A DNA stretch of 64,000 nucleotides from Epinephelus fuscoguttatus. Taxonomy: Eukaryota; Chordata; Actinopteri; Perciformes; Serranidae. The stretch lies in contig NC_064754.1 in the NCBI RefSeq assembly GCF_011397635.1, forward strand, positions 28,748,543 through 28,812,542, in the 5' to 3' direction. This document shows, piece by piece, positions 1-64,000 of this stretch. The notes beneath the pieces are model-generated. The model was not told the origin of the DNA. It searched no databases and saw nothing but the letters and a program-made list of their open reading frames with translations. The position numbers and the translations under genes are program-made. The stretch's first letter is position 1. Each line of letters begins with the position of its first letter.

Positions 1-300
1 CAGATCACACATACTAGATTTTGTCCAAAAAATTACTTTCATACCTGAAAATGTGTATTTTGGCTGTAAAATCTGCACACTTATTTACACAGCTATGAAA
101 TTTCACATGCAAGGTCAGGTAGGAAGAGGTCACACAATAAATGCATAACATGAGTCCCAGGACAGGTCTTCTTGGTGAAAGTGGTGCAGTTACAACCATC
201 CCCGGTCTCCCCTAGCTGAGTCTAAGTGGCCTGTAAAGCTGCATAAAATGGAAATACTCAAGGACAGCTTCATCTGTAACGAGCCTGTATTTACACGTAC

Positions 301-361
301 TGTCCGGTAGGTGGCGGTATGCGCCTTCCAGCTCTGACCTGCCATCACGGATGGTAACCAC
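301..361 (-). CDS. Possible first coding exon of a minus-strand gene leaving the window
   Basis: Read on the minus strand, a long pyrimidine tract followed by TTGCAG precedes position 361. An ATG at 345 opens fifteen codons (MAGQSWKAHTATYRT) and ends at a gtacgt donor, so the exon is phase 0. The rest of the gene would lie left of the window, so no product can be named. The exon overlaps a CTCF-like motif at 304-317. The region to its right (380-1000) is rich in CG and GCTAAC words, as at other gene starts in this window, which suggests a divergent promoter shared with ZNF gene 1. The short length keeps confidence low. Confidence 0.33.
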
Positions 362-379
362 TGCAAGGAAGAAAAAAAC

Positions 380-1000
380 ACAGTTAGCTAGCCGAGACAG
401 CAGGGCTAGTTCATGACGGGCTGCTGTCATCCACAATAACGCGTCAACTTAGCTTTATTTACTCTTCACCCTGCTTTTCATATGACAACCTTCACACCCG
501 GCGACCACAGCACAATATGTTTGAGGTAACGTTAACAGCTGAGCAGCTGCCAGGGCCATTATTGTACCGCTAGCGTTAACTGTCGTCTGCTGGGGTTTTG
601 TATGCAGCTAAACTGTTACAGTTAACTAGCTGAGTGGCTGCGGCTCCTTAACCTGGTGTGCAGATTAGTAACAAGTGTCGGTAGGTCGACTGGGGTGACA
701 GTGGTTGAATATTAACCCCCCTTTTCTCCTGCACTCAACCACAGCTCTAATGTTGTCAGAATAGCTTGATAGCTAGCTAGATAGCTTGTGACGTTTGTTA
801 TTAAAGTAGTGAGCGTTGCATTCAGTAGCATATAAAAATTATCCGGGGAAATGATTTATTCACTGTTACCGACCCTCGGGGTGTCTTGTCTTGTGTTTTT
901 GGTGCCAAAAAAATACGAGAGAGCACACGATGCCGAGAATAATGCTAGCTAAGGTTAGAAAACAGAAGTTTATTTAAGCCTGCAGCCTACTGTAACGTTA
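380..1000. promoter_or_regulatory. Probable promoter/5' region, possibly bidirectional
   Basis: The stretch has many CG dinucleotides compared with its surroundings and repeated words such as GTTAGCTAGC, AACGTTAAC and GCTAGCTAAG. The same vocabulary recurs next to the other inferred gene starts (30.5, 44.1-44.7, 49.4-49.9 and 61.0-61.4 kb). A candidate short first exon for ZNF gene 1 lies at 930-953 (ATG, eight codons, then a gttaga donor in phase 0), but this is only a suggestion. Confidence 0.4.
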
Positions 1001-3437
1001 TTGCTTTCATACACCTAAAGATGGGTGTCACCATTGTCACCATATCTCACTCACCTCTGCCACTCATCAAAGGGATGCACCAAAATGTACTTTTTTGGCA
1101 TTATGCATAATTATATTACATTTGTTAAATTAAAGCAAAGCAAATGTTGACTTTCTGCCCGATGGGTGCATAGATAGATAGATAGATAGATAGATGACAC
1201 TCTTAGTAGGTAAGAAAATGACAGTCTAAGAAATGTAAACCTTGAATAATGCACATGAATGATAAAAAGAATGACAATATAAGATGATCTTGACCTCTAA
1301 CTCTAATATGTATTAAATATACTCTGTGCAAAGATAGTGCCACTGTAATAAACTCTCTAAAGTCTATATTCGTGCAAGTAGGTAATGTAGTGTGCAGGAT
1401 TGAGTTTGCATAAATGTAAATAGAAACAGCTGTTTATGGATTATACTGTACATCTACATACATTACTCAGGTGGAGATGTTACACTGGTGTGTAGTAATA
1501 CAGGGATATAAGGTGACTGCATTAGTAAATGGTGCGATATACAACATTAATATTAACAAGGAAAGCTAATAATGACTTATTTTCAAAGTTTGTGATTGTG
1601 AGTTCTGGAAGAAGTAGTTCTCAAATAGGGATGCAACCAGCTACCCATTATTGATTAATCTCCTAATTTCTTGTTTGATTGATTAATTTCTTAATCTATA
1701 AAAATGTAGGAAAAAAGTGTTAAAAATTAAGGTTTTGTTTACTAATATAACAAAATATCAAGCACATTGCACTCATTGCAAGGAAAGTTGGTTTTAATGA
1801 GATATGTTAATTTCATGACGCATCTGTTCAAGCATTTTATTGAGGGTGGTGTCAGTTTGCACAGATCATAGGTAAATATATACAAATAAAGAAATTATTG
1901 GTAAATATACAAATGCAATATAGAGATAATTAGTTCATTTACAAAACTGATAGAGACACTGTTCTCTTTCAGAATATATAAAAATAAAAATCAACACCCA
2001 AATCAAAATTGAAGGATCCTACTTTAAATTGGCAATAAGAATCTGCAAATGACATTTCACATATTGAATAAAAGGTTGCCAGATGGTGTCAAATAAATTC
2101 ACCTGCTCATTTCTAATATATCTGATCCCCTCCACCCCTGGAGTAATGACATCATCAAGCCACATATTCACAATAGAGATATTTTTTACCCTTCCGCTGC
2201 ATTTCTTAGCTGACATAAGGAAATAGTTGATAAGTCATCTTTGAGCTGATGTGAGGTTGTTAAATGTCCCTGTGGTTTAGGCTCAATTCTTGGTTCAAGA
2301 ATGTCTGAAGTTGTGTGGAAAATGTTGCACCAGTACCTCTGAATCTTAGGACACATTATGTAACAGTGTATTAGAGTGGCTTTGTTAGACTGACACTTGT
2401 TGCACAGAGAAGAAACAGAGGGGAACCATTTATTTATTTTAGATTTGGAAATATGCAACCTATGTACTGTTTTAAATGCACTTGTCTGACATTAATAGAA
2501 CATTCATTAATCTGTTTTAAATTGTGATTTCATTGTTCCTCTACACTCTGGATATTTATATCTTTTTCCCATTTCTCTCTTATACGAGAAGTGTTCACTT
2601 TTTCATCCTGCAGAGCTGTTTAAAGGATAGATACCGAGTGGGGTGTATATGGTGGGAGCTTGACGACAGGTCTAAGTGTGGGAGCTGTAGCAGTTGTAGT
2701 CTCATTAGATGGGATGAACTTGTGTGCATAGTCTCTTATCTGGAGGTATCGGAAGAAGTTAAATCTAGGTAATTAAAATTTGTCTGCCAGTTTGTGGAGC
2801 ATTGAGAAGGTTGTGTGATATTACAAGATAAAGAGATTTGTTGTTATTACAAGTAAGGTTTATTGTAAAACTTGAATAATTTGGTATCTATCAGTACCTA
2901 GAAAAGTATCGCAATATGAAAAAATACTGAAAAACAATCATGTTAAAAACAGAAAAAAAAATCTTTTTCTTTGTTTCTCTTTAAAGTTAATGTCTCACAA
3001 AGGTCTATGACTGAAAATTGCTTTTAAAATCAACGCAGTGGTGACAGTTAGCAGAACTTCACTACCTTCTTTTGCATTATTTCAGTCCCTTACGCACCTG
3101 TCTACCAGGTTTGCATTAGACATTATTAAATTAGAGATTTAATGTGAGACTGCAGGACTGGCAATGCAGGTTACATTCTTGGAAAGAGCCATGAACGTAC
3201 CCATTACAACCTGTCTAACCTGACATTTTATCAAGCTTAAGTCAACATATTAGGCTATAAATGGCAGCCTCCTCCTGATCATTATTCTTTCTTTGCATAT
3301 ACAGAATTTTTCCTTAAATTGTGGCTGCCATAAACTCATGGTGGCCACACATCTTCAAGGTCTCTGAGGTTTGTTACTGTATGCCTTGCAGGCTTTGAGA
3401 ACCGAGCATAAATGTCTTTGCCTTTATTTCTTAATAG
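1001..3437. other. Non-coding stretch upstream of ZNF gene 1
   Basis: No convincing exon was found. It holds a short TAGA microsatellite (1170-1195), hAT-like end motifs (AGGGATGCACC near 1072 and a similar word near 1627), and a decayed LINE fragment (2010-2460, listed separately). The remainder is AT-rich, as expected of a first intron or intergenic DNA. Confidence 0.5.
2010..2460 (-). mobile_element. Decayed LINE fragment (L1/Tx1-like ORF2 C-terminus)
   Basis: Two overlapping minus-strand frames translate to peptides typical of the C-terminal part of L1/Tx1-type LINE ORF2. One carries a CNKCQSNKATLIHC zinc-knuckle-like segment followed by a YW pair, the other NMWLDDVI and LFDTIWQPF. The reading frame is interrupted and neither 5' end nor tail is preserved. 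The family assignment is from peptide style only. Confidence 0.55.
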
Positions 3438-6400
3438 GATCCTGAACTCCAAGATCCGTTGTCACTGAGTCTAAATGAAAACTATGATGACCAGAATTCG
3501 CCAAGTCATGATTCGAAAAAAGCACCTGCCAGCCCTGACTATAACTGTGAGACACCAGAGATTCGAGTAATCATCAAAGAGGAAGAGGAAGGCTGGACTG
3601 TGAGTGAAAATTGTGAGTGGAAAATCTTATGTCTTAGCATCACCTTACTAGATGACACACATAAAAATTACTTGATTGTGATTTTTCAAATTTTTGTTTT
3701 GCCTTTTAATGTTAAACACAGATGAGAGCTTCAGCTTAGAAGGAGAAAAAGAGGATATTTCAGTGCACAACCTCAAAGCATGTGGGAAGGAGAGCTCCAT
3801 ATCATTCGGAGTAAAGAGACAGCAGGGAGTGTATTCGGTGGAGAAATGCTCCGAGGAGCCTGGTGGCCCCGCTCTCTATGGGCAGAGCTCCTCTGCCAGA
3901 GAGGAGCGGCAGAGACACATGCTCATGGACTCTGATGAGAAACCTAAGATTTCCTGTCTACGAGGAAAAGTGCCAGGAAATGTGACTGTGCATCAGTGCA
4001 ATAACACGGGAGAGAAACCCTTCTCCTGCCCATTACGCGAGTCGAGCCCCACTCACAAAAGGAACATGAAATCCCAACAGAGAACACTTGCAGGGGATGA
4101 GAGTTACACTCCAGACCAGAGCCCTGACATCAAAGAAAGCACATCAACAGAAGCAGAAGAGACCAAAAGATTAGCACCTTGCCAAACAGTACGTAATTTT
4201 TTTTTTTAAATAGAAATTCATTATATAACATCATGCAAATATTAGTGAAAAGACAAGAAAAAAATCTCTCTAGTAGATATGTAGTAGTGGTTTCATAAGG
4301 TCAGCATCAGCCCAAGGACTAAATAATGTAATATTTTTAAGTTTCTTGCTTATTTTATTCATTCATTTCCTACTGTAGTTGCATTTAGATAATAACTAAA
4401 CTATTGGCCTCATACAGTAATCACTCATTTGATCAGATTCTGTCTTTAAGATACAGCTAATAACTTTTCTAAAAAATAATTATGCATTGTCAACACAGTA
4501 TTTCCGCGGCTGTTTGAAAACCACCAATCAGAGCCAAGAAGTCTCTAACACAGCTGTCAATCATGTCGATTACTGCTTGTGAACTGCGGACAAACTGTCA
4601 ATCTAGGCAGCACTGATCAAATATAAATCCAGATACTGTTACTGCATTGCCTATTTCATGCTTAAAATGTTTTCAGAAACACCCTTTAGTGTACTGTTTA
4701 GCTGTAATATGAGAAAGTTTGCTCCGGCCAGTAGGCAGTGCTGGATTTTCGCAAGACTGTTTTAAACAGATAATGATTTCAGGATAATGAATGAATAAAA
4801 AAAGATGGAGGTTTTGAACATGGTGGCTGGGTCACAAGTTTCACATTTTACAGCTAAACAGTACACTTCAATATGTTGCAGCGGGTTTTTGCAAGTGCCA
4901 TGAAAGCACTAAGAGGAGGCAGGGGAACATGATTTTTTTTCCATAGATTATCTGTTTTATGTATTACTGTGTGGGTATAGTAACAGTTTCGGCCAATATG
5001 ACAAAAGGTTATTTTTATAAAAGTTACCAAATACAGCTTTAAGTGGCATGTTTACAGGCTGGTAAGACCATTGTGATGACGTGAGCTCAACAATCTGTTT
5101 CGCTCACTGTATCAGTCTGGACTCGATGACTTGACAGAGAAACTCCGTTCAGCCAATCAGTGTAGCAAAACACCAGGGAACATCTTTTTTCACCAACTGA
5201 GCCAGTTGATAAATCATTTGCCAAATCCAGTCAGAAGAACAGCGAAAAAGTTTTTCCTCTGAGAAACTCTGCGATTTCATACTCTTGTTCTTGTTTAATT
5301 GTTGTTATCGACTCTATTTCGGCAACAACTTTGCTTATTGCCATGTTTACTCTACTAACATTAAAGTTAGCACTTGTTGCTTTGTTAGCTGCCATAACTG
5401 TTCTGCAAGCTGCGGCCTGCATTTTACGTTATCAGCTACAATGCAGCCCCTGATTGGTTTGCTGATATTGTCAACTACAGTGCAGATCCCTGATTGGCCC
5501 CAATTGGATTTTAATTTCTGGAAAGTGCTTGTGGTGGTCCCGAGTCAAGACTGATACAGAGAGCAAACCAGAATGTTGAACTCAAGTCATCGGGATGGTC
5601 TTACCTGGCTAGCACGTACGAGTGATTGTAAGAGAATTTGTGGCATTCACCAATTTTCTCGTGCTTAGAATTTAGTCTTGGGTACAAACAAAATTCTCCA
5701 AACCTGTTGTGAATTCTACAGCAAGTTCTTGCTCGGAAAATTCTTTTGCTCTAACAGCTGCTTCAGGGTCTTTATGCAGGCCTTTGTTTATTATCATCCT
5801 CTGTTGCACCAACAGTGTAACATCACCCGTAGTTGCCTCTCAAATTGGTCACAGACCGCTTTTCTTAGAATGTTTTTAGTGTCTAACTTCATATTTTCTG
5901 TTTCTTCTTTATGTCTCATGACATGTTTTTGCAGCTGTAATGTTATAAATATTCTAAACAACACAGTGGTCCTTAAAACCACTACTGAAATTGCAAAATG
6001 TGCAATGTTTTCATCAAGTTTCAGATGGACCTGAAGCTCCATCTGAAACTTGTCCACAAACTGAGCAGGACAGGTCTCCTTTTATGAATGATTTAGATGT
6101 GGTTCCCAGCTGGTGGGCAGAGGTCCAGAAGTGGGTTGCAGTTCAATTCTGAATGGACCACAAGTGACTTTGAATTTCCAGCACAGAGATTTATTTTGAG
6201 GTGCTGTTTCCTGCTGTTAAGTGGGGAGTGACGGACAAGCGCAAGTATGACATTGAATGTATTAAACTGTGTGGACCTTGAACTAATGACTAAGGAGAAA
6301 TCTTGACCCTGTGGCTGGACCAGTTGGGAACCACTGATGTAGATGATGCTAATGATCGCATCTCACAAATGTGGACCTCCTCTACGAACAACTTAAATTT

Positions 6401-9400
6401 GTCCAGTTAAGAGAGTTTGATGAGTCTGACTTGTACAGTGAAAGAAGTAGTTTAGGTTAAGAGTTCAAAAATGTTCTTGCATGATGAGGCCGAATGACTC
6501 TTTTTAAAAGTAATAAAACTGCTTGTTTTTAGTTTAAGTATCAAACAGAGCAGTAGTAGAGATGTTTTATCACCATGCATTCCACCCAAATGAGAGAAGT
6601 CTCTAAATGTGGTGTCACTGCTTCCCTGCATAAAATTAACAACTTTTCACACTGTGTTCTATATTTAGGATTCTCTTGAACGTAAGCCCCTGATTTCACG
6701 TGGACTCAAGATGGCATCTGCAAACTTAGAGGACCAAACGCTCCATTTGACTGTCAGACTGCGGGCAGGGGAGGAGGAGGAGGAGGAAGAAGAAGAAGAA
6801 GAAGAAGAAGAGGAACAAGATGAAGAAATTGGTGGTTTAATCAACTCTGATGGAGAAGTGGTTGAATGGAATGTCAGTAAGTGATTCGGAACAGCACATT
6901 TATAGCACAGCCATGAGTTTTTGCTTCGACTTTCCCCTGTGAGTTTTAGAGTTTATTTGGTAAAGCATATTTTAAACAGCAGCTAAAAATAAAGACATTT
7001 TCTAGCAACTGGCAGCCAAGTATTTCCAAAATGAGACTTTTTTTAAATTCATGAAAACAAGCCTTTGTTCCTTTGTTTTCTGTTTTCATTTTGTTACCAT
7101 TCACAGTTCAACGGTTGCTCATAATTCAGAACATTAGCATTGACTTTATTTTCTATGTAGAATTCAGCCGTTTTTGAAAGGCCTGACTGCATAATCTAAC
7201 ATTTTAAAATAATGTTGAAGATGTTGAGTATCAGTTGGCATGTCAGGTATCTCTTGAACCTGAGCCAGCTATTTTGATTTTTACAGGAGACAGTCCTGAC
7301 CGAGGCTCTGATTGCACAGAAAGTCCTCAGCCTAGCAAGGTAACTGGTTTCAAGATGATATCATTTATCAGTTTTGCGATACAAAGGTATAATTAGGGCT
7401 TTCCCCTTTAAGTCTTGAAACCTTGGATTGCTTATATAGCATGTAATTACATTGCAGTACAATTCAACAGCAGCACATTTACAGCCTCCTGCTCCAGTAA
7501 GATTTGAATCAATATGCGCCCTGCACAACCTGAAGAAATGGAATTTGGCAAGGCAGCCTTTCCAGTTTGGCAAAGCGGAAAGCTCGAAATGTCTTGAAAA
7601 CAATGAGTTATCCTGGAAAAGCTTTAAATGTACAAGATAATTATGACACACTTGTTAAATGAATTGTCACAGGTGTCCCTACAGCTCCCCTAATTGTATT
7701 TTAATGCACAGGGTGCCTGCTAAAATTAGTGCTTTGTTTAGAGATGAAGGAGAGTTCATATCGTAACACTTAATAGCTGTCTATGTTCTGAGAAGCTGAC
7801 TTTACTATCCCAACTTATTTTAATAAGAATGTAAATTCTGCCTCATGTTATAGTCACCTTTAAAGTTCAACATCAAAATACAACAGGGAGCCAAAACTTG
7901 GTTACAGTAGGAACAAGTCTTCACTGTCACTGCAGGGTAGATAAATAGGCAGGATTGCTTTGCAGCATGGTGCCACCCTGTGTTGCCTCCCACCCCACAC
8001 AGATAAGAAAAACAACCCCACAGAATAGTTTAATTAAACCCTATAGCTACTACTTTAAAAACATTATCTTTGCTCTGTTTGCAGCCTTAAAAAGGACCTG
8101 TGGTATCTTTCATTCGGGACCCTATATTTTTTGAGTCTAAGTAAAGAATGGGGTTCAGTTTTTAAAATTGGTCCAGTATTGAGCGAGGGCTACAGCCGTG
8201 AGCCACTGTCAGCGTTCATCCACAAAGAGTGCTTGTTTTTGCCACTGCCAAACTCATATTTTTATTGTGTCTGACAACCCTTAATTCACCCAGATAGATG
8301 TGAAACTACAGCATACTATAAGAAACTACACTATATCCAGAACTCAGCTGCTCATCTTCTCACACACTCCCGCACCTGTGACCACATCACTCCCGTCCTT
8401 CATGATCTCCACTGGCTCCCCATCCCCCAGTGTATTCATTTAAAACTCCTCATCATCACTTACAAAGCTCTCCACAACCTGCCCCCCGCCCCCACCTGTC
8501 TGAGCTCCTCCACCGGCACACTCCCTCCGGCACTCTTAGGTCTGCTGATGCCAACCTCCTTCTAGTGGATGTTCATTGATGGTGCGAATATGACCTGAGT
8601 AGTCACTTTGCAGCCTTTTTCTCCAGTTCTGGCTGCAGCCCTCTCGGTCAATACTGGACCAAGTTCAAAAATTGTTCCTATTAGTCACGTAGACACAGAA
8701 ACATCGAAAAACAGGGTCCAGGTTGAAAAACACCAAAGTTATCCAATAAGTACTGTCACCTTTGGGTGTTATGTTTCTGATGGTGTTTAATGATTGTGAA
8801 CACAGGGTGTCGTCCTGTCAGAGTCTCAGCTGCAAGGCCCAAACCAGAGAGACAGCAGTAGTCCAACGCTCATCATGGAAGTTGTGTCTGTTGGGGAAGA
8901 TGAAGAAAGGGAAGAAGGCGAGGAAAAGGAGAGAGCAGTAAAGACGGCAGCTGTCCCGCCCGTACACCGTGGTAAACACAACTCAAACAAAAGCTGAAAA
9001 GTGAAAGTTGAAAGTAATAGTTAGGACTCAGTTAACATTTTCCCCACAATGTTACCAGGAAAGAGACACAGGAGAAAGAAGAAGGCTCCAGAAATAACAG
9101 TGGTGTCAGTGGACGTCTCGGAATCAGAGAAAGAAGTTCCTGCAACTCCTGGTGAGAAGATTTTCATTATAATGTGGAGGATGGGACTCAAAATAAGAGT
9201 TGGATGGATTGTTTTTAATTGTGTCTTTCCATGTGGTAATAATTTCTGCTGGTTTTCGTTGTTATAAAGTAAAAAGACGGGGCAGAAGAAAGGCTTCAGA
9301 GGTGCCGCTGTTGTCTGATGTAGACCTAGATGAAGAGCCAGGAAGTGAGTGTGCTTGATTTTATACCGGTGAATGTGTGTTTATGCTCCTGAAATGATGC

Positions 9401-12400
9401 CTGTGGTTGTTTTCTTATGATAAGTCTTTTTATCTTATAGTATCGAGGCGCACTCGAAGAAAGAGAAATGTCCCTATCATTGTGGAACCAGAAGAAGTAA
9501 ACTCCAAAACTGTCCGCCGTGCTGCTGGTAAGACAAGAAGTACAGCTGGGTATCGAGCAGCTGTTCATTGATTGTCGTTAATTGCATTTTTTTTGTGGGG
9601 GTTTCTTCATCAGTGGATCAGCTTTAAATATATGTCTTCTATATATGTCTTCTGAGTCCGAGCTCTGATCTGACTTATTGGAGGCAAAATGCACATGCAA
9701 ACTTATGTTTCAGGGGGATGATGAGCAGAATTAAGAAAGACATTTCCCAACAAATCAGTGGTACTTAAAAGTATATCATGCAGGATTATCGGTTACTGGT
9801 TGTAAACATACTCGCCGGTGAAACTTAAATCCAACCCAACATTTACTCACCCTCGCCCCCTATTTTTTCAGCACTGTGTCATAGATGCCTGCTGCTTACA
9901 GTCTGGCACCTGGGGCCTCATTTATAAAACTAAATGTTTGCGTACATATAAATGAGGAAATGTATATGCTAATATCGAGTTTATATATATATATATATAT
10001 ATATACAGTACAGGCCAAAAGTTTGGACACACCTTCTCATTCAATGCGTTTTCTTTATTTTCATGACTATTTACATTGTAGATTCTCACTGAAGGCATCA
10101 AAACTATGAATGAACACATGTGGAGTTATGTACTTAACAAAAAAAGGTGAAATAACTGAAAACATGTTTTATATTCTAGTTTCTTCAAAATAGCCACCCT
10201 TTGCTCTGATTACTGCTTTGCACACTCTTGGCATTCTCTCCATGAGCTTCAAGAGGTAGTCACCTGAAATGGTTTTCCAACAGTCTTGAAGGAGTTCCCA
10301 GAGGTGTTTAGCACTTGTTGGCCCCTTTGCCTTCACTCTGCGGTCCAGCTCACCCCAAACCATCTCCATTGGGTTCAGGTCCGGTGACTGTGGAGGCCAG
10401 GTCATCTGCCGCAGCACTCCATCACTCTCCTTCTTGGTCAAATAGCCCTTACACAGCCTGGAGGTGTGTTTGGGGTCATTGTCCTGTTGAAAAATAAATG
10501 ATCGTCCAACTAAACGCAAACCGGATGGGATGGCATGTCGCTGCAGGATGCTGTGGTAGCCATGCTGGTTCAGTGTGCCTTCAATTTTGAATAAATCCCC
10601 AACAGTGTCACCAGCAAAACACCCCACACCATCACACCTCCTCCTCCATGCTTCACAGTGGGAACCAGGCATGTGGAATCCATCCGTTCACCTTTTCTGC
10701 GTCTCACAAAGACACGGCGGTTGGAACCAAAGATCTCAAATTTGGACTCATCAGACCAAAGCACAGGTTTCCACTGGTCTAATGTCCATTCCTTGTGTTT
10801 CTTGGCCCAAACAAATCTCTTCTGCTTGTTGCCTCTCCTTAGCAGTGGTTTCCTAGCAGCTATTTGACCATGAAGGCCTGATTCGCGCAGTCTCCTCTTA
10901 ACAGTTGTTCTAGAGATGGGTCTGCTAGAACTCTGTGTGGCATTCATCTGGTCTCTGATCTGAGCTGCTGTTAACTTGTGATTTCTGAGGCTGGTGACTG
11001 GATGAACTTATCCTCAGAAGCAGAGGTGACTCTTGGTCTTCCTTTCCTGGGTCGGTCCTCATGTGTGCCAGTTTCGTTGTAGCGCTTGATGGTTTTTGCG
11101 ACTCCACTTGGGGACACATTTAAAGTTTTTGCAATTTTCCGGACTGACTGACCTTCATTTCTTAAAGTAATGATGGCCACTCGTTTTTCTTTAGTTGGCT
11201 GATTGGTTCTTGCCATAATATGAATTTTAACAGTTGTCCAATAGGGCTGTCGGCTGTGTATTAACCTGACTTCTGCACAACACAACTGATGGTCCCAACC
11301 CCATTGATAAAGCAAGAAATTCCACTAATTAACCCTGATAAGCCACACCTGTGAAGTGGAAACCATTTCAGGTGACTACCTCTTGAAGCTCATGGAGAGA
11401 ATGCCAAGAGTGTGCAAAGCAGTAATCAGAGCAAAGGGTGGCTATTTTGAAGAAACTAGAATATAAAACATGTTTTCAGTTATTTCACCTTTTTCTGTTA
11501 AGTACATAACTCCACATGTGTTCATTCATAGTTTTGATGCCTTCAGTGAGAATCTACAATGTAAATAGTCATGAAAATAAAGAAAACGCATTGAATGAGA
11601 AGGTGTGTCCAAACTTTTGGCCTGTACTGTATATGTATATATAAATATTAAAATATTAATATTAAACAGAGAAATACAACCGTACACTCTTTGGATTCAA
11701 GTCTCTCTCACTGCACTACGCCAGGCTTATTAGTCCTTCAGTTAGTTGGTTAGTAAGTCCATTGTTCAACAATCACCAACTCTGGCTTGGTTGAAATAAA
11801 CCATAATTCACCGAGTTAGATGTGAAATAAGCTGTTTTCCCTGTGGTCTCTCTCGCACCAGCCTTTCCAGTGTGAGGTGTAATAAAAAGATGAGCGTCTG
11901 TATTTTTGACGGTTTTGAAAATTACACCATCGGGATTTTAAATGCCTTGGTATGCCGTAATACTGTGATACTACCCAAGCCTACTGAGGGCTGTGGGGGC
12001 ACATGACCATAAACGTCTCCAACACAGAAAATAAAAATAATCCAAGCAGACAGTCTTTGCAGAAAAATACAGCTTCAAAACCTTCTAGCAGGTTGCAAAT
12101 GATGATTTAGAGGGAATTACATCTGTATGAGTCTATATATTGTTTTTTTTGTTTTAGAAAAATCCTGTAAAATACACCATTAAAAATTCTGAATCCCAAT
12201 TTTGAACCTGTTCTCGATACCCAGCCCTTATTTATATAATATCACTTTTATGTTTTAGACTAAAGCAAGATATTGATTTTTTCTTTTATCAGCAAAGCGA
12301 CCTTACAGAAGAAGGAAAGATACCAAACAATCTGCTGAAGGAGGAGGAGACAACACAGGTGTTTCTGCTGGTAAGAGCAAATAAAATGGTCCACAGGAGC

Positions 12401-15400
12401 GCATAACCAGTGTGGCTGCAGCTATTGCTCGGCAAAATTCTTAGCCATGATCATTGGATTATCAGAGTAAGGAAAGGGTGGCTGTGTTTGAATTATCATA
12501 AGATGTCTTAGGCCATGTTTCAAAGTTAACTGGTGATGTAAAAATACAGCTTCACAGGACCTCCTGTGCTGTGGCTTCCTGCAGTTAAATAAATGTGATG
12601 CAGTGATTTAGAGCAGTACATACATTGTTGACAGGAGCTATGATTCTAATGTTCACCTGCAGATAAGGACAGATGTTGGACTTTTTCTAATGTTATCCCA
12701 TATACTTGTTAACACAGAGAAGACAAATTACAGAACAAGTACAAGCAGTGTTGATGATGAGCATCCAAATGCAGAGCAGCTGCAGTTCCAGTCCAACCTG
12801 CTTGGCTTAATAGCAGCAGCAGTTAAGTCATGCAGATATGCTCATGTTCACCATCTATGGGTGAGAAAAGTGATTGAAAGATGTCATAGACGTTGTTTAA
12901 AATAACAGGGAAATATTTAAAGTTGTTTTTAAAATTAAATTAAAAAAAAATATTTATCCCTTGGATAGTCATACAATCTTCTCAGTTTGAACTAAAAACT
13001 CACATATACAGAAAGAAAAAAGCAGCTGTGAAAATAAATAAACCGCAGGTGTAACACACACTGCCTGCAGGTGGTGACATCAACATGTCCACATCTAAAC
13101 CGCTGCTGCCATTTCCTTCCTTTCCTATATGTGACAGGGTTAGTGTGTGTAGTGTTGGTGTTACCATGAACAGACCAACCAGGGCTTTTGAAGCCAGTTT
13201 GACATAGTGGCCAAACCGTGGTATTACAACTTCATGACCATCACGTGATGCCATTAGGGTCAAAAGAGTTGAAAGCGACATCTATAAATCTGTGGATACA
13301 TTTTTTGGCATCACAACCCCTGGAAAATGACTTGATTCACTATCAGGATTTGATCCATCTGGTCCGATAACATTTTGAAAGTCTAGAAGAGCTGCATTTT
13401 ATCTTCATTCAAGTTAGGGTGGGACTAAACCAGAAGTTAGCTGCTCAGCTGCCATAATTCTCCAGTGATCTTGCTCTATGGCCCCAGCAGTGCAGAAACA
13501 AAGTGGAAGATCAACGGAATTTTACACACAGAAGTCAAATTTTTAGGCTTCACGCACCACTGGGCAACTTTAATAGGAATGTACGGGGCCACACCTCATT
13601 AAACAGACCGATCTGCATCTTGTTCAATGTGAGGGAGTGCGTCTAAGTTTTTGATTGGATTACGAGTCAGTTTCATTAAGTGTTGAGCGCCGAACAGAAC
13701 AGAACAGAACAAGGTTTTTGTAACAAACAAATTAGGACTAATAACAGAAGAATGTGGTTGGTCTGTAATGGGTTGGGATAAATCTCCAAACTCATTTTCT
13801 AAGCATTAAATAGCTTTGCTTTCCCACACAGGGAAGAAGCGCCCTGGCAGAAAGATGATTCGTGTTCCAATAGAAATACCTCCTGAGCTCCTGAAGAAGC
13901 CCAAAGAGAAGATGGAGTACCACTGCTCAGTGTGTGGCAAAGAGTTCCCTCACGCCTACAAACTTGAGAGGCACGAGCTGATCCACACAGGAGAGAAACC
14001 CTACTGCTGCTCCATCTGTGGTCGAGGTTTCAACCAAAAGGGGAATCTCAAAACGCACTACAAAGTCCACTTAGGTGAGAGCTGTAACATCACAACTGAA
14101 TCATTACAGTTATCTCTAAGAATATTTGCCATTGTTGTCAGTTTATATATGTAATGTAAATTTACACAACAAATTCAGATTTTTTTTATTTAACATTACT
14201 GAAGATTCTGTTCCAAATAGCAAACAAGTTATCTTCTGTTTGGTATTTTGTATGGATGGCCTGTATTATTTTGTATCCAGGAGTGCCTTTATCCAAAACT
14301 TTGAGTCAGTATTTACAATAAACATCCCATGAACATCAATGATTCATCAGTCTCTGAGGCCCTAAATCAAACCTCATGTTGTCAGCTGAATATTGACATT
14401 TTTCCTGCTGCATCATTGTACACAGAGCAACACAGGATAACCAGCCTGGCAGTCTACGAAGTTTTTCAATCTCGTCTTGTCTCCAAACTTACAGTGCCCT
14501 CCAAAAGTATTGGAACAGTGAGTCCAATTCGTTTACTTTTGTTGTAGACTGAAAACATTTGGGTTTGACATCAAAAGATGAATATGAGACAAGAGATCAA
14601 CATTTCAGCTTTTATTTCCAGGTATTTACATCTGCATCTGATACACAACTTAGAAGATAGCATTATTTGTAATGGAACACAAAATTTTTAGGTGAGCAAA
14701 AGTATTGGAACATATAAACTTAAAATAGATTAAATTTAATGAGACTTAATATTTAGTTGCAAATCCTTTGCTTTCAATAACTGCATCAAGCCTGTGACCC
14801 ATTGACATCACCAAACTTTTGCATTCTTCTTTTGTGATGCTTTTCCAGGCTTTCACCACAGCCTCTTTCAGTTGTTGTTTGTTTTGGGGGGTTACTCCCT
14901 TCAGTCTCCTCTTCAGCAGGTAAAATGCATGCTCTATTGGGTTTAAGTCTGGAGACTGACTTGGCCAGTCTAAAACCTTCCACTTCTTGCCCCTGATGAA
15001 CTCCTTTGTTGTTTTGGCAGTGTGTTTTGGGTCGTTATCTTGCTGCATGATGAAGGATCTCCCAATCAGTTTGGTTGCATCTTTCTTTAAATTAGCAGAC
15101 AAAATGTTTCTGTAGACTTCTGAGTTCATTTTGCTGCTGCCATCATGTGTTACATCATCAATGAAGATGAAAGAGCCTGTCCCAGAAGAAGCCATGCAAG
15201 CCCAAGCCATGACATTACCTCCACCGTGTTTCACAGATGAGCTTGTATGTTTGGGATCATGAGCAGATCCTTTCTTTCTCCAAACTTTCACCTTTCCGTC
15301 ACTTTGGAAAAAGTTAATCTTTGTCTCATCAGTCCATAAAACTTTTTCCCAGAATTTTTGAGGCTCATCTCTGTACCTTTTGCCAAATTCCAGCCTGGCC

Positions 15401-18326
15401 TTCCTATTCTTCTTGCTAATGAGTGGTTTGCATCTTCTGGTGTAGCTTCTGTACTTTTGTTCATGAAGTCTTGTGCGAACAGTAGATTGTGATACCTTCA
15501 CTCCTGCCCTCTGGAGGTTGTTGCTGATGTCACTAACAGTTGTTTTAGGGTCTTTCTTTACAGCTCTCACAATGTTTCTGTCATCAACTGCTGATGTTTT
15601 CCTTGGTCTACCTGTTCGACGTCTGTTGCTTAGTACACTAGTGGTTTCTTTCTTCTTCAGGACATTCCAAATGGTTGTACTGGCTATGGCCAATGTTTGT
15701 GCAATGGCTCTGATTGATTGTCCATCTTCTCTCAGATTCACAATTGCTTCTTTTTCACCCATAGACAGCTCTCTGGCTTTCATGTTGGTTCCACCTCTAA
15801 ATGCAGTCTGCACAGGCAAAATCTATCGTACCCAATCTGAAACTGAGCTCAGACATTCAGTGCTATTTATTGTTTGAATAATCAGTGTAACTGGGAGACA
15901 CCTGGGCAACAAAACACACCTGTCAGTGACATGTTCCAATACTTTTGCCCTCATGAAAAATGGGTGGGTTCAAACAAAAGGTGCTATCTTCTAAGTTGTG
16001 TATCAGATCCAGATGTAAATACCTGGAAATAAAAGCTGAAATGTTGATCTCTTGTCCCATATTCATCTTTTGATGTCAAACCCAAATATTTTCAGTCTAC
16101 AACAAAAATAAAGGAATTGGCCTCACTGGCCTCCAATACTTTTGGAGGGCACTGTAACTGTTAATGTTAAGACACACCAAACCTACATCAAAAAAGTGGT
16201 TGAGACGAAGGCTGAATGCCTTTGCACACTGACTCCATTTTTGGATGTGTTTTTTGTAAACCGTCATCTGAAAAAAATCGTTACACACAGAAACCGTGCA
16301 CACTGATTCCGATTCTTTTAATTGTTGTATTCGATGCGAAAATTTGCAAAACATGACAAAATGAAAAGTACACATTTCCTCCATGCCTCTCTCTGCTGGA
16401 GTTACCTATCTGGCTGTCATCACTGCCTCCCTGTCTTTTATTTGGCACCACAGCTGCAAGAAAGGGCGGAGGTGTCCCTCCTTTCTGTCCGCCAGATTAT
16501 CATTATCATCCACCTGAATGTTACTGTCTGACCTGTTAAACGTGAGCTATTTGAGTTATGAAAGGATACTGTGCACCCCGTTCCTCTGTCTTGTCGCAAA
16601 TGTGCACAATGCCGCCACATTTTCTTCACCGATTCTTGGTCAAACATCTCCGAAGGCTTCTGATGATGCAAAAACCCAGGAAATTGAACCTGTTCCAAAA
16701 CTTTTTATGATGGCCGAAAGTTTCGGACTCTGTGGAAACGTGATTGACACAGCGTGAGGTTGTATTTATTTTTAGACGTGTGACAATTTCGGATGAAAAA
16801 CTCGACTCAGTGTGCAAAGGCATTGACTGTTGCGTCACCTGTGTCATGGCCAAAAAGTTGCACATGAACACACCACAAAGACCACAGCCAGTGGCCAACT
16901 AGCACATATATACTGTGCCTGCATGAGAGGAAGCAACTCTCCATACCAGCAGGTGGCGGTAGTCTGTATTCGTCATTAAATACGGGAAAAAGGAAGACCG
17001 ACAGGATGCACTGAAGACGCTAGTTAGCCAAATAGCACATTAACACAGTCGGATGTTTAAAGAACAAAGGATAGTTCCCGAGTGCGAGCAAATAATAACA
17101 CAATTTCTCCTAAAGAGTTCATTAGCTAAAAAAACAATCTTATCACTTAGCTGTTTGTTTGCTTTCCTCACTTCCATTTCTCTTCACATGCACTGAGTTG
17201 AATTGCCAATCAGATTGCCTACAGCACGTAACACGTGACTTAAACTAGGGCGACAGGCGCTCGCCAACAGCTCGATATTGACCAACAGTTTACCGTCCAT
17301 TTGGTGTGCTCGGGCCCTCAGGATGATTGAAAAGGAAGGCAGAGCAATGTATATTATATTTTAAGAATAGGCCCAAGACTGGAAACTTTTGGGAGAAAAA
17401 TCTGGGAAATGCAGAATTGATTTTAGTACAGTAATGTCTACCTGGCTCATTGTAAGCCAGAAGTGAAGTAAGACTAAGTCCTTAACAGTGCAAAGATTGT
17501 TATACTTGAAGAGTAAAACATGTATTTGTCATTTTGTGAAGGTCGTAAGGGTGCTGTGGATTTTGACGATGAGGTGAACCCCATAGCATCAGAACTCTCC
17601 GAATACTTGAAGTCTCTGCCGGGGGAGTCCAGGATCAGATCATCCCTCCGTTGCCTGGAATGTGGAAAAGAATGTGAGAGTCACTCAGCTTTACAAGCAC
17701 ATCATATCACGACACACACAGAAACAGCTGGTGAACCAGACGCAGTCGAGCACAGCGCATCGCAGCTTCTCTTCTGCCGCCGCTGTGGCATTCAGTTCAA
17801 CGAGAAAGAAAAGCTGGAAGAACATATGAAAACCCACATCAAGGAGAAGCCCTACTCCTGTCCCGACTGTGGCAAGAAGTTCATCAACGAGAGCTACATC
17901 CAAGTTCACCAGCGCATCCACACTGGGGAGAAACCATTCCTCTGCTCCCAGTGCGGCAGAGGCTTCCACACGGCTTCCTCACTCAAGCTGCATGAGATGC
18001 AGCACTCCGGGGAGAGGCCCTTCGCATGCACCATCTGTGGGAAGACGTTTCGGATAAACTCGTACCTAACAGCACATTACCAGACCCACATCAAAGACAG
18101 ACCTTTCATTTGTAGTGTCTGTGGGAAAGGCTACTCCAGAGCTGAGGAACTGAAGGTGCACCACAGGCTTCACACAGGAGAGAGACCCTATGAGTGTGGA
18201 GAGTGTGGGAAGAGCTTCATTTACCGCCAGGGTCTGCGGCAGCATCAGCGCACACATGCTGGAAGACGCATCGGGCCAACCAGACAGCTCGGTAGACCGA
18301 AGCAACAGGCCAGGCTGGACATCTAA
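3438..18326 (+). CDS. ZNF gene 1: multi-exon C2H2 zinc-finger protein
   Basis: Predicted nuclear DNA-binding protein. Coding exons, all with AG/GT borders and matching phase: 3438-3612, 3722-4188, 6669-6876, 7287-7339, 8806-8971, 9059-9151, 9270-9344, 9441-9527, 12293-12370, 13832-14074, 17542-18326. Together they give 2430 nt, 809 residues plus stop; the true start lies upstream, or translation begins at the ATG at 6711. The N-terminal half is acidic: an IIKEEEEG motif, a run of 15 Glu, then GGLINSDGE as in ZNF gene 5. Five small phase-1 segments each start with a basic cluster ([38 protein letters not shown]). Exon 13832 holds two C2H2 fingers; the last exon holds seven and ends in a QLGRPKQQ tail. 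Two Tc1 elements sit in introns. The fingers are certain, while the joining of the early exons is inferred. Confidence 0.78.
5056..5610. mobile_element. Non-autonomous DNA element with about 75 bp terminal inverted repeats
   Basis: The left end (GGTAAGACCATTGTGATGAC and on) reappears in inverted form at the right end (GTCATCGGGATGGTCTTACC). The match runs through the TGTATCAGTCTGGACTCG block, about 75 bp with scattered mismatches. The interior has no transposase. A MITE inside a ZNF gene 1 intron is the simplest reading; superfamily not assigned. Confidence 0.6.
6016..6051. repeat. Perfect 14 bp inverted repeat (hairpin)
   Basis: AAGTTTCAGATGGA (6016-6029) is followed by an 8-base loop and its exact complement TCCATCTGAAACTT (6038-6051). 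It lies in an intron of ZNF gene 1, and no gene or protein-binding site is obvious. Confidence 0.7.
8320..8565 (+). mobile_element. LINE fragment (reverse transcriptase C-terminal region)
   Basis: Conceptual translation gives the familiar [25 protein letters not shown] and ITYKALHN blocks found near the C-terminus of L2/CR1-type LINE reverse transcriptases. It is a short truncated remnant in an intron of ZNF gene 1, upstream of exon 8806-8971. Confidence 0.65.
9978..10005. repeat. (AT)n microsatellite at Tc1 insertion site
   Basis: A run of about 12 AT units ends at the TA dinucleotide that is the left target site of the Tc1 element starting at 10006. A few TA-rich bases follow the right end as well. 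Confidence 0.8.
10006..11629 (-). mobile_element. Tc1/mariner transposon, degenerate copy with long inverted repeats
   Basis: The element begins CAGTACAGGCCAAAAGTTTG and ends with the inverted counterpart, flanked by TA on both sides. The inverted repeats are unusually long, about 270 bp (10006-10278 and 11358-11629), and nearly identical. The right arm therefore repeats the last roughly 40 codons of the transposase (containing [15 protein letters not shown]). Between them the minus strand carries a Tc1 transposase: the N-terminal HTH and GRPR hook, a middle part with [13 protein letters not shown], and a C-terminal part with QQDNDPKH and [11 protein letters not shown]. These parts lie in three frames, so this copy has at least two frameshifts and is not functional. 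It lies in the intron between exons 9441-9527 and 12293-12370 of ZNF gene 1. Confidence 0.93.
10169..11235 (-). pseudogene. Frameshifted Tc1 transposase
   Basis: Coding remnants run on the minus strand from the [12 protein letters not shown] start region to the stop at 10169. The DNA-binding part, the first catalytic Asp region (SDESKFEIF) and the second Asp/Glu region ([17 protein letters not shown]) are all present. The frame changes around 10950 and again around 10600. The peptide is otherwise well preserved, so the insertion is probably fairly recent. The extreme C-terminus lies inside the terminal inverted repeat. Confidence 0.85.
11640..12292. other. Intronic stretch without recognised genes
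   Basis: Non-coding sequence between the Tc1 element and exon 12293-12370 of ZNF gene 1. Fragments with repeat-like words occur (CTCTCGCACCAGCCTTTCC and GTATGCCGTAATACTGTGAT), but no element ends were found. Confidence 0.45.
12371..13831. other. Intron of ZNF gene 1
   Basis: A possible cryptic exon starts at 12718 after a good CACAG acceptor, but its best donor leaves a phase that does not fit the next exon. The main splice 12370 to 13832 is in phase without it. The rest (12900-13800) is non-coding, and an accidental minus-strand frame at 13000-13281 shows no domain. Confidence 0.45.
14492..16154 (-). mobile_element. Tc1/mariner transposon, apparently complete
   Basis: It is flanked by TA (14490-14491 and 16155-16156). 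Ends begin CAGTGCCCTCCAAAAGTATT, and the inverted repeats extend about 170 bp (14492-14663 and 15983-16154) with few mismatches. The single long minus-strand frame inside encodes an uninterrupted Tc1 transposase. The element lies in the last large intron of ZNF gene 1, between the two-finger exon and the seven-finger exon, in antisense orientation to the host gene. Confidence 0.95.
14746..15819 (-). CDS. Tc1-like transposase, intact frame
   Basis: Cut-and-paste transposase of 357 codons. An internal Met at residue 13 ([12 protein letters not shown]) is the more usual Tc1 start, giving 345 residues. In order: paired-like helix-turn-helix region (about 13-130) with a GRPRK AT-hook-like motif at 70-74; then the catalytic core with Asp164 (LWTDE), Asp261 (QQDNDPKH) and Glu296 (DLNPIE). 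The Asp261-Glu296 spacing of 34 residues is the DD34E signature of Tc1. A glycine-rich [10 protein letters not shown] segment lies near 197-206. No stop or frameshift interrupts the frame. Whether the protein is active cannot be told from sequence alone. Confidence 0.93.
   Translation of the reverse strand: MPVQTAFRGGTNMKARELSMGEKEAIVNLREDGQSIRAIAQTLAIASTTIWNVLKKKETTSVLSNRRRTGRPRKTSAVDDRNIVRAVKKDPKTTVSDISNNLQRAGVKVSQSTVRTRLHEQKYRSYTRRCKPLISKKNRKARLEFGKRYRDEPQKFWEKVLWTDETKINFFQSDGKVKVWRKKGSAHDPKHTSSSVKHGGGNVMAWACMASSGTGSFIFIDDVTHDGSSKMNSEVYRNILSANLKKDATKLIGRSFIMQQDNDPKHTAKTTKEFIRGKKWKVLDWPSQSPDLNPIEHAFYLLKRRLKGVTPQNKQQLKEAVVKAWKSITKEECKSLVMSMGHRLDAVIESKGFATKY
16205..16835. repeat. Foldback/MITE-like segment with 21 bp inverted arms
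   Basis: AATGCCTTTGCACACTGACTC at 16215-16235 is matched in inverted orientation, with one mismatch, at 16804-16824. Weaker complementarity continues inward (GGATG blocks and TTTTT tracts). The segment sits directly right of the intact Tc1 copy in the same intron. It has no transposase. Confidence 0.5.
16946..16959 (+). promoter_or_regulatory. CTCF-like motif
   Basis: CCAGCAGGTGGCGG fits the CTCF core consensus CCASYAGRKGGCRS at every position. It lies in an intron of ZNF gene 1. Fish repeats can carry similar words, so binding is not implied. Confidence 0.45.
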
Positions 18327-20690
18327 CAGTTGATCTATTGATGCATTTTTTGTTGTTAACCGTGTTTGAAGATATTACAGTAAATTGCGCTTCTTTCCTG
18401 TTCTTCTTCCTTTCATTCCTCCCACCTACAGCAGAGACGATTACTGTGTCTGAAAATATACGCTACAGAGTCAGCGTGGGTTGCCAAGAATAATGTGGAA
18501 GCTTACTGTGTTGTCTTTCTCGTAATCATGTTTTGTACCCATGTTTCTCTGTTTACTCCTCTCTAGTAGCCCATCTGTACAATTTGAGTGCCTTTGTATC
18601 CTGCATGCCAAATACTAATACTTAATGTTAAAAAAATATGCACAATATCCTTGTTATTTTAAAAATCCATGTTGATGGAATACAGAAATTTTTCAGAAAT
18701 GTGTCTTGTTTTCTTTTCTACATTTGTAGTAAGACCAGCTCTCCCTGATCATCTTAGTGACCCAACTTTGACACCTAGTATTATTATAGTACAACATACT
18801 ATTAAAACTCAGAGATCAATCAGAGATCAGTGCCTGAGTTACTTGTCCCTAAAACGATAGTCTCTCCTAAATCCTCATCCCCTGTAGTCTTGAAAGATGG
18901 ACTGTTGAAAGTTGCTGCGGTCAACTTCAACAACTCCTGCAGCATAATCAAGTCAGTGAAGTTGGTGTTGAAGTGCCTAAATCCTGCATTCTTTCTACAG
19001 GCCAGCAGGGGGCGACTCCACTGGAAGCAGAAAGGATTCAGATTACACAAGTCTATTGGAAATTGGCCCTACTGCTCTTTCAATTTATTACCTAAGTAAA
19101 CATTTTCCTAATCTGATTATGGTCTCTATCGCTGGTTTCAAGTCTTTCCCAATATAGCATGATGTTAATATTGTAAATTATGGTCCCAGTTAAAGTTAAA
19201 TAGACGGTAAAGCAGGGTATGCTTAGGGGCAGGATCAGACAACCTGAGGCTCCCTGTGGCTTTGACAGAAAGTTACCTTGGTAATTAATAATGGTTATTT
19301 TTTTAACATCCAGATTTTTTCATTTGTCATTTTTGTAGGCCTAGAGCGATTATTTCATTCTACTATTGTAAAAATTTGTAGCCTATTCATTGAGTCAAAA
19401 AATGTTTTAAGGTTTTATCAACTAAAATGTGCATCATACGTCTATGACCTGGTGCCTTTTCCTCTAAATTTTACTAAACTTCAGTAGCGGTGGCCTGAAG
19501 TCTCCTTAGCATGGCTAACTGTGGATTCCAAATCCAAAAAAAGGAAAAATCTTGGAGGAAAATAACGGATTTAATGTTGTGTGGACAGATTAATTTGCTT
19601 TCACCACCAATGATGCAAAGTTTAAGTACAAAATAATTATAAATAGCCCACTGCAGAGTAGCCAGTAGCCCCAAATTAAAGTAATTGACCTGAGGATAAT
19701 GCCACCCAATCACCCAAGTGATTACAATTCATCTTGAGTGGGGCATGAATACCTGCACCAAATGCCATAGCAATGCATCCAACCCTTGTCAAGATATTTC
19801 ACTCAAGACCACAGATATTAACTTCGTGGTAGCACTGGAGGAAAAGTCAGAGGATCACCAAAGTCAGCAGGCATATTCCTCTGATGGTTGTTGATTGAAC
19901 TTCACACCACAAGCAAGACTAAAAACACTGCAGACCAATAAACACCTTTAATGTTGACCCATTCTGTAACTCTCTTTTCCTGGGTTGTACCTTAAATCAT
20001 ATTGATGAATGCTCATTTAGACCTATTCGTAATGTTAATGGGCTTATTTAGACTTAATAGGCTGTTACCGTTCTTCAAATATGTGGCTCCAGACAGATTT
20101 TTTTTCTTTCTTTTTTTGGCCAATAATGGCTCTTCAAACATAAAGGTTGCTGACCACTGATTTAGGGTGTTTCTACCTTGTAATTGACAAGTCAATATCA
20201 CGGCAGACTCGAAATCCATTGTTTGTTGGCCCGATGACAATCCTCTGAGTGCAGCAGCCAATATTTTAGGAAATCTGTTCAAGCAGACAGATATCCAGGC
20301 CAAGATCTCCTCTTCTGAGCACTGGTCAGATATCTGATATCTGCATTTGAATGCAGATAAATTAGAAGAAGCTAATAAAGTTAAATCATCATCATCAGAC
20401 AGCAGCTGATGGGTTCTGGCTCTCTACACAGATTGTTTAAGCACTGCTCAAAAATGATTCGTCAACACTACTTGGACTACAAACTACAAATGGACACCAG
20501 AACGCTTCTGATACAAAATCCTGTCCCACGCCTACAGATTCTACATACATATAGATATTACTACCACAGCAACCTGTCAATCGGAAGACGCAGAGCCATG
20601 TGTATCGAAACAAGATGGCAACAACCAAGACCTGAGGCTCCAAAGCGTTAGTCCACAAACCAATGGGTAATGTCAAAGAGGCTTTTGTGG
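18327..20690. other. 3' flank of ZNF gene 1 and intergenic DNA
   Basis: Presumed 3' untranslated region follows the stop at 18326; an ATTAAA lies at 18801-18806. A CTCF-like core, CCAGCAGGGGGCG, lies at 19002-19014. About 19735-19910 resembles a dispersed fish repeat (ATGCCATAGCAATGCATCC and neighbours). No gene was recognised. Confidence 0.45.
19002..19014 (+). promoter_or_regulatory. CTCF-like motif
   Basis: CCAGCAGGGGGCG matches the canonical CTCF core. It lies about 0.7 kb downstream of the ZNF gene 1 stop, before the repeat-rich boundary leading to the minus-strand THAP gene. Motif only, no occupancy evidence. Confidence 0.45.
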
Positions 20691-20699
20691 TGAGCCTTA

Positions 20700-21413
20700 A
20701 TAAAATGGGTAATCCATGCTTTTATAACCTCACGTCTGGACTACTGTAACTCGCTTTATGTCGGTATTGACCAGTCACTGCTACACCATCTACAGCTTGT
20801 CCAGAATGCAGCAGCCCGCCTCCTCACTGGAAAGCGTAAATGCAAACACATCACACCAATCTTGGCCTCGCTCCACTGGCTTCCAGTGCATTTTAGAAGA
20901 AGATTTTATTGATTGTTTTTAAAGCCCTAAATGGGCTGGCACCCCATTATTTAACCGAACTCCTGCACTTTCATGCTCCCTCCAGAGCCTTGAGATCGGC
21001 CAGTCAGCTATTATTGGCTACTCCTAGGACGAGGCTGAAGACCAGACGTGACAGAGCCTTTGGGGCGGCTGCCCCTAGGCTCTGGAATAGCCTGCCCCTG
21101 CGCATTAGGTCTGCCCAGACCCTAGAGGTTTTTAAGTCTTTTCTTAAAACCCACTTCTTCTCTCAGGCTTTTAACTCAGGTTGAGCTGGACACCCAAACA
21201 TTTTATCTTATTTTTATCTTATTTTATAACTCTTGTATTTTATTTTATTGTATTGTATTTTATGTATCTTATGGTTGTTACTGTGGTGTACTATTGGGTG
21301 CCTCATTGTATTTGCTTGTTTATTTCTATGGACCTGTTCAGCACTTTGGTCAACCATGGTTGTTTTAAATGTGCTTTATAAATAAAGTTTGAGTTGAGTT
21401 GAGTTGAGTTGAG
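20700..21413 (+). mobile_element. 5'-truncated LINE (L2-like) with GAGTT tail
   Basis: Translation gives the reverse transcriptase C-terminal blocks SRLDYCNSLY, LLHHLQLVQNAAARLLTG, HITPILASLHWLPV, LKALNGLAPHYL and DRAFGAAAPRLWNSLPLRIR, with an FKSFLKTHFFSQAF ending. After the stop, a T-rich 3' region leads to AATAAAG and a (GAGTT)n tail at about 21388-21413. This is the usual 3' structure of a fish L2-type LINE. Only the last part of ORF2 remains, and one break in the frame occurs near 20900. Confidence 0.85.
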
Positions 21414-21525
21414 AAATGTAGTTACGACGGGCCTCCATGCACGCTATCGTGCACATATCATCTCTTCACATGATCAAACAGAGGCATGACATTTGACAAC
21501 ATCGACACACATTTTAGAGCAATCA

Positions 21526-21572
21526 TTATATATATATATATATATATATATATTTAAATATATATATTTAAA

Positions 21573-21605
<33 letters not shown>

Positions 21606-21619
21606 TTAAATATATATAT

Positions 21620-21650
<31 letters not shown>

Positions 21651-21653
21651 TAT
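21526..21653. repeat. (AT)n tract with nested TTTAAA palindromes
   Basis: About 128 bp consist almost wholly of AT steps, with the block TATTTAAATATATATATTTA present twice (about 21551 and 21603). It can fold on itself. It follows the LINE tail by about 110 bp. Confidence 0.8.
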
Positions 21654-22788
21654 CTGTATATGACAAAAAATACTTAAGACATCAGAAAGTATTCATTTAA
21701 TAATTTCAATTGTTTATTTCTAGTTGTAGAAATGTTGAATATGCATATGACTTTTTTGTTAACAAAAAAAAACAAGGGATGATGGGGTAACCTTTTTCTT
21801 AGGCATATACAGCAAATGGCACCATTTTTGATTTAATGAGAAATCATCTTTTAACACAAGCATATTTCTAAGGTGACAGTCTCTCTCATCAGGGCCCATT
21901 CTCCACCCAACATGTTACTAGAGGGCCCTTCTCTCTAAAGGCCCTGCTTTAAGTTATATATAGTGTCCTTGCTGACAGTTAAGAGCAAGCCGGTAACTCC
22001 GAACCACCTTTACAATCAAAACTGAGGTAGGATGTTTCACAACAGTCAGTTTTTATTTTGTACTTACTTATATTTTATCATAAGTGTCATTTATCTACAG
22101 AGCTGTAACAACTGTATATTAGATGACTGACTAAAGTGTCTATTTTTAACTCTAACTGTTAAGGTGCACTTGTAAAAAACTGTGCAAGAATGCTCAGCAC
22201 AGTTGAAAATGTCTGATGCAAAGAAATACAACAGTTAGCTAACATTATGGAGCTTCTTACCTTGAAGCACAAACAGCAGCTTGAGTTGGAAAATATAACC
22301 AAAAGTATCCTGATTAAAATCTAGCTGTCACCACCTTTGCAATTTAAAACCAGATGTACTTTGATTCTTGACTGTAGCAGTTTCAGTACATCAGATTTGG
22401 GTTTTACAGATTTCTGCTGTATACAGTACAAAGTCATAAAAATTACTAGTGCTTTAAAATGTTTTCACCATCTGTTTAGTGTGACCAGTAGGCAAAATTT
22501 CAGCTACACTTTATAATCACCTCCTGGCTGCAATTATCAATATGTTTATGTTTGACAGTGACACACATGTTGCCTCCTGGACCAATATTTGTCCAGGAAC
22601 CAGGTCCTAGTCCCTCCTACACGCTTGGTACAACCATACAGGCATAGAGCTACACTGTTTGAAGCCCTTCACCCCGCAGAACATCAAACATTGACAGAGC
22701 TGACTTTTGACCTTTGAGGTGTATAACAGAGGAATAGTACATGTAACAAGATACAACTGAGTAAAATAAAATCAAAACACTAAGATTT
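21654..22788. other. Gene-poor stretch downstream of the THAP gene
   Basis: No exon or mobile element end was recognised. The sequence is AT-rich with a few repeat-like phrases. On the minus strand it is the 3' flank of the THAP/transposase gene. Confidence 0.45.
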
Positions 22789-22794
22789 TATTAT
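22789..22794 (-). promoter_or_regulatory. Polyadenylation signal of the THAP/transposase gene
   Basis: TTTATT on the plus strand is AATAAA on the minus strand, about 147 bp past the stop codon at 22941-22943, a normal distance. Confidence 0.5.
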
Positions 22795-22940
22795 ACCGCA
22801 GGACCCAAAGAACCACTAAGGAAATAAGACTGAAATATTTTTCTCAAAATAACATACCTTTTAGCAAATGTAAAAAAGAAATGATACAAAAAACAAAACT
22901 TTTGTAAAGATGCAGTGTGCAGTCCTCTCCATACAGGGCT

Positions 22941-25900
22941 TTACCGGCCTCTCTCATACCGGTATGGCAAGTCTTTGGGGAGGGGGATTTTCTTTAACTC
23001 TTCAACAAACGGCGCAGGGTCCACAAGTACCTCCTCGAAGACGAGCCTCATCAATTCATTCAGGTAATCTGTAAAATATTACATTTAAATTCAGGACTTT
23101 TCTGAATCCACCTTCCTTGTTCATGTTGAAAGTGTGGCCACAATTATTTCAATTTGCTTTCATTGTATTGCTTTGTAATGAAAATATTTGTACTTACTGT
23201 ATGTAGTGTCTGTTTTTACAGGCTTTAAAGTGCATTCGCCCGTCTCGGAGGACACGGCTTCGCTGACAGCTTGTCCTGCAGGTGCTTGTTCATGGTTCAC
23301 ATTTTCATTGTGGTGCATGACTGCTAGGTACAACCTACAATAACAGAGTGGTGACAATGAATGACCTGTAAGTTAATTTTGTCTTAAGGGCTTATTGGCT
23401 ACTAATCAGTAACTTTGTTATAAAGCAAGGCAAGTTTATGAATATTTATAGCACCATTCCTACACGAGGCAATTCAAAGTGATTTACAGGGGCATAAAAA
23501 TACCTTAAGAAAACATTAAAACAGCATTCACACATTTAAGGACAATCAAACAAACAAATAAATAGTTGCAGGTCAAAGAAAAAGTTAGATTTTTGAAAAG
23601 CCACAGGGAACAATAATGTTTTACGCCCTGATTTAAACGAGTTACCAGTTTCAGCAGACCTCAGGAGCTTGTTCCACAGGTGGGGAGCGTAGAATCTTAA
23701 AGCTCCTTCACCTTGCTTGGTTTTGTTCCTGAAAATGCTGAGTAAACCTGTCCCAGATGGCCTAAAGGGTCTGGGTGCTTCTTAGTATACACGTAAACCA
23801 GAAATGTATTTAGGCCTGAGACTATTCGGTGCTGTATGGACTACTAAAAGGATTTTAAAATCTATCCTTTGACATGCAGAAGCCAGTGAAGTGATTCAAG
23901 GACTGGTGTGAAGTGCTCCACTGTCTAGGTGTTAGTGCAGACTCTGACAGCAGCATTCAGGATGAGTTGCAGCTGTCTGATTTTTTACAACATCCTATGA
24001 AGATATTTTGACACGGCTGCCTAATGCTTGATTTTAATTGGTCAATTATGGCATTCTGCAGTCTATTATTTATGAATGGCCTACCGTTTCTATGGACATA
24101 GTTTTGAATCAATATTGTGTGTGAAATTATTGATTTCATTAGTAAGTAGCTGAGTAATAAGTGGGATCATGTACACTGTTGGGGTTTTACTACAGTGACC
24201 TGCTTGCTGTACATTATCTCTTACTTACAGAATCCATTAATTACCTGCACAGCAATCCCATGAAAGAGTAGATCACATTCTCAGGTAAGAAACGTAGGAT
24301 CAAATTGTGGAAGGCCTTCAGCAATGAACTCTGGTCATGGTGGCTCAGCTTCCTCACATCCTTGAGAACTCTCTTGTTGTTAAGGATTTGTTCCACTCTC
24401 TGGAGTGCCACTGACCCTTGAGTAATATTACAAAAGCATTTTGTTAAACAGCAGCCCATCTAAACAGTCAATATACACCAATATATTTGCATTACAATAG
24501 AGATATTTGAAGTGATGTTCAGGGTTTTGCTATTATGAAAGGAAAAAACAAATTAATTTTCTATTTAATATTATGAAGGCACATCTTGTTTACAAACCTG
24601 GTTGGAACCATTTCTTAGGATCCTTTGACACTCTGTCAGGATGTTCACATTTCGGGAAGATGGGGTCTTCATGCACGTGTACATTTTGAATGTGGTTGAC
24701 CAGTGACTTCCACTTAGCTACCTTCTCAGACCCTGATGTCGAAGAGGTCGCACTCCAGTAGAAGTGGTTTTTCATGCTGCTCAGCCATTTCTTCAACACC
24801 TCACAGTCCTTGCTTTGTGCAAGTCTTTCTAGTGTCGTGGATAAACCTTAATGAAAGTAGACATGCAAGAAATTAATATTCAAGACACAGTTTGATGACG
24901 ACCTGTTGCAGTGACAAATTGCACAGAATGCACAGAGCATTTACTTTTCTCAATGTGCCACACGCCGTAGAGCTGTTTGATGTTGCGCTCCTTCAGTAAC
25001 TTCTGAACTTGTGGATGTTGGTCGGTTACAACGTATTCCACCGCCAACCCTTTTGACTTCAGAAGATCTAGGCTTCGTTTCAGTCCCTCCCTCCCTATCC
25101 GGTAACAACCACCTACTTCATCGCTCTGGTGGTTGGTGGGAACACAATTGCAAAGATACAAATGTGAAGCATGTTTCAACATTTTGCAAGTTTAAAAAAA
25201 AAAATCCTAAAAGTGTAACACACCATAACAAGCTGCAGATCCATAATGGTGTTGCTCTCCAGGTGCGTCAAAGTGTAGCTGCCGTACTTTGCCGAGTGTC
25301 CTAAGGAAAACATAATAAGGTTGCAAGGCTTATCAACACAAACAGAATCGATAAGCTAGATGCTCTTTAACATTTTTTTGTCAAGAGTTTTGAATTACCT
25401 GGCGAGTCTGCTTGTAAATCTCCACCAACTGCAACCTTCCCCTTCTGTTGTAGCTGCTGAAAAAGATTCTGCTGATCCGTCTTCCATTTGTGGACAATTG
25501 CAGGCTCCAGGAAACTCCTTGCATGCCTCCTGTAGGTGTCATATGGGAAAATCTGGAACTGCATGGCCTTGCATATCTATGAATACATGAAAAAAAGGAA
25601 AGGGAAGTTGTAGAAAAGTTCCACTGATTGTAGTTTTCATATGCAGGGAATGGAAACAGCAGCACCTTTGCCAGTTGGAAGAAAGATGCACCAGTGAAAT
25701 ATGTGGCTGCCGATAACTGGAGGTTGCCAACAGGCGTACTTCCAACAATGGGCTGGCTCTGCCACTGTCTGGAGTAATTACAGCTTCGGCAGAGCTGAGT
25801 GAATGCCACATAAGTACCAATTCGTCGTCGCTGGACATCACACTTTGTCATGCATATTGGACAGGTGTCAAACAGCTCTCTGAGGCAGCTTTCAAATACA

Positions 25901-28561
25901 AGGTACTTTGTATCACCGTACCTTGGCCTTGACTCAAACCTAACATGACAACACAAAAACAACAAGACATTTTTGCTTTAGCTTTCAAACATTTTTTTCC
26001 ATCTCTGCTGATAACTCATAGCTACATATAGCCAAAATATAAAACTTACGACATTTTAGATTTCTCTGTAACATCAGAGCTGCCAGGGCCATACGTTGAT
26101 TCATGAGGCTCTTCATGAGGCTGAGCTTGGAGCTCTGTATTAGTGTCTCCCACTTCCACTTCCTCCTCCTCCTCCTCCAACTCCAGACGAGGTCTCTTGT
26201 TTGGTCTGAAGCCTGGAGCCCTTGTGGGTGTTGAAGATGGTAGGAAATCTGGGAAACTGGAAGTGGATTTGGTGACAGCACTGAGAGAAGACACCGTTGT
26301 CTGGGTGGCTACGAATGAAAGAAAAAAGTCAAAAGGTCATGAGAATGGGAGCCTGAAATATGAAATCCATTAGCTTTTAGTGGACTGCTAGGTGCATTGT
26401 ATTTCCTATAGTCCATATAACAGTATTTCAATATCAATTCCCAAACACAAAACCACAAATAATGCCTGTGTTGTATACCTTTGCTTCTCACATGCTGCTC
26501 CTTCAGTGTGCCCCAGGACAGCTGTGTGGCAACCGTCTTCTGAGATGCTATAAACTGTGTGCTCACTGAGGCGGTGTTTTGAGGGCTAGTTTGGCATCCG
26601 ATATGATTGATTCTTATGGCAAAGGGGTCTTGGGCTAAGACGTCCTGCAGTGTGGCAAATGAAGTAGTTAAAACCAAGCTAGCATCAGATGAAAACAGTA
26701 AACATCTAAAACGCTTAACAGCACTGTCCACTGTAAAACCAGCAAACAACACTGTCACACTTAAACACACGTACACAAACCCACATGGTATCCGTATATT
26801 ATACATAAATACAGCCCCAGCTGTTTATCTCGGGACCAACTACACTGCTGTGAATAGTGAACGGCTTCCATGTAACAAATCCAAGTAAAAGGCATACTGT
26901 ACATCTAAGTTAGCCATCTTTTGCTGGGTTGGGTCTCGCTGACCTTTTACCTGCACTCCATTACTATGGAAGGAGATATAGGGATGCACCCATCTGATAC
27001 TGATATTGGATAGCAGGCCTATATGGACTCAGAAAGCTGGATTGGGTATCTGTGACAATGGGGCTGATCTATTCAGTTCTATGTTTATAGTTTCAGCTGC
27101 TATATTATATTGTGATTTAAATGTCTATGTAGCCTGAAGATTCAGAAAGAATTTTGATTCCTGTTTATTTTTCAAATGTTTAGTATTTATCAAGTGTGTT
27201 TGCATGTTTGTGACTGATATTTACCCCTGTTCTAATTTTACACAGTTATATTGTTTAGTACTTGAATTTTAACTCCTGTTTAAGTTTCAACCAATTTTTT
27301 GCTGCATTTAACAAGTTTACACTTGAATTGTATTTCCTGTTCATTTTTAAGATTTTCTAACAAGATGCTGGTGCACGATAAGTTATTTTAATAACAAATA
27401 ATTCAGAAAATTCTAGAGATGGGGAAAAAAAACTTGATACAGCATAGTGTCACAATATTTTTTGTGTGGCAATACTGTACAGTCACACAGTGCCAAGTAT
27501 TGATTTTTTTTAATGATATAAATGACTAATATTACAAATTAAACTTTAGGTTACCTACTTGAATAATAAAATCAATTGCTTTTTCAGTCCACTAGAAACA
27601 TTTTGATGCAAATAAAATGACTGAAGTGAGATTAACAGACTGGAAACTTTACCTCATTAGATATAACAGATATTGACAAAGTTTTCCTTCGGGAAAGAAA
27701 TCTACAGTTGAATGAAGGTGATAAATTGCAAAATGTCACGATATATTGTATTGCAATACTCAGCATAGTGCAGTATCGCAATAATGGTGCATCATGATAA
27801 TATCGTATTGTGGAGTCTCTGGTGATTCCCAAGAATATTCATACTAATGAATTTGTCACAATGTTTTACAAGCTTAGGAAAGCCGTGTGCAAATCAAGCC
27901 TGATGTCTCTCACATGTAAAGTGATCCCAGTCACTTAGGTTTTATTGATGTGTGGGATTGGTACTCGATATCGGCCGATACCCAGAGCCCAGATATGAGT
28001 ATCGGGATTGAAAAAAAATATCGGTATTATCAATTTTGCTCGCAAGTTAGTCAAACTGAAGTGGACAGCGACCTTAACTTTATACATGCACCTCAACACT
28101 GTAGGATGCCTACAGCCTCATAGCAAAACATTTCGACACAGTAACACTAGCTAACGGTAGTTCACTTAGCTGAGTCCTAATGTAACGTTACATCTTAAAA
28201 ACAACCAACACTCGGTAGCAGCTACATTGTTTGTTGTGAACATGAATCCACAGCTGGTACAGCATAACGTTACAGTACTTACGGGCTGTGGTTCTCCATC
28301 TTCAGATTTGACCACAGGCACAGTGGGAACAGCTCCTTCTTTGAGGAGCAACCTTGTAGAAAATCCAGATTTGTATGATTCCAGGTTCCGGAAGGAGTCC
28401 GGGGTAAAATGTCGGGAACACAACACAATATTGGAGTTGTACTGCTCAGGAATAGTGTTAAAAATGAATGTTAACCACTGCTTCCTTAGGGCTTCGTCGT
28501 TTGGAAGTCCACACAAAGAGTGGCCGCGTTCGCACCTAAAAAAACAGCGTCTTCTCGACAT
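22941..28561 (-). CDS. THAP-domain protein with Kolobok-like transposase body (spliced, intact frame)
   Basis: Minus-strand exons, all with canonical borders and matching phase: 28283-28561, 26479-26644, 26050-26308, 25666-25939, 25399-25567, 25224-25300, 24945-25125, 24598-24846, 24245-24416, 23198-23334, 22941-23068. They sum to 2091 nt, 696 residues plus stop. Residues 1-82 form a THAP DNA-binding domain with C6, C10, C48, H51, W29, F52 and AVPT. An acidic, proline-rich linker follows, then a CPxCxxxC zinc motif (261-268) and a transposase-like core with [10 protein letters not shown] (D376) and VTDQHPQ (D443). Relatives I recall have Glu in an LExFH motif; here it is LLKAFHN with Lys585. 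A host gene derived from a transposon (Kolobok superfamily as best judged) is likely: spliced, in frame, probably not catalytic. No inverted ends were seen beside it. Confidence 0.85.
23425..23990. repeat. Dispersed teleost repeat in an intron of the THAP gene
   Basis: It starts with CAAGGCAAGTTTATGAATAT and GCAATTCAAAGTGATTTACA, and runs through the phrases GGAGCTTGTTCCACAGGTG and AGCATTCAGGATGAGTTGCA. A similar opening occurs at 54358-54430. It lies between exons 23198-23334 and 24245-24416. Class not assigned. Confidence 0.55.
26645..28282. other. First intron of the THAP/transposase gene
   Basis: This 1.6 kb intron separates the THAP exon from the rest. It holds hAT-like end motifs (AGGGATGCACCCATCTGATA at about 26974) and a degenerate TATCGG-rich repeat at 27955-28035. 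No extra exon was needed or found. Confidence 0.5.
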
Positions 28562-28800
28562 GGCGGACGAAACTCTCCTTCTTTTTCTTCTACTTGTCCA
28601 CTTTCTCTTCTTCTAGTTGTTGATATTTGGCTTCTCCTCCTGCTGCTGCTGCTGCTGCTACTGCTGCTACTACTACTTCTTCTACTTCTTCTTCTTCTTC
28701 TTCTGCTTCTGCTGCGGCTGCTACTTCTTCTTCTGCTGCTTTAACGGCGGTTGGCAATCAACGTATCGGGAGCATTACCGCCAACCAGTGTTTATAAGCG
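28562..28800 (-). promoter_or_regulatory. 5' flank of THAP gene with CTG/CTT/CTA repeat
   Basis: Just upstream of the THAP start codon the minus strand carries a purine/AG-rich imperfect trinucleotide repeat (plus-strand CTG, CTA and CTT units, 28634-28740). It probably falls in the 5' untranslated region or core promoter. The open plus-strand leucine-run frame here is a repeat artefact. Confidence 0.5.
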
Positions 28801-29209
28801 TGGAGTTACAACCCAAATCCTTCAGGAAAAATAATCCTATCTCCTCTCTCAGTTTATCCAATAGGCTTTATTGGCATTAACATGGCACAATTACAAATTA
28901 AAAATTGATTACAAAAAATTACAAATACAAAAAGATAGTGAATGAAACAATTGATCACATAAAAGACCATATTAGTCAATGCAGTAGAATATGCAGGCTG
29001 AATCAATGTGTAAGCAAAATGGGAAAATATCTAGTACATACAGTATATAGAAATACACATATGCATGCATATCTCATGTCTCGCGTTTACCTATAAACAC
29101 GTTTTATGTGTTTGTGTGTGGAAACAAACAACAACAGAAAAAGGAGTAGAGGAGTAAATTTAAAAAAAAAAGCAGACTTCAGAATTTCTGTGTTGTTGTA
29201 GTTGTTGGT

Positions 29210-29210
<1 letters not shown>

Positions 29211-29262
<52 letters not shown>
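29211..29262. repeat. (GT)n microsatellite
   Basis: About 26 uninterrupted GT units, between the THAP gene promoter and a LINE fragment. Confidence 0.95.
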
Positions 29263-29263
<1 letters not shown>

Positions 29264-29369
29264 ATAGGTGTACTACAACAATATAGTAATACAAAATCAT
29301 ACACATGACTTCTAAAGGGGGAAAAAACTGAAATGTAGGACTGAATAAAAAAGGCAGAGTGAGCTGTGA

Positions 29370-29765
29370 GGAGATGAACTCCAGCTGTTATATGTTGTTG
29401 TGTTGGTTGTCTCTTAGGCTGTGACATGCACTGACATATCTTGCTGCATCTATGGCGCTGACAATTTTTCTCCAAGATGTTGCATTTGAGTCTGGTCAGA
29501 GAGTGAATTAAAATCTTGGCGTTTACATGTAATTTTTGCTAAGAACTTTGTTCCCATGTCCTTATATGTTTTGCATTGTAGCAGGAAATGTTGCTCTGTC
29601 CCCACCTGTCTCTGAAGACAGAGCTGACACAGCCTGTCTGCCAGTCTCTTTAGCCAGGCTGTGATCACTGAGTCTGTACATAGTCAGTGTCTTTCCCAGT
29701 TTCTGATCTGGCACAGTGGTTAGATAGTTTGCTACTGTGTACTGTCTGTTTAGGCCCATGCTCAA
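29370..29765 (-). mobile_element. Decayed LINE C-terminal fragment
   Basis: Minus-strand frames give YTVANYLTTVPDQKLGKTLT, MYRLSDHSLAKETGRQ and CQLCLQRQVGTEQHFLLQC. This is the zinc-knuckle-containing C-terminus seen in a widespread fish LINE group. The frame is broken between the two parts. Family name not assigned. Confidence 0.6.
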
Positions 29766-29769
29766 ACAA

Positions 29770-30400
29770 ATGGTTAAATTGTCATTTTATGGTATATATG
29801 GTGATTTTGAGACAATAAATTCACTTTTTTTTTATGAAAAAAGAATATCCATTGTTGTTAATGCTATATACTCACTATCATTCCATTATTTGATTAAAAA
29901 TATCAGCATTATTTATCACAATATGTTTTAAAGCACTGAAATGGTGAATATCTAGACTAAATATGTGGAAATGATACTAGGACCAGTAATACTACCAGTT
30001 CCATAGTAACATACTGATGTATGTTGGTATACTAACACATTACAAACATTATAACAATGCATAGTTTGAAGTTTAGATTTTTTTTCTTTCTGTTTTACAA
30101 ATTCCATAAAATGACATGTCAACCACTTGGTAAAGGCCTATATTCATAAAACTATGGGGACTGTTAAGGAGAAAAACAAACAAGCAAGGTTGTTTATTAC
30201 TGGCCCAAGGAAACAAACATTAAAGGCTTAAGTACAGGATGAATGAATAAGAATATAATTTCGTATGATTGCATATCATACAAAACGTAGCTGTTAAACC
30301 TGGTGGAAATCAGCTTTTAAAAACAAGTCACGTACAAGTACTGATGGTGGTTTTAGGGATGCTCGCAGTTTGACAGTTTGATTTCCTTATTTCTGTCTCT
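29770..30400. other. Intergenic stretch, nothing recognised
   Basis: AT-rich DNA between the LINE fragment and the ZNF gene 2 promoter. No exon, repeat end or RNA gene is apparent. Confidence 0.4.
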
Positions 30401-30583
30401 CTATCTGGCAACCCTGAACCTAGCTAGCCTCCGTGCCCACAAGCATTTAATGCTAACTGTTGTTGTAGTCTTACTGCTTGTACAAAGACATTGAATACAT
30501 TTTCATACATGTGCAGCGGTGATGCTGGCAGTCGGGGATGTGAGTTTAAGCTAACGTGGTGATTTGAAGCCACCATGAATGAG
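30400..30583 (+). promoter_or_regulatory. Probable promoter and first coding exon of ZNF gene 2
   Basis: Contains TAGCTAGCC, GCTAACTGTTG and AAGCTAACG words like the other gene starts. At 30571 the context GCCACCATGA is a strong start-codon environment. The ATG at 30575 is followed by AATGAG and a gtgagt donor at 30584, giving a three-codon phase-0 exon (MNE). Confidence 0.5.
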
Positions 30584-33500
30584 GTGAGTTATATTAATTT
30601 GCTCACAAAGGTCGAGTTAGCATGCAGCATGCTAACTAGCCGTTAGCCAGCTGTCCAATAACGGTCAGAGCCGCTTCATTAGCTTCAGTTAGTGCAGTTA
30701 TGACGCGAGGCGGGTCAAACATCAGGCTCGTTGGGTAGACGAAAAGTACAAATAACATCCTGTAAATATACCCTGTTACATGAAAAGTCCTGCATTGAAA
30801 ATGGGACTTAAATAAAAGCATGTACTGGTGAATATAATCAGGAAAATATGGTTAAGTTAATGTAGATAAGTGTCTTCTGTTACTGTCAGTTGGAGCACTT
30901 TGTAATTGGAGGCTATTTTAATATTTTGTATCGGACTACATCCAATGATTATTTTCACAATAAATTAGTGTGAGGATTATTATTTTTTAAATTCTCTTTT
31001 TATTTAGTTTATGGGTGTCAAACCTATGGCCCCGGGGCCAGAACCGGCCTGCCAAAGGGTCCCATAGCGACCCTCTAAATGACTTTGCACCCCTAATGTT
31101 GATGCACATATGAAGGCTGAGAGCTTTCAGGAGCAATTTAAAGAGTGATTAGATACTACATGTAAAATACTGCCTGACCAGAACACAGCTCTCTGATATA
31201 ACAATGAATACTTTCTGTGGCCATATTTAAAGATATTGAACATTGTGCAAAATATTGTCAACCAGCAGCTTCAGTACAAAAGAATCTGTAGCAGACTTCT
31301 GTCTTAAAACAATATTAGTGTAACCCTGCTGCTGAGGCACTGATAAAACTTCAGATTGTAAGGCAGGGGATGACTTAACCTGCTTCTTTAATAGAATGAT
31401 AGATATTAATGCATCAGATTCTTAATTTTTAATTCAACTTTAGTGGAAATTATAAATATGTGGTGAAAATGACCAGGTTATGAAATAAATAAACAGCGTG
31501 CACACTACAGGCAGGATTGAAGTAATAGATAAGTGATCGTTGGAGACCTGCAGTGTGCGAGCTTTATGTTTATTTAGTGTCGTAGTATCAGACCTGAAAG
31601 TAAGTGAGATAAAAGCTGAAAGGGTCTGTTCACCAACAAAACAATATATTTTCTAATTTATCACTATCATCGTTAGTCATGCAGAATTTTTTTTGAGACT
31701 TGTTTTGCAATCTTAATACAATAGAGGTCATTGTAATTTTGTTGCACTGCTCAGTGTAATAAAAAAATTCAATTTGAAAAGCCCAGCAGCAGTTTGTATT
31801 TACTGTAAGTTAATGTGCCAGTTGTTTGGAAAGTCAAAGGCTTTCCTGCACCCGTTTTGAAGGAATGTTGTTCCACTTTCGTTTCCAGTTTTTTGTATTA
31901 TCTAGAGTAACAGGGACACTGTCACTGGAAAAAGTCGTTGCTATTATTTTTTCAGTTATTGTTATGAGCACTAGAGATTATTCCCAAGCTTGGCATGCCG
32001 ATAGAAATCCTAAAGGTGGATATGTATGCCAATAAAACCAAAGTTGAATGCATGGTTACATATATTGTGATTTGGGTGAACTGACCTTCTAATAACAAGA
32101 TTACAATTAGCCCTAAAGTTAAAATAAAAATGTGCAATATATTAATACCCCAACTTTCACTGCAGAACATGCAGGTGCCAAGATGCAAGAGGTAAAGGGA
32201 AAAAAAGGCAAAAATAAATTGTTATTTTAGACTAAATCAACAATTGTTTACAAAGGATGCCCCAAACATAAAAGAAAGAGAGACAATGTAATTGTTGTGG
32301 ATCTGAACACCTACCAGCATCTTTGTTTCATGTTTGCAGGTAATGCTGTCATTGTTTTATTATCTGTTGACAAGCACATGTCTTCATCTGCCAAACCTGA
32401 ACATCACCACTCTCCGAAAATGACACCCAGAAAACGTCGGAAGAAAACACAGTGTGAGGAGCTATTCAGCTGCACTGGATGCTGCGAGAGTTTTCAGAGC
32501 GTATACGCCAGAGATCGCCATCTGAGAGAGAAACATAACAAATCACCACTTCACAAGTGCTGCGACTGTGGACGGACATTTAAAGTCAGCCGGAGCTTGA
32601 TGGTCCATCAGCGGATCTACCATCCAGCACCTGCAGTGGCAGTGGAGCCTGAAGAAGAGCGAATTGTTCCAAAGTCTTACATGTGTTCAACATGTGGAAG
32701 GCAGTTTCCTACAAGCGCTGCCCTTAAAAGACACCTTATTATCCACTCAGGGAAGAAACCGTACAAGTGCACTTTGTGTGGACGAGGTTTCACACAGATT
32801 GGAAACCTCAAAACACACCAGAAGGTTCATAAAGGTGAGAGCAGTGTGGTCTACAGTATTTCTCTTCACCTTTATAATGTTGAGACAGCTGCAGTGTCTT
32901 TGTGTGATGATCTCTCTTTTTAACAATCAGTCATCATTTGTAAATATCTACCTTCTTGTTTATCTGAGCTTTTTTTGTTTGCTGCGTGATTACACCTTGA
33001 CCTACTTTAACCTGGATGAGAGTACAGTTATGGGCCATAAAACCAAAGCAATGCCTAACACTTAAAGTAGCTAAAACACTCTGTAGTTACTATGGGGGAC
33101 TATGGAATATTATTATCACTTCTATGCAACCACTTTCACTTCACAGGTTGTAAGTTGATTCATTGTTAAGTTGAAGATAATGGCAGCAAGGATGTATAAT
33201 TAATTAGTTTTTTTTCTTCCCATAGGGAAATTCACAAATGTGGCGGCATTAGAGGAAAGTTTCCCTCCACCTGAAAAGACTCAGTCATCAGTGGAAATCT
33301 GCCTCTGTCATTTGTGTTGGACACAATTTTCAGAAAAACAACTTTTAGAAGAACACTTAAAACAATTTCACCAATCAAATAAACCGTTTTCCTGCACACA
33401 GTGCGGCAAAAAATTTACGCATATCCACAAATTAAAAGAACATAAAGCTGTTCATGAGGGTCTGAAGCCCCACCAGTGCTCACTGTGTGATAGAGGTTTC

Positions 33501-33977
33501 CTGAGCTCGAAGGGACTCGAGAACCACATGCGAGATCACACCGGAGAGAAACCTTTTCCGTGCACTGTGTGTGGAAGAAGGTTCAAGCAGGAATCTACTC
33601 TGAGAGCACATTATGTGACGCACTCTGGAGAGAGGCCTCACCTCTGCTCCATCTGCGGGAAACGTTACGCGAGGACTGAAGAGCTCAAAGTTCACCTCAG
33701 AGTTCACACAGGAGAGAAGCCGTACCAGTGTGACGAATGCGGAAAGAGTTTCTACTACAGGCAAGGCTTCAACAACCATAAGAAGACTCACAGTGCCAAA
33801 CCCATCGGTCCAACCAGGCAGCTGGGCAGACCCAGACAGCAGGGAGGTACCAGGAAGTCAAGGAAGATCTCAGTGAGAGCTCCGCCTGATTCAGACGGAG
33901 AGGACCTGACCTGGGTGTCTGCTGACCTTGGTAGGTGTGTTGATCAGGCACACATGACCATGCACTTCACAACATGA
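30575..33977 (+). CDS. ZNF gene 2: C2H2 zinc-finger protein (ten fingers)
   Basis: Predicted nuclear DNA-binding regulator. Proposed coding exons: 30575-30583, 32375-32834 and 33226-33977, in phase (1221 nt, 406 residues plus stop). The first join is inferred; an acceptor at 32340 (phase 1) is the alternative. The second exon carries a basic RKRRKK stretch then four fingers, the last in the GNLKTHQKVH form seen in genes 1, 3 and 4. The third exon carries six fingers, the first with a longer H-H spacing. The tail reads [14 protein letters not shown], the family tail, followed by a further basic then acidic segment not seen in genes 3 and 4. A donor-like GTAGGT at 33931 could allow splicing to further exons instead of the stop at 33977. 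Confidence 0.78.
30584..32374. other. Intron 1 of ZNF gene 2 (inferred)
   Basis: Non-coding. At about 31012-31075 lies a remnant resembling hAT-type ends (GGTGTCAAACCTATGGCCCC). A tiny exon candidate at 32166-32191 does not fit the phases and was left out. Confidence 0.4.
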
Positions 33978-36050
33978 AAACTAAAGTCTGTGATGAGATT
34001 GCAAAGTTATTTTAACAACAGAGAGACAAAAATCAAATTTCCCTTTGAGGGACTAATAAAGGAATTCTTTCTTCTTTAAAATCAAGTTGGTCAATGCAGG
34101 TTGAGCCTTTCAAACACAAATTCTGCGCTGGTTCAACCCTGGTTGAGCCCTCAGTGTGAAAGGGTTATGAAAGAGACGTCACATATCTGCAAACAACTAG
34201 TTCATTTTGCAGTTTTTATTTTACAATCATGCATTTACAGATTTCTCTGACTCATAAACCATCTTACCAGTATTCACAGAACAACGAAATATAAGCCAAA
34301 CTGACCTGCAATAAGCCAAAAACTTTTTTTTTTAAACACTCAAAACAGAACAAATACCATTAGCATCTGCTGTATCAGTTACATTGTCCATTAACTTTTT
34401 ATGCCCTGTGATGTAGAAAAAAACATATACTCTTATTAACATATGTTTAATACAAATCTGATCAGAGAAGCTTTTGGCACAGCACGAGGCACAGACAAAG
34501 ACATACCATAAACTTAAAGTAACACATCAGTGACTCAGCCTTACTTAGTGTATTTGACACGTCATACAGATGTGTCTAACATTGGAGTCTTCGTAATTAC
34601 AAGGTCTTCGTCTTACAGTATCTTAACCTTCAGACACCTTCAGAGCCTCCCCATATACCTGCATGAAGACAATGAGGGACTTTGGAGCCTTTCAAAATAC
34701 CTTACCACGACCATGGATGAATCATATATTTATACAAATATTATTATTATTATACATGATGACATTCAGGTACTTTCAGATTTCAGACAACAATGACATA
34801 TACTATATTCTGTAGTTACAATAGGCACATAATTGCTCTTACTCTTAATACTCTTAAGCCCACTTCAGAACAAAGATTTGCGACACGACAAAGAGATTTA
34901 AGAACGTTGCAGAGAAAGTTGCAGCGGTGTCAACTGGCCGTCTGAGCTCAACTCAAGCGGGCTGATGATGTCACCTGCTACGCCGCTGGTTAAATCGCCG
35001 GCGGCTGGTTTTGGAACGTTAAGTTTGTCACTACAAACAGCGTGCCGTGACTGGCAGAGTAAAATGTCGGCAGTGTGGCGACACTGCACTCGCATTTGCG
35101 ACTAGAAATACTTTTGAGCGAGCAAAATCGGCTTAAATCATTCAGCACGCTGTGCGAGCAGCCTACAGATTTCAACCAGCAGCAGAAACGAAAGGCGAAT
35201 CCCACCGATTGTGGGTTGAACGGGGGTCACAGACACAGACAGTAATGTATTCCTGTCAAATACGGCGGCCATCGGTTTACCGGCGACGGAGAAGTCGGCT
35301 CCAATAATATCCTCTTCTTGGTGTCATGACTGCCCAGAAGTACCTGAACAGCCGAGCCAGCCGAACACAGGTAGCCAATGTGACGTGTCAGAGGAGAAAC
35401 GAGCCGTTCACAGCCCACAAACCTCACCGCACTTTAGGGACTGTTCTTTACTTATGAAGGGACTGTCAGAGGAGGAGGGTGGCTGGTTGATTCTTATTTT
35501 TTTTATTTATTTTATTTTGATCCCCCCTATGTTCATCACTTATTGATGCTGTTTTTGAAGTATGAATAAGTCAATAAGTAATTTATTCCATTGAAATATC
35601 ATTGATGTATTATAGAAAAGTGATTTATCTTTTTATAAATGACAAAAGGCACATCTCTCTCATTTTCGCTGTGGTATCGTGATACTACTCAGAACCATGA
35701 TATTTTCATTGGTATAGTACAGTGGGATTCAATTTTGGTACCGTGACAACACGAATCTGGAGGGGGTTCATCTGCAAAAACTAATGAAAAACTAAACAAC
35801 GTTATTCGGTATTCAGTACTCGGTATTCGGCCAAGCATTTAATATTATTCGGCTTCGGCCACAAATTTTCATTTCGGTGCATCCCTAATTAATGCATCAA
35901 ATTAATGTGTTGCATATATAATGGGTACATATATTTAAAAAAATCTCACAATTAAGTGTAAATCAATCAAAACTATAAAATATTCCCCCTAAATAAGTAG
36001 GTTTGATCCCTTGAGTACACATAAATCAGTACATGAAATAAGATCAGTGA
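33978..36050. other. Intergenic between ZNF gene 2 and TRIM
   Basis: AATAAA at 34055-34060 may serve ZNF gene 2, although the surrounding TTTGAGGGACTAATAAAGG phrase also resembles a repeat tail. About 34855-35225 looks like a non-autonomous DNA element (CG-rich, with GCGACACGACAAAGAG and CATTTGCGACTAGAAATAC). An hAT-like end (TTTCGGTGCATCCCTAATT) closes a repeat near 35890. No gene was found. Confidence 0.45.
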
Positions 36051-37709
36051 TTAGTTTTCTCCGACAGGAGAGATGATCAGAGGTGCAGAGTTTCTATTAC
36101 CATAATGAGGACCAGGATAGAGGAATGGGAAGAGTTTCTCAGTGAAGGAGCAGCCAGTATATGTGTGGATAAGAGCTGCAGAATCTGTGTCATAAAAGGA
36201 GACCAGACCTTCATCATAATCCACAAACACTCCGACCTTCTGAGGATGAGACCTCAGAGAGAGAGTGACTGAAGGGCCAGCAGCAGCTTTGTACTCATTT
36301 CCATTTTTCAAACCTACAGTCCAGAAACCTTCTGCAGGGCCCAGTGTGATTTGGCCCTTCCTGTTGATAGACTCTTTGGCCACTCCAAAATACCATTCAG
36401 TCTTTCTTTTAACTTGAACCTCGTAGTAAAATTTTCCTGAAGAGAAATGCTGTTTTCCCAAAACACAGGCACTGAAAGAAAATCTCTCCGGATTGTCTGG
36501 AAGAATTTTCATTACCTTATCGTGGCGTACCTGTTTGCCATCATCAGAAAGGATGAGTTCAGCTTGTGCTGTATTAGGATCAAGAGTCACGTCCACTGCA
36601 TACTGCTGGACCCTCTTCAGCTCGGCTTCCAACACCTGCCTTATCTTTTTATTGAGTGCCTCCTCCAGCTGAGCTACAGCTCTCACCGCAGTCCCCTCAT
36701 ATGATGGATGGATACTGATCTCTGTCCAGTCCTTGGTGGGCGGTGGATGGTGGGTGTTTAGGGACTGGACACTCTGGAGAAGATGGAGGTGGTCTTCATG
36801 ATGTGACAACTGCTCCACCTCAGTGCTTCTCCTCATCAGCTCAGAGATTTCCTGTCCCAGCTCCTCGATGAAAGCTTCAGCCTGTTTCTGTGTCGCTCTG
36901 CGCTTCTCTTCTATAGTTTTGATGAGCTCATTCAGGTCTCTCTCAACAGACTCCTTCAGAGAAGTGAAGACCTGAACACCTTCCGCTTTCTCTTTGTCTG
37001 CGTCCTTCTCACTGAGCTCGACTGAGTTTTTGATCTCCTGAATTTTCTGTTGTCTCGTCTGGATCATCTGCTGAATTTCAGCCTCCAGCTTGGCCTTCTT
37101 TTCTTCATATTCCTCTTTCAGAGGAACAACGTCATGCATCTTGTGGTCTAACACAATGCAGAGGATGCAGACACCTGTCTGGTTGGTCTTACAGAACAGC
37201 TCCAGAGGCTTATCGTGCTTCGTACACATCCTGCCTTCCAGGTTCTGAACAGGGTCAATTAGCTGATGTCTTTTCAGACGTGAAGCTGTCAGATGAGGCT
37301 CCAGGTGAGTCTGACAGTAGGAGGCCAGACACACCAGGCAGGACTTCAGGGCTTTCAGTTTGGTTCCAGTGCAGACGTCACAGGGAACTTCTCCTGGTTT
37401 CGACTCTTCGACACTTTCAGCGCTCACTTGCTCTGAGCTGCTGCTGCTGCTGCTGGTTTTACTTTGAGCTGACTGTCTGAACTGAGCAACCATCTCAGAG
37501 ATGAAAGTGTTGACGTGCAGCTCAGGTCTGGTGGTGAAAACCTTTTTACACATCGGACACAGGCACTGGTCATTAGTGTTCCAGTGTGCATTGATGCAGT
37601 TTTTGCAGAAGTTGTGTCCACATGATGTGGTGACAGGATCAGTGAACACGTCCAGACAGATGGAGCACAGAAACTGATCTTCTGGCGGCAGATACTTTGC
37701 AGCAGCCAT
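36051..37709 (-). CDS. TRIM-family E3 ubiquitin ligase (RING, B-box, coiled coil, PRY-SPRY)
   Basis: Single-exon coding frame of 552 residues. The RING finger spans about 15-57 (CSICLDVF, SCGHNFC, CPMC). Two B-box-like zinc modules follow, at about 109-145 (PCDVCTGTKLKALKSCLVC) and about 163-200 (CTKHDKPLELFC, CILC, DHKMHD). A long coiled coil covers roughly 200-310 and the PRY-SPRY (B30.2) domain about 370-545 (VTLDPNTAQAELILSDD, GKFYYEVQV, WYFGVA). This is the arrangement of the large fish TRIM/finTRIM sets, which are cytosolic ubiquitin ligases often tied to antiviral defence. The start MAAAKYLPPEDQFLCSIC is typical. The gene is antisense to the flanking zinc-finger genes. Which TRIM it is cannot be told. 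Confidence 0.93.
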   Translation of the reverse strand: MAAAKYLPPEDQFLCSICLDVFTDPVTTSCGHNFCKNCINAHWNTNDQCLCPMCKKVFTTRPELHVNTFISEMVAQFRQSAQSKTSSSSSSSEQVSAESVEESKPGEVPCDVCTGTKLKALKSCLVCLASYCQTHLEPHLTASRLKRHQLIDPVQNLEGRMCTKHDKPLELFCKTNQTGVCILCIVLDHKMHDVVPLKEEYEEKKAKLEAEIQQMIQTRQQKIQEIKNSVELSEKDADKEKAEGVQVFTSLKESVERDLNELIKTIEEKRRATQKQAEAFIEELGQEISELMRRSTEVEQLSHHEDHLHLLQSVQSLNTHHPPPTKDWTEISIHPSYEGTAVRAVAQLEEALNKKIRQVLEAELKRVQQYAVDVTLDPNTAQAELILSDDGKQVRHDKVMKILPDNPERFSFSACVLGKQHFSSGKFYYEVQVKRKTEWYFGVAKESINRKGQITLGPAEGFWTVGLKNGNEYKAAAGPSVTLSLRSHPQKVGVFVDYDEGLVSFYDTDSAALIHTYTGCSFTEKLFPFLYPGPHYGNRNSAPLIISPVGEN

Positions 37710-39158
37710 ATCTACACAGGTAGTGTGACAGAAAAGAAAAACATTTTATTTAAAATACACATTTAATTATTTGTTTTAAAGGAAAGAAGTACGATTATGG
37801 TTTTTTTTTTTTAGTATAACACGATGTTTGTTAAAGTAGGCTGATCTTGAATAATAAGTGCTGTGAATTGCACCAAGCAACATTATGCAAGATTTGGTGC
37901 CCCTACAGATTCTGAGTGGTACCCCAATGTTGTGAATACATTACGCCTGCTGCATGGCAAACTGTTCAACCTGTCCTTACATAAGTTGAAGTGATTTCCG
38001 AACGCTAACAGGAAACCGACAACAGTGTGTACATCCCTGCTAATGTTATAATGTAAGATTGTGATGCAGGCTGTAACTTTATCAGTTTCATCCTTGTCTC
38101 ACAGAGTCTCATGGACAGCTGTGCACGTGCATTTGCTGACAAGCTGAACGATTTTGGAACCTGCAAATATTATGTCAGAAGCTTTAAAAAAAACAACGTA
38201 TATGCTTCATCACTCAACATCCTCTTGTATATTCCGAGCTAGTTTCTTTTTTTTTTTTTTTAATCCTAATTTCAAATCGTCGACATACATGGTGGCAAAA
38301 GAAAACATCAGAATCACACACATACAGATGAAGCACTGAAAAAACAAAATGAAAAGCAGCGCCAACTAACTGAGTTTGCTAGTGTCATAAAACGTTATGC
38401 TTTGGTGATCCAACCTGCTCAACACAGTTACTTACTGTATTGCAGGAACACACATTCAGGGTGCCGAGTGGGAATGACAGATGTGTACCATTGCAATGAT
38501 GTCAAAGCTGTTATTAAAACGTAAATTTCCAATTCTTTTTCTAAAGCTGTGCTCACTTGATGACAAACACTGTGTATTCCCTCTAGCTGATTCGCATTAC
38601 CAGCCTCCGAGTGGTTCAGGAAGCAGTACGTAGAAGGTGATAAGCAAACAGTGATAAAAGCAGGAAAGTAGGAGTGGAACAAAACTCTAAACCAGAGATT
38701 CAGTTAAAAGTTAGTCCTGAGAGCTGACAGAGAGGGGGACTGTTTAAAGTTATTAAAGTGGGCTACTGCATAATGGGCTAGTGCACAAACGGCCATAGTG
38801 GAACGTCCTGCCTGAGCAGAGCTGCAGTTTTATGTTAATCTTGGTTGTTTAAACTTAGGATGTCAGCTGTACTCACTGGTGTTTAGCAGCTGCTGTGTTG
38901 TTGACAAAGACCCGATTAACTTGGCCGTTTGGATTTTCTTTCAAAGGGAAACAGAGACTCCGACAAGCTTAAGTTTCATTTCTGGGGTGTGACACTGAGG
39001 CTCTCCTCTCTGATGTTGCTCTTCCTCTTACTGCAGCTTTGCTGGTTAGGTTTTGTTTCCCCTCTAACTCACATGGTTACTGGGAAGCACTACAATGTTC
39101 TTTGTGCTCTGTAACTTGACCATATAATCTAATAAATATGAGTCATCTGTTTATACAG
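37710..39158. other. 5' flank of TRIM gene and intergenic DNA
   Basis: The upstream part should hold a TRIM 5' untranslated exon and promoter, but no exon border is certain. No other gene is supported. Poly-T and poly-A tracts occur at 37801 and 38248. Confidence 0.4.
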
Positions 39159-39966
39159 GAAACAGACCCCAGCATCACCTTGGCAACCAAGAAAATCATG
39201 CTGCAGAGAACCACAGCCAGGTGAGCAATTACAACCTGTAGATGTTAAATCGAACTTATTTGCCTGGTCACATTCATTCAGTGTTGCTTTATATTTTCAA
39301 GACATCCACGTGGAGCTTTGGTCATCATACAGCATTCAACCTGTGGGACCAAAACCCAAATTCATCTCACTGGAGCGCAGCAGACGGCCACCAGGCTTAT
39401 GGTGCCCCAGCAGGAGCAAGTATTAATTTCAGTGCCCTGCACAGGGGCACAGCGGTAAGTGATACCCTGACCTCCCGGATGAAGTAGACAATAATAAACT
39501 GTCATGCTTGGCTTCACTTGTTACTGTGAGGAAGAGGCGCAATGAGGTGGAGGTTAATGTAAAACTGTCAGTAGGTAGTTGTGTAAATCCAGTAAAGCCT
39601 TAAAATAAGGCCTTAATAAATCTTTCAAAAGTCTTAAAAATGCCAAGATGAGGGAAGTAGGCTTTTATGAATATTTTTTTCCTAATGTTGCATTGTAAAA
39701 TCTAAAAATAATTGCCAACATCTATTTTTCTAAATAGTTCATTAATATCTCTCACATTAACGTTCTGCAGACCATGATAGCAGAACCAACAACACTCACT
39801 CAACAACACTATTTTGGCAATGTGTATGAGGCTCTGTCTATTTTATACAAATACTCTGGACAGATGATTCCCACCAGCCCCAGCATGGTGGGAATCAAGG
39901 CAGTGGGATCCCAAATGCAGAGTGAGAAACACAAAAATGCCAAGAAAACTCGCCAACAAACGGCAG
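39159..39966 (+). CDS. Three exon-like blocks of uncertain membership
   Basis: Blocks 39159-39220, 39302-39454 and 39771-39966 each have a good acceptor and donor. All three are open together in one phase series (1, 0, 0), giving peptides such as STWSFGHHTAFNLWDQNPNS and YEALSILYKYSGQMIPTSPS, and end in phase 1. The first two are also open in another frame starting at an ATG at 39139 (MSHLFIQETDPSITLAT, then ALVIIQHSTCGTKTQIHLTG), but that frame stops in the third block. The phase-1 end would join exon 41016 of ZNF gene 3 directly, but not exon 40643. They may be 5' exons of ZNF gene 3 or C-terminal exons of ZNF gene 2. No domain was recognised. Confidence 0.45.
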
Positions 39967-40105
39967 GTATTAATTCCCCAGTTCTTTTCTACCCTCATTT
40001 CCTCCACGCTTCCACCGCCATCTCTAATACGAGCACCAGGATCAGCAGCTTAGGCTGTAATATATATTTCTAATGTTTTGAGGCAGATTTGTTTTTGTAA
40101 GATGG

Positions 40106-40492
40106 TTTCTTCATTTGTTTTCCGTAACCGCTTATCCTGTTGAGGGTCACGAGGGGGCTGGAGCCTATCCCAGCTGACATTGGGCGAGAGGCAGGGTACA
40201 CCCTGGACAGGTCGCCAGACTATCACAGGGCTGACACATAGAGACAGACAACCATTCATACTCACATTCACACCTATGGACAATTTAGAGTCACCAATTA
40301 ACCTGCATGTCTTTGGACTGTGGGAGGAACCCAGAGAAAACCCACGCTGACACAGGGAGAACTAGAAACTCCACACAGAAGGGCTCCCCCACCTTGGGGT
40401 TTGAGCCCTCCATCCTGGATTCGAACCAGGAACCCTCTTGCCGTGAGGTGACAATGCTAACTACTGCGACATTGTGCCACCCAATTGGTATT
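40106..40492 (+). mobile_element. Teleost interspersed repeat (SINE-like) inserted in copy A
   Basis: Contains the widespread fish phrases GGAGCCTATCCCAGCTGACA, CAGGTCGCCAGACTATCACA, TTAGAGTCACCAATTAACC and CATGTCTTTGGACTGTGGGA. The sequences on both sides continue the alignment with copy B (TTTTTGTAAGATGGT before, TCATCT...GAATAATGG after), so it is an insertion into copy A. Exact class not assigned. Confidence 0.8.
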
Positions 40493-40642
40493 GAAGGTCA
40501 TCTTTATCAGTTGAGTGCCTGTTGAAATTAGCTGTAGAATAATGGTTCAATGATATGAGTCATACAATAATGTTCTTTTTAAATCATTCTGTTTTACAAA
40601 GAAATTATGATGGTGATGATTTCAAACCTCTCATGGTCACAG

Positions 40643-42244
40643 GGGCAGGAGCACTTTAAGCAGAGCTGTCCAGTGGAGCAGCCCTCCTGGCCTCCTGGGA
40701 CCTCCTCTGTATCGCCACCCTCTGAGCTCGGCCTCACCACACCCCTCCCACATAACATCACATCGAAGAAAATGCACCTGAGCGACACGGGTGCAGAAGT
40801 AAATCACCATGAAGAACACAGACCTGAAACACAGGAGCAGGATCACAGCACAGCACCTACAGGTGAGTCTAACTGAAGTGCTATTGTTTTTTGTGAACAC
40901 ATACAAGTCATACAGATTTGTAATCTTGATACGCAATACTCAAGAACCCTACAGAACTTTTAGAACATTTCATGTACACCAACTTTTTGTTATTATTATT
41001 ATTATTATTTTTTAGAAGAAACTTTAATACCACCAGAACCTGAACACGGCAGCTCCCATGAACAGACTCAGAGAAATCTGTCTGAGGGGCCTCGCAGACT
41101 CAAGAAGAAGTACAACTGTCTGACCTGTGGGAGAGTCTTCTTTCACAACACTGCTCTGCAGCGACACCTTGTGATTCATGCGGGGAAAAGACCTTTCAAG
41201 TGCTTCATCTGTGCGAGAGGATTCACCCAGAGCGGAAACCTCAAAACACACATGAAAGTGCACAGAGGTCAGAGGCAACAAGATGCTCCTTTGTCTTTCT
41301 TTGTGAGCTTGGTCATGTGTTTTCTTACTTGGAAGCAGACCATTAGCAGGCTAGTTACCTTAGCCGCACAAGGGACAGATGTTCACACAGTTTATTCAAG
41401 CAATAAATTTGGATATTGACTCCTTTCTCACAACAATGTCCTCTTGTGTGGAGCACTTTTTGCTGTGACAGGCTTAATAAAAATGACGATGTGACACTGT
41501 CTAAAGCTTAAAATTTGTGTGGATTTATTTGCCTATGCAAGCAAATCCAAGGATTTCAGTGATTTTATTTTTATGAGTTGATTTTGCAGTAAAAAAGTGA
41601 CTATGAATGTCTTTGTCTTTACAGGAGAGTTGCCAAATTGGACATTAGTTCGAGAGAGCCCCCCCAAAGAATCTCATGTAACAGTTCATGTGTGTGGAGA
41701 ATGTGGCATGGACTTCCCTCAGAAGCAACAGCTGGAAGAACACCGCCAGAGTCACAAAAAGCCTTACGCCTGCCCTGACTGTGGCAAGACCTTCAAAACG
41801 GAATACTATTTCAAAATACATAAGCGCATTCACTCAGGAGAGTCACCTTTCCTCTGTACAGAGTGCGGTAAGAGCTGTGTCACAGCAGATTCGCTTAAAA
41901 AACACGAGCTGACTCACACTGGAGAAAGGAATTTCCACTGTGATCAGTGTGGGAAGGCGTTTTCACAATCTTCCCACCTCAACGTGCACCTCAAGACTCA
42001 CACTGGAGAGCGACCGCACCTCTGCTCAATCTGTGGTAAAAGTTACTCCAAAGCGTGCGATCTGAAAGTTCACCTGCGAGTTCACACCGGAGAGAAACCG
42101 TATACTTGTGACAAATGCGGGAAGTGCTTCTATTACTCTCAAGGTTATCGAGCGCATCTGAAGATTCACGACAAGAAGCCAAAGCCTCAAACAAAACCAC
42201 TGGGGAGACCAAAACAACAGCTGTCAGTGGCACATAATCAATAA
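40643..42244 (+). CDS. ZNF gene 3: C2H2 zinc-finger protein (eight fingers)
   Basis: Exons 40643-40862 (leader), 41016-41267 and 41625-42244. The leader is open in phase 0 from its acceptor; the first internal ATG is at 40772 (MHLSDTGAEVNHHEEHR), giving 320 residues from there. The second exon has two fingers, ending GNLKTHMKVHRG before a gtcaga donor. The last exon has six fingers, the first with a shortened linker (SHKKPY), and ends with KPLGRPKQQLSVAHNQ. It is predicted to bind DNA in the nucleus. It is a tandem paralogue of ZNF gene 4; the two last exons are the same length and about 97 percent identical. The 5' end is uncertain, since exon blocks at 39159-39966 may or may not belong. Confidence 0.82.
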
Positions 42245-43088
42245 TGTCACCTGGGAGTGTACACTAGTCTGAGAGGATATAAAGAGGAAAAGTTAAAACA
42301 TAAAAACAGTATTGGTTTGCTGCTCTGTTACTGTGTGAAATCTTTAAGTGAATGAAGTGATAATTCAAGTAATATTATAGTAATCACATGCATATGGTAT
42401 GCAGTCTTTGCTACTAACTGTGATTCACCTAAAGATGAATAATAATTTGACTGTTTGAGTGTTTGGAAACGGATTTTCACTGCATTTTCTTCAAAAGAAC
42501 TGAGCTAAAATAAATAAATAAATAAAAGCTTGTACCTTGAAATATTTTACTTGTGACATCTAATAACTTCAGATGTTTGTTATTTTAACAGAACTTTTAT
42601 TTTTGTATCTGAAATCATAAATATAAGCTGCTATATGCATTGGATTATCACGACCATGCAGCAGGATAATGCTGTACTTCAATGTTGGGCATTTATTTTT
42701 GTATACAAATTATTGTTCTCAGTTTTTTCTGTCATGCTCCTCCTTGCCTCTCAATTTGGGAACCAATGACTTAATCTTTGAACATTAGCCATCATTCATA
42801 CATCACTGCTCAGCATCTTATCTGGCTCAGAGTCTGAGTAGCAAAGTTGGACAGATGATTTTTTTCCCTCAGACATGACCTCCAGTTTGTCCAAGAGGAC
42901 CCTGAGACATCCTCTAGTCTTACCTGTCCAACATGCCTGGAAAACCGTCAGCAGGAGGCATCTAGGATTATCAAGAAATAAAAAGGTTTGGAACTTTTCT
43001 GCTTGACTTGAAGGGTATGTTGTCAGTTTACCTTTTTTCCACCAAAGGATTGGCTTTAACTTCAACCGCAACAGAATATGTTCATTTA

Positions 43089-43126
<38 letters not shown>

Positions 43127-44100
43127 ATAATAATAGTAATAATATAGAAACACATTAAGTACTCTCTTCTTACTGATAAACATTCGGCGGGGGTGCAAGA
43201 AGTACTCAGATTTTTTAAGTAGAAATACTATGGTCTAAAGATTCCGTAATTACAAGTAAAAATCCTGAATTCAAAATGTTATTTAAGTAAAAGTATGGAA
43301 GTATTACAAGCTAAATGTACTTCATGTATCCAAAGTAAAAGTACTGACAATGCATAATGGCTCCTCTCAAAATGTTATGTTTCCACGGATTTTTTTTAAT
43401 CAATATCAACTCCTTCCAAACATTTTAATGTTGCAGTTCTTGCAAGTGGAGCCAATTTTAGATTATTTGTGTAGGTTAATAGTATAGAAGGTACTCTATT
43501 GTATTTAATATATATGTAAAAAAAAAAAAAAAAAAAAGTGTCAGATGTAGTGGAGTGAAAATAAATCAACAAAAGCACGTACTTTGAAAAATATGCCTAT
43601 TTTAGTCAGATTTGTTTTGTATCTTAATTCATACATATAAGCTGCTTTATACATTGAATCATCATGACCATGCAACAGGACAATGGTATACTTTATATAC
43701 TACCAGGTACATTAATAGTATCGCACTGCATTACATTATGTAAACACATCATATATTTTAATGTGAATAGTAATCATTAGTGTGGAATGAATTTAGTAGA
43801 GTAAAAAGTGCAATTTCCCTCTGAAATATGACATATATCATAAAGTAGCATAAAGTGCAAATATAGTACAAATATGTAAAAAGTGTACTTAAATACAGTA
43901 CCTGAGTAAATGTACGTTACACATGCATTAAGTATATGACTAACGTGAATATTATACACGTCATTCCCTTATATGTGTATGTTTTAGGTGAGCTATTGCT
44001 GACTATTTTTTGATAATACAATGATTATTTAATGTGATAAGCACGCGTGTTTGCGGAAAGCTGCAGTAAACGAGGATTTAAGAAGTTATATTAGTGGGGC
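42245..44100. other. 3' flank of ZNF gene 3 with dispersed repeats
   Basis: AATAAA signals lie at 42509-42526. A block at 42590-42680 recurs at about 43600-43690 (TATAAGCTGCT..., ACCATGCA(G/A)CAGGA), so copy A has an internal repeat about 1 kb apart. Stretches rich in AAGTAAAAGTAC words (43190-43360, 43850-43920) are a common fish repeat type. A (CTA)n microsatellite is at 43089-43128 and an A-tract at 43519. Confidence 0.5.
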
Positions 44101-44600
44101 TTTTATTTTGGTTTTAAAAGTACCGGAAGTTCCGACACTACTGTAAGTGGCTAGCAGCTAAAGCTAGAAAGGTTGTCATCAGCCCCAGACGCTTATTTAA
44201 TTTAACTCATCAGTCAGGTGGCATTTATTCGAATTGAATATAATGAGCACAAAAAAGACAGAGACGTAAAAACATTGCCAAGTCGTTTTAATAAACTTAA
44301 GTCGAGCGGCTAAGTTACTTTTTAGCCGATGGAAAAATCCATGCTGAGGTTGGTCATAATGTCTGTTGTCAGTTGTTAGCTAACGTTCGCTGAGTTAACG
44401 AGTGTTTAATAAGTGGAGGTTAAAACTGCTGCAGATTTAATGTGTTAGTTTTACGTTAGACAAGACTGTGAGTCTGTCGGGACCGTTATTTGTTATTGTT
44501 GATTAGCGGCTGTGTACGTATAGGAGCAACGGGTCTTGCTTGTTATTTGGCTTCCCAGCTGATGAAAAGACCAGTAGCTGGATATTAAAACACCAGGTAA
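44100..44600 (+). promoter_or_regulatory. Promoter-like block for ZNF gene 4 with untranslated exon
   Basis: Contains CCGGAAGTTCCG (an ETS-type core), GGCTAGCAGCTAAAGCTAG and several GTTAGC/AACG words. A donor at 44597 (CACCAGgtaaga) would end a non-coding first exon. About 400 bp is duplicated at 49380-49785 in front of ZNF gene 5. Confidence 0.5.
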
Positions 44601-44817
44601 GATAACATTACATTACATTTGTGCATGGAGCAATTAACAGTTACCTTGCTAGCTAAGTTAGCTAGCTAGCTGGTGTTGGTGACGTATATTGTGCGAGACG
44701 ATGTAGTTCACTGAGGTTTAGTACTATGATAGACTGTGTCTTCCTTGACTTGCAAAATTATCATTTAAATTGACAAATATGTGTAATTCATGGCAGAATG
44801 TTAAGGGGGTCCAAAAA

Positions 44818-47800
44818 ATGACGATGGATAAAGCGCCATTGCTAATTACACAGGTATGTCTGTCCGCAGCTCAACTGGCAAACTACTGGTCCATAGTGAT
44901 GGGCAAAGCAGTTCTTTAGATGTTACTGAATCACTAAAATCTGTTCATTAAAAAGATTCGTTCAAAAGATTCATTCACCGAATTGTTCAGTGCTTGGTGG
45001 GAGGACCCCTGACTGTGTGCTGTGTAGTCTGACTCACTGAACTGATACACGGCTATGCGATTCATGATTCAGTTCAGTTCACGGCTTCTGGGAGTGCTGT
45101 GGCAGTGTTGCTTTGACAAACACGATTGTCAAAGCAAACACGTTTATTAATCATGATATTTTAATTGTCCTTGCCGGGTAGGCTATTGTAAATGAACGCT
45201 GTTTAGAATGAGGGTTTTTTAACTGGTCTACTACAGTTTGGCATTGGCTAGGCAGTCCCTCCCTGCACCCTGGCTGCCTCGCAACTTGCGAGTGATTCAT
45301 CGTGCGCACGGACCGAATAGGCAGTTCCACTCCCGGCCTGCACGCTCGCTGCTGTGCTCAACTGAACTGAGAAATGAATGAATCAGTTCCGGAAGTGATT
45401 CAGTTCAGTACATTCACTCAACAGATTTGTTTTTTTAAACAATTTGTTCGCGAATGACACAACACTACTGGACCAAGCAACCAGATATTTTGTGTGCACA
45501 TTTATGACAATGTTCAAGGACGTGTCTTGGTTGCAGTGATGAACAATCTGACAAGTTGTAATCAATGTTGGAAATTATCATCAGCCAGCAGCCAAATGCT
45601 GGTAAAGTATGCAAGTAGCTGTCAGATGTGTTTTACTCACCTGCCCAAAAAAGTAAATAAACAAAAACCAAAAACCCCAATGGTAATCGACTGAGCGGCT
45701 GATAGATTTTGGAATGCACCAGCCATAGTGGCAGGTAGACAAAAAGTTTCCAACCCTGGTTATGATCCAGTTGCATAATCAAAATACAGTCCCCGTGTTT
45801 TGAGACAGATTTATTTTTGTAAGATGGTATCTGTTGTCATCTCAGTCTTTTGGGTGCCTTTTGGAATAAGCTGAAGAATAATGGTCTAATAATTAGAGTA
45901 ATACAGTCAAGTTCCTTATAAATCATTCAGTTTAACAAAGACATGGCAGCTGCATTTTAGTTTGGAAAACTGATTTTGTGCAAGCACCAAAACAATAAAA
46001 TGAAACTCTATAACTAGAGATGTGGTGATTATTTAAAACCTCTCATGATCACAGGGGCAGGAGCACTTTAAGCAGAGCTGTCCACTGGAGTATCACCACC
46101 CTCTGACCTCAGCCTCACCACACCCCTCCCACATAACATCACATCAAAGAAAATGCACCTGAGCGACACGGGTGCAGAGGTAAATCACCATGAAGAACAC
46201 AGACCTGAAACACAGGAGCAGGATCACAGCACAGCACCTACAGGTGAGTCTGACTGAAGTGCTATTATTTTTTGTGAACACCTACAAGTCATACAGATTT
46301 GTAACTGAAATAAGCAAGACGTTCAAGCTGTCAAGATTCTACCTCAAATTATGTTTGAGCTTGAAACTAAAATCTTTTTTAGGTTTTTTGTAGTTATTAA
46401 AGGAATCTACAGTCCACCAGGAAATTCACAGATAGTAAGCCCAGAACAACATGTCAGTATCATGTTGTGACATTTGTATAATAATTATGATAATAAAGAA
46501 ACAATATGGAATAAAGTCAAAGTACATGATTTTATTCCAAAACAGATAAAGTTTGTAGTGTAGTTTTATTTGAAAGGGGGCAGTAAAAAACAGTCACTGC
46601 CTAAAGCTCAACCAATTAATATTTTCATATTAACAGTGGATAGAATTACCTCATGTATGTAAAAGGTGTTGCTCATTCTGATGAACGTACACATGACTGC
46701 AGTAATATTCTCTACAGACCTTTTTAGCATCTTTTAGCTCATTGTACAAAGTATTTCTTTACTTATATTCCTCAGGTGTCCAGAAACATGACTCTGAATG
46801 AATGCTGGTGTTGCTCCGTGTCTGCTGGATGTGTAGACAAACTGTTTTCTAACAACTTTGTTCGCCATATCAGCTTGTGTCAATGTTGTGTTTACAGTTT
46901 ATTTCTGCTGTTCTGAGGTGACAAATCAGACCCACTACTACTTTTTTTTTCTTTAGAAGAAACTTTAGGACGACCAGAACCTGAACTCGGCAGCTCCCAT
47001 GAACAGCCTCAGGAAAAGCCATCTGAGGGTGCAAAACAATGCCAGCAGCCTCGCAAACTCAAGAAGTACGACTGTCCGACCTGTGGGAGAATTTTCTCTG
47101 ACAACACCGCGCTGAAACGACACCTTGTGATTCACGCGGGGAAAAGACCTTTTAAGTGCTTCATCTGTGGGAGAGGATTCACCCAGAGCGGAAACCTCAA
47201 AACACACATGAAAGTGCACAGAGGTCAGAGGCAACAAGATGCTCCTTTGTCTTTAATTAGATACACTTCTTTTTTTTTTTTAAATTAGATGCTTTTGGGA
47301 AGCTCCGCTCATGTGTTTTTCAGTTTAAGTCATTGTAAACTAATCTAAAATTGTATCTTTGTTATTTCTTTCCTTATCTATATGACGGATAAGCTTTGTC
47401 TATCTGATCTTGTGCTTCCACTGAAGTCTTCCCATGCTAAAAAGTGTTGTTTTGGGTTTATGTGTAGAAATAATAATTTATTCGTATTGTGGGACTTGAA
47501 TAGACTATGTCCTAAAGGCCCAGTCACACCAAAAAGTGGCACAGCATAATTCAGCCAAGTGCCTTTTAATAAATGTCTGGTTCTTGATCAGTAATGTGTC
47601 AAATGTTGACACAATCTCAATTAGTCAGTCAATTTTCTATGTCATATGTTCTCATAAAGGATAGACCTACAAGTCCAGTCAGAAGATAAATTTGCAGCAT
47701 TTACTTAATAAAAGTGACATTGCAACATGCTTTAAAAGCAAAAATGGTTTGTGGATTTACTTTGCTCGCATGAGAAAATCCACTGATTGCAGCTATTTCA

Positions 47801-48539
47801 TTGATATGAGTTAATTTTGCAGCAAAATATCAATGTTTTAAATGCTGGTGTGACTGGGCCTTAACAATACAGAACTGGCTGCAAATAAATAACTATGAAT
47901 ATCTTTGTTTTTCTTACAGGAGAGTTACCAAATTGGACATTAGTTCGAGAGAGTCCCCCTAAAGAATCTCATGTGACAGTTCATGTGTGTGGAGAATGTG
48001 GCATGGACTTCCCTCAGAAGCAACAGCTGGAAGAACACCGCCAGAGTCACAAAAAGCCTTACGCCTGCCCTGACTGTGGCAAGACCTTCAAAACGGAATA
48101 CTATTTCAAAATACATAAGCGCATTCACTCAGGAGAGTCACCTTTCCTCTGTACAGAGTGCGGTAAGAGCTGTGTCACAGCAGATTCGCTTAAAAAACAC
48201 GAGCTGACTCACACTGGAGAAAGGAATTTCCACTGTGATCAGTGTGGGAAGGCGTTTTCACAATCCTCCCACCTCAAGGTGCATCTCAAGACTCACACCG
48301 GAGAGCGACCTCACCTCTGCTCAATCTGTGGTAAAAGCTACTCCAAAGCATCTGTGCTGAAAGTTCACCTGCGAGTTCACACCGGAGAGAAACCGTATAC
48401 TTGTGACAAGTGTGGCAAGTGCTTTTATTACACTCAAGGTTATCGAGCGCATCTGAAGATTCACGACAAGAAGCCAAAGCCTCAAACAAAACCACTGGGG
48501 AGACCAAAACAACAGCTGTCAGTGGCACATAATCAATAA
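44818..48539 (+). CDS. ZNF gene 4: C2H2 zinc-finger protein, tandem copy of gene 3
   Basis: Candidate exons: 44797-44853 with an ATG at 44818 (MTMDKAPLLITQ, phase 0), leader 46055-46243, two-finger exon 46957-47223, six-finger exon 47920-48539. Compared with gene 3 the leader lacks 31 bp after the GTCC(A/C)(C/G)TGGAG phrase. The frame entering from 44818 therefore shifts and meets a stop. Translation can still begin at the ATG at 46153 (MHLSDTGAEVNHHEEHR), giving 325 residues. The fingers are all intact, and the tail is KPLGRPKQQLSVAHNQ. The two-finger exon is slightly longer than in gene 3 (an extra GAKQCQQ segment). Four residues differ in the last exon, two at DNA-reading positions of finger five. 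It may be a working gene with a shortened N-terminus. Confidence 0.8.
44894..45467. mobile_element. Non-autonomous hAT-like element with 8 bp target duplication
   Basis: Begins TAGTGATGGGC and ends with a rough inverted form (ACACTA preceded by CGAATGACACA). The flanks CTGGTCCA (44886-44893) and CTGGACCA (45468-45475) match at seven of eight positions. The interior is built of ATTCAGTTCAGT and TTCATTCA words and encodes nothing. It lies in an intron of ZNF gene 4. Confidence 0.6.
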
Positions 48540-49782
48540 TGTCACCTGGGAGTGTACACTAGTCTGAGAGGATATAAAGAGGAAAGTTAATATACTAGCT
48601 TTGCCCATCTTTTACTCTGTGAAGTAAACTATCTTTCAAATGTCTGAAGTGATTGTTCAAACAATATGATAGTAATCAGTTGTATAAGGTGTGCAGTCAG
48701 CTACATTGTTAATAACATGTATTGGACTATATAGTATTGAAGAAAATAAATCATGACATCATAAGTCAATGTTCTTTGAATTTTTCTGTGTTTCTTCTCT
48801 TGTAATTCACCTTAACTTGGCCTTTGAGCAGAGTTTTTATCCAATAATTGGACCCAGCAGATCACAGTGTACATCAGTGCTTGTTTACATAGTAAAACTC
48901 TTTCACTGCATTATTGGCCAAAAAAAACTAAAACAAAAGCTTGTATTTTGAAATATATGCTTGTGTTTGTAGTTGGAGCCTTTTTTAAAAAAAATCTTTT
49001 AGAAATATAAACTGCTTCATGCACTGGGTTAACATGACCATGCAGCAGGATAATTAATTGTATAGCACTGCGTCATTTAGTGGAGTAAAAAGTACAGTAT
49101 TTCTCTTTGAAATGTTGACTTGAATTGAATAATGAAGTAGCACAAAATGCAGATATTCAAGCAAAGTACAAGTAGTGGAAATAGTACACCACATGCATTA
49201 AACATAGTATAGCTGACGTGAATATTATATACGTTATTTTGTTATATTTGTATATTTTAAAGTGAGTTATTGGTGAGTATTTCTACTTAATACAAGCATT
49301 ATTTAATGTAATATGTACGCATGTTTGCAGGAAACTGCAGTAAGCGAGATTTTAATGTTATATTATTGGGGCTTTTATTTTGGTTTTAAAAAAGACAACC
49401 GGAAGTTCCGACACTACTGTAAGTGGCTAGCAGCTAAAGCTAGAAAGGTTATCACCAGCTCCAAACGCTTTTTTAACTAAACTCAACAGATAGGTGGCAT
49501 TAATTTGACACATTGTTTGAACATACTGAGCCTGAAAATGACAGAGACGTAGAAACATTGCCAAGTCGTTTTAATAAACTTCAGTCGAGCGATTACTTTT
49601 TACCTGAGGGAAAAATCAATGCTGAGGTTGGTCAAAATGTCTATTGTCTGTTGTTAGCTAGCTGAATTAGCAAGTGTTATACAGCGGAGGTTAAAATTTC
49701 AGTAGATTTAAGGTATTATTTTCACACTAGACTCGGTTGTGAATCCGTTGGGAGCGTTATTTGTTATTGTTGATTAGCGGCT
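45797..49782 (+). repeat. Tandem duplication copy B (contains ZNF gene 4)
   Basis: Partner of 40073-44513, starting at the shared TTTTTGTAAGATGGT region and ending at the shared GTTGATTAGCGGCTGT phrase. It lacks the interspersed repeat of copy A and has a 31 bp deletion in the leader exon. An extra stretch (about 46300-46930) separates the leader and two-finger exons. Confidence 0.85.
48540..49379. other. 3' flank of ZNF gene 4
   Basis: The first about 50 bp after the stop are nearly identical to the gene 3 flank. AATAAA lies at 48745-48750. Further on are AAGTACAAGTA-type repeat words (49085-49190) shared with copy A. Confidence 0.5.
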
Positions 49783-49870
49783 GTAGCTTAAGGGGGAGGT
49801 ATCGTTAGCTAATTGCTAATATCAGTCATGCTAGGTAACGCCATGTCAGTGGCTAGCTGGCTAATAACAG
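49380..49870 (+). promoter_or_regulatory. Duplicated promoter-like block upstream of ZNF gene 5
   Basis: Shares CCGGAAGTTCCGACACTACT, TGGCTAGCAGCTAAAGC and CATTGCCAAGTCGTTTTAAT with 44120-44300. Rich in GTTAGCTAGC-type words. It is the right end of duplication copy B and probably supplies or supplied the start of ZNF gene 5. Confidence 0.45.
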
Positions 49871-51516
49871 TTTGCTCAAAGGCAGAGGTGGTCGTTGACC
49901 AAAGCGCTGGTCACCGCCGACTCAGACATTTCAATCAGAGGTCAAATACCGGGTTCTGTACTGCAGAGTGCTCCTGACATACAGGGTTTGAATATGTCGC
50001 CATAGATACCAACAGGTTTGTCAATTAGGTTTCTATCTAACTTAAATCAATTAGTGTGAGACAGGAGAGGAGCAAGAATGAGTCCCATCAAGCTAATGCT
50101 ACTAAGCTAACTGGGCTACTCAGTGCAGATGCACGAAAAGAGGTTTTCCCTTGACAGTCTAACCACTGGAACACAGTTACTTATTTTTATAGCTAACACT
50201 AAACAGCTCCATAGCCAGCAGTGTTGCTGAATAGTTTATTTGTTGTACAGTACATTTGTAAGGACAACTCCTTTTAACAGTAGACAGTCTATCAGGCCCA
50301 GCCAGGTTCAGTCCCCTGTCACAACAAAGCATCCGCCCTGCTGAAGTGTCCTTGAGCAGGACGATGGATGTCTTCCAGGGTGGAGGCATTGTTGTGTGGC
50401 TTGTAGAGGGGGACAAGTGACAAGAATGGTTTCCCCATAGTGATGTGGTGCCGGAGGCTGAGAGTCTAAAGAGAGAATGGATTAAAAACAACAGCCACTG
50501 AATGACTGCTCACAACACTGTCACACCTGGGTTGAAATATGATTTAATAAATGCTGTATGAACTGTAAATTCATTTTTCATACCTTATTCACATCACTGT
50601 CACCTGTCACAATCACCAGTATGTCACAAATATTTGAAATAGTTCTGAACCTTGAATAAGATATCTGGGATAAATTAATGAATAGGGGAAATTTTGAATA
50701 TCAGATCTGTCCATCAAAGCAGACTTGGTTTATGCACTTAACATTTGAAATACTATTTATTATAATGTATAACAGCCTGTCTGTAACAGGACTATGACTG
50801 ACATGTACATTATTATTTAACATAATGTATATTGCAAGTGACACATCATCAGTTTGACTGTTGACTTAGTAAGTTTGGTCACTTTCTTGGAAAACTGTGA
50901 TCAGGACCTTGATCTTGAATTCTTAGCTATGCTATATAGTGATTTGCCATTTTGGAATTAGCATCTGTAACATTTCCTTCAGGAGCTAACAACAAAACAT
51001 TAAGACAGAAATGAGCAGGAAGATCCTGGTATGATTCAGTTGGTTTGATTAAAATGTCTCTATCCAAAAACATGACTTGTGTAATGAGGCCACAGCCAGT
51101 ACAAATACATTTTTATAATATTGTATTGTGAGACACTTGATGAATACAGGCCCAGAGCAGTTACATGGATTTGGTGGTCCTTTGTAGTGTAATAAGAAGA
51201 GTTTTGCACATATTTAATACTATGATCTGATACTGGGTGAGCAGTGTTTTTCTCTACTTTTGAATGCTAACACATCATAAATGGATGATCTCTTTAAATT
51301 AATAAACATTATTTCAAGCACATCATATGTTAGATTAGTTTTATCCCTATGATGCACTAACAGTCCAAAGAGTCAGCAACAGCAGTGGTTGCTTAAATGT
51401 CTTTCTCAGCTGTGAAGCTTTCGGCCATGTTTGCCTGTATTTATTAAGTCCTTTGCTATAACTTCTTAACTTGTAAACGTGTCTGTTTATGTGTCTTGAT
51501 TTTTCACCTCCTCAAG
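49871..51516. other. Presumed first intron or 5' region of ZNF gene 5
   Basis: No exon was found. A short fish-repeat phrase (GCTGAAGTGTCCTTGAGCAG) occurs at about 50339. The open minus-strand frame at 50177-50491 covers that repeat and is not a convincing gene. Confidence 0.4.
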
Positions 51517-51532
51517 GTCGTACATTTGAGAG

Positions 51533-54500
51533 ATGGGCTCTGAAAACCCAGAGGACTTTGGGCCAGCTGTGATCCTGGCTGAGGATGATCAGCAAGAAAT
51601 TGGAGGCCTGATCAACTCTGATGGAGAAGAAGTGGATTTCTCAGACCTCAGTGAGCAAATAAGACAGATAGAAATTCAGGCACCTAGTAGCTAATTACAC
51701 AATGCATACAAAAACACAGATACACACAGGGTTAGAGAATATAAGAATAAGAATAAAAACACATCATGATGCACTTCTCACCAAAACTTTTACAGGCATG
51801 GTTCAAAGAGCTTTTCTTAATAGTAAATGAACATATATTAAGTCTTAAGCTTAAAAGCAAACAAGACGTTTACTCTGAGCTACATCTGCAGTGCAGTATT
51901 TACTCTATAAAATTATACTACATAGTCAGGATAAACATCCAGTGGCACGTTGATACATTCCCAGCAAAGCTTGGCATGTCTGTGTTAGATTAAGCTGCAG
52001 TTTGCATACAGAGTACAGATGCAGTGATTTTGCTTTTCTCTCCCAGAAGCCATTCCAACACCAAAATCAAGATATTTGGCGATACTAAGTCTCAATATTA
52101 GTCTTTTTTCACATAAAAAAATTTAAATGGTCAATTTCAGACCTGCAAAATAATTGTATGACTGTAAATGATGTATACACCTTTTTAGAACAACATATTT
52201 ACACTGAATGTTTCTTGCAGAGAGGCATTATTATACTTACCTACACTATAAAGGACTCTACAACATGTCTGAACACCATCAGCATTGATGTTTGTTGTGC
52301 TCAGGGGTTAACTGTTAAGAAAATGTTTCCCCAGTCTTTTTGTTTTCCTGAATAAAATGCTGTCTTATCTTTCTGTTCACACAGGAGAGAGCGCTATCCC
52401 TGGCATTGTACATGCAGAGGCTCCCTCCAAGAGATTTGATCAAAGCGAGAATGAAAAACCGCCGTCTCTTCACAGCTGCTCAGTGTGTGGGAAAGACTTC
52501 CCTTACGCCTCTAAACTTCAGCGCCACCTACGCACTCACTCGGGAGAGAGACCTTTCCCCTGCTCCATGTGTGAGAAGAGATTTCCAGAAAAGGGGCTGC
52601 TCATGATCCATGAAAGGGTCCACACTGGGGAAAAGCCGTTCCCATGCACTTTCTGTGAAAAAAGATTTGCCAGTCAGGGTGAGCTCAGGCTGCACCGACG
52701 GACACACACAGGCGAGAGGCCGTATCACTGCTCCATCTGCCTGAAGAGCTTTTCCCGACACTGGCATCTGAAAACTCACTTAGAGGCGATGCACTCTGAG
52801 GTTGTCGCAGGCTTTACGAGGAAGAAGTTTCCATGTTCGGACTGTGAAAAGAGCTGTAACTCAGCAGCTGAGCTGAGAGATCATCAGAGGACTCACACTG
52901 GAGAGAGGCCTTATCAGTGCTCTTTCTGTGACAAAAGATTTGCCCTGTCGGGAACACTTGTAAGACATGAGCGTCTCCATACAGGCATTACGCCCTACCA
53001 CTGCTCCGACTGTGGTAAGACATTTGCACAGCAGTGGACTCTGACGACACACATGCGGACTCACACGGGAGAAAAACCCTACAGCTGCACACAGTGTGAT
53101 AAGTCTTTTGTAGCTCCGGGAGAGCTTCGGAGGCACACCAGGATTCACACAGGAGAAAAGCCGTACACTTGCAAGGACTGTGGGAGGCACTTCTCACTGG
53201 CAGGAACTCTCAGAAACCACAAAAGATCGTGTACACAGAACAAGAATGGATCAGTTACAGGTGTCATCTTAAACCCAGTTCAAGCTGCAGGTGGTGAATC
53301 ATCCCAGCAGGACCTGGTCAACAACATCAGCTCTGAGGTAGAGACAGTGCACAGCAGTTTCACGGTAGAATCTCAGTGTTTTTTGTGGTAGTTTGATTGA
53401 GATGTTTAATTTTTCTTCTGCATTTGTACAGTTGGGTCTTTTACAACCTTCTAACACTATTTTTGCCTCCATTTGTTCTTATTTAACTGTTTTTATAGGT
53501 GTCAGACAGTCAGAGTTTGCTCAGTGCAGTTGACCCCCATTCCTCAGAAGGTCTTGACAAAACAGCTCAGTGTGAAAGTAACCTACAAGAACCAGAAGAC
53601 CTCCTGGAGGATGTCGCTTCCAGTCCGCATATGAATGTAATAGTGAAAGAGGAGGAAGAAGAGGAGCCCTTGTGTGGTAAATAAACATGAGATGTCAGAT
53701 TTTTGTTCTTATGTAACATAACACAAGTAGTGTGAATGTATTTAATGATGATTTTAACATTTAAGTGGTTGTTTTGCTTGTGTTTCCCTCAGTAGAAGAA
53801 GCTCCTGACCAGGTGTCTGGTAGTGAGGATTGCACCATGCAGGAGGACACTGAAGAGCAGCAGCAGGAAAGCAACACAGAAATTAGGATTACAGTAAAGG
53901 AGGAAGAAGAGGAACTTGTGAACAGTAAGGAAATTATTTTACAGTAAAGATTAATTACTGTCTTTACTACAGTCATTAACTGGGACCCAGTGTCATTGAA
54001 TGACTGGATTAAAACATATTTTTTCTCAGTGATTTCAGCCCACTCTTCTGTCTTTCCCTACACTGTATATTCTTTTTCTTCACTCTTTCATTGTTTCACT
54101 CTGTTTTTTTTCTGGCATACCTGCACTGAGCTGGGTAATTCTAAAAAAATGTTAGGCTACATAGTTTTTTTTTAATTATTATTATTTTTAAGATCTCTGT
54201 CGGCACTGAAACCCCTGAACAGAAAAGTGGTTAAATATCTTTTCCATCACAAAGTTAGAAGTGACAGCTCGTTGTTTTCTAAAGCTCCTGGCACTTTCTG
54301 AGAGGACTTGAATATTCATTTTAAAAAGCTTTGTTGCTCCTGTCCACAATAAAATTTAAGGCAATGCAGCTTTATTTGTACAGCACATTTCATACACCAG
54401 GGCAATTCAAGGTGCTTTACAGAGCAATACAAAAAAATAAAGGATACACATTTACAATAAACGAGTGAATAGAAACAAAAATATAAAAGGTAAAATTAAT

Positions 54501-56295
54501 TACTAAATGATTTACAATTTTAAAACTTAAAATGTAAAAAAATTAAAATTTAATTAGAATTAAAAGTCTTTCAAATTTAAGGCTAACCTCTATTTAGCTC
54601 TGGTAACAGTAAAGCACCAGAGTCATTTTTTGCCTGTACTCTGGTACAAAAATGCTGGCTAATTATAGGAAGGAGCAGAAAACATGCATTTTCAGATTTA
54701 GCTGTCTTAGTGTGGACATAGTGTAAGAGTGGATTCTACTTGTCATTATCTAAATTACCTAAAGATTGCAAAAGCAGGTTTCTCATTTGTAGCCAAAGTT
54801 TTTTAGCCGATCTAAATGAAAAATGTCATTGACAGATTTATTAATTGTAGTTTTATTAAACTATTTAAAATTAGAGAAAGAACCATTACCCTCTGTTATA
54901 TTGATTGATTGAAATGATAGAAATCAGACTGTGTCTTTTTTCAGTTTACTCTGACTGACTCTTTGGTGTGACTGACTGACTGGTTTGAAAATGAGAACCC
55001 TGCACTTGTGGTTAGTGGTGATTTTGTGTTTCTTCTTAAGTCTCCTTAAGAATTTCACATGATTCATAGCTTTTATATACCTTCCTATGATTAACTTGAC
55101 AATTGCAGAATAATAGATTATTTTATGGACTGATAAATAAACTGTTTAATATCACATTTTCTGTCAAGGACCTTTGGTGTATCTATTTCAGTTCAGTGGG
55201 ATGCTGCTAAGATAAAAAAGCCAGCATATGAACATGTCACTTCCTTCTATTGTCAGGTCTACACTTCGAAGCAGACGCGTAACATGCACCCAATAGCAAT
55301 AAAATGAATATTGCTGCTGTAGACATGTTTTAAGTTGGGACAGGTGTCTGTCTATAGAGGGGTGCAACTTGGTGCAGCTTTTATAGTTCTCCCTAAACAT
55401 AAACACACGTGCGTCACTCCTTGACTGGACGATAATGCTTGCACAGATCAGATCATCTGGGTCTTTCTTATTTTATCTCCTTTCAGTTTTCTGTAATGGT
55501 GGATTTCAAAGGGAGCCATGTCTTAACAAGCAAATATGTGTGTTTTTGTTATTGTTACAAAATGGCATGTTTCAGTGTATCATGTATGTTTCCACAGTGT
55601 CTGGAGAGGATCCTGATCATGTTTCCGACAGTGATAAAAACAGCCCTCCAGCGTCACCAGGGCAGGAACAGTGTAACGACAAACTGACAAAGAGCTCTTA
55701 CTGCTGCGGGCTCTGTGGAAGAGACTGTCACAAGATGTCTGCTCTTCAGATTCACATGCGAATTCACTCGGGAGAGAAACCTTACCAATGCACTCTGTGT
55801 GGGAAGCAGTTCACCCAGAAAGGGCAACTCAAAGGTCATCAGAAAGTCCACACTGGAGAGAAACCGTTCTCCTGCCCAGACTGTGGGAAAAGCTTTGCCC
55901 ACTCGGGGGCCATGAACAGACACCGGCTCACACACACGGGAGAGAGGCCCTACCACTGTTCTGTGTGCGACAGAAGCTTTAATCAGTCGGGCCGCTTGAG
56001 GGAACATGAGAAAATCCACTTTGGGGAGAAGTTTGACTGTCCCGAGTGCGAAAAGAGTTTTACACGAGCTTCAAGCCTCAAAAACCATTTCAGGCTTCAC
56101 ACGGGAGAGAGGCCGTACGGCTGCGACATCTGTGGGAGAGGCTTCAGCCGCTCACAAAGCCTGAGGCTCCACAAACGGAAACATGAGCAGATTTTCCCTG
56201 AGGATGTGTCTGCATTCAGTGTGAAGAACAATGATTTATCACAGAGTGACGATAACTCTCCAATTAATATGTGTATAGCAGACCAAAATGACTGA
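51533..56295 (+). CDS. ZNF gene 5: protein with two C2H2 arrays (nine plus six fingers)
   Basis: Exons: 51517-51650 (ATG 51533), 52385-53337, 53499-53676, 53793-53924, 55598-56295. All phases match; 2079 nt, 692 residues plus stop. The first exon contains [11 protein letters not shown], shared with ZNF gene 1, and ends in the same phase. The second carries nine fingers; the ninth has Cys in place of the last His (HKRSC, a C2HC form). Two acidic exons follow with IVKEEEEEE and TVKEEEEEL. The last exon has six fingers and a non-basic tail, without the GRPKQQ ending of genes 1 to 4. If the donor at 53338 is not used, reading continues to a stop at 53391 and gives a shorter nine-finger protein. 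The two arrays could also be read as two genes, but the shared phases favour one transcript. Confidence 0.8.
53925..55597. other. Last intron of ZNF gene 5
   Basis: Contains a dispersed fish repeat at about 54358-54600 whose opening (CAGCTTTATTTGTACAGCAC, GGCAATTCAAGGTGCTTTAC) resembles the one at 23425. No further exon was found. Confidence 0.5.
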
Positions 56296-57206
56296 CAGTG
56301 TATTTATATAAACCATAGAGATATGTACCAGTAGTAGTATAACGAGACAAGATTTTAGGCAGTAAAACATGAACTGAGAGAGGGGAAAGTAAGGGACTAC
56401 CTCTGTGAATAGACTGGCATTAAAACTTTATGTGGTGGTTCACAAAAAAAAGTATTCAAGCTGAAATATTTAACTCCCTTAAATTAATACACAGACACAT
56501 GTCAGGTGATGTTCAGCAACTAACAACACAGTTTCAGACAAAATGACCAAACACTTCTTTCATAAAATCTTGGGAACTGTTCAGATGATAAATTTTAGAG
56601 CTCATATTTACTCTCTTTTATCACTCTCACCTATGTTAGTTGCATCAAAATATCGCACTCACATTTAGAGTATTTATTGTAGTACAAATGACTCATTTAA
56701 GGTCTGTGATTTCACACTTCTCCATGCAGTATTTGTCATTCAGACTAATCGTGTATGTGGAAATGGGATTGAAGCGTAATTATGTTTTTGTATCGACGTT
56801 ACGATGGCCAGTGAGCAGTTCATGAATCAGGTGAAACTGGAATTCATTCTTTGGGTTTGAGCTACTGAAATGTCAGAATGAAAAACCAGTAATGAAACAA
56901 TGAGATTGTGATAATCATCTTTTTTTGTTGTTGTTTTTGCCAAAACCATTTTGCCTTAGTGGCGATCAGTCTTTATCTCTGTTTGTGTTATTCAACAACC
57001 AGATTTTGAATCAGGTTCACCTGGTTTGAACAGCTCTTAAAGGCCAAGTAACTATTGTGAATAAGGTCATCCTATAAGGCTGTGATACAAAAGGCAATAA
57101 TTTGAAGCCATGTAGATGGTAAATTTTGCCCAGTGCTGCCTCTGTCTAATTGTATGAGACATGGTATACTTAACAATAAAAGTAAAAGTACTAAAGCCTG
57201 GTGTGC

Positions 57207-57208
<2 letters not shown>

Positions 57209-57268
<60 letters not shown>
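57209..57268. repeat. (CTAT)n microsatellite
   Basis: About fifteen uninterrupted tetranucleotide units. Confidence 0.95.
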
Positions 57269-57799
57269 ATGGCAGCACAAGAACAGACACTCAGTAAAAG
57301 ATCAATAGAAGCAGGCATGGATGCAGATCCCAGGGGGGATGGGATGGACATGCCCCCCCCCCCAAATTCTGAAAAACACAAATTGTCCTCCCCAATTCTA
57401 AATAGCTTAAATGATTGAAATTGAACAAATGTATACAGTAGTCCTATATACTGGGAGAAAGGGAAGATGATGAGGAGAAATGGGAATCCGTGAGAGGCAA
57501 GAGATGAGAACATGAGTGGACAGAACATGCCTGAGACCCTGAAACTAGAAGTAGTATTAACTAACGGCGAAGCAGTGAAAAGGAGGGTGATGGCTGGTTC
57601 CATGTACTTCTGGCTGTTAAAGAGAAATAAACAGTAAAGGTAAGCATATGATTCTCTTTGTAGTGCTTTTTGAATGACTTGGTGATGGTCATGAGCCTCT
57701 ATGAAATCGTGAAATATGCTGGCAATCTCAAGCGCTCTGTGGGCATGATTTGCATGTGTGCAATTAAAAAAAAAATCACAACTGATTGTGTCCCCCCCC

Positions 57800-58215
57800 A
57801 AACTTGTTATCAGATCTGCACCCATGGAAGCAGGGGTCTACCACACCAAACAGGACCCCAGGTGCAACCAAGTGGCTGGCATAGTGTACAGAGACATCTT
57901 GAGCGAGCTAAGATCCTGTGGGACTTCCAGATCCTGACTGACAAACTGGTGGTGGCTAACCAACCAGACATCATGTTGATCAACAAACAGGAACATGAGA
58001 AGCTTGAAAAATATCAAGGGCTAAACGATGTGGGGAGTAAAGGCAACAGTGGTGGCAGTGGTAATCGGAGCACTCAGGGCTGTGACCCCAAAACTGAGAA
58101 AGTGGCTCCAGCAGATTCCAGGTACAACATCTGAGGTCTCTGTCCAGAAGAGTCCTAGGAACAGCTAAGATACTGTGCAGAACCCTCAAACTCCCAGGCC
58201 TCTGGTAGAGGAAAA
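57800..58215 (+). mobile_element. Decayed LINE ORF C-terminal fragment
   Basis: One frame gives ILWDFQILTDKLVVANQPDI followed by KQEHEKLEKYQGL; after that the frame is lost, though QIPGTTSEVSVQKSP-like words can be read in another. This is the C-terminal part of a non-LTR retrotransposon protein common in fish genomes. Clade not assigned. Confidence 0.6.
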
Positions 58216-58609
58216 CTTAATAAGGCTTACAAAGGATTACCACCAGTAATATATGTGTATAAAAACATGTAATCACTAATACTGTACAATTAAAAACACT
58301 CATAGGTACAACCTCACCATTATGTTAATTATTCAAATTATAGATTTATGTCATTTTCATTCCTGTCCATGTGGTTTTTTGTCTAGTAGGGCTACACCAA
58401 TATATCATGTGACCTGTGTCACATGACCCTCACATGAGCTCTGAAACTGCACACCTGTTTCCAGTGCATGTTACACCCTGATGAAGACTCTAGTTTAAAT
58501 GTAGTGGTTATCAGTGTATTAATGAAGGATTTTTAACTACAGTCAGAGTGCGTCAGATGCATGTTTGGACTGTGAGCCTGTACTGTGGACTTTTACACTG
58601 AGTGAGCTG

Positions 58610-60129
58610 GGGCCTGTATCACGAAGCGAGATCAACCTTTCCTGGGTTACCCAGACCTATCCTGGGTTGACTAACCCTAACAATGGCAATCAGGATAATC
58701 GGTATCACGACGCTGGATGTCAACTCGGTAACTCAACCCAGAGTTGCTTTATCAAGAGCCGTGAACGCGCACGCAGCGGACCAATCACAATCATGAGAGA
58801 AGCGCAGCGTCACTGAGCGTCCTCACAGAGCGCCGTATGTGAGGGGAAACAAGTATTTCTCGTGAGGCTCATAGAGTAATTCTACTAAAATATGAGGAGG
58901 AGAAAAGCAGCTTTACAGAAAAGGCCAACACCGTGGCAGCTGCAGGAGGAGGAAACATGCGTGGCAACGCATAACGGGATGAATAATATTTAGCTTTAGT
59001 TTAGATTAGTTTATTTGCACATAATGTTAAAAACAGACAGTATAAAATTTACAAGATTAAAAAAAGAAAAGTGCCAGAGAGGTTAGAAGCCACTAAAAGC
59101 CTATCAAAGAAATTCCCCTGTCAAAACATCAATGAAATCACATAATAGACAAGAAAAAAAAGTGAGGAAAGAAGAAATAGAGGAAGAGAGAGGGAAAAAT
59201 CAAGACAAAACAAGGTAGCAAATAAAATGATGTGTAGGTTAAATTACTCATCACTGGTTCAAGTAGCTACAGTACCTGTACCTGTACATCTGACACTGAT
59301 CACACCCTTGAATCCCATGAAATCAATGCTGCGCAGATGAATTGCGTGTATTATCGTCTAACATCATTGCGTCTGATAAATTGGTCTTCTTTGTCATAAC
59401 GTTATATAGCCTATGCTACAATAAAGCTTAAAGCTGACGCCACAATTAAATCATATCAACACCAAACTGATAGTCTGAATAAAATCATCCTGATATTGAG
59501 CTGTGATAGAAATTAACAGCTGTGCAAAAATATACCTAGTCTCCCTCTTTAAAAAACAAAAAGGAAAATCCCTCAAACACCATGAAGTGTAGACATGATA
59601 GGCTACTTTACACATTTCCAGCAGCAAAGCTGTCAATTAGGCCCATTATCTTTAACAGGGATCATTTCCTCCAACAAAACAAAATGTTGGCACTAATTAA
59701 TGGTGCTATTAAGTGTCCACAAATGATCAGTTTCTTTCTTATGAAGGGGTGGGATGAAATTACAACTTCTTTCCACTCCTTTTTGAACAATCTTTTCATT
59801 GTCTGTTGTTGTTGCTTTCTTTTCTTTTTTAATGTTCAAAATAAACTTTCAAATCAAAGTCAATCAAATGAATTAAACTTCCCGTCATGACTGGGCTGCA
59901 TTTCTGTCATTTTTTTTCCGAACAGCTGATTGGCCAGTGGGTGGTGCTTTTTATAGGATCAGATTCAACCCTGAACTTACCCTGCTCCGGAGCAGGATAG
60001 CCGTTCAGAGTAAGTTACCATGGTGATCTACCCCGATAAGAACTGAACCGGCTTCGTGAGACCGAAAACCCAGGGTTAACCCTGAAGTTACCTCGCTGAG
60101 ACATTAATCCTGCTTCGTGATACAGTCCC
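58610..60129. mobile_element. Non-autonomous DNA transposon with terminal inverted repeats
   Basis: The left end GGGCCTGTATCACGAAGCGAG matches the inverted right end (CTTCGTGATACAGTCCC). CTG flanks both ends (58607-58609 and 60130-60132), a possible 3 bp target duplication. Further inside both ends carry CCTGGGTT/AACCCAGG words. No transposase is present. The middle (about 59000-59880), with TTTATTTGCACATAATG at one side and a TTCAAAATAAACTTTC tail at the other, may be a second element nested inside. A PIF/Harbinger-like origin is possible but not shown. Confidence 0.65.
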
Positions 60130-60940
60130 CTGGTAAGGCGTTGTTTTTGTTTGTTTGTTTGTTTGTTTGTTTATCAGTAAGTGACTCTTTGCCCCATCCT
60201 ACATTCTTCCCCCAACTAACTACACAGAGCCTTAAGCCAGTGCAGCACTCCCTATTTTTTCTTTATTATCAAAGCTGAAAGATGTCTGGAAATAGACTAT
60301 GCCAAATGAAGGTTTTCATGCAGGGCAAAAACATGCAAAGAAACAGAGTTTTTCTACGTTTAAACTTTTTACAGAAAACCTTATATTTGGATGTAACCCC
60401 TTTTTGTAATCACCAACATGTTTGATTAGTACCTGTAATTTAATTACATATTTATTCTCAGTAACTGTAACTGATTACAGTTGCATTAATGTTGTAATTT
60501 ATTTGCATGTAACCAGTTGCTCCCCAACACTGGCCAAGATTATGTGCAGTGCATTTTGTTAGTCAATATGAGACATTTTAAACCAATATTTTAGCAATGT
60601 CAGTTTAATTTCTTGAACCACTGAGAAATTCGACTACTGGTAGTTAAACTAGCCTGCTAAACGTTCCCAGAAAATAAAATTAAGTGCTTCTTTTTTTTTG
60701 ATGACAGAAGACTGTTGATTTACAAGTTTTAGAAAACCCTGAGCTGCTCCTGAAGGCAGCACCGTGGCAAGGACATATTTCTCCTTAACTCTTTATTTAA
60801 CAAAATAAAAAATGAAGAAGAAGAAGAACAAGACAACATGACAGGTGAAGTATTATCAGTCTTTATATTTTAAAACGTTGTCGACATGAGCACATTAAAT
60901 GACATTTTAAGTTTACAGAAAGGCTGTCAAACGGAAGTTG
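60130..60940. other. Intergenic stretch, nothing recognised
   Basis: A (GTTT)n run lies at 60144-60172. Otherwise AT-rich DNA without exon signals. Confidence 0.4.
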
Positions 60941-61112
60941 TATAAATTACGATGTACAGTGAACGTGACATGAAGATAAACAGACGCGCACGATGCAGAC
61001 AGTTGAGGTTCTCAACGTTACGGATTATTTAGCTAAAGATACATTAATTTAGACGGAAAGCTGCTGTGTAAACTATATTTTTCTGTGTATGTAAGACTCA
61101 AGGGATATCCAG
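60941..61112 (+). promoter_or_regulatory. Probable promoter and untranslated first exon of the right-edge gene
   Basis: A CG-rich patch is followed by a strong donor (CCAGgtaagt) at 61113. GTTAGCTCGCGTTAGC and AAGTTAGCTAAC words follow to about 61385, as at the other gene starts. No long frame is present, so the exon is likely 5' untranslated. Confidence 0.45.
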
Positions 61113-61683
61113 GTAAGTGCTGCTGATGTTAACGCCCTTGTCACGTTAGCTCGCGTTAGCTTCAAGTTACACTGCCGTTAAAGTTAGCTAACACTGATAA
61201 ACGTTGTAATGCCACAGTAACGTACCACTGTGTCAGGCTCGAGGCAGCAGTTAATGTCCCCTCACTGCTATAACCTTATTATTTTGACAGGCTGAACTGT
61301 ATTTTATTAAATCGTCAAATGTCTGCGGTGAACTTTGACATTCACATGATTTAGTAACGCAGGGCTAGCTGTAGTTAGCTAAGTATAACATAATGCTCCT
61401 CGGACAGTGTTCATCATGCCATATCAGTATGGGCCCTCGTCATACCTCGACCTTGAGACATTATACCAAGGCATTGCTAGGTTTTATTTAAAAGTATAGC
61501 TATATAAACACGATATGTTCTCATGTGTACCCTCGAGATGAAGGTAAACAGTCTACAGTACAAGATGCAGCTTGACTTTAATGTACAGTTATGATCGTTA
61601 AACAAATTAAACATAGAAATTATAGTAATTTATGACGGTGTAATGGCACATTTATGGGAGCCTTTTTCCCCAGCTTAAATGCT

Positions 61684-61688
<5 letters not shown>

Positions 61689-61726
<38 letters not shown>
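61689..61726. repeat. (GT)n microsatellite
   Basis: About 18 GT units in the first intron of the right-edge gene. AAGTAAAAC/AAGTATATGTA repeat-type words follow at 61810-62000. Confidence 0.95.
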
Positions 61727-62288
61727 GACTAATGACCCCATAGATATACTCATCTTTAGTCCCTGACTTTTAAAAATCCATTAAAGCAATGGCAGAAGAT
61801 GTTTTCAGATCTTTTACTTAAGTAAAACCAGTAACAGCACAGTGTAGAAATATGCTGTTACAAGTTAAAAGTCCTAACATAACTTAAATATATAATTGTC
61901 AAATAAATAAAGTGGAGCAGAAGTATATGTAGCAGAAAATGGAAATATTCAAGAAAAGTATATGTACCTCAAAACTGCACTTAAGTACAGTACTTCAGTA
62001 ATTTTATTTAGTTAAATTCCATCACTGCATTGTAGTTCCCGTAATTTTTGTCTTAAGCATCCATCTGCTCTCTGTTAGCCTGCATCGTTCGTCTCTGATA
62101 GTGCTAAAGCGAAATCGTCAAACTTAACTGTCAAATCAATTTCACTCCAGCGGTTCTTATGCACACTTCTCCCACCAGCTCCAATTATCAGGAAATGAGA
62201 TTTTCCACCCAACTGAATTTTGTGTGCTGTCTCTGTTTCTGTCTCTCACATGTTCAACCGCTCACTTAGACAAGCATACACTGTCAGG

Positions 62289-62660
62289 ATGGTGTCGTAC
62301 AAGCGGCTGAACCCTGAAGATGTTCAGTTTTCCAATGCAGCTTTGTCAGAAGAGCCTCGTCCTGTCCATGAAGAAGTCCCAGTGAGTTCATGTGTTTATG
62401 TAGACCGCTTCCTCTGGCTTGAACCTTCTGCAGTCAGATTTAAAGTGCAAATTGTTGGTCTTTTTCTGTAGATTTAAATAATTGATGTCGAGAGTTCATG
62501 CTCTTTATTTGGGCAGCCAATGTTATAAATCTAGCCATGCTAGTCTAATTATTTCATTGTTTGATAGTTGTAGTTTGATTTTCTTAAGAGCTAATGAATA
62601 GTTTTCTCAGTCCCAGCCTCTCAGCTGTGAGGATTTGTTGCCTTTTGTTTGAGTTGTGAT

Positions 62661-62700
<40 letters not shown>

Positions 62701-64000
62701 CTTTATTTAATCCCCAGGAGGAATTTAAAATGTCCTCAGCAGCAGGGGCAAGAATGACAAAAGACACAAATCACAAGAACACAGCACACATACTTGCATA
62801 AGAAAAATCCTAAAAGTACATGAGATCACAAGGTGTGAATAAAAGGTATAAAAGGGTGTATAAAAACAGTACAATAAATATCTTTGTAGAAAAGGAAGAA
62901 TGGTTCAAAGTGCATATGAGTTTGATCAGAGGGAGGAGTTGTTCAGTTGTATTGCTGTGGGTATGAATGATTTTTTGTAGCGCTCTTTTGAACAGTGGGG
63001 GAGTCTGTATCTGGTGCTGAATGTGCTCTTAGGAAACAAAATGATTGTTGGTTTTGGACTAAACAAGTGATAAGTGATAATGAAAACAATTTTTAGTTGG
63101 AGCCCTTCAGTCTGTCTCTGTAATGGCTTGAGACAGCTCTAGGTTGTTTTGAGGGTGCCACTTTAGATTGTTTCAGGAGTTTGTGTTTCCCATTTTTTAT
63201 GTTTTAGTCTGTAACACTGCTGCCTGTTTTGGACACTGTTGAAGATGATATTTTTATTTTAAAGTAGAACTTTGGTATTTATCAACTTGAATCTTATTTC
63301 CCAACGTTTTTGTGTCTACCTGACTTGTGGGAACAATTTTTGAATTGGTCCAGTTTTGAGAGAGCGCTGCAGCCAGCAGCAGTGAAACAGTCTACAGTGT
63401 AATGAGAAGTCTCATTCTGAAATCTCTTGAGCGGTGACTTATTACATGAGTGAGAGTTGGAGAGATGAGTGCCATTAATAGTTTGGTTTTTTTTGAGTAC
63501 AGAAAGCATATCTTAACCTTATCTGAAAGTTTTCAGTGTTGTGGCTGAATATTTAGCAGACTTTGACAACGTAAAAAAAAAGTCTGCAAGATTTACGAAC
63601 AAGTCGTCTCCTTCAGCGAGACTTGGACACAAGACCGAGCAGAACAAGCAAAAGGTATAGAAAAAAAATGTCAGTCTCAAAATAACAACCTGAGCCTGAT
63701 AGTTGCAAAAACAAGCACTCTCAATGGCGGCACAAAAACATGGGAAAATACTGTATGGTCTAGGTCGAAAAATACTGGAATTGCCCTTTAATGAGGCTTT
63801 CCTGGTTAAATTAAAAAAAAAAAACCATGGTAGCTCTCAAGGATCAGCAGTTTTTTACAGTACAAAAAAATAGTTTCTCTTGATTGCTTTTGTGTGTCTT
63901 ATTTGATTTCCTTGTTGTGTTTTAAGGTGCCGGAGCCAGAGGAAGCCTCCTTGCTTCCACAGAGGCCGGCATGCTCTGTCACCACAGGTTTCCTTGTGAT
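62289..64000 (+). CDS. N-terminus of an unidentified protein, cut by the window edge
   Basis: Exon 62271-62381 follows a TTCTG-rich tract and CACTTAG; the ATG at 62289 opens MVSYKRLNPEDVQFSNAALS and the exon ends phase 0 at a gtgagt donor. Exon 63927 onward (acceptor TTTTAAG) continues in phase with PEPEEASLLPQRPACSVTTG and is cut at 64000. The peptide turns hydrophobic at the edge (FLV), which might be the start of a membrane segment and would then suggest a type II membrane protein. I do not recognise the gene. Confidence 0.6.
62654..63060 (-). mobile_element. 3' end of a LINE with (GATA)n tail, minus orientation
   Basis: A (GATA)n run of about 11 units at 62658-62700 is followed by CTTTATTTAATCCCCAGGAG. 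Further in, the minus strand reads LPHCSKERYKKSFIPTAIQL before a stop, the usual C-terminus of a fish LINE reverse transcriptase. The element is strongly 5'-truncated and lies in an intron of the right-edge gene. Confidence 0.65.

Follow-up and report, generated by a model that had tools for sequence, protein, structure and literature searches.

A probable domesticated Kolobok transposase gene with a substituted catalytic core in Epinephelus fuscoguttatus

Introduction

A 64,000-nucleotide stretch of Epinephelus fuscoguttatus DNA (hereafter, the window) contains an intact, intron-rich gene that joins a THAP domain to a transposase core. We asked whether this gene now belongs to the host or is the remains of a transposon. 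In our assessment, it probably derives from a Kolobok (Kol0-type) DNA transposon of a fish and has been domesticated as a host gene.

Results

Gene model

The window gene runs on the minus strand from 28561 to about 22942. Splicing of its eleven exons at GT-AG introns yields one continuous frame of 699 codons, followed by a stop.

28283..28561, minus strand: exon 1, carrying the start codon and the THAP domain (residues 7-81)
26479..26644, minus strand: exon 2, linker, weakly matched in some copies of families A-D
26050..26308, minus strand: exon 3, linker with a basic and acidic stretch
25666..25939, minus strand: exon 4, zinc-ribbon-like CPIC...C...CRSC
25399..25576, minus strand: exon 5, first catalytic Asp retained (D379 of GGD...DSPG)
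25224..25300, minus strand: exon 6, core
24945..25125, minus strand: exon 7, D446 (TDQHPQ) retained; DxxH reads GVWH, its Asp gone
24598..24846, minus strand: exon 8, H2CH-type zinc finger retained
24245..24416, minus strand: exon 9, catalytic Glu column occupied by K588 (codon 24318-24316)
23198..23334, minus strand: exon 10
22942..23068, minus strand: exon 11 and stop

An AATAAA lies past exon 11, at 22792 on the minus strand. The neighbourhood of the gene contains C2H2 zinc-finger and TRIM genes. A preliminary description of this DNA had correctly given the in-phase join of eleven exons, and its count of 696 codons is replaced here by 699. Exon junctions were compared with a single copy from each of families A, B and C, Kolobok relatives in the same genome, covering exons 4-11 (introns 4-10). 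The donor GT was found at the matching site for 7/7 introns in each family, and the acceptor AG was found at the same position and phase for 6/7 (A), 7/7 (B) and 6/7 (C); the exon 4 acceptor was not at its extrapolated place in the tested copies of these families. As the gene model is purely computational, a wrong model or an assembly error could disguise a pseudogene as an intact gene. We consider such an artefact extremely unlikely, as the GT-AG sites and phases are all consistent and copies of three other families have most of the same junctions across exons 4-11.

Zinc modules and catalytic residues

Pfam assigned residues 7-81 to THAP (E 2.9e-11) and, weakly, residues 258-366 to a Mutator-like transposase (PF20700, E 2.8e-6). 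The THAP signature is complete, with the C2CH ligands C6, C10, C48 and H51, the residues P20, W29 and F52, and AVPT from residue 77. The zinc ribbon at 261-288 keeps five of five cysteines (C261, C264, C268, C285 and C288), and the H2CH zinc finger expected of Kolobok, between DxxH and the Glu column, keeps H523, H528, H530, C538 and H540. Every zinc ligand tested is present in the window gene. The THAP zinc signature, CPxCxxxC, GGD...DSPG and TDQHPQ, all of which had been described previously, were confirmed in our model. A PDB search with the window protein returned THAP1 domains and chance matches, and a scan of viral contigs with 438 of its residues gave no match.

The core retains D379 (GGD) and D446 (TDQHPQ), whereas the catalytic Glu column holds Lys588, within LLKAFHN. 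Among readable paralogues this column is Glu in 36/37 and Gln in 1/37, and Lys occurs in the window gene only. The count leaves out the window gene's own rows, the doubled reads of C25, C9 and C5, row L016 (misplaced, low score, E 0.15) and L057, which does not reach the column; L055 and L056 gave identical reads there. The alignment thus bears out the earlier placement of a Lys in the Glu column, although its number, Lys585, was three short. In DxxH, G465 replaces the Asp and H468 is kept; the Asp is present in 16 of the 19 readable paralogues, where E_C19 and H_C9 read off frame and C_C14 has no letters. This loss of Asp is absent from the preliminary description. Compared with the DDE triad and C/DxxH of Kolobok, D379, D446 and H468 are present, and G465 and K588 are substitutions. 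Judged by these residues, the window gene descends from the Kolobok core but is a catalytically incomplete member. It departs from otherwise invariant columns at 30/159 positions, compared with 3/132 in A, 12/141 in B, 19/148 in C and 22/151 in D; this excess also fits some relaxation.

With Lys588 in place of the catalytic Glu and Gly465 in place of the DxxH Asp, the protein has most likely lost the ability to cut or join DNA. Both catalytic Asp residues are retained, and the full DDE is reportedly kept in some domesticated XKol proteins of Xenopus (PMC6004289); a domesticated gene with residual catalysis or strand nicking, in which another residue substitutes for Glu, could therefore be envisaged. 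We give this alternative little credence, since Lys for the third acid and Gly in DxxH would make catalysis unlikely and no nearby acidic substitute was seen in the alignment by eye.

Kolobok relatives in the same genome

The window gene shares 54% amino-acid identity with copy A_C9 over 458 core columns, indicating kinship to TTAA-ended elements. In family A, both ends were found in C1, and C9 yielded a 5' end but no 3' end; in family B, a 5' end was found in copy C21. As far as examined, both families fit TTAA targets and RR termini. The seven introns tested are common to the window gene and recently moved Kolobok families. The preliminary description had counted the intact frame across ten introns towards a host gene; the presence of these seven in recently moved copies contradicts the argument from introns, and we dropped it. 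Among these Kolobok genes, being rich in introns does not speak for domestication.

The shared introns also suit a different explanation, in which the window gene is a relic of a low-copy, only recently dead Kolobok family, its frame intact by chance or short time, with no host function and with Lys588 and Gly465 as early decay. Likewise, copy B_C17 of a recently moved family is stop-free across 675 aligned codons. We regard this explanation as unlikely on balance, though well worth weighing. Against it, both missing core residues are acids of the catalytic signature, whereas the tested zinc ligands are all kept.

Copy number and element ends

With the entire gene as DNA query, 40 of 3831 candidates were scored, giving 77 matches, nearly all of them to a repeat in intron 9. 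Therefore, we searched the genome with a 1.7 kb repeat-free core, which gave eight matches: the gene itself and seven others, 119-170 bases in length, at 73-78%. The window gene is single-copy. The absence of close copies argues against the recent-death relic, although C8 carries a degenerate exon-8 fragment resembling the window gene (L069; 78% DNA identity, 170 bases), which hints at a former second copy of its family.

TTAA-anchored inverted-end pairs at the gene reached at best 12/20, compared with a best of 11-14 in five control region pairs, and searches near the gene for the family-A end and for the core of that end found no copy of either; neither a TTAA target duplication nor RR termini were detected at the window gene. 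A single copy without transposon ends is what a domesticated gene would show. The preliminary description had named many nearly identical copies, with inverted ends and TTAA duplications, as the finding that would speak against its reading. Such copies occur among relatives that have about 50% amino-acid identity to the window gene, and none was found of the window gene itself. The earlier proposal of a domesticated host gene is supported in part: by the single copy, the failure to detect ends and Lys588, but not by the introns.

Relics of a second gene

The second gene of families A and B is presumably KolX, a name given to it for its place and for a P2X7 ballast motif; Pfam gave no match for five fragments. 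P2X7 and nanor have been described as KolX-derived and not transposase-derived. Two exons of this gene have their best matches within the 64 kb window at most 0.8 kb downstream of the window gene's stop, an observation absent from the preliminary description.

22635..22719, plus strand: KolX-like exon relic, HTGIELHCLKPFTPQNIK at 22635-22688, then a frame change and a stop (22687-22719, weak match)
22172..22240, plus strand: neighbouring KolX-like exon relic, KNCARMLSTVENV*CKEIQQL, with an in-frame stop

Both relics are broken and lie on the strand opposite to the transposase gene, in the strand and order of family A. In a simulated 1.5 kb zone, 0/2000 reached either relic score (35.5, 37.7), figures that are optimistic because the segments were picked after the window matches were known. 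At the 64 kb scale, the top values among 40 simulated maxima (39.5, 44.0) are higher than those observed. The relics count as evidence through where they lie, on which strand and in what order. A search beside the window gene for the N- and C-terminal (first and last) exons of the KolX-like gene found neither.

The ruin of the partner gene beside an intact transposase gene is the most telling point for domestication. It serves as an internal control: of two genes seemingly from one insertion, one is ruined and one intact. A recently dead family fits this poorly, as the partner gene is already wrecked and the ends are undetected, yet 699 codons are intact.

Selection and age

The codon model used 10 sequences and 459 columns, with all stop codons and the frame-slipped stretches of A_C1, C_C8, E_C19 and F_C5 masked, on a tree whose deep nodes have support of only 46 and 55. 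On the terminal branch of the window gene, omega was 0.215 (0.135-0.387 in 44 time-limited bootstrap fits) and omega=1 was rejected (LRT 21.9); tips of young copies gave 0.56 (LRT 3.2) and 1.66 (LRT 0.25). The preliminary description had suggested dN/dS among orthologues; measured here against paralogues of the same genome, on a branch that may include transposon time, the estimate points to purifying selection. However, copy E_C19, whose frame is broken, gave 0.233 and likewise rejected omega=1 (LRT 16.0), and the window branch did not differ from the background (p 0.12). The near-equal value of a decayed copy weakens omega as proof of domestication, and this control slightly lowered our confidence in the domesticated host gene. 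The branch omega may average transposon and host-gene time and so discriminate poorly; it cannot part the two phases, which leaves room for a recently dead element.

Stop codons were simulated under substitutions only, with 2000 sequences per neutral divergence. At divergences of 0.02, 0.05, 0.095 and 0.2, the coding sequence acquired on average 1.8, 4.3, 7.7 and 13.8 stops, and 17%, 1.6%, 0.05% and 0% of sequences remained stop-free. The intact frame would thus be beyond chance, provided that the gene is old. One clock lies within the gene.

23422..23982, minus strand: old dispersed LINE-like repeat in intron 9 (clock part 23598-23982)

The presence of this repeat counts in favour of domestication. 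It differs by 17.7% from the majority of 20 copies, taken from the best matches. As 44 differences are common to its nearest sibling, L085, about 5.6% are private changes; the great age implied by 17.7% was dropped and the lower figure used. The clock is a lower bound of about 5.6%, at which some 1-2% of neutral sequences are still stop-free.

Discussion

We propose that the original element carried in two genes: a THAP transposase gene with many introns and, downstream on the opposite strand, a KolX-like gene. Its ends and second gene would then have decayed, and purifying selection would have preserved the transposase gene, its protein retaining the zinc and DNA modules (THAP C2CH, zinc ribbon and H2CH) and two catalytic Asp residues. 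Since the binding modules are kept, the product is most likely a sequence-specific DNA-binding protein, acting as a transcription regulator or as a competitor at the ends of related Kolobok elements, presumably to the benefit of the host. More tentatively, this fish-specific disarmed transposase might serve genome defence by binding the ends of its recently moved relatives and blocking their transposase, which we consider doubtful; the relatives in the same genome make such self-control testable.

Several known systems resemble this gene. Kol0-lineage Kolobok elements with KolX (Kojima and Bao 2022, PMC9587614) have TTAA targets, RR termini and a second protein; C/DxxH lies between the second D and E, and a zinc finger separates DxxH from E. 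Families A and B match the features tested, and the window locus has second-gene relics; however, the window gene lacks detectable ends, the DxxH Asp and the Glu, and its partner gene is broken.

Another parallel is XKol, a group of Kolobok transposases domesticated in Xenopus (Hikosaka and Konishi 2018, PMC6004289). Most are reported to keep THAP and lose the catalytic triad; they are nonrepetitive, with dN/dS between two species <1, and the authors propose that they bind DNA and compete with active transposases. XKol and the window gene share THAP, H2CH and the DDE core, and the third acid is likewise Lys in Tr16, Lv5, Lv13 and Lv24 (DDK) and in Tr4 and Lv9 (DNK). DxxH does not appear in the residue table of that report. 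In contrast to the window gene with its ten introns, XKol coding sequences were collected as the longest continuous open reading frames; XKol belongs to frogs, with synteny shown between species, and the window gene belongs to a fish.

Within fish, our literature search (titles and abstract starts) found no report of a domesticated Kolobok transposase gene. dDada, domesticated from Dada-U6 of Cyprinoidei with orthologous loci and transcripts shown, is similarly a fish transposase-derived gene with damaged catalytic residues and a mutated DxxH (PMC8869645). It differs in belonging to the superfamily Dada, and PMC8869645 nowhere uses the word THAP. THAP9 also combines THAP with a transposase-derived host gene, but it is derived from the P element and reported active (PMC5753468, PMC10027918). 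The adoption of transposases is already known, which suggests that the window gene is a new case and not a new kind.

Gene model and catalytic residues

We propose that the window gene is probably a Kolobok transposase that was domesticated in the fish lineage, disarmed and kept as a DNA-binding protein; its descent from Kolobok is supported. The gene lay on the minus strand (28561 to approximately 22942) and comprised 699 codons and a stop, spliced in phase from eleven exons across ten GT-AG introns, with an AATAAA approximately 150 bases 3' of the stop. The preliminary description had correctly joined eleven exons in phase, but counted 696 codons; its lysine is also present, numbered Lys588 here instead of Lys585. 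Pfam detected a THAP domain at residues 7-81 (E 2.9e-11) and a weak Mutator-like transposase stretch at residues 258-366 (E 2.8e-6). Comparison with solved structures gave weak matches to the THAP domain of THAP1 (E 0.0086 and 0.14) and otherwise chance matches. THAP domains are abundant in this genome, with 1861 first-look candidates, and all 150 that were scored exceeded the Pfam cut-off. The surroundings of the gene included the following features:

10169-11324, several frames: apparent second Tc1-type transposase (DDE_3, E 1e-6 for 10172-10687)
14746-15822, minus strand: Tc1-type transposase, open frame of 358 codons (HTH_Tnp_Tc3_2, E 4e-23; DDE_3, E 4.8e-12)
36051-37745, minus strand: TRIM protein frame of 564 codons with RING, B-box, coiled coil and PRY/SPRY
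40964-42244 and 46917-48539, plus strand: two very similar C2H2 zinc-finger frames

The two C2H2 frames apparently arose by duplication inside a zinc-finger cluster, to which 13810, 17517, 32231, 33204, 52312 and 55387 also belong (Pfam was run on 33204 and 52312).

The Lys588 column was occupied by Glu in 15 and Gln in one of the 16 other copies of the first alignment, and by Glu in all 21 copies, of 22 further ones, in which the second alignment could be read; pooled, 36 of 37 other copies had Glu, one had Gln and none had Lys. In the DxxH signature the window gene has Gly465 in place of Asp; this column held Asp in 16 of 19 readable other copies and Asn in one, and two were read off frame. 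The window protein retained D379 and D446, and all its THAP ligands, the five cysteines of CPxC...CxxC and the H2CH finger were present. The columns of Lys588 and of the DxxH Asp were changed and the tested ligands were all present; thus, among the parts tested, the predicted losses hit the catalytic acids and spared the zinc and DNA-binding parts. However, the gene also departed from 30 of 159 otherwise invariant columns, and the related families A, B, C and D from 3 of 132, 12 of 141, 19 of 148 and 22 of 151, respectively.

Relatives and intron structure

We searched the window's own assembly (1.05 Gb, 26 contigs) with the core protein. With 91 of 286 candidates scored, there were at least 110 exon matches, including the gene's own, and the best non-self matches reached approximately 45-60% identity. 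Several of the matching loci were copies of recently moved families. Family A copies on contigs C9, C1, C25, C4, C5 and C8 were mostly 92-98% identical in DNA, introns included, with pieces of the C8 copy down to 89%. Copies of family B (C17, C21) were approximately 98% identical, those of family C (C8, C14) approximately 95% with pieces at 89-90%, and those of family D (C12, C22) approximately 97%. The C17 copy of family B (L066, L021, L017) was stop-free over 675 aligned codons and differed from its C21 sister by approximately 2%.

Introns 4-10 of the window gene were shared, in position and phase, by the single copy compared from each of families A, B and C; donor GT was present at 7/7 sites in each and acceptor AG at 6/7, 7/7 and 6/7, respectively. 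The exon 4 acceptor was not where extrapolation placed it in these three sequences, and family D was without intron 5. The junction comparison covered introns 4-10, and exons 1-3 appeared as separate matching pieces in some relative copies. These sequences indicate that the intron-rich structure is the transposon's own; therefore, the earlier argument that the introns mark a host gene fails.

Selection and age

A codon model (our own script; 459 core codons, ten sequences) gave the window branch an omega of 0.215 (0.135-0.387 in 44 time-limited bootstrap fits), compared with 0.141 for the rest of the tree. Omega = 1 was rejected (LRT 21.9), and no difference from the background was shown (p 0.12). 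Control tips of young copies gave 0.56 in family A (LRT against 1, 3.2) and 1.66 in family B (LRT 0.25). Omega was 0.09-0.14 on three internal branches, and 0.14, 0.11 and 0.06 on the single tips of families C (C8), D (C12) and F (C5), respectively. The frame-broken family E tip on C19 counts against domestication, as its value was 0.233 and omega = 1 could again be rejected (LRT 16.0). Thus, a long, mostly transposon branch looks like the window branch, and omega alone is no proof of domestication; because of this control, we lowered our confidence slightly, from quite likely to likely.

Intron 9 contained an old LINE-like repeat that had diverged by 17.7% from the majority sequence of twenty copies. 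It had 44 differences in common with a sibling repeat (L085), and approximately 5.6% private changes remained. Simulated sequences stayed stop-free in 1.6% of cases at 5% neutral change, 0.05% at 9.5% and 0/2000 at 20%; only substitutions were simulated, and indels would reduce these fractions.

Transposon ends and partner gene

The chief rival explanation is that the gene is a recently dead, low-copy Kolobok element. A DNA search with its repeat-free core (1695 bases) gave eight matches; apart from the gene itself, these were seven stretches of 119-170 bases with 73-78% identity. A lone degenerate Kolobok exon 8 on C8 (L069, 1860-2096; C8:41460.7k) had CEHPDR and a 12-residue string in common with the window gene; it may be a relic of a sister copy, perhaps all that is left of it.

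Missing ends and a wrecked partner gene argue against recent death. PMC9587614 describes Kolobok elements as having TTAA duplications and 5'-RR ends. Family A began with TTAA and AGGGGACATATTATGCAAAA in both copies with fetched flanks (C9, C1), and the C1 copy ended with inverted AGGTGACATATTATGC and TTAA; no 3' end was found in the C9 copy. Family B began with AGGTCCCATATTATGCAAAATG; a TTAA preceded it in the C21 copy, and the C17 copy had none there. Beside the window gene, TTAA-anchored inverted pairs were no better than in control regions, and no family A end or end core rose above chance. Two defining features of a complete Kolobok element were tested: in the window gene the triad with DxxH is incomplete, and the ends were not detected.

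Besides the transposase, Kolobok elements of the Kol0 lineage (PMC9587614) carry a gene for KolX, a protein related to P2X7 ballast and nanor. Families A and B had pieces of a second gene, antisense to the transposase gene and beyond its 3' end, with HPGLEPVCLN in both and CGNCEQMPTEPEN as a further piece in family A. We tentatively take this gene to be KolX by its place and the P2X7 ballast motif; a Pfam search of five fragments gave no match. The best six-frame matches to its two middle exons within the 64 kb were plus-strand segments at 22635-22688 and 22172-22237, which lie 0.3 and 0.7 kb past the transposase stop, in family A order. Neither score was reached in any of 2000 simulated 1.5 kb zones, for segments picked after the window matches were seen, and the largest maxima of 40 simulated 64 kb windows exceeded both. 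One relic had an in-frame stop and the other a frame change and then a stop; the first and last KolX-like exons were not found beside the gene. The simplest account would be that one insertion brought both genes, of which one is now ruined and the other intact over 699 codons.

Comparison with known domesticated transposases

Domesticated transposases are already known, and the window gene would be a further example. Among the papers listed by the literature searches, no title or abstract opening described a Kolobok transposase gene domesticated in fish. The XKol genes of Xenopus (PMC6004289) are nonrepetitive, and most keep THAP and H2CH and lose the triad; their authors suggest that the proteins compete with active transposases. 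XKol is a close precedent for the window gene; the third residue of the triad is Lys in Tr16, Lv5, Lv13 and Lv24.
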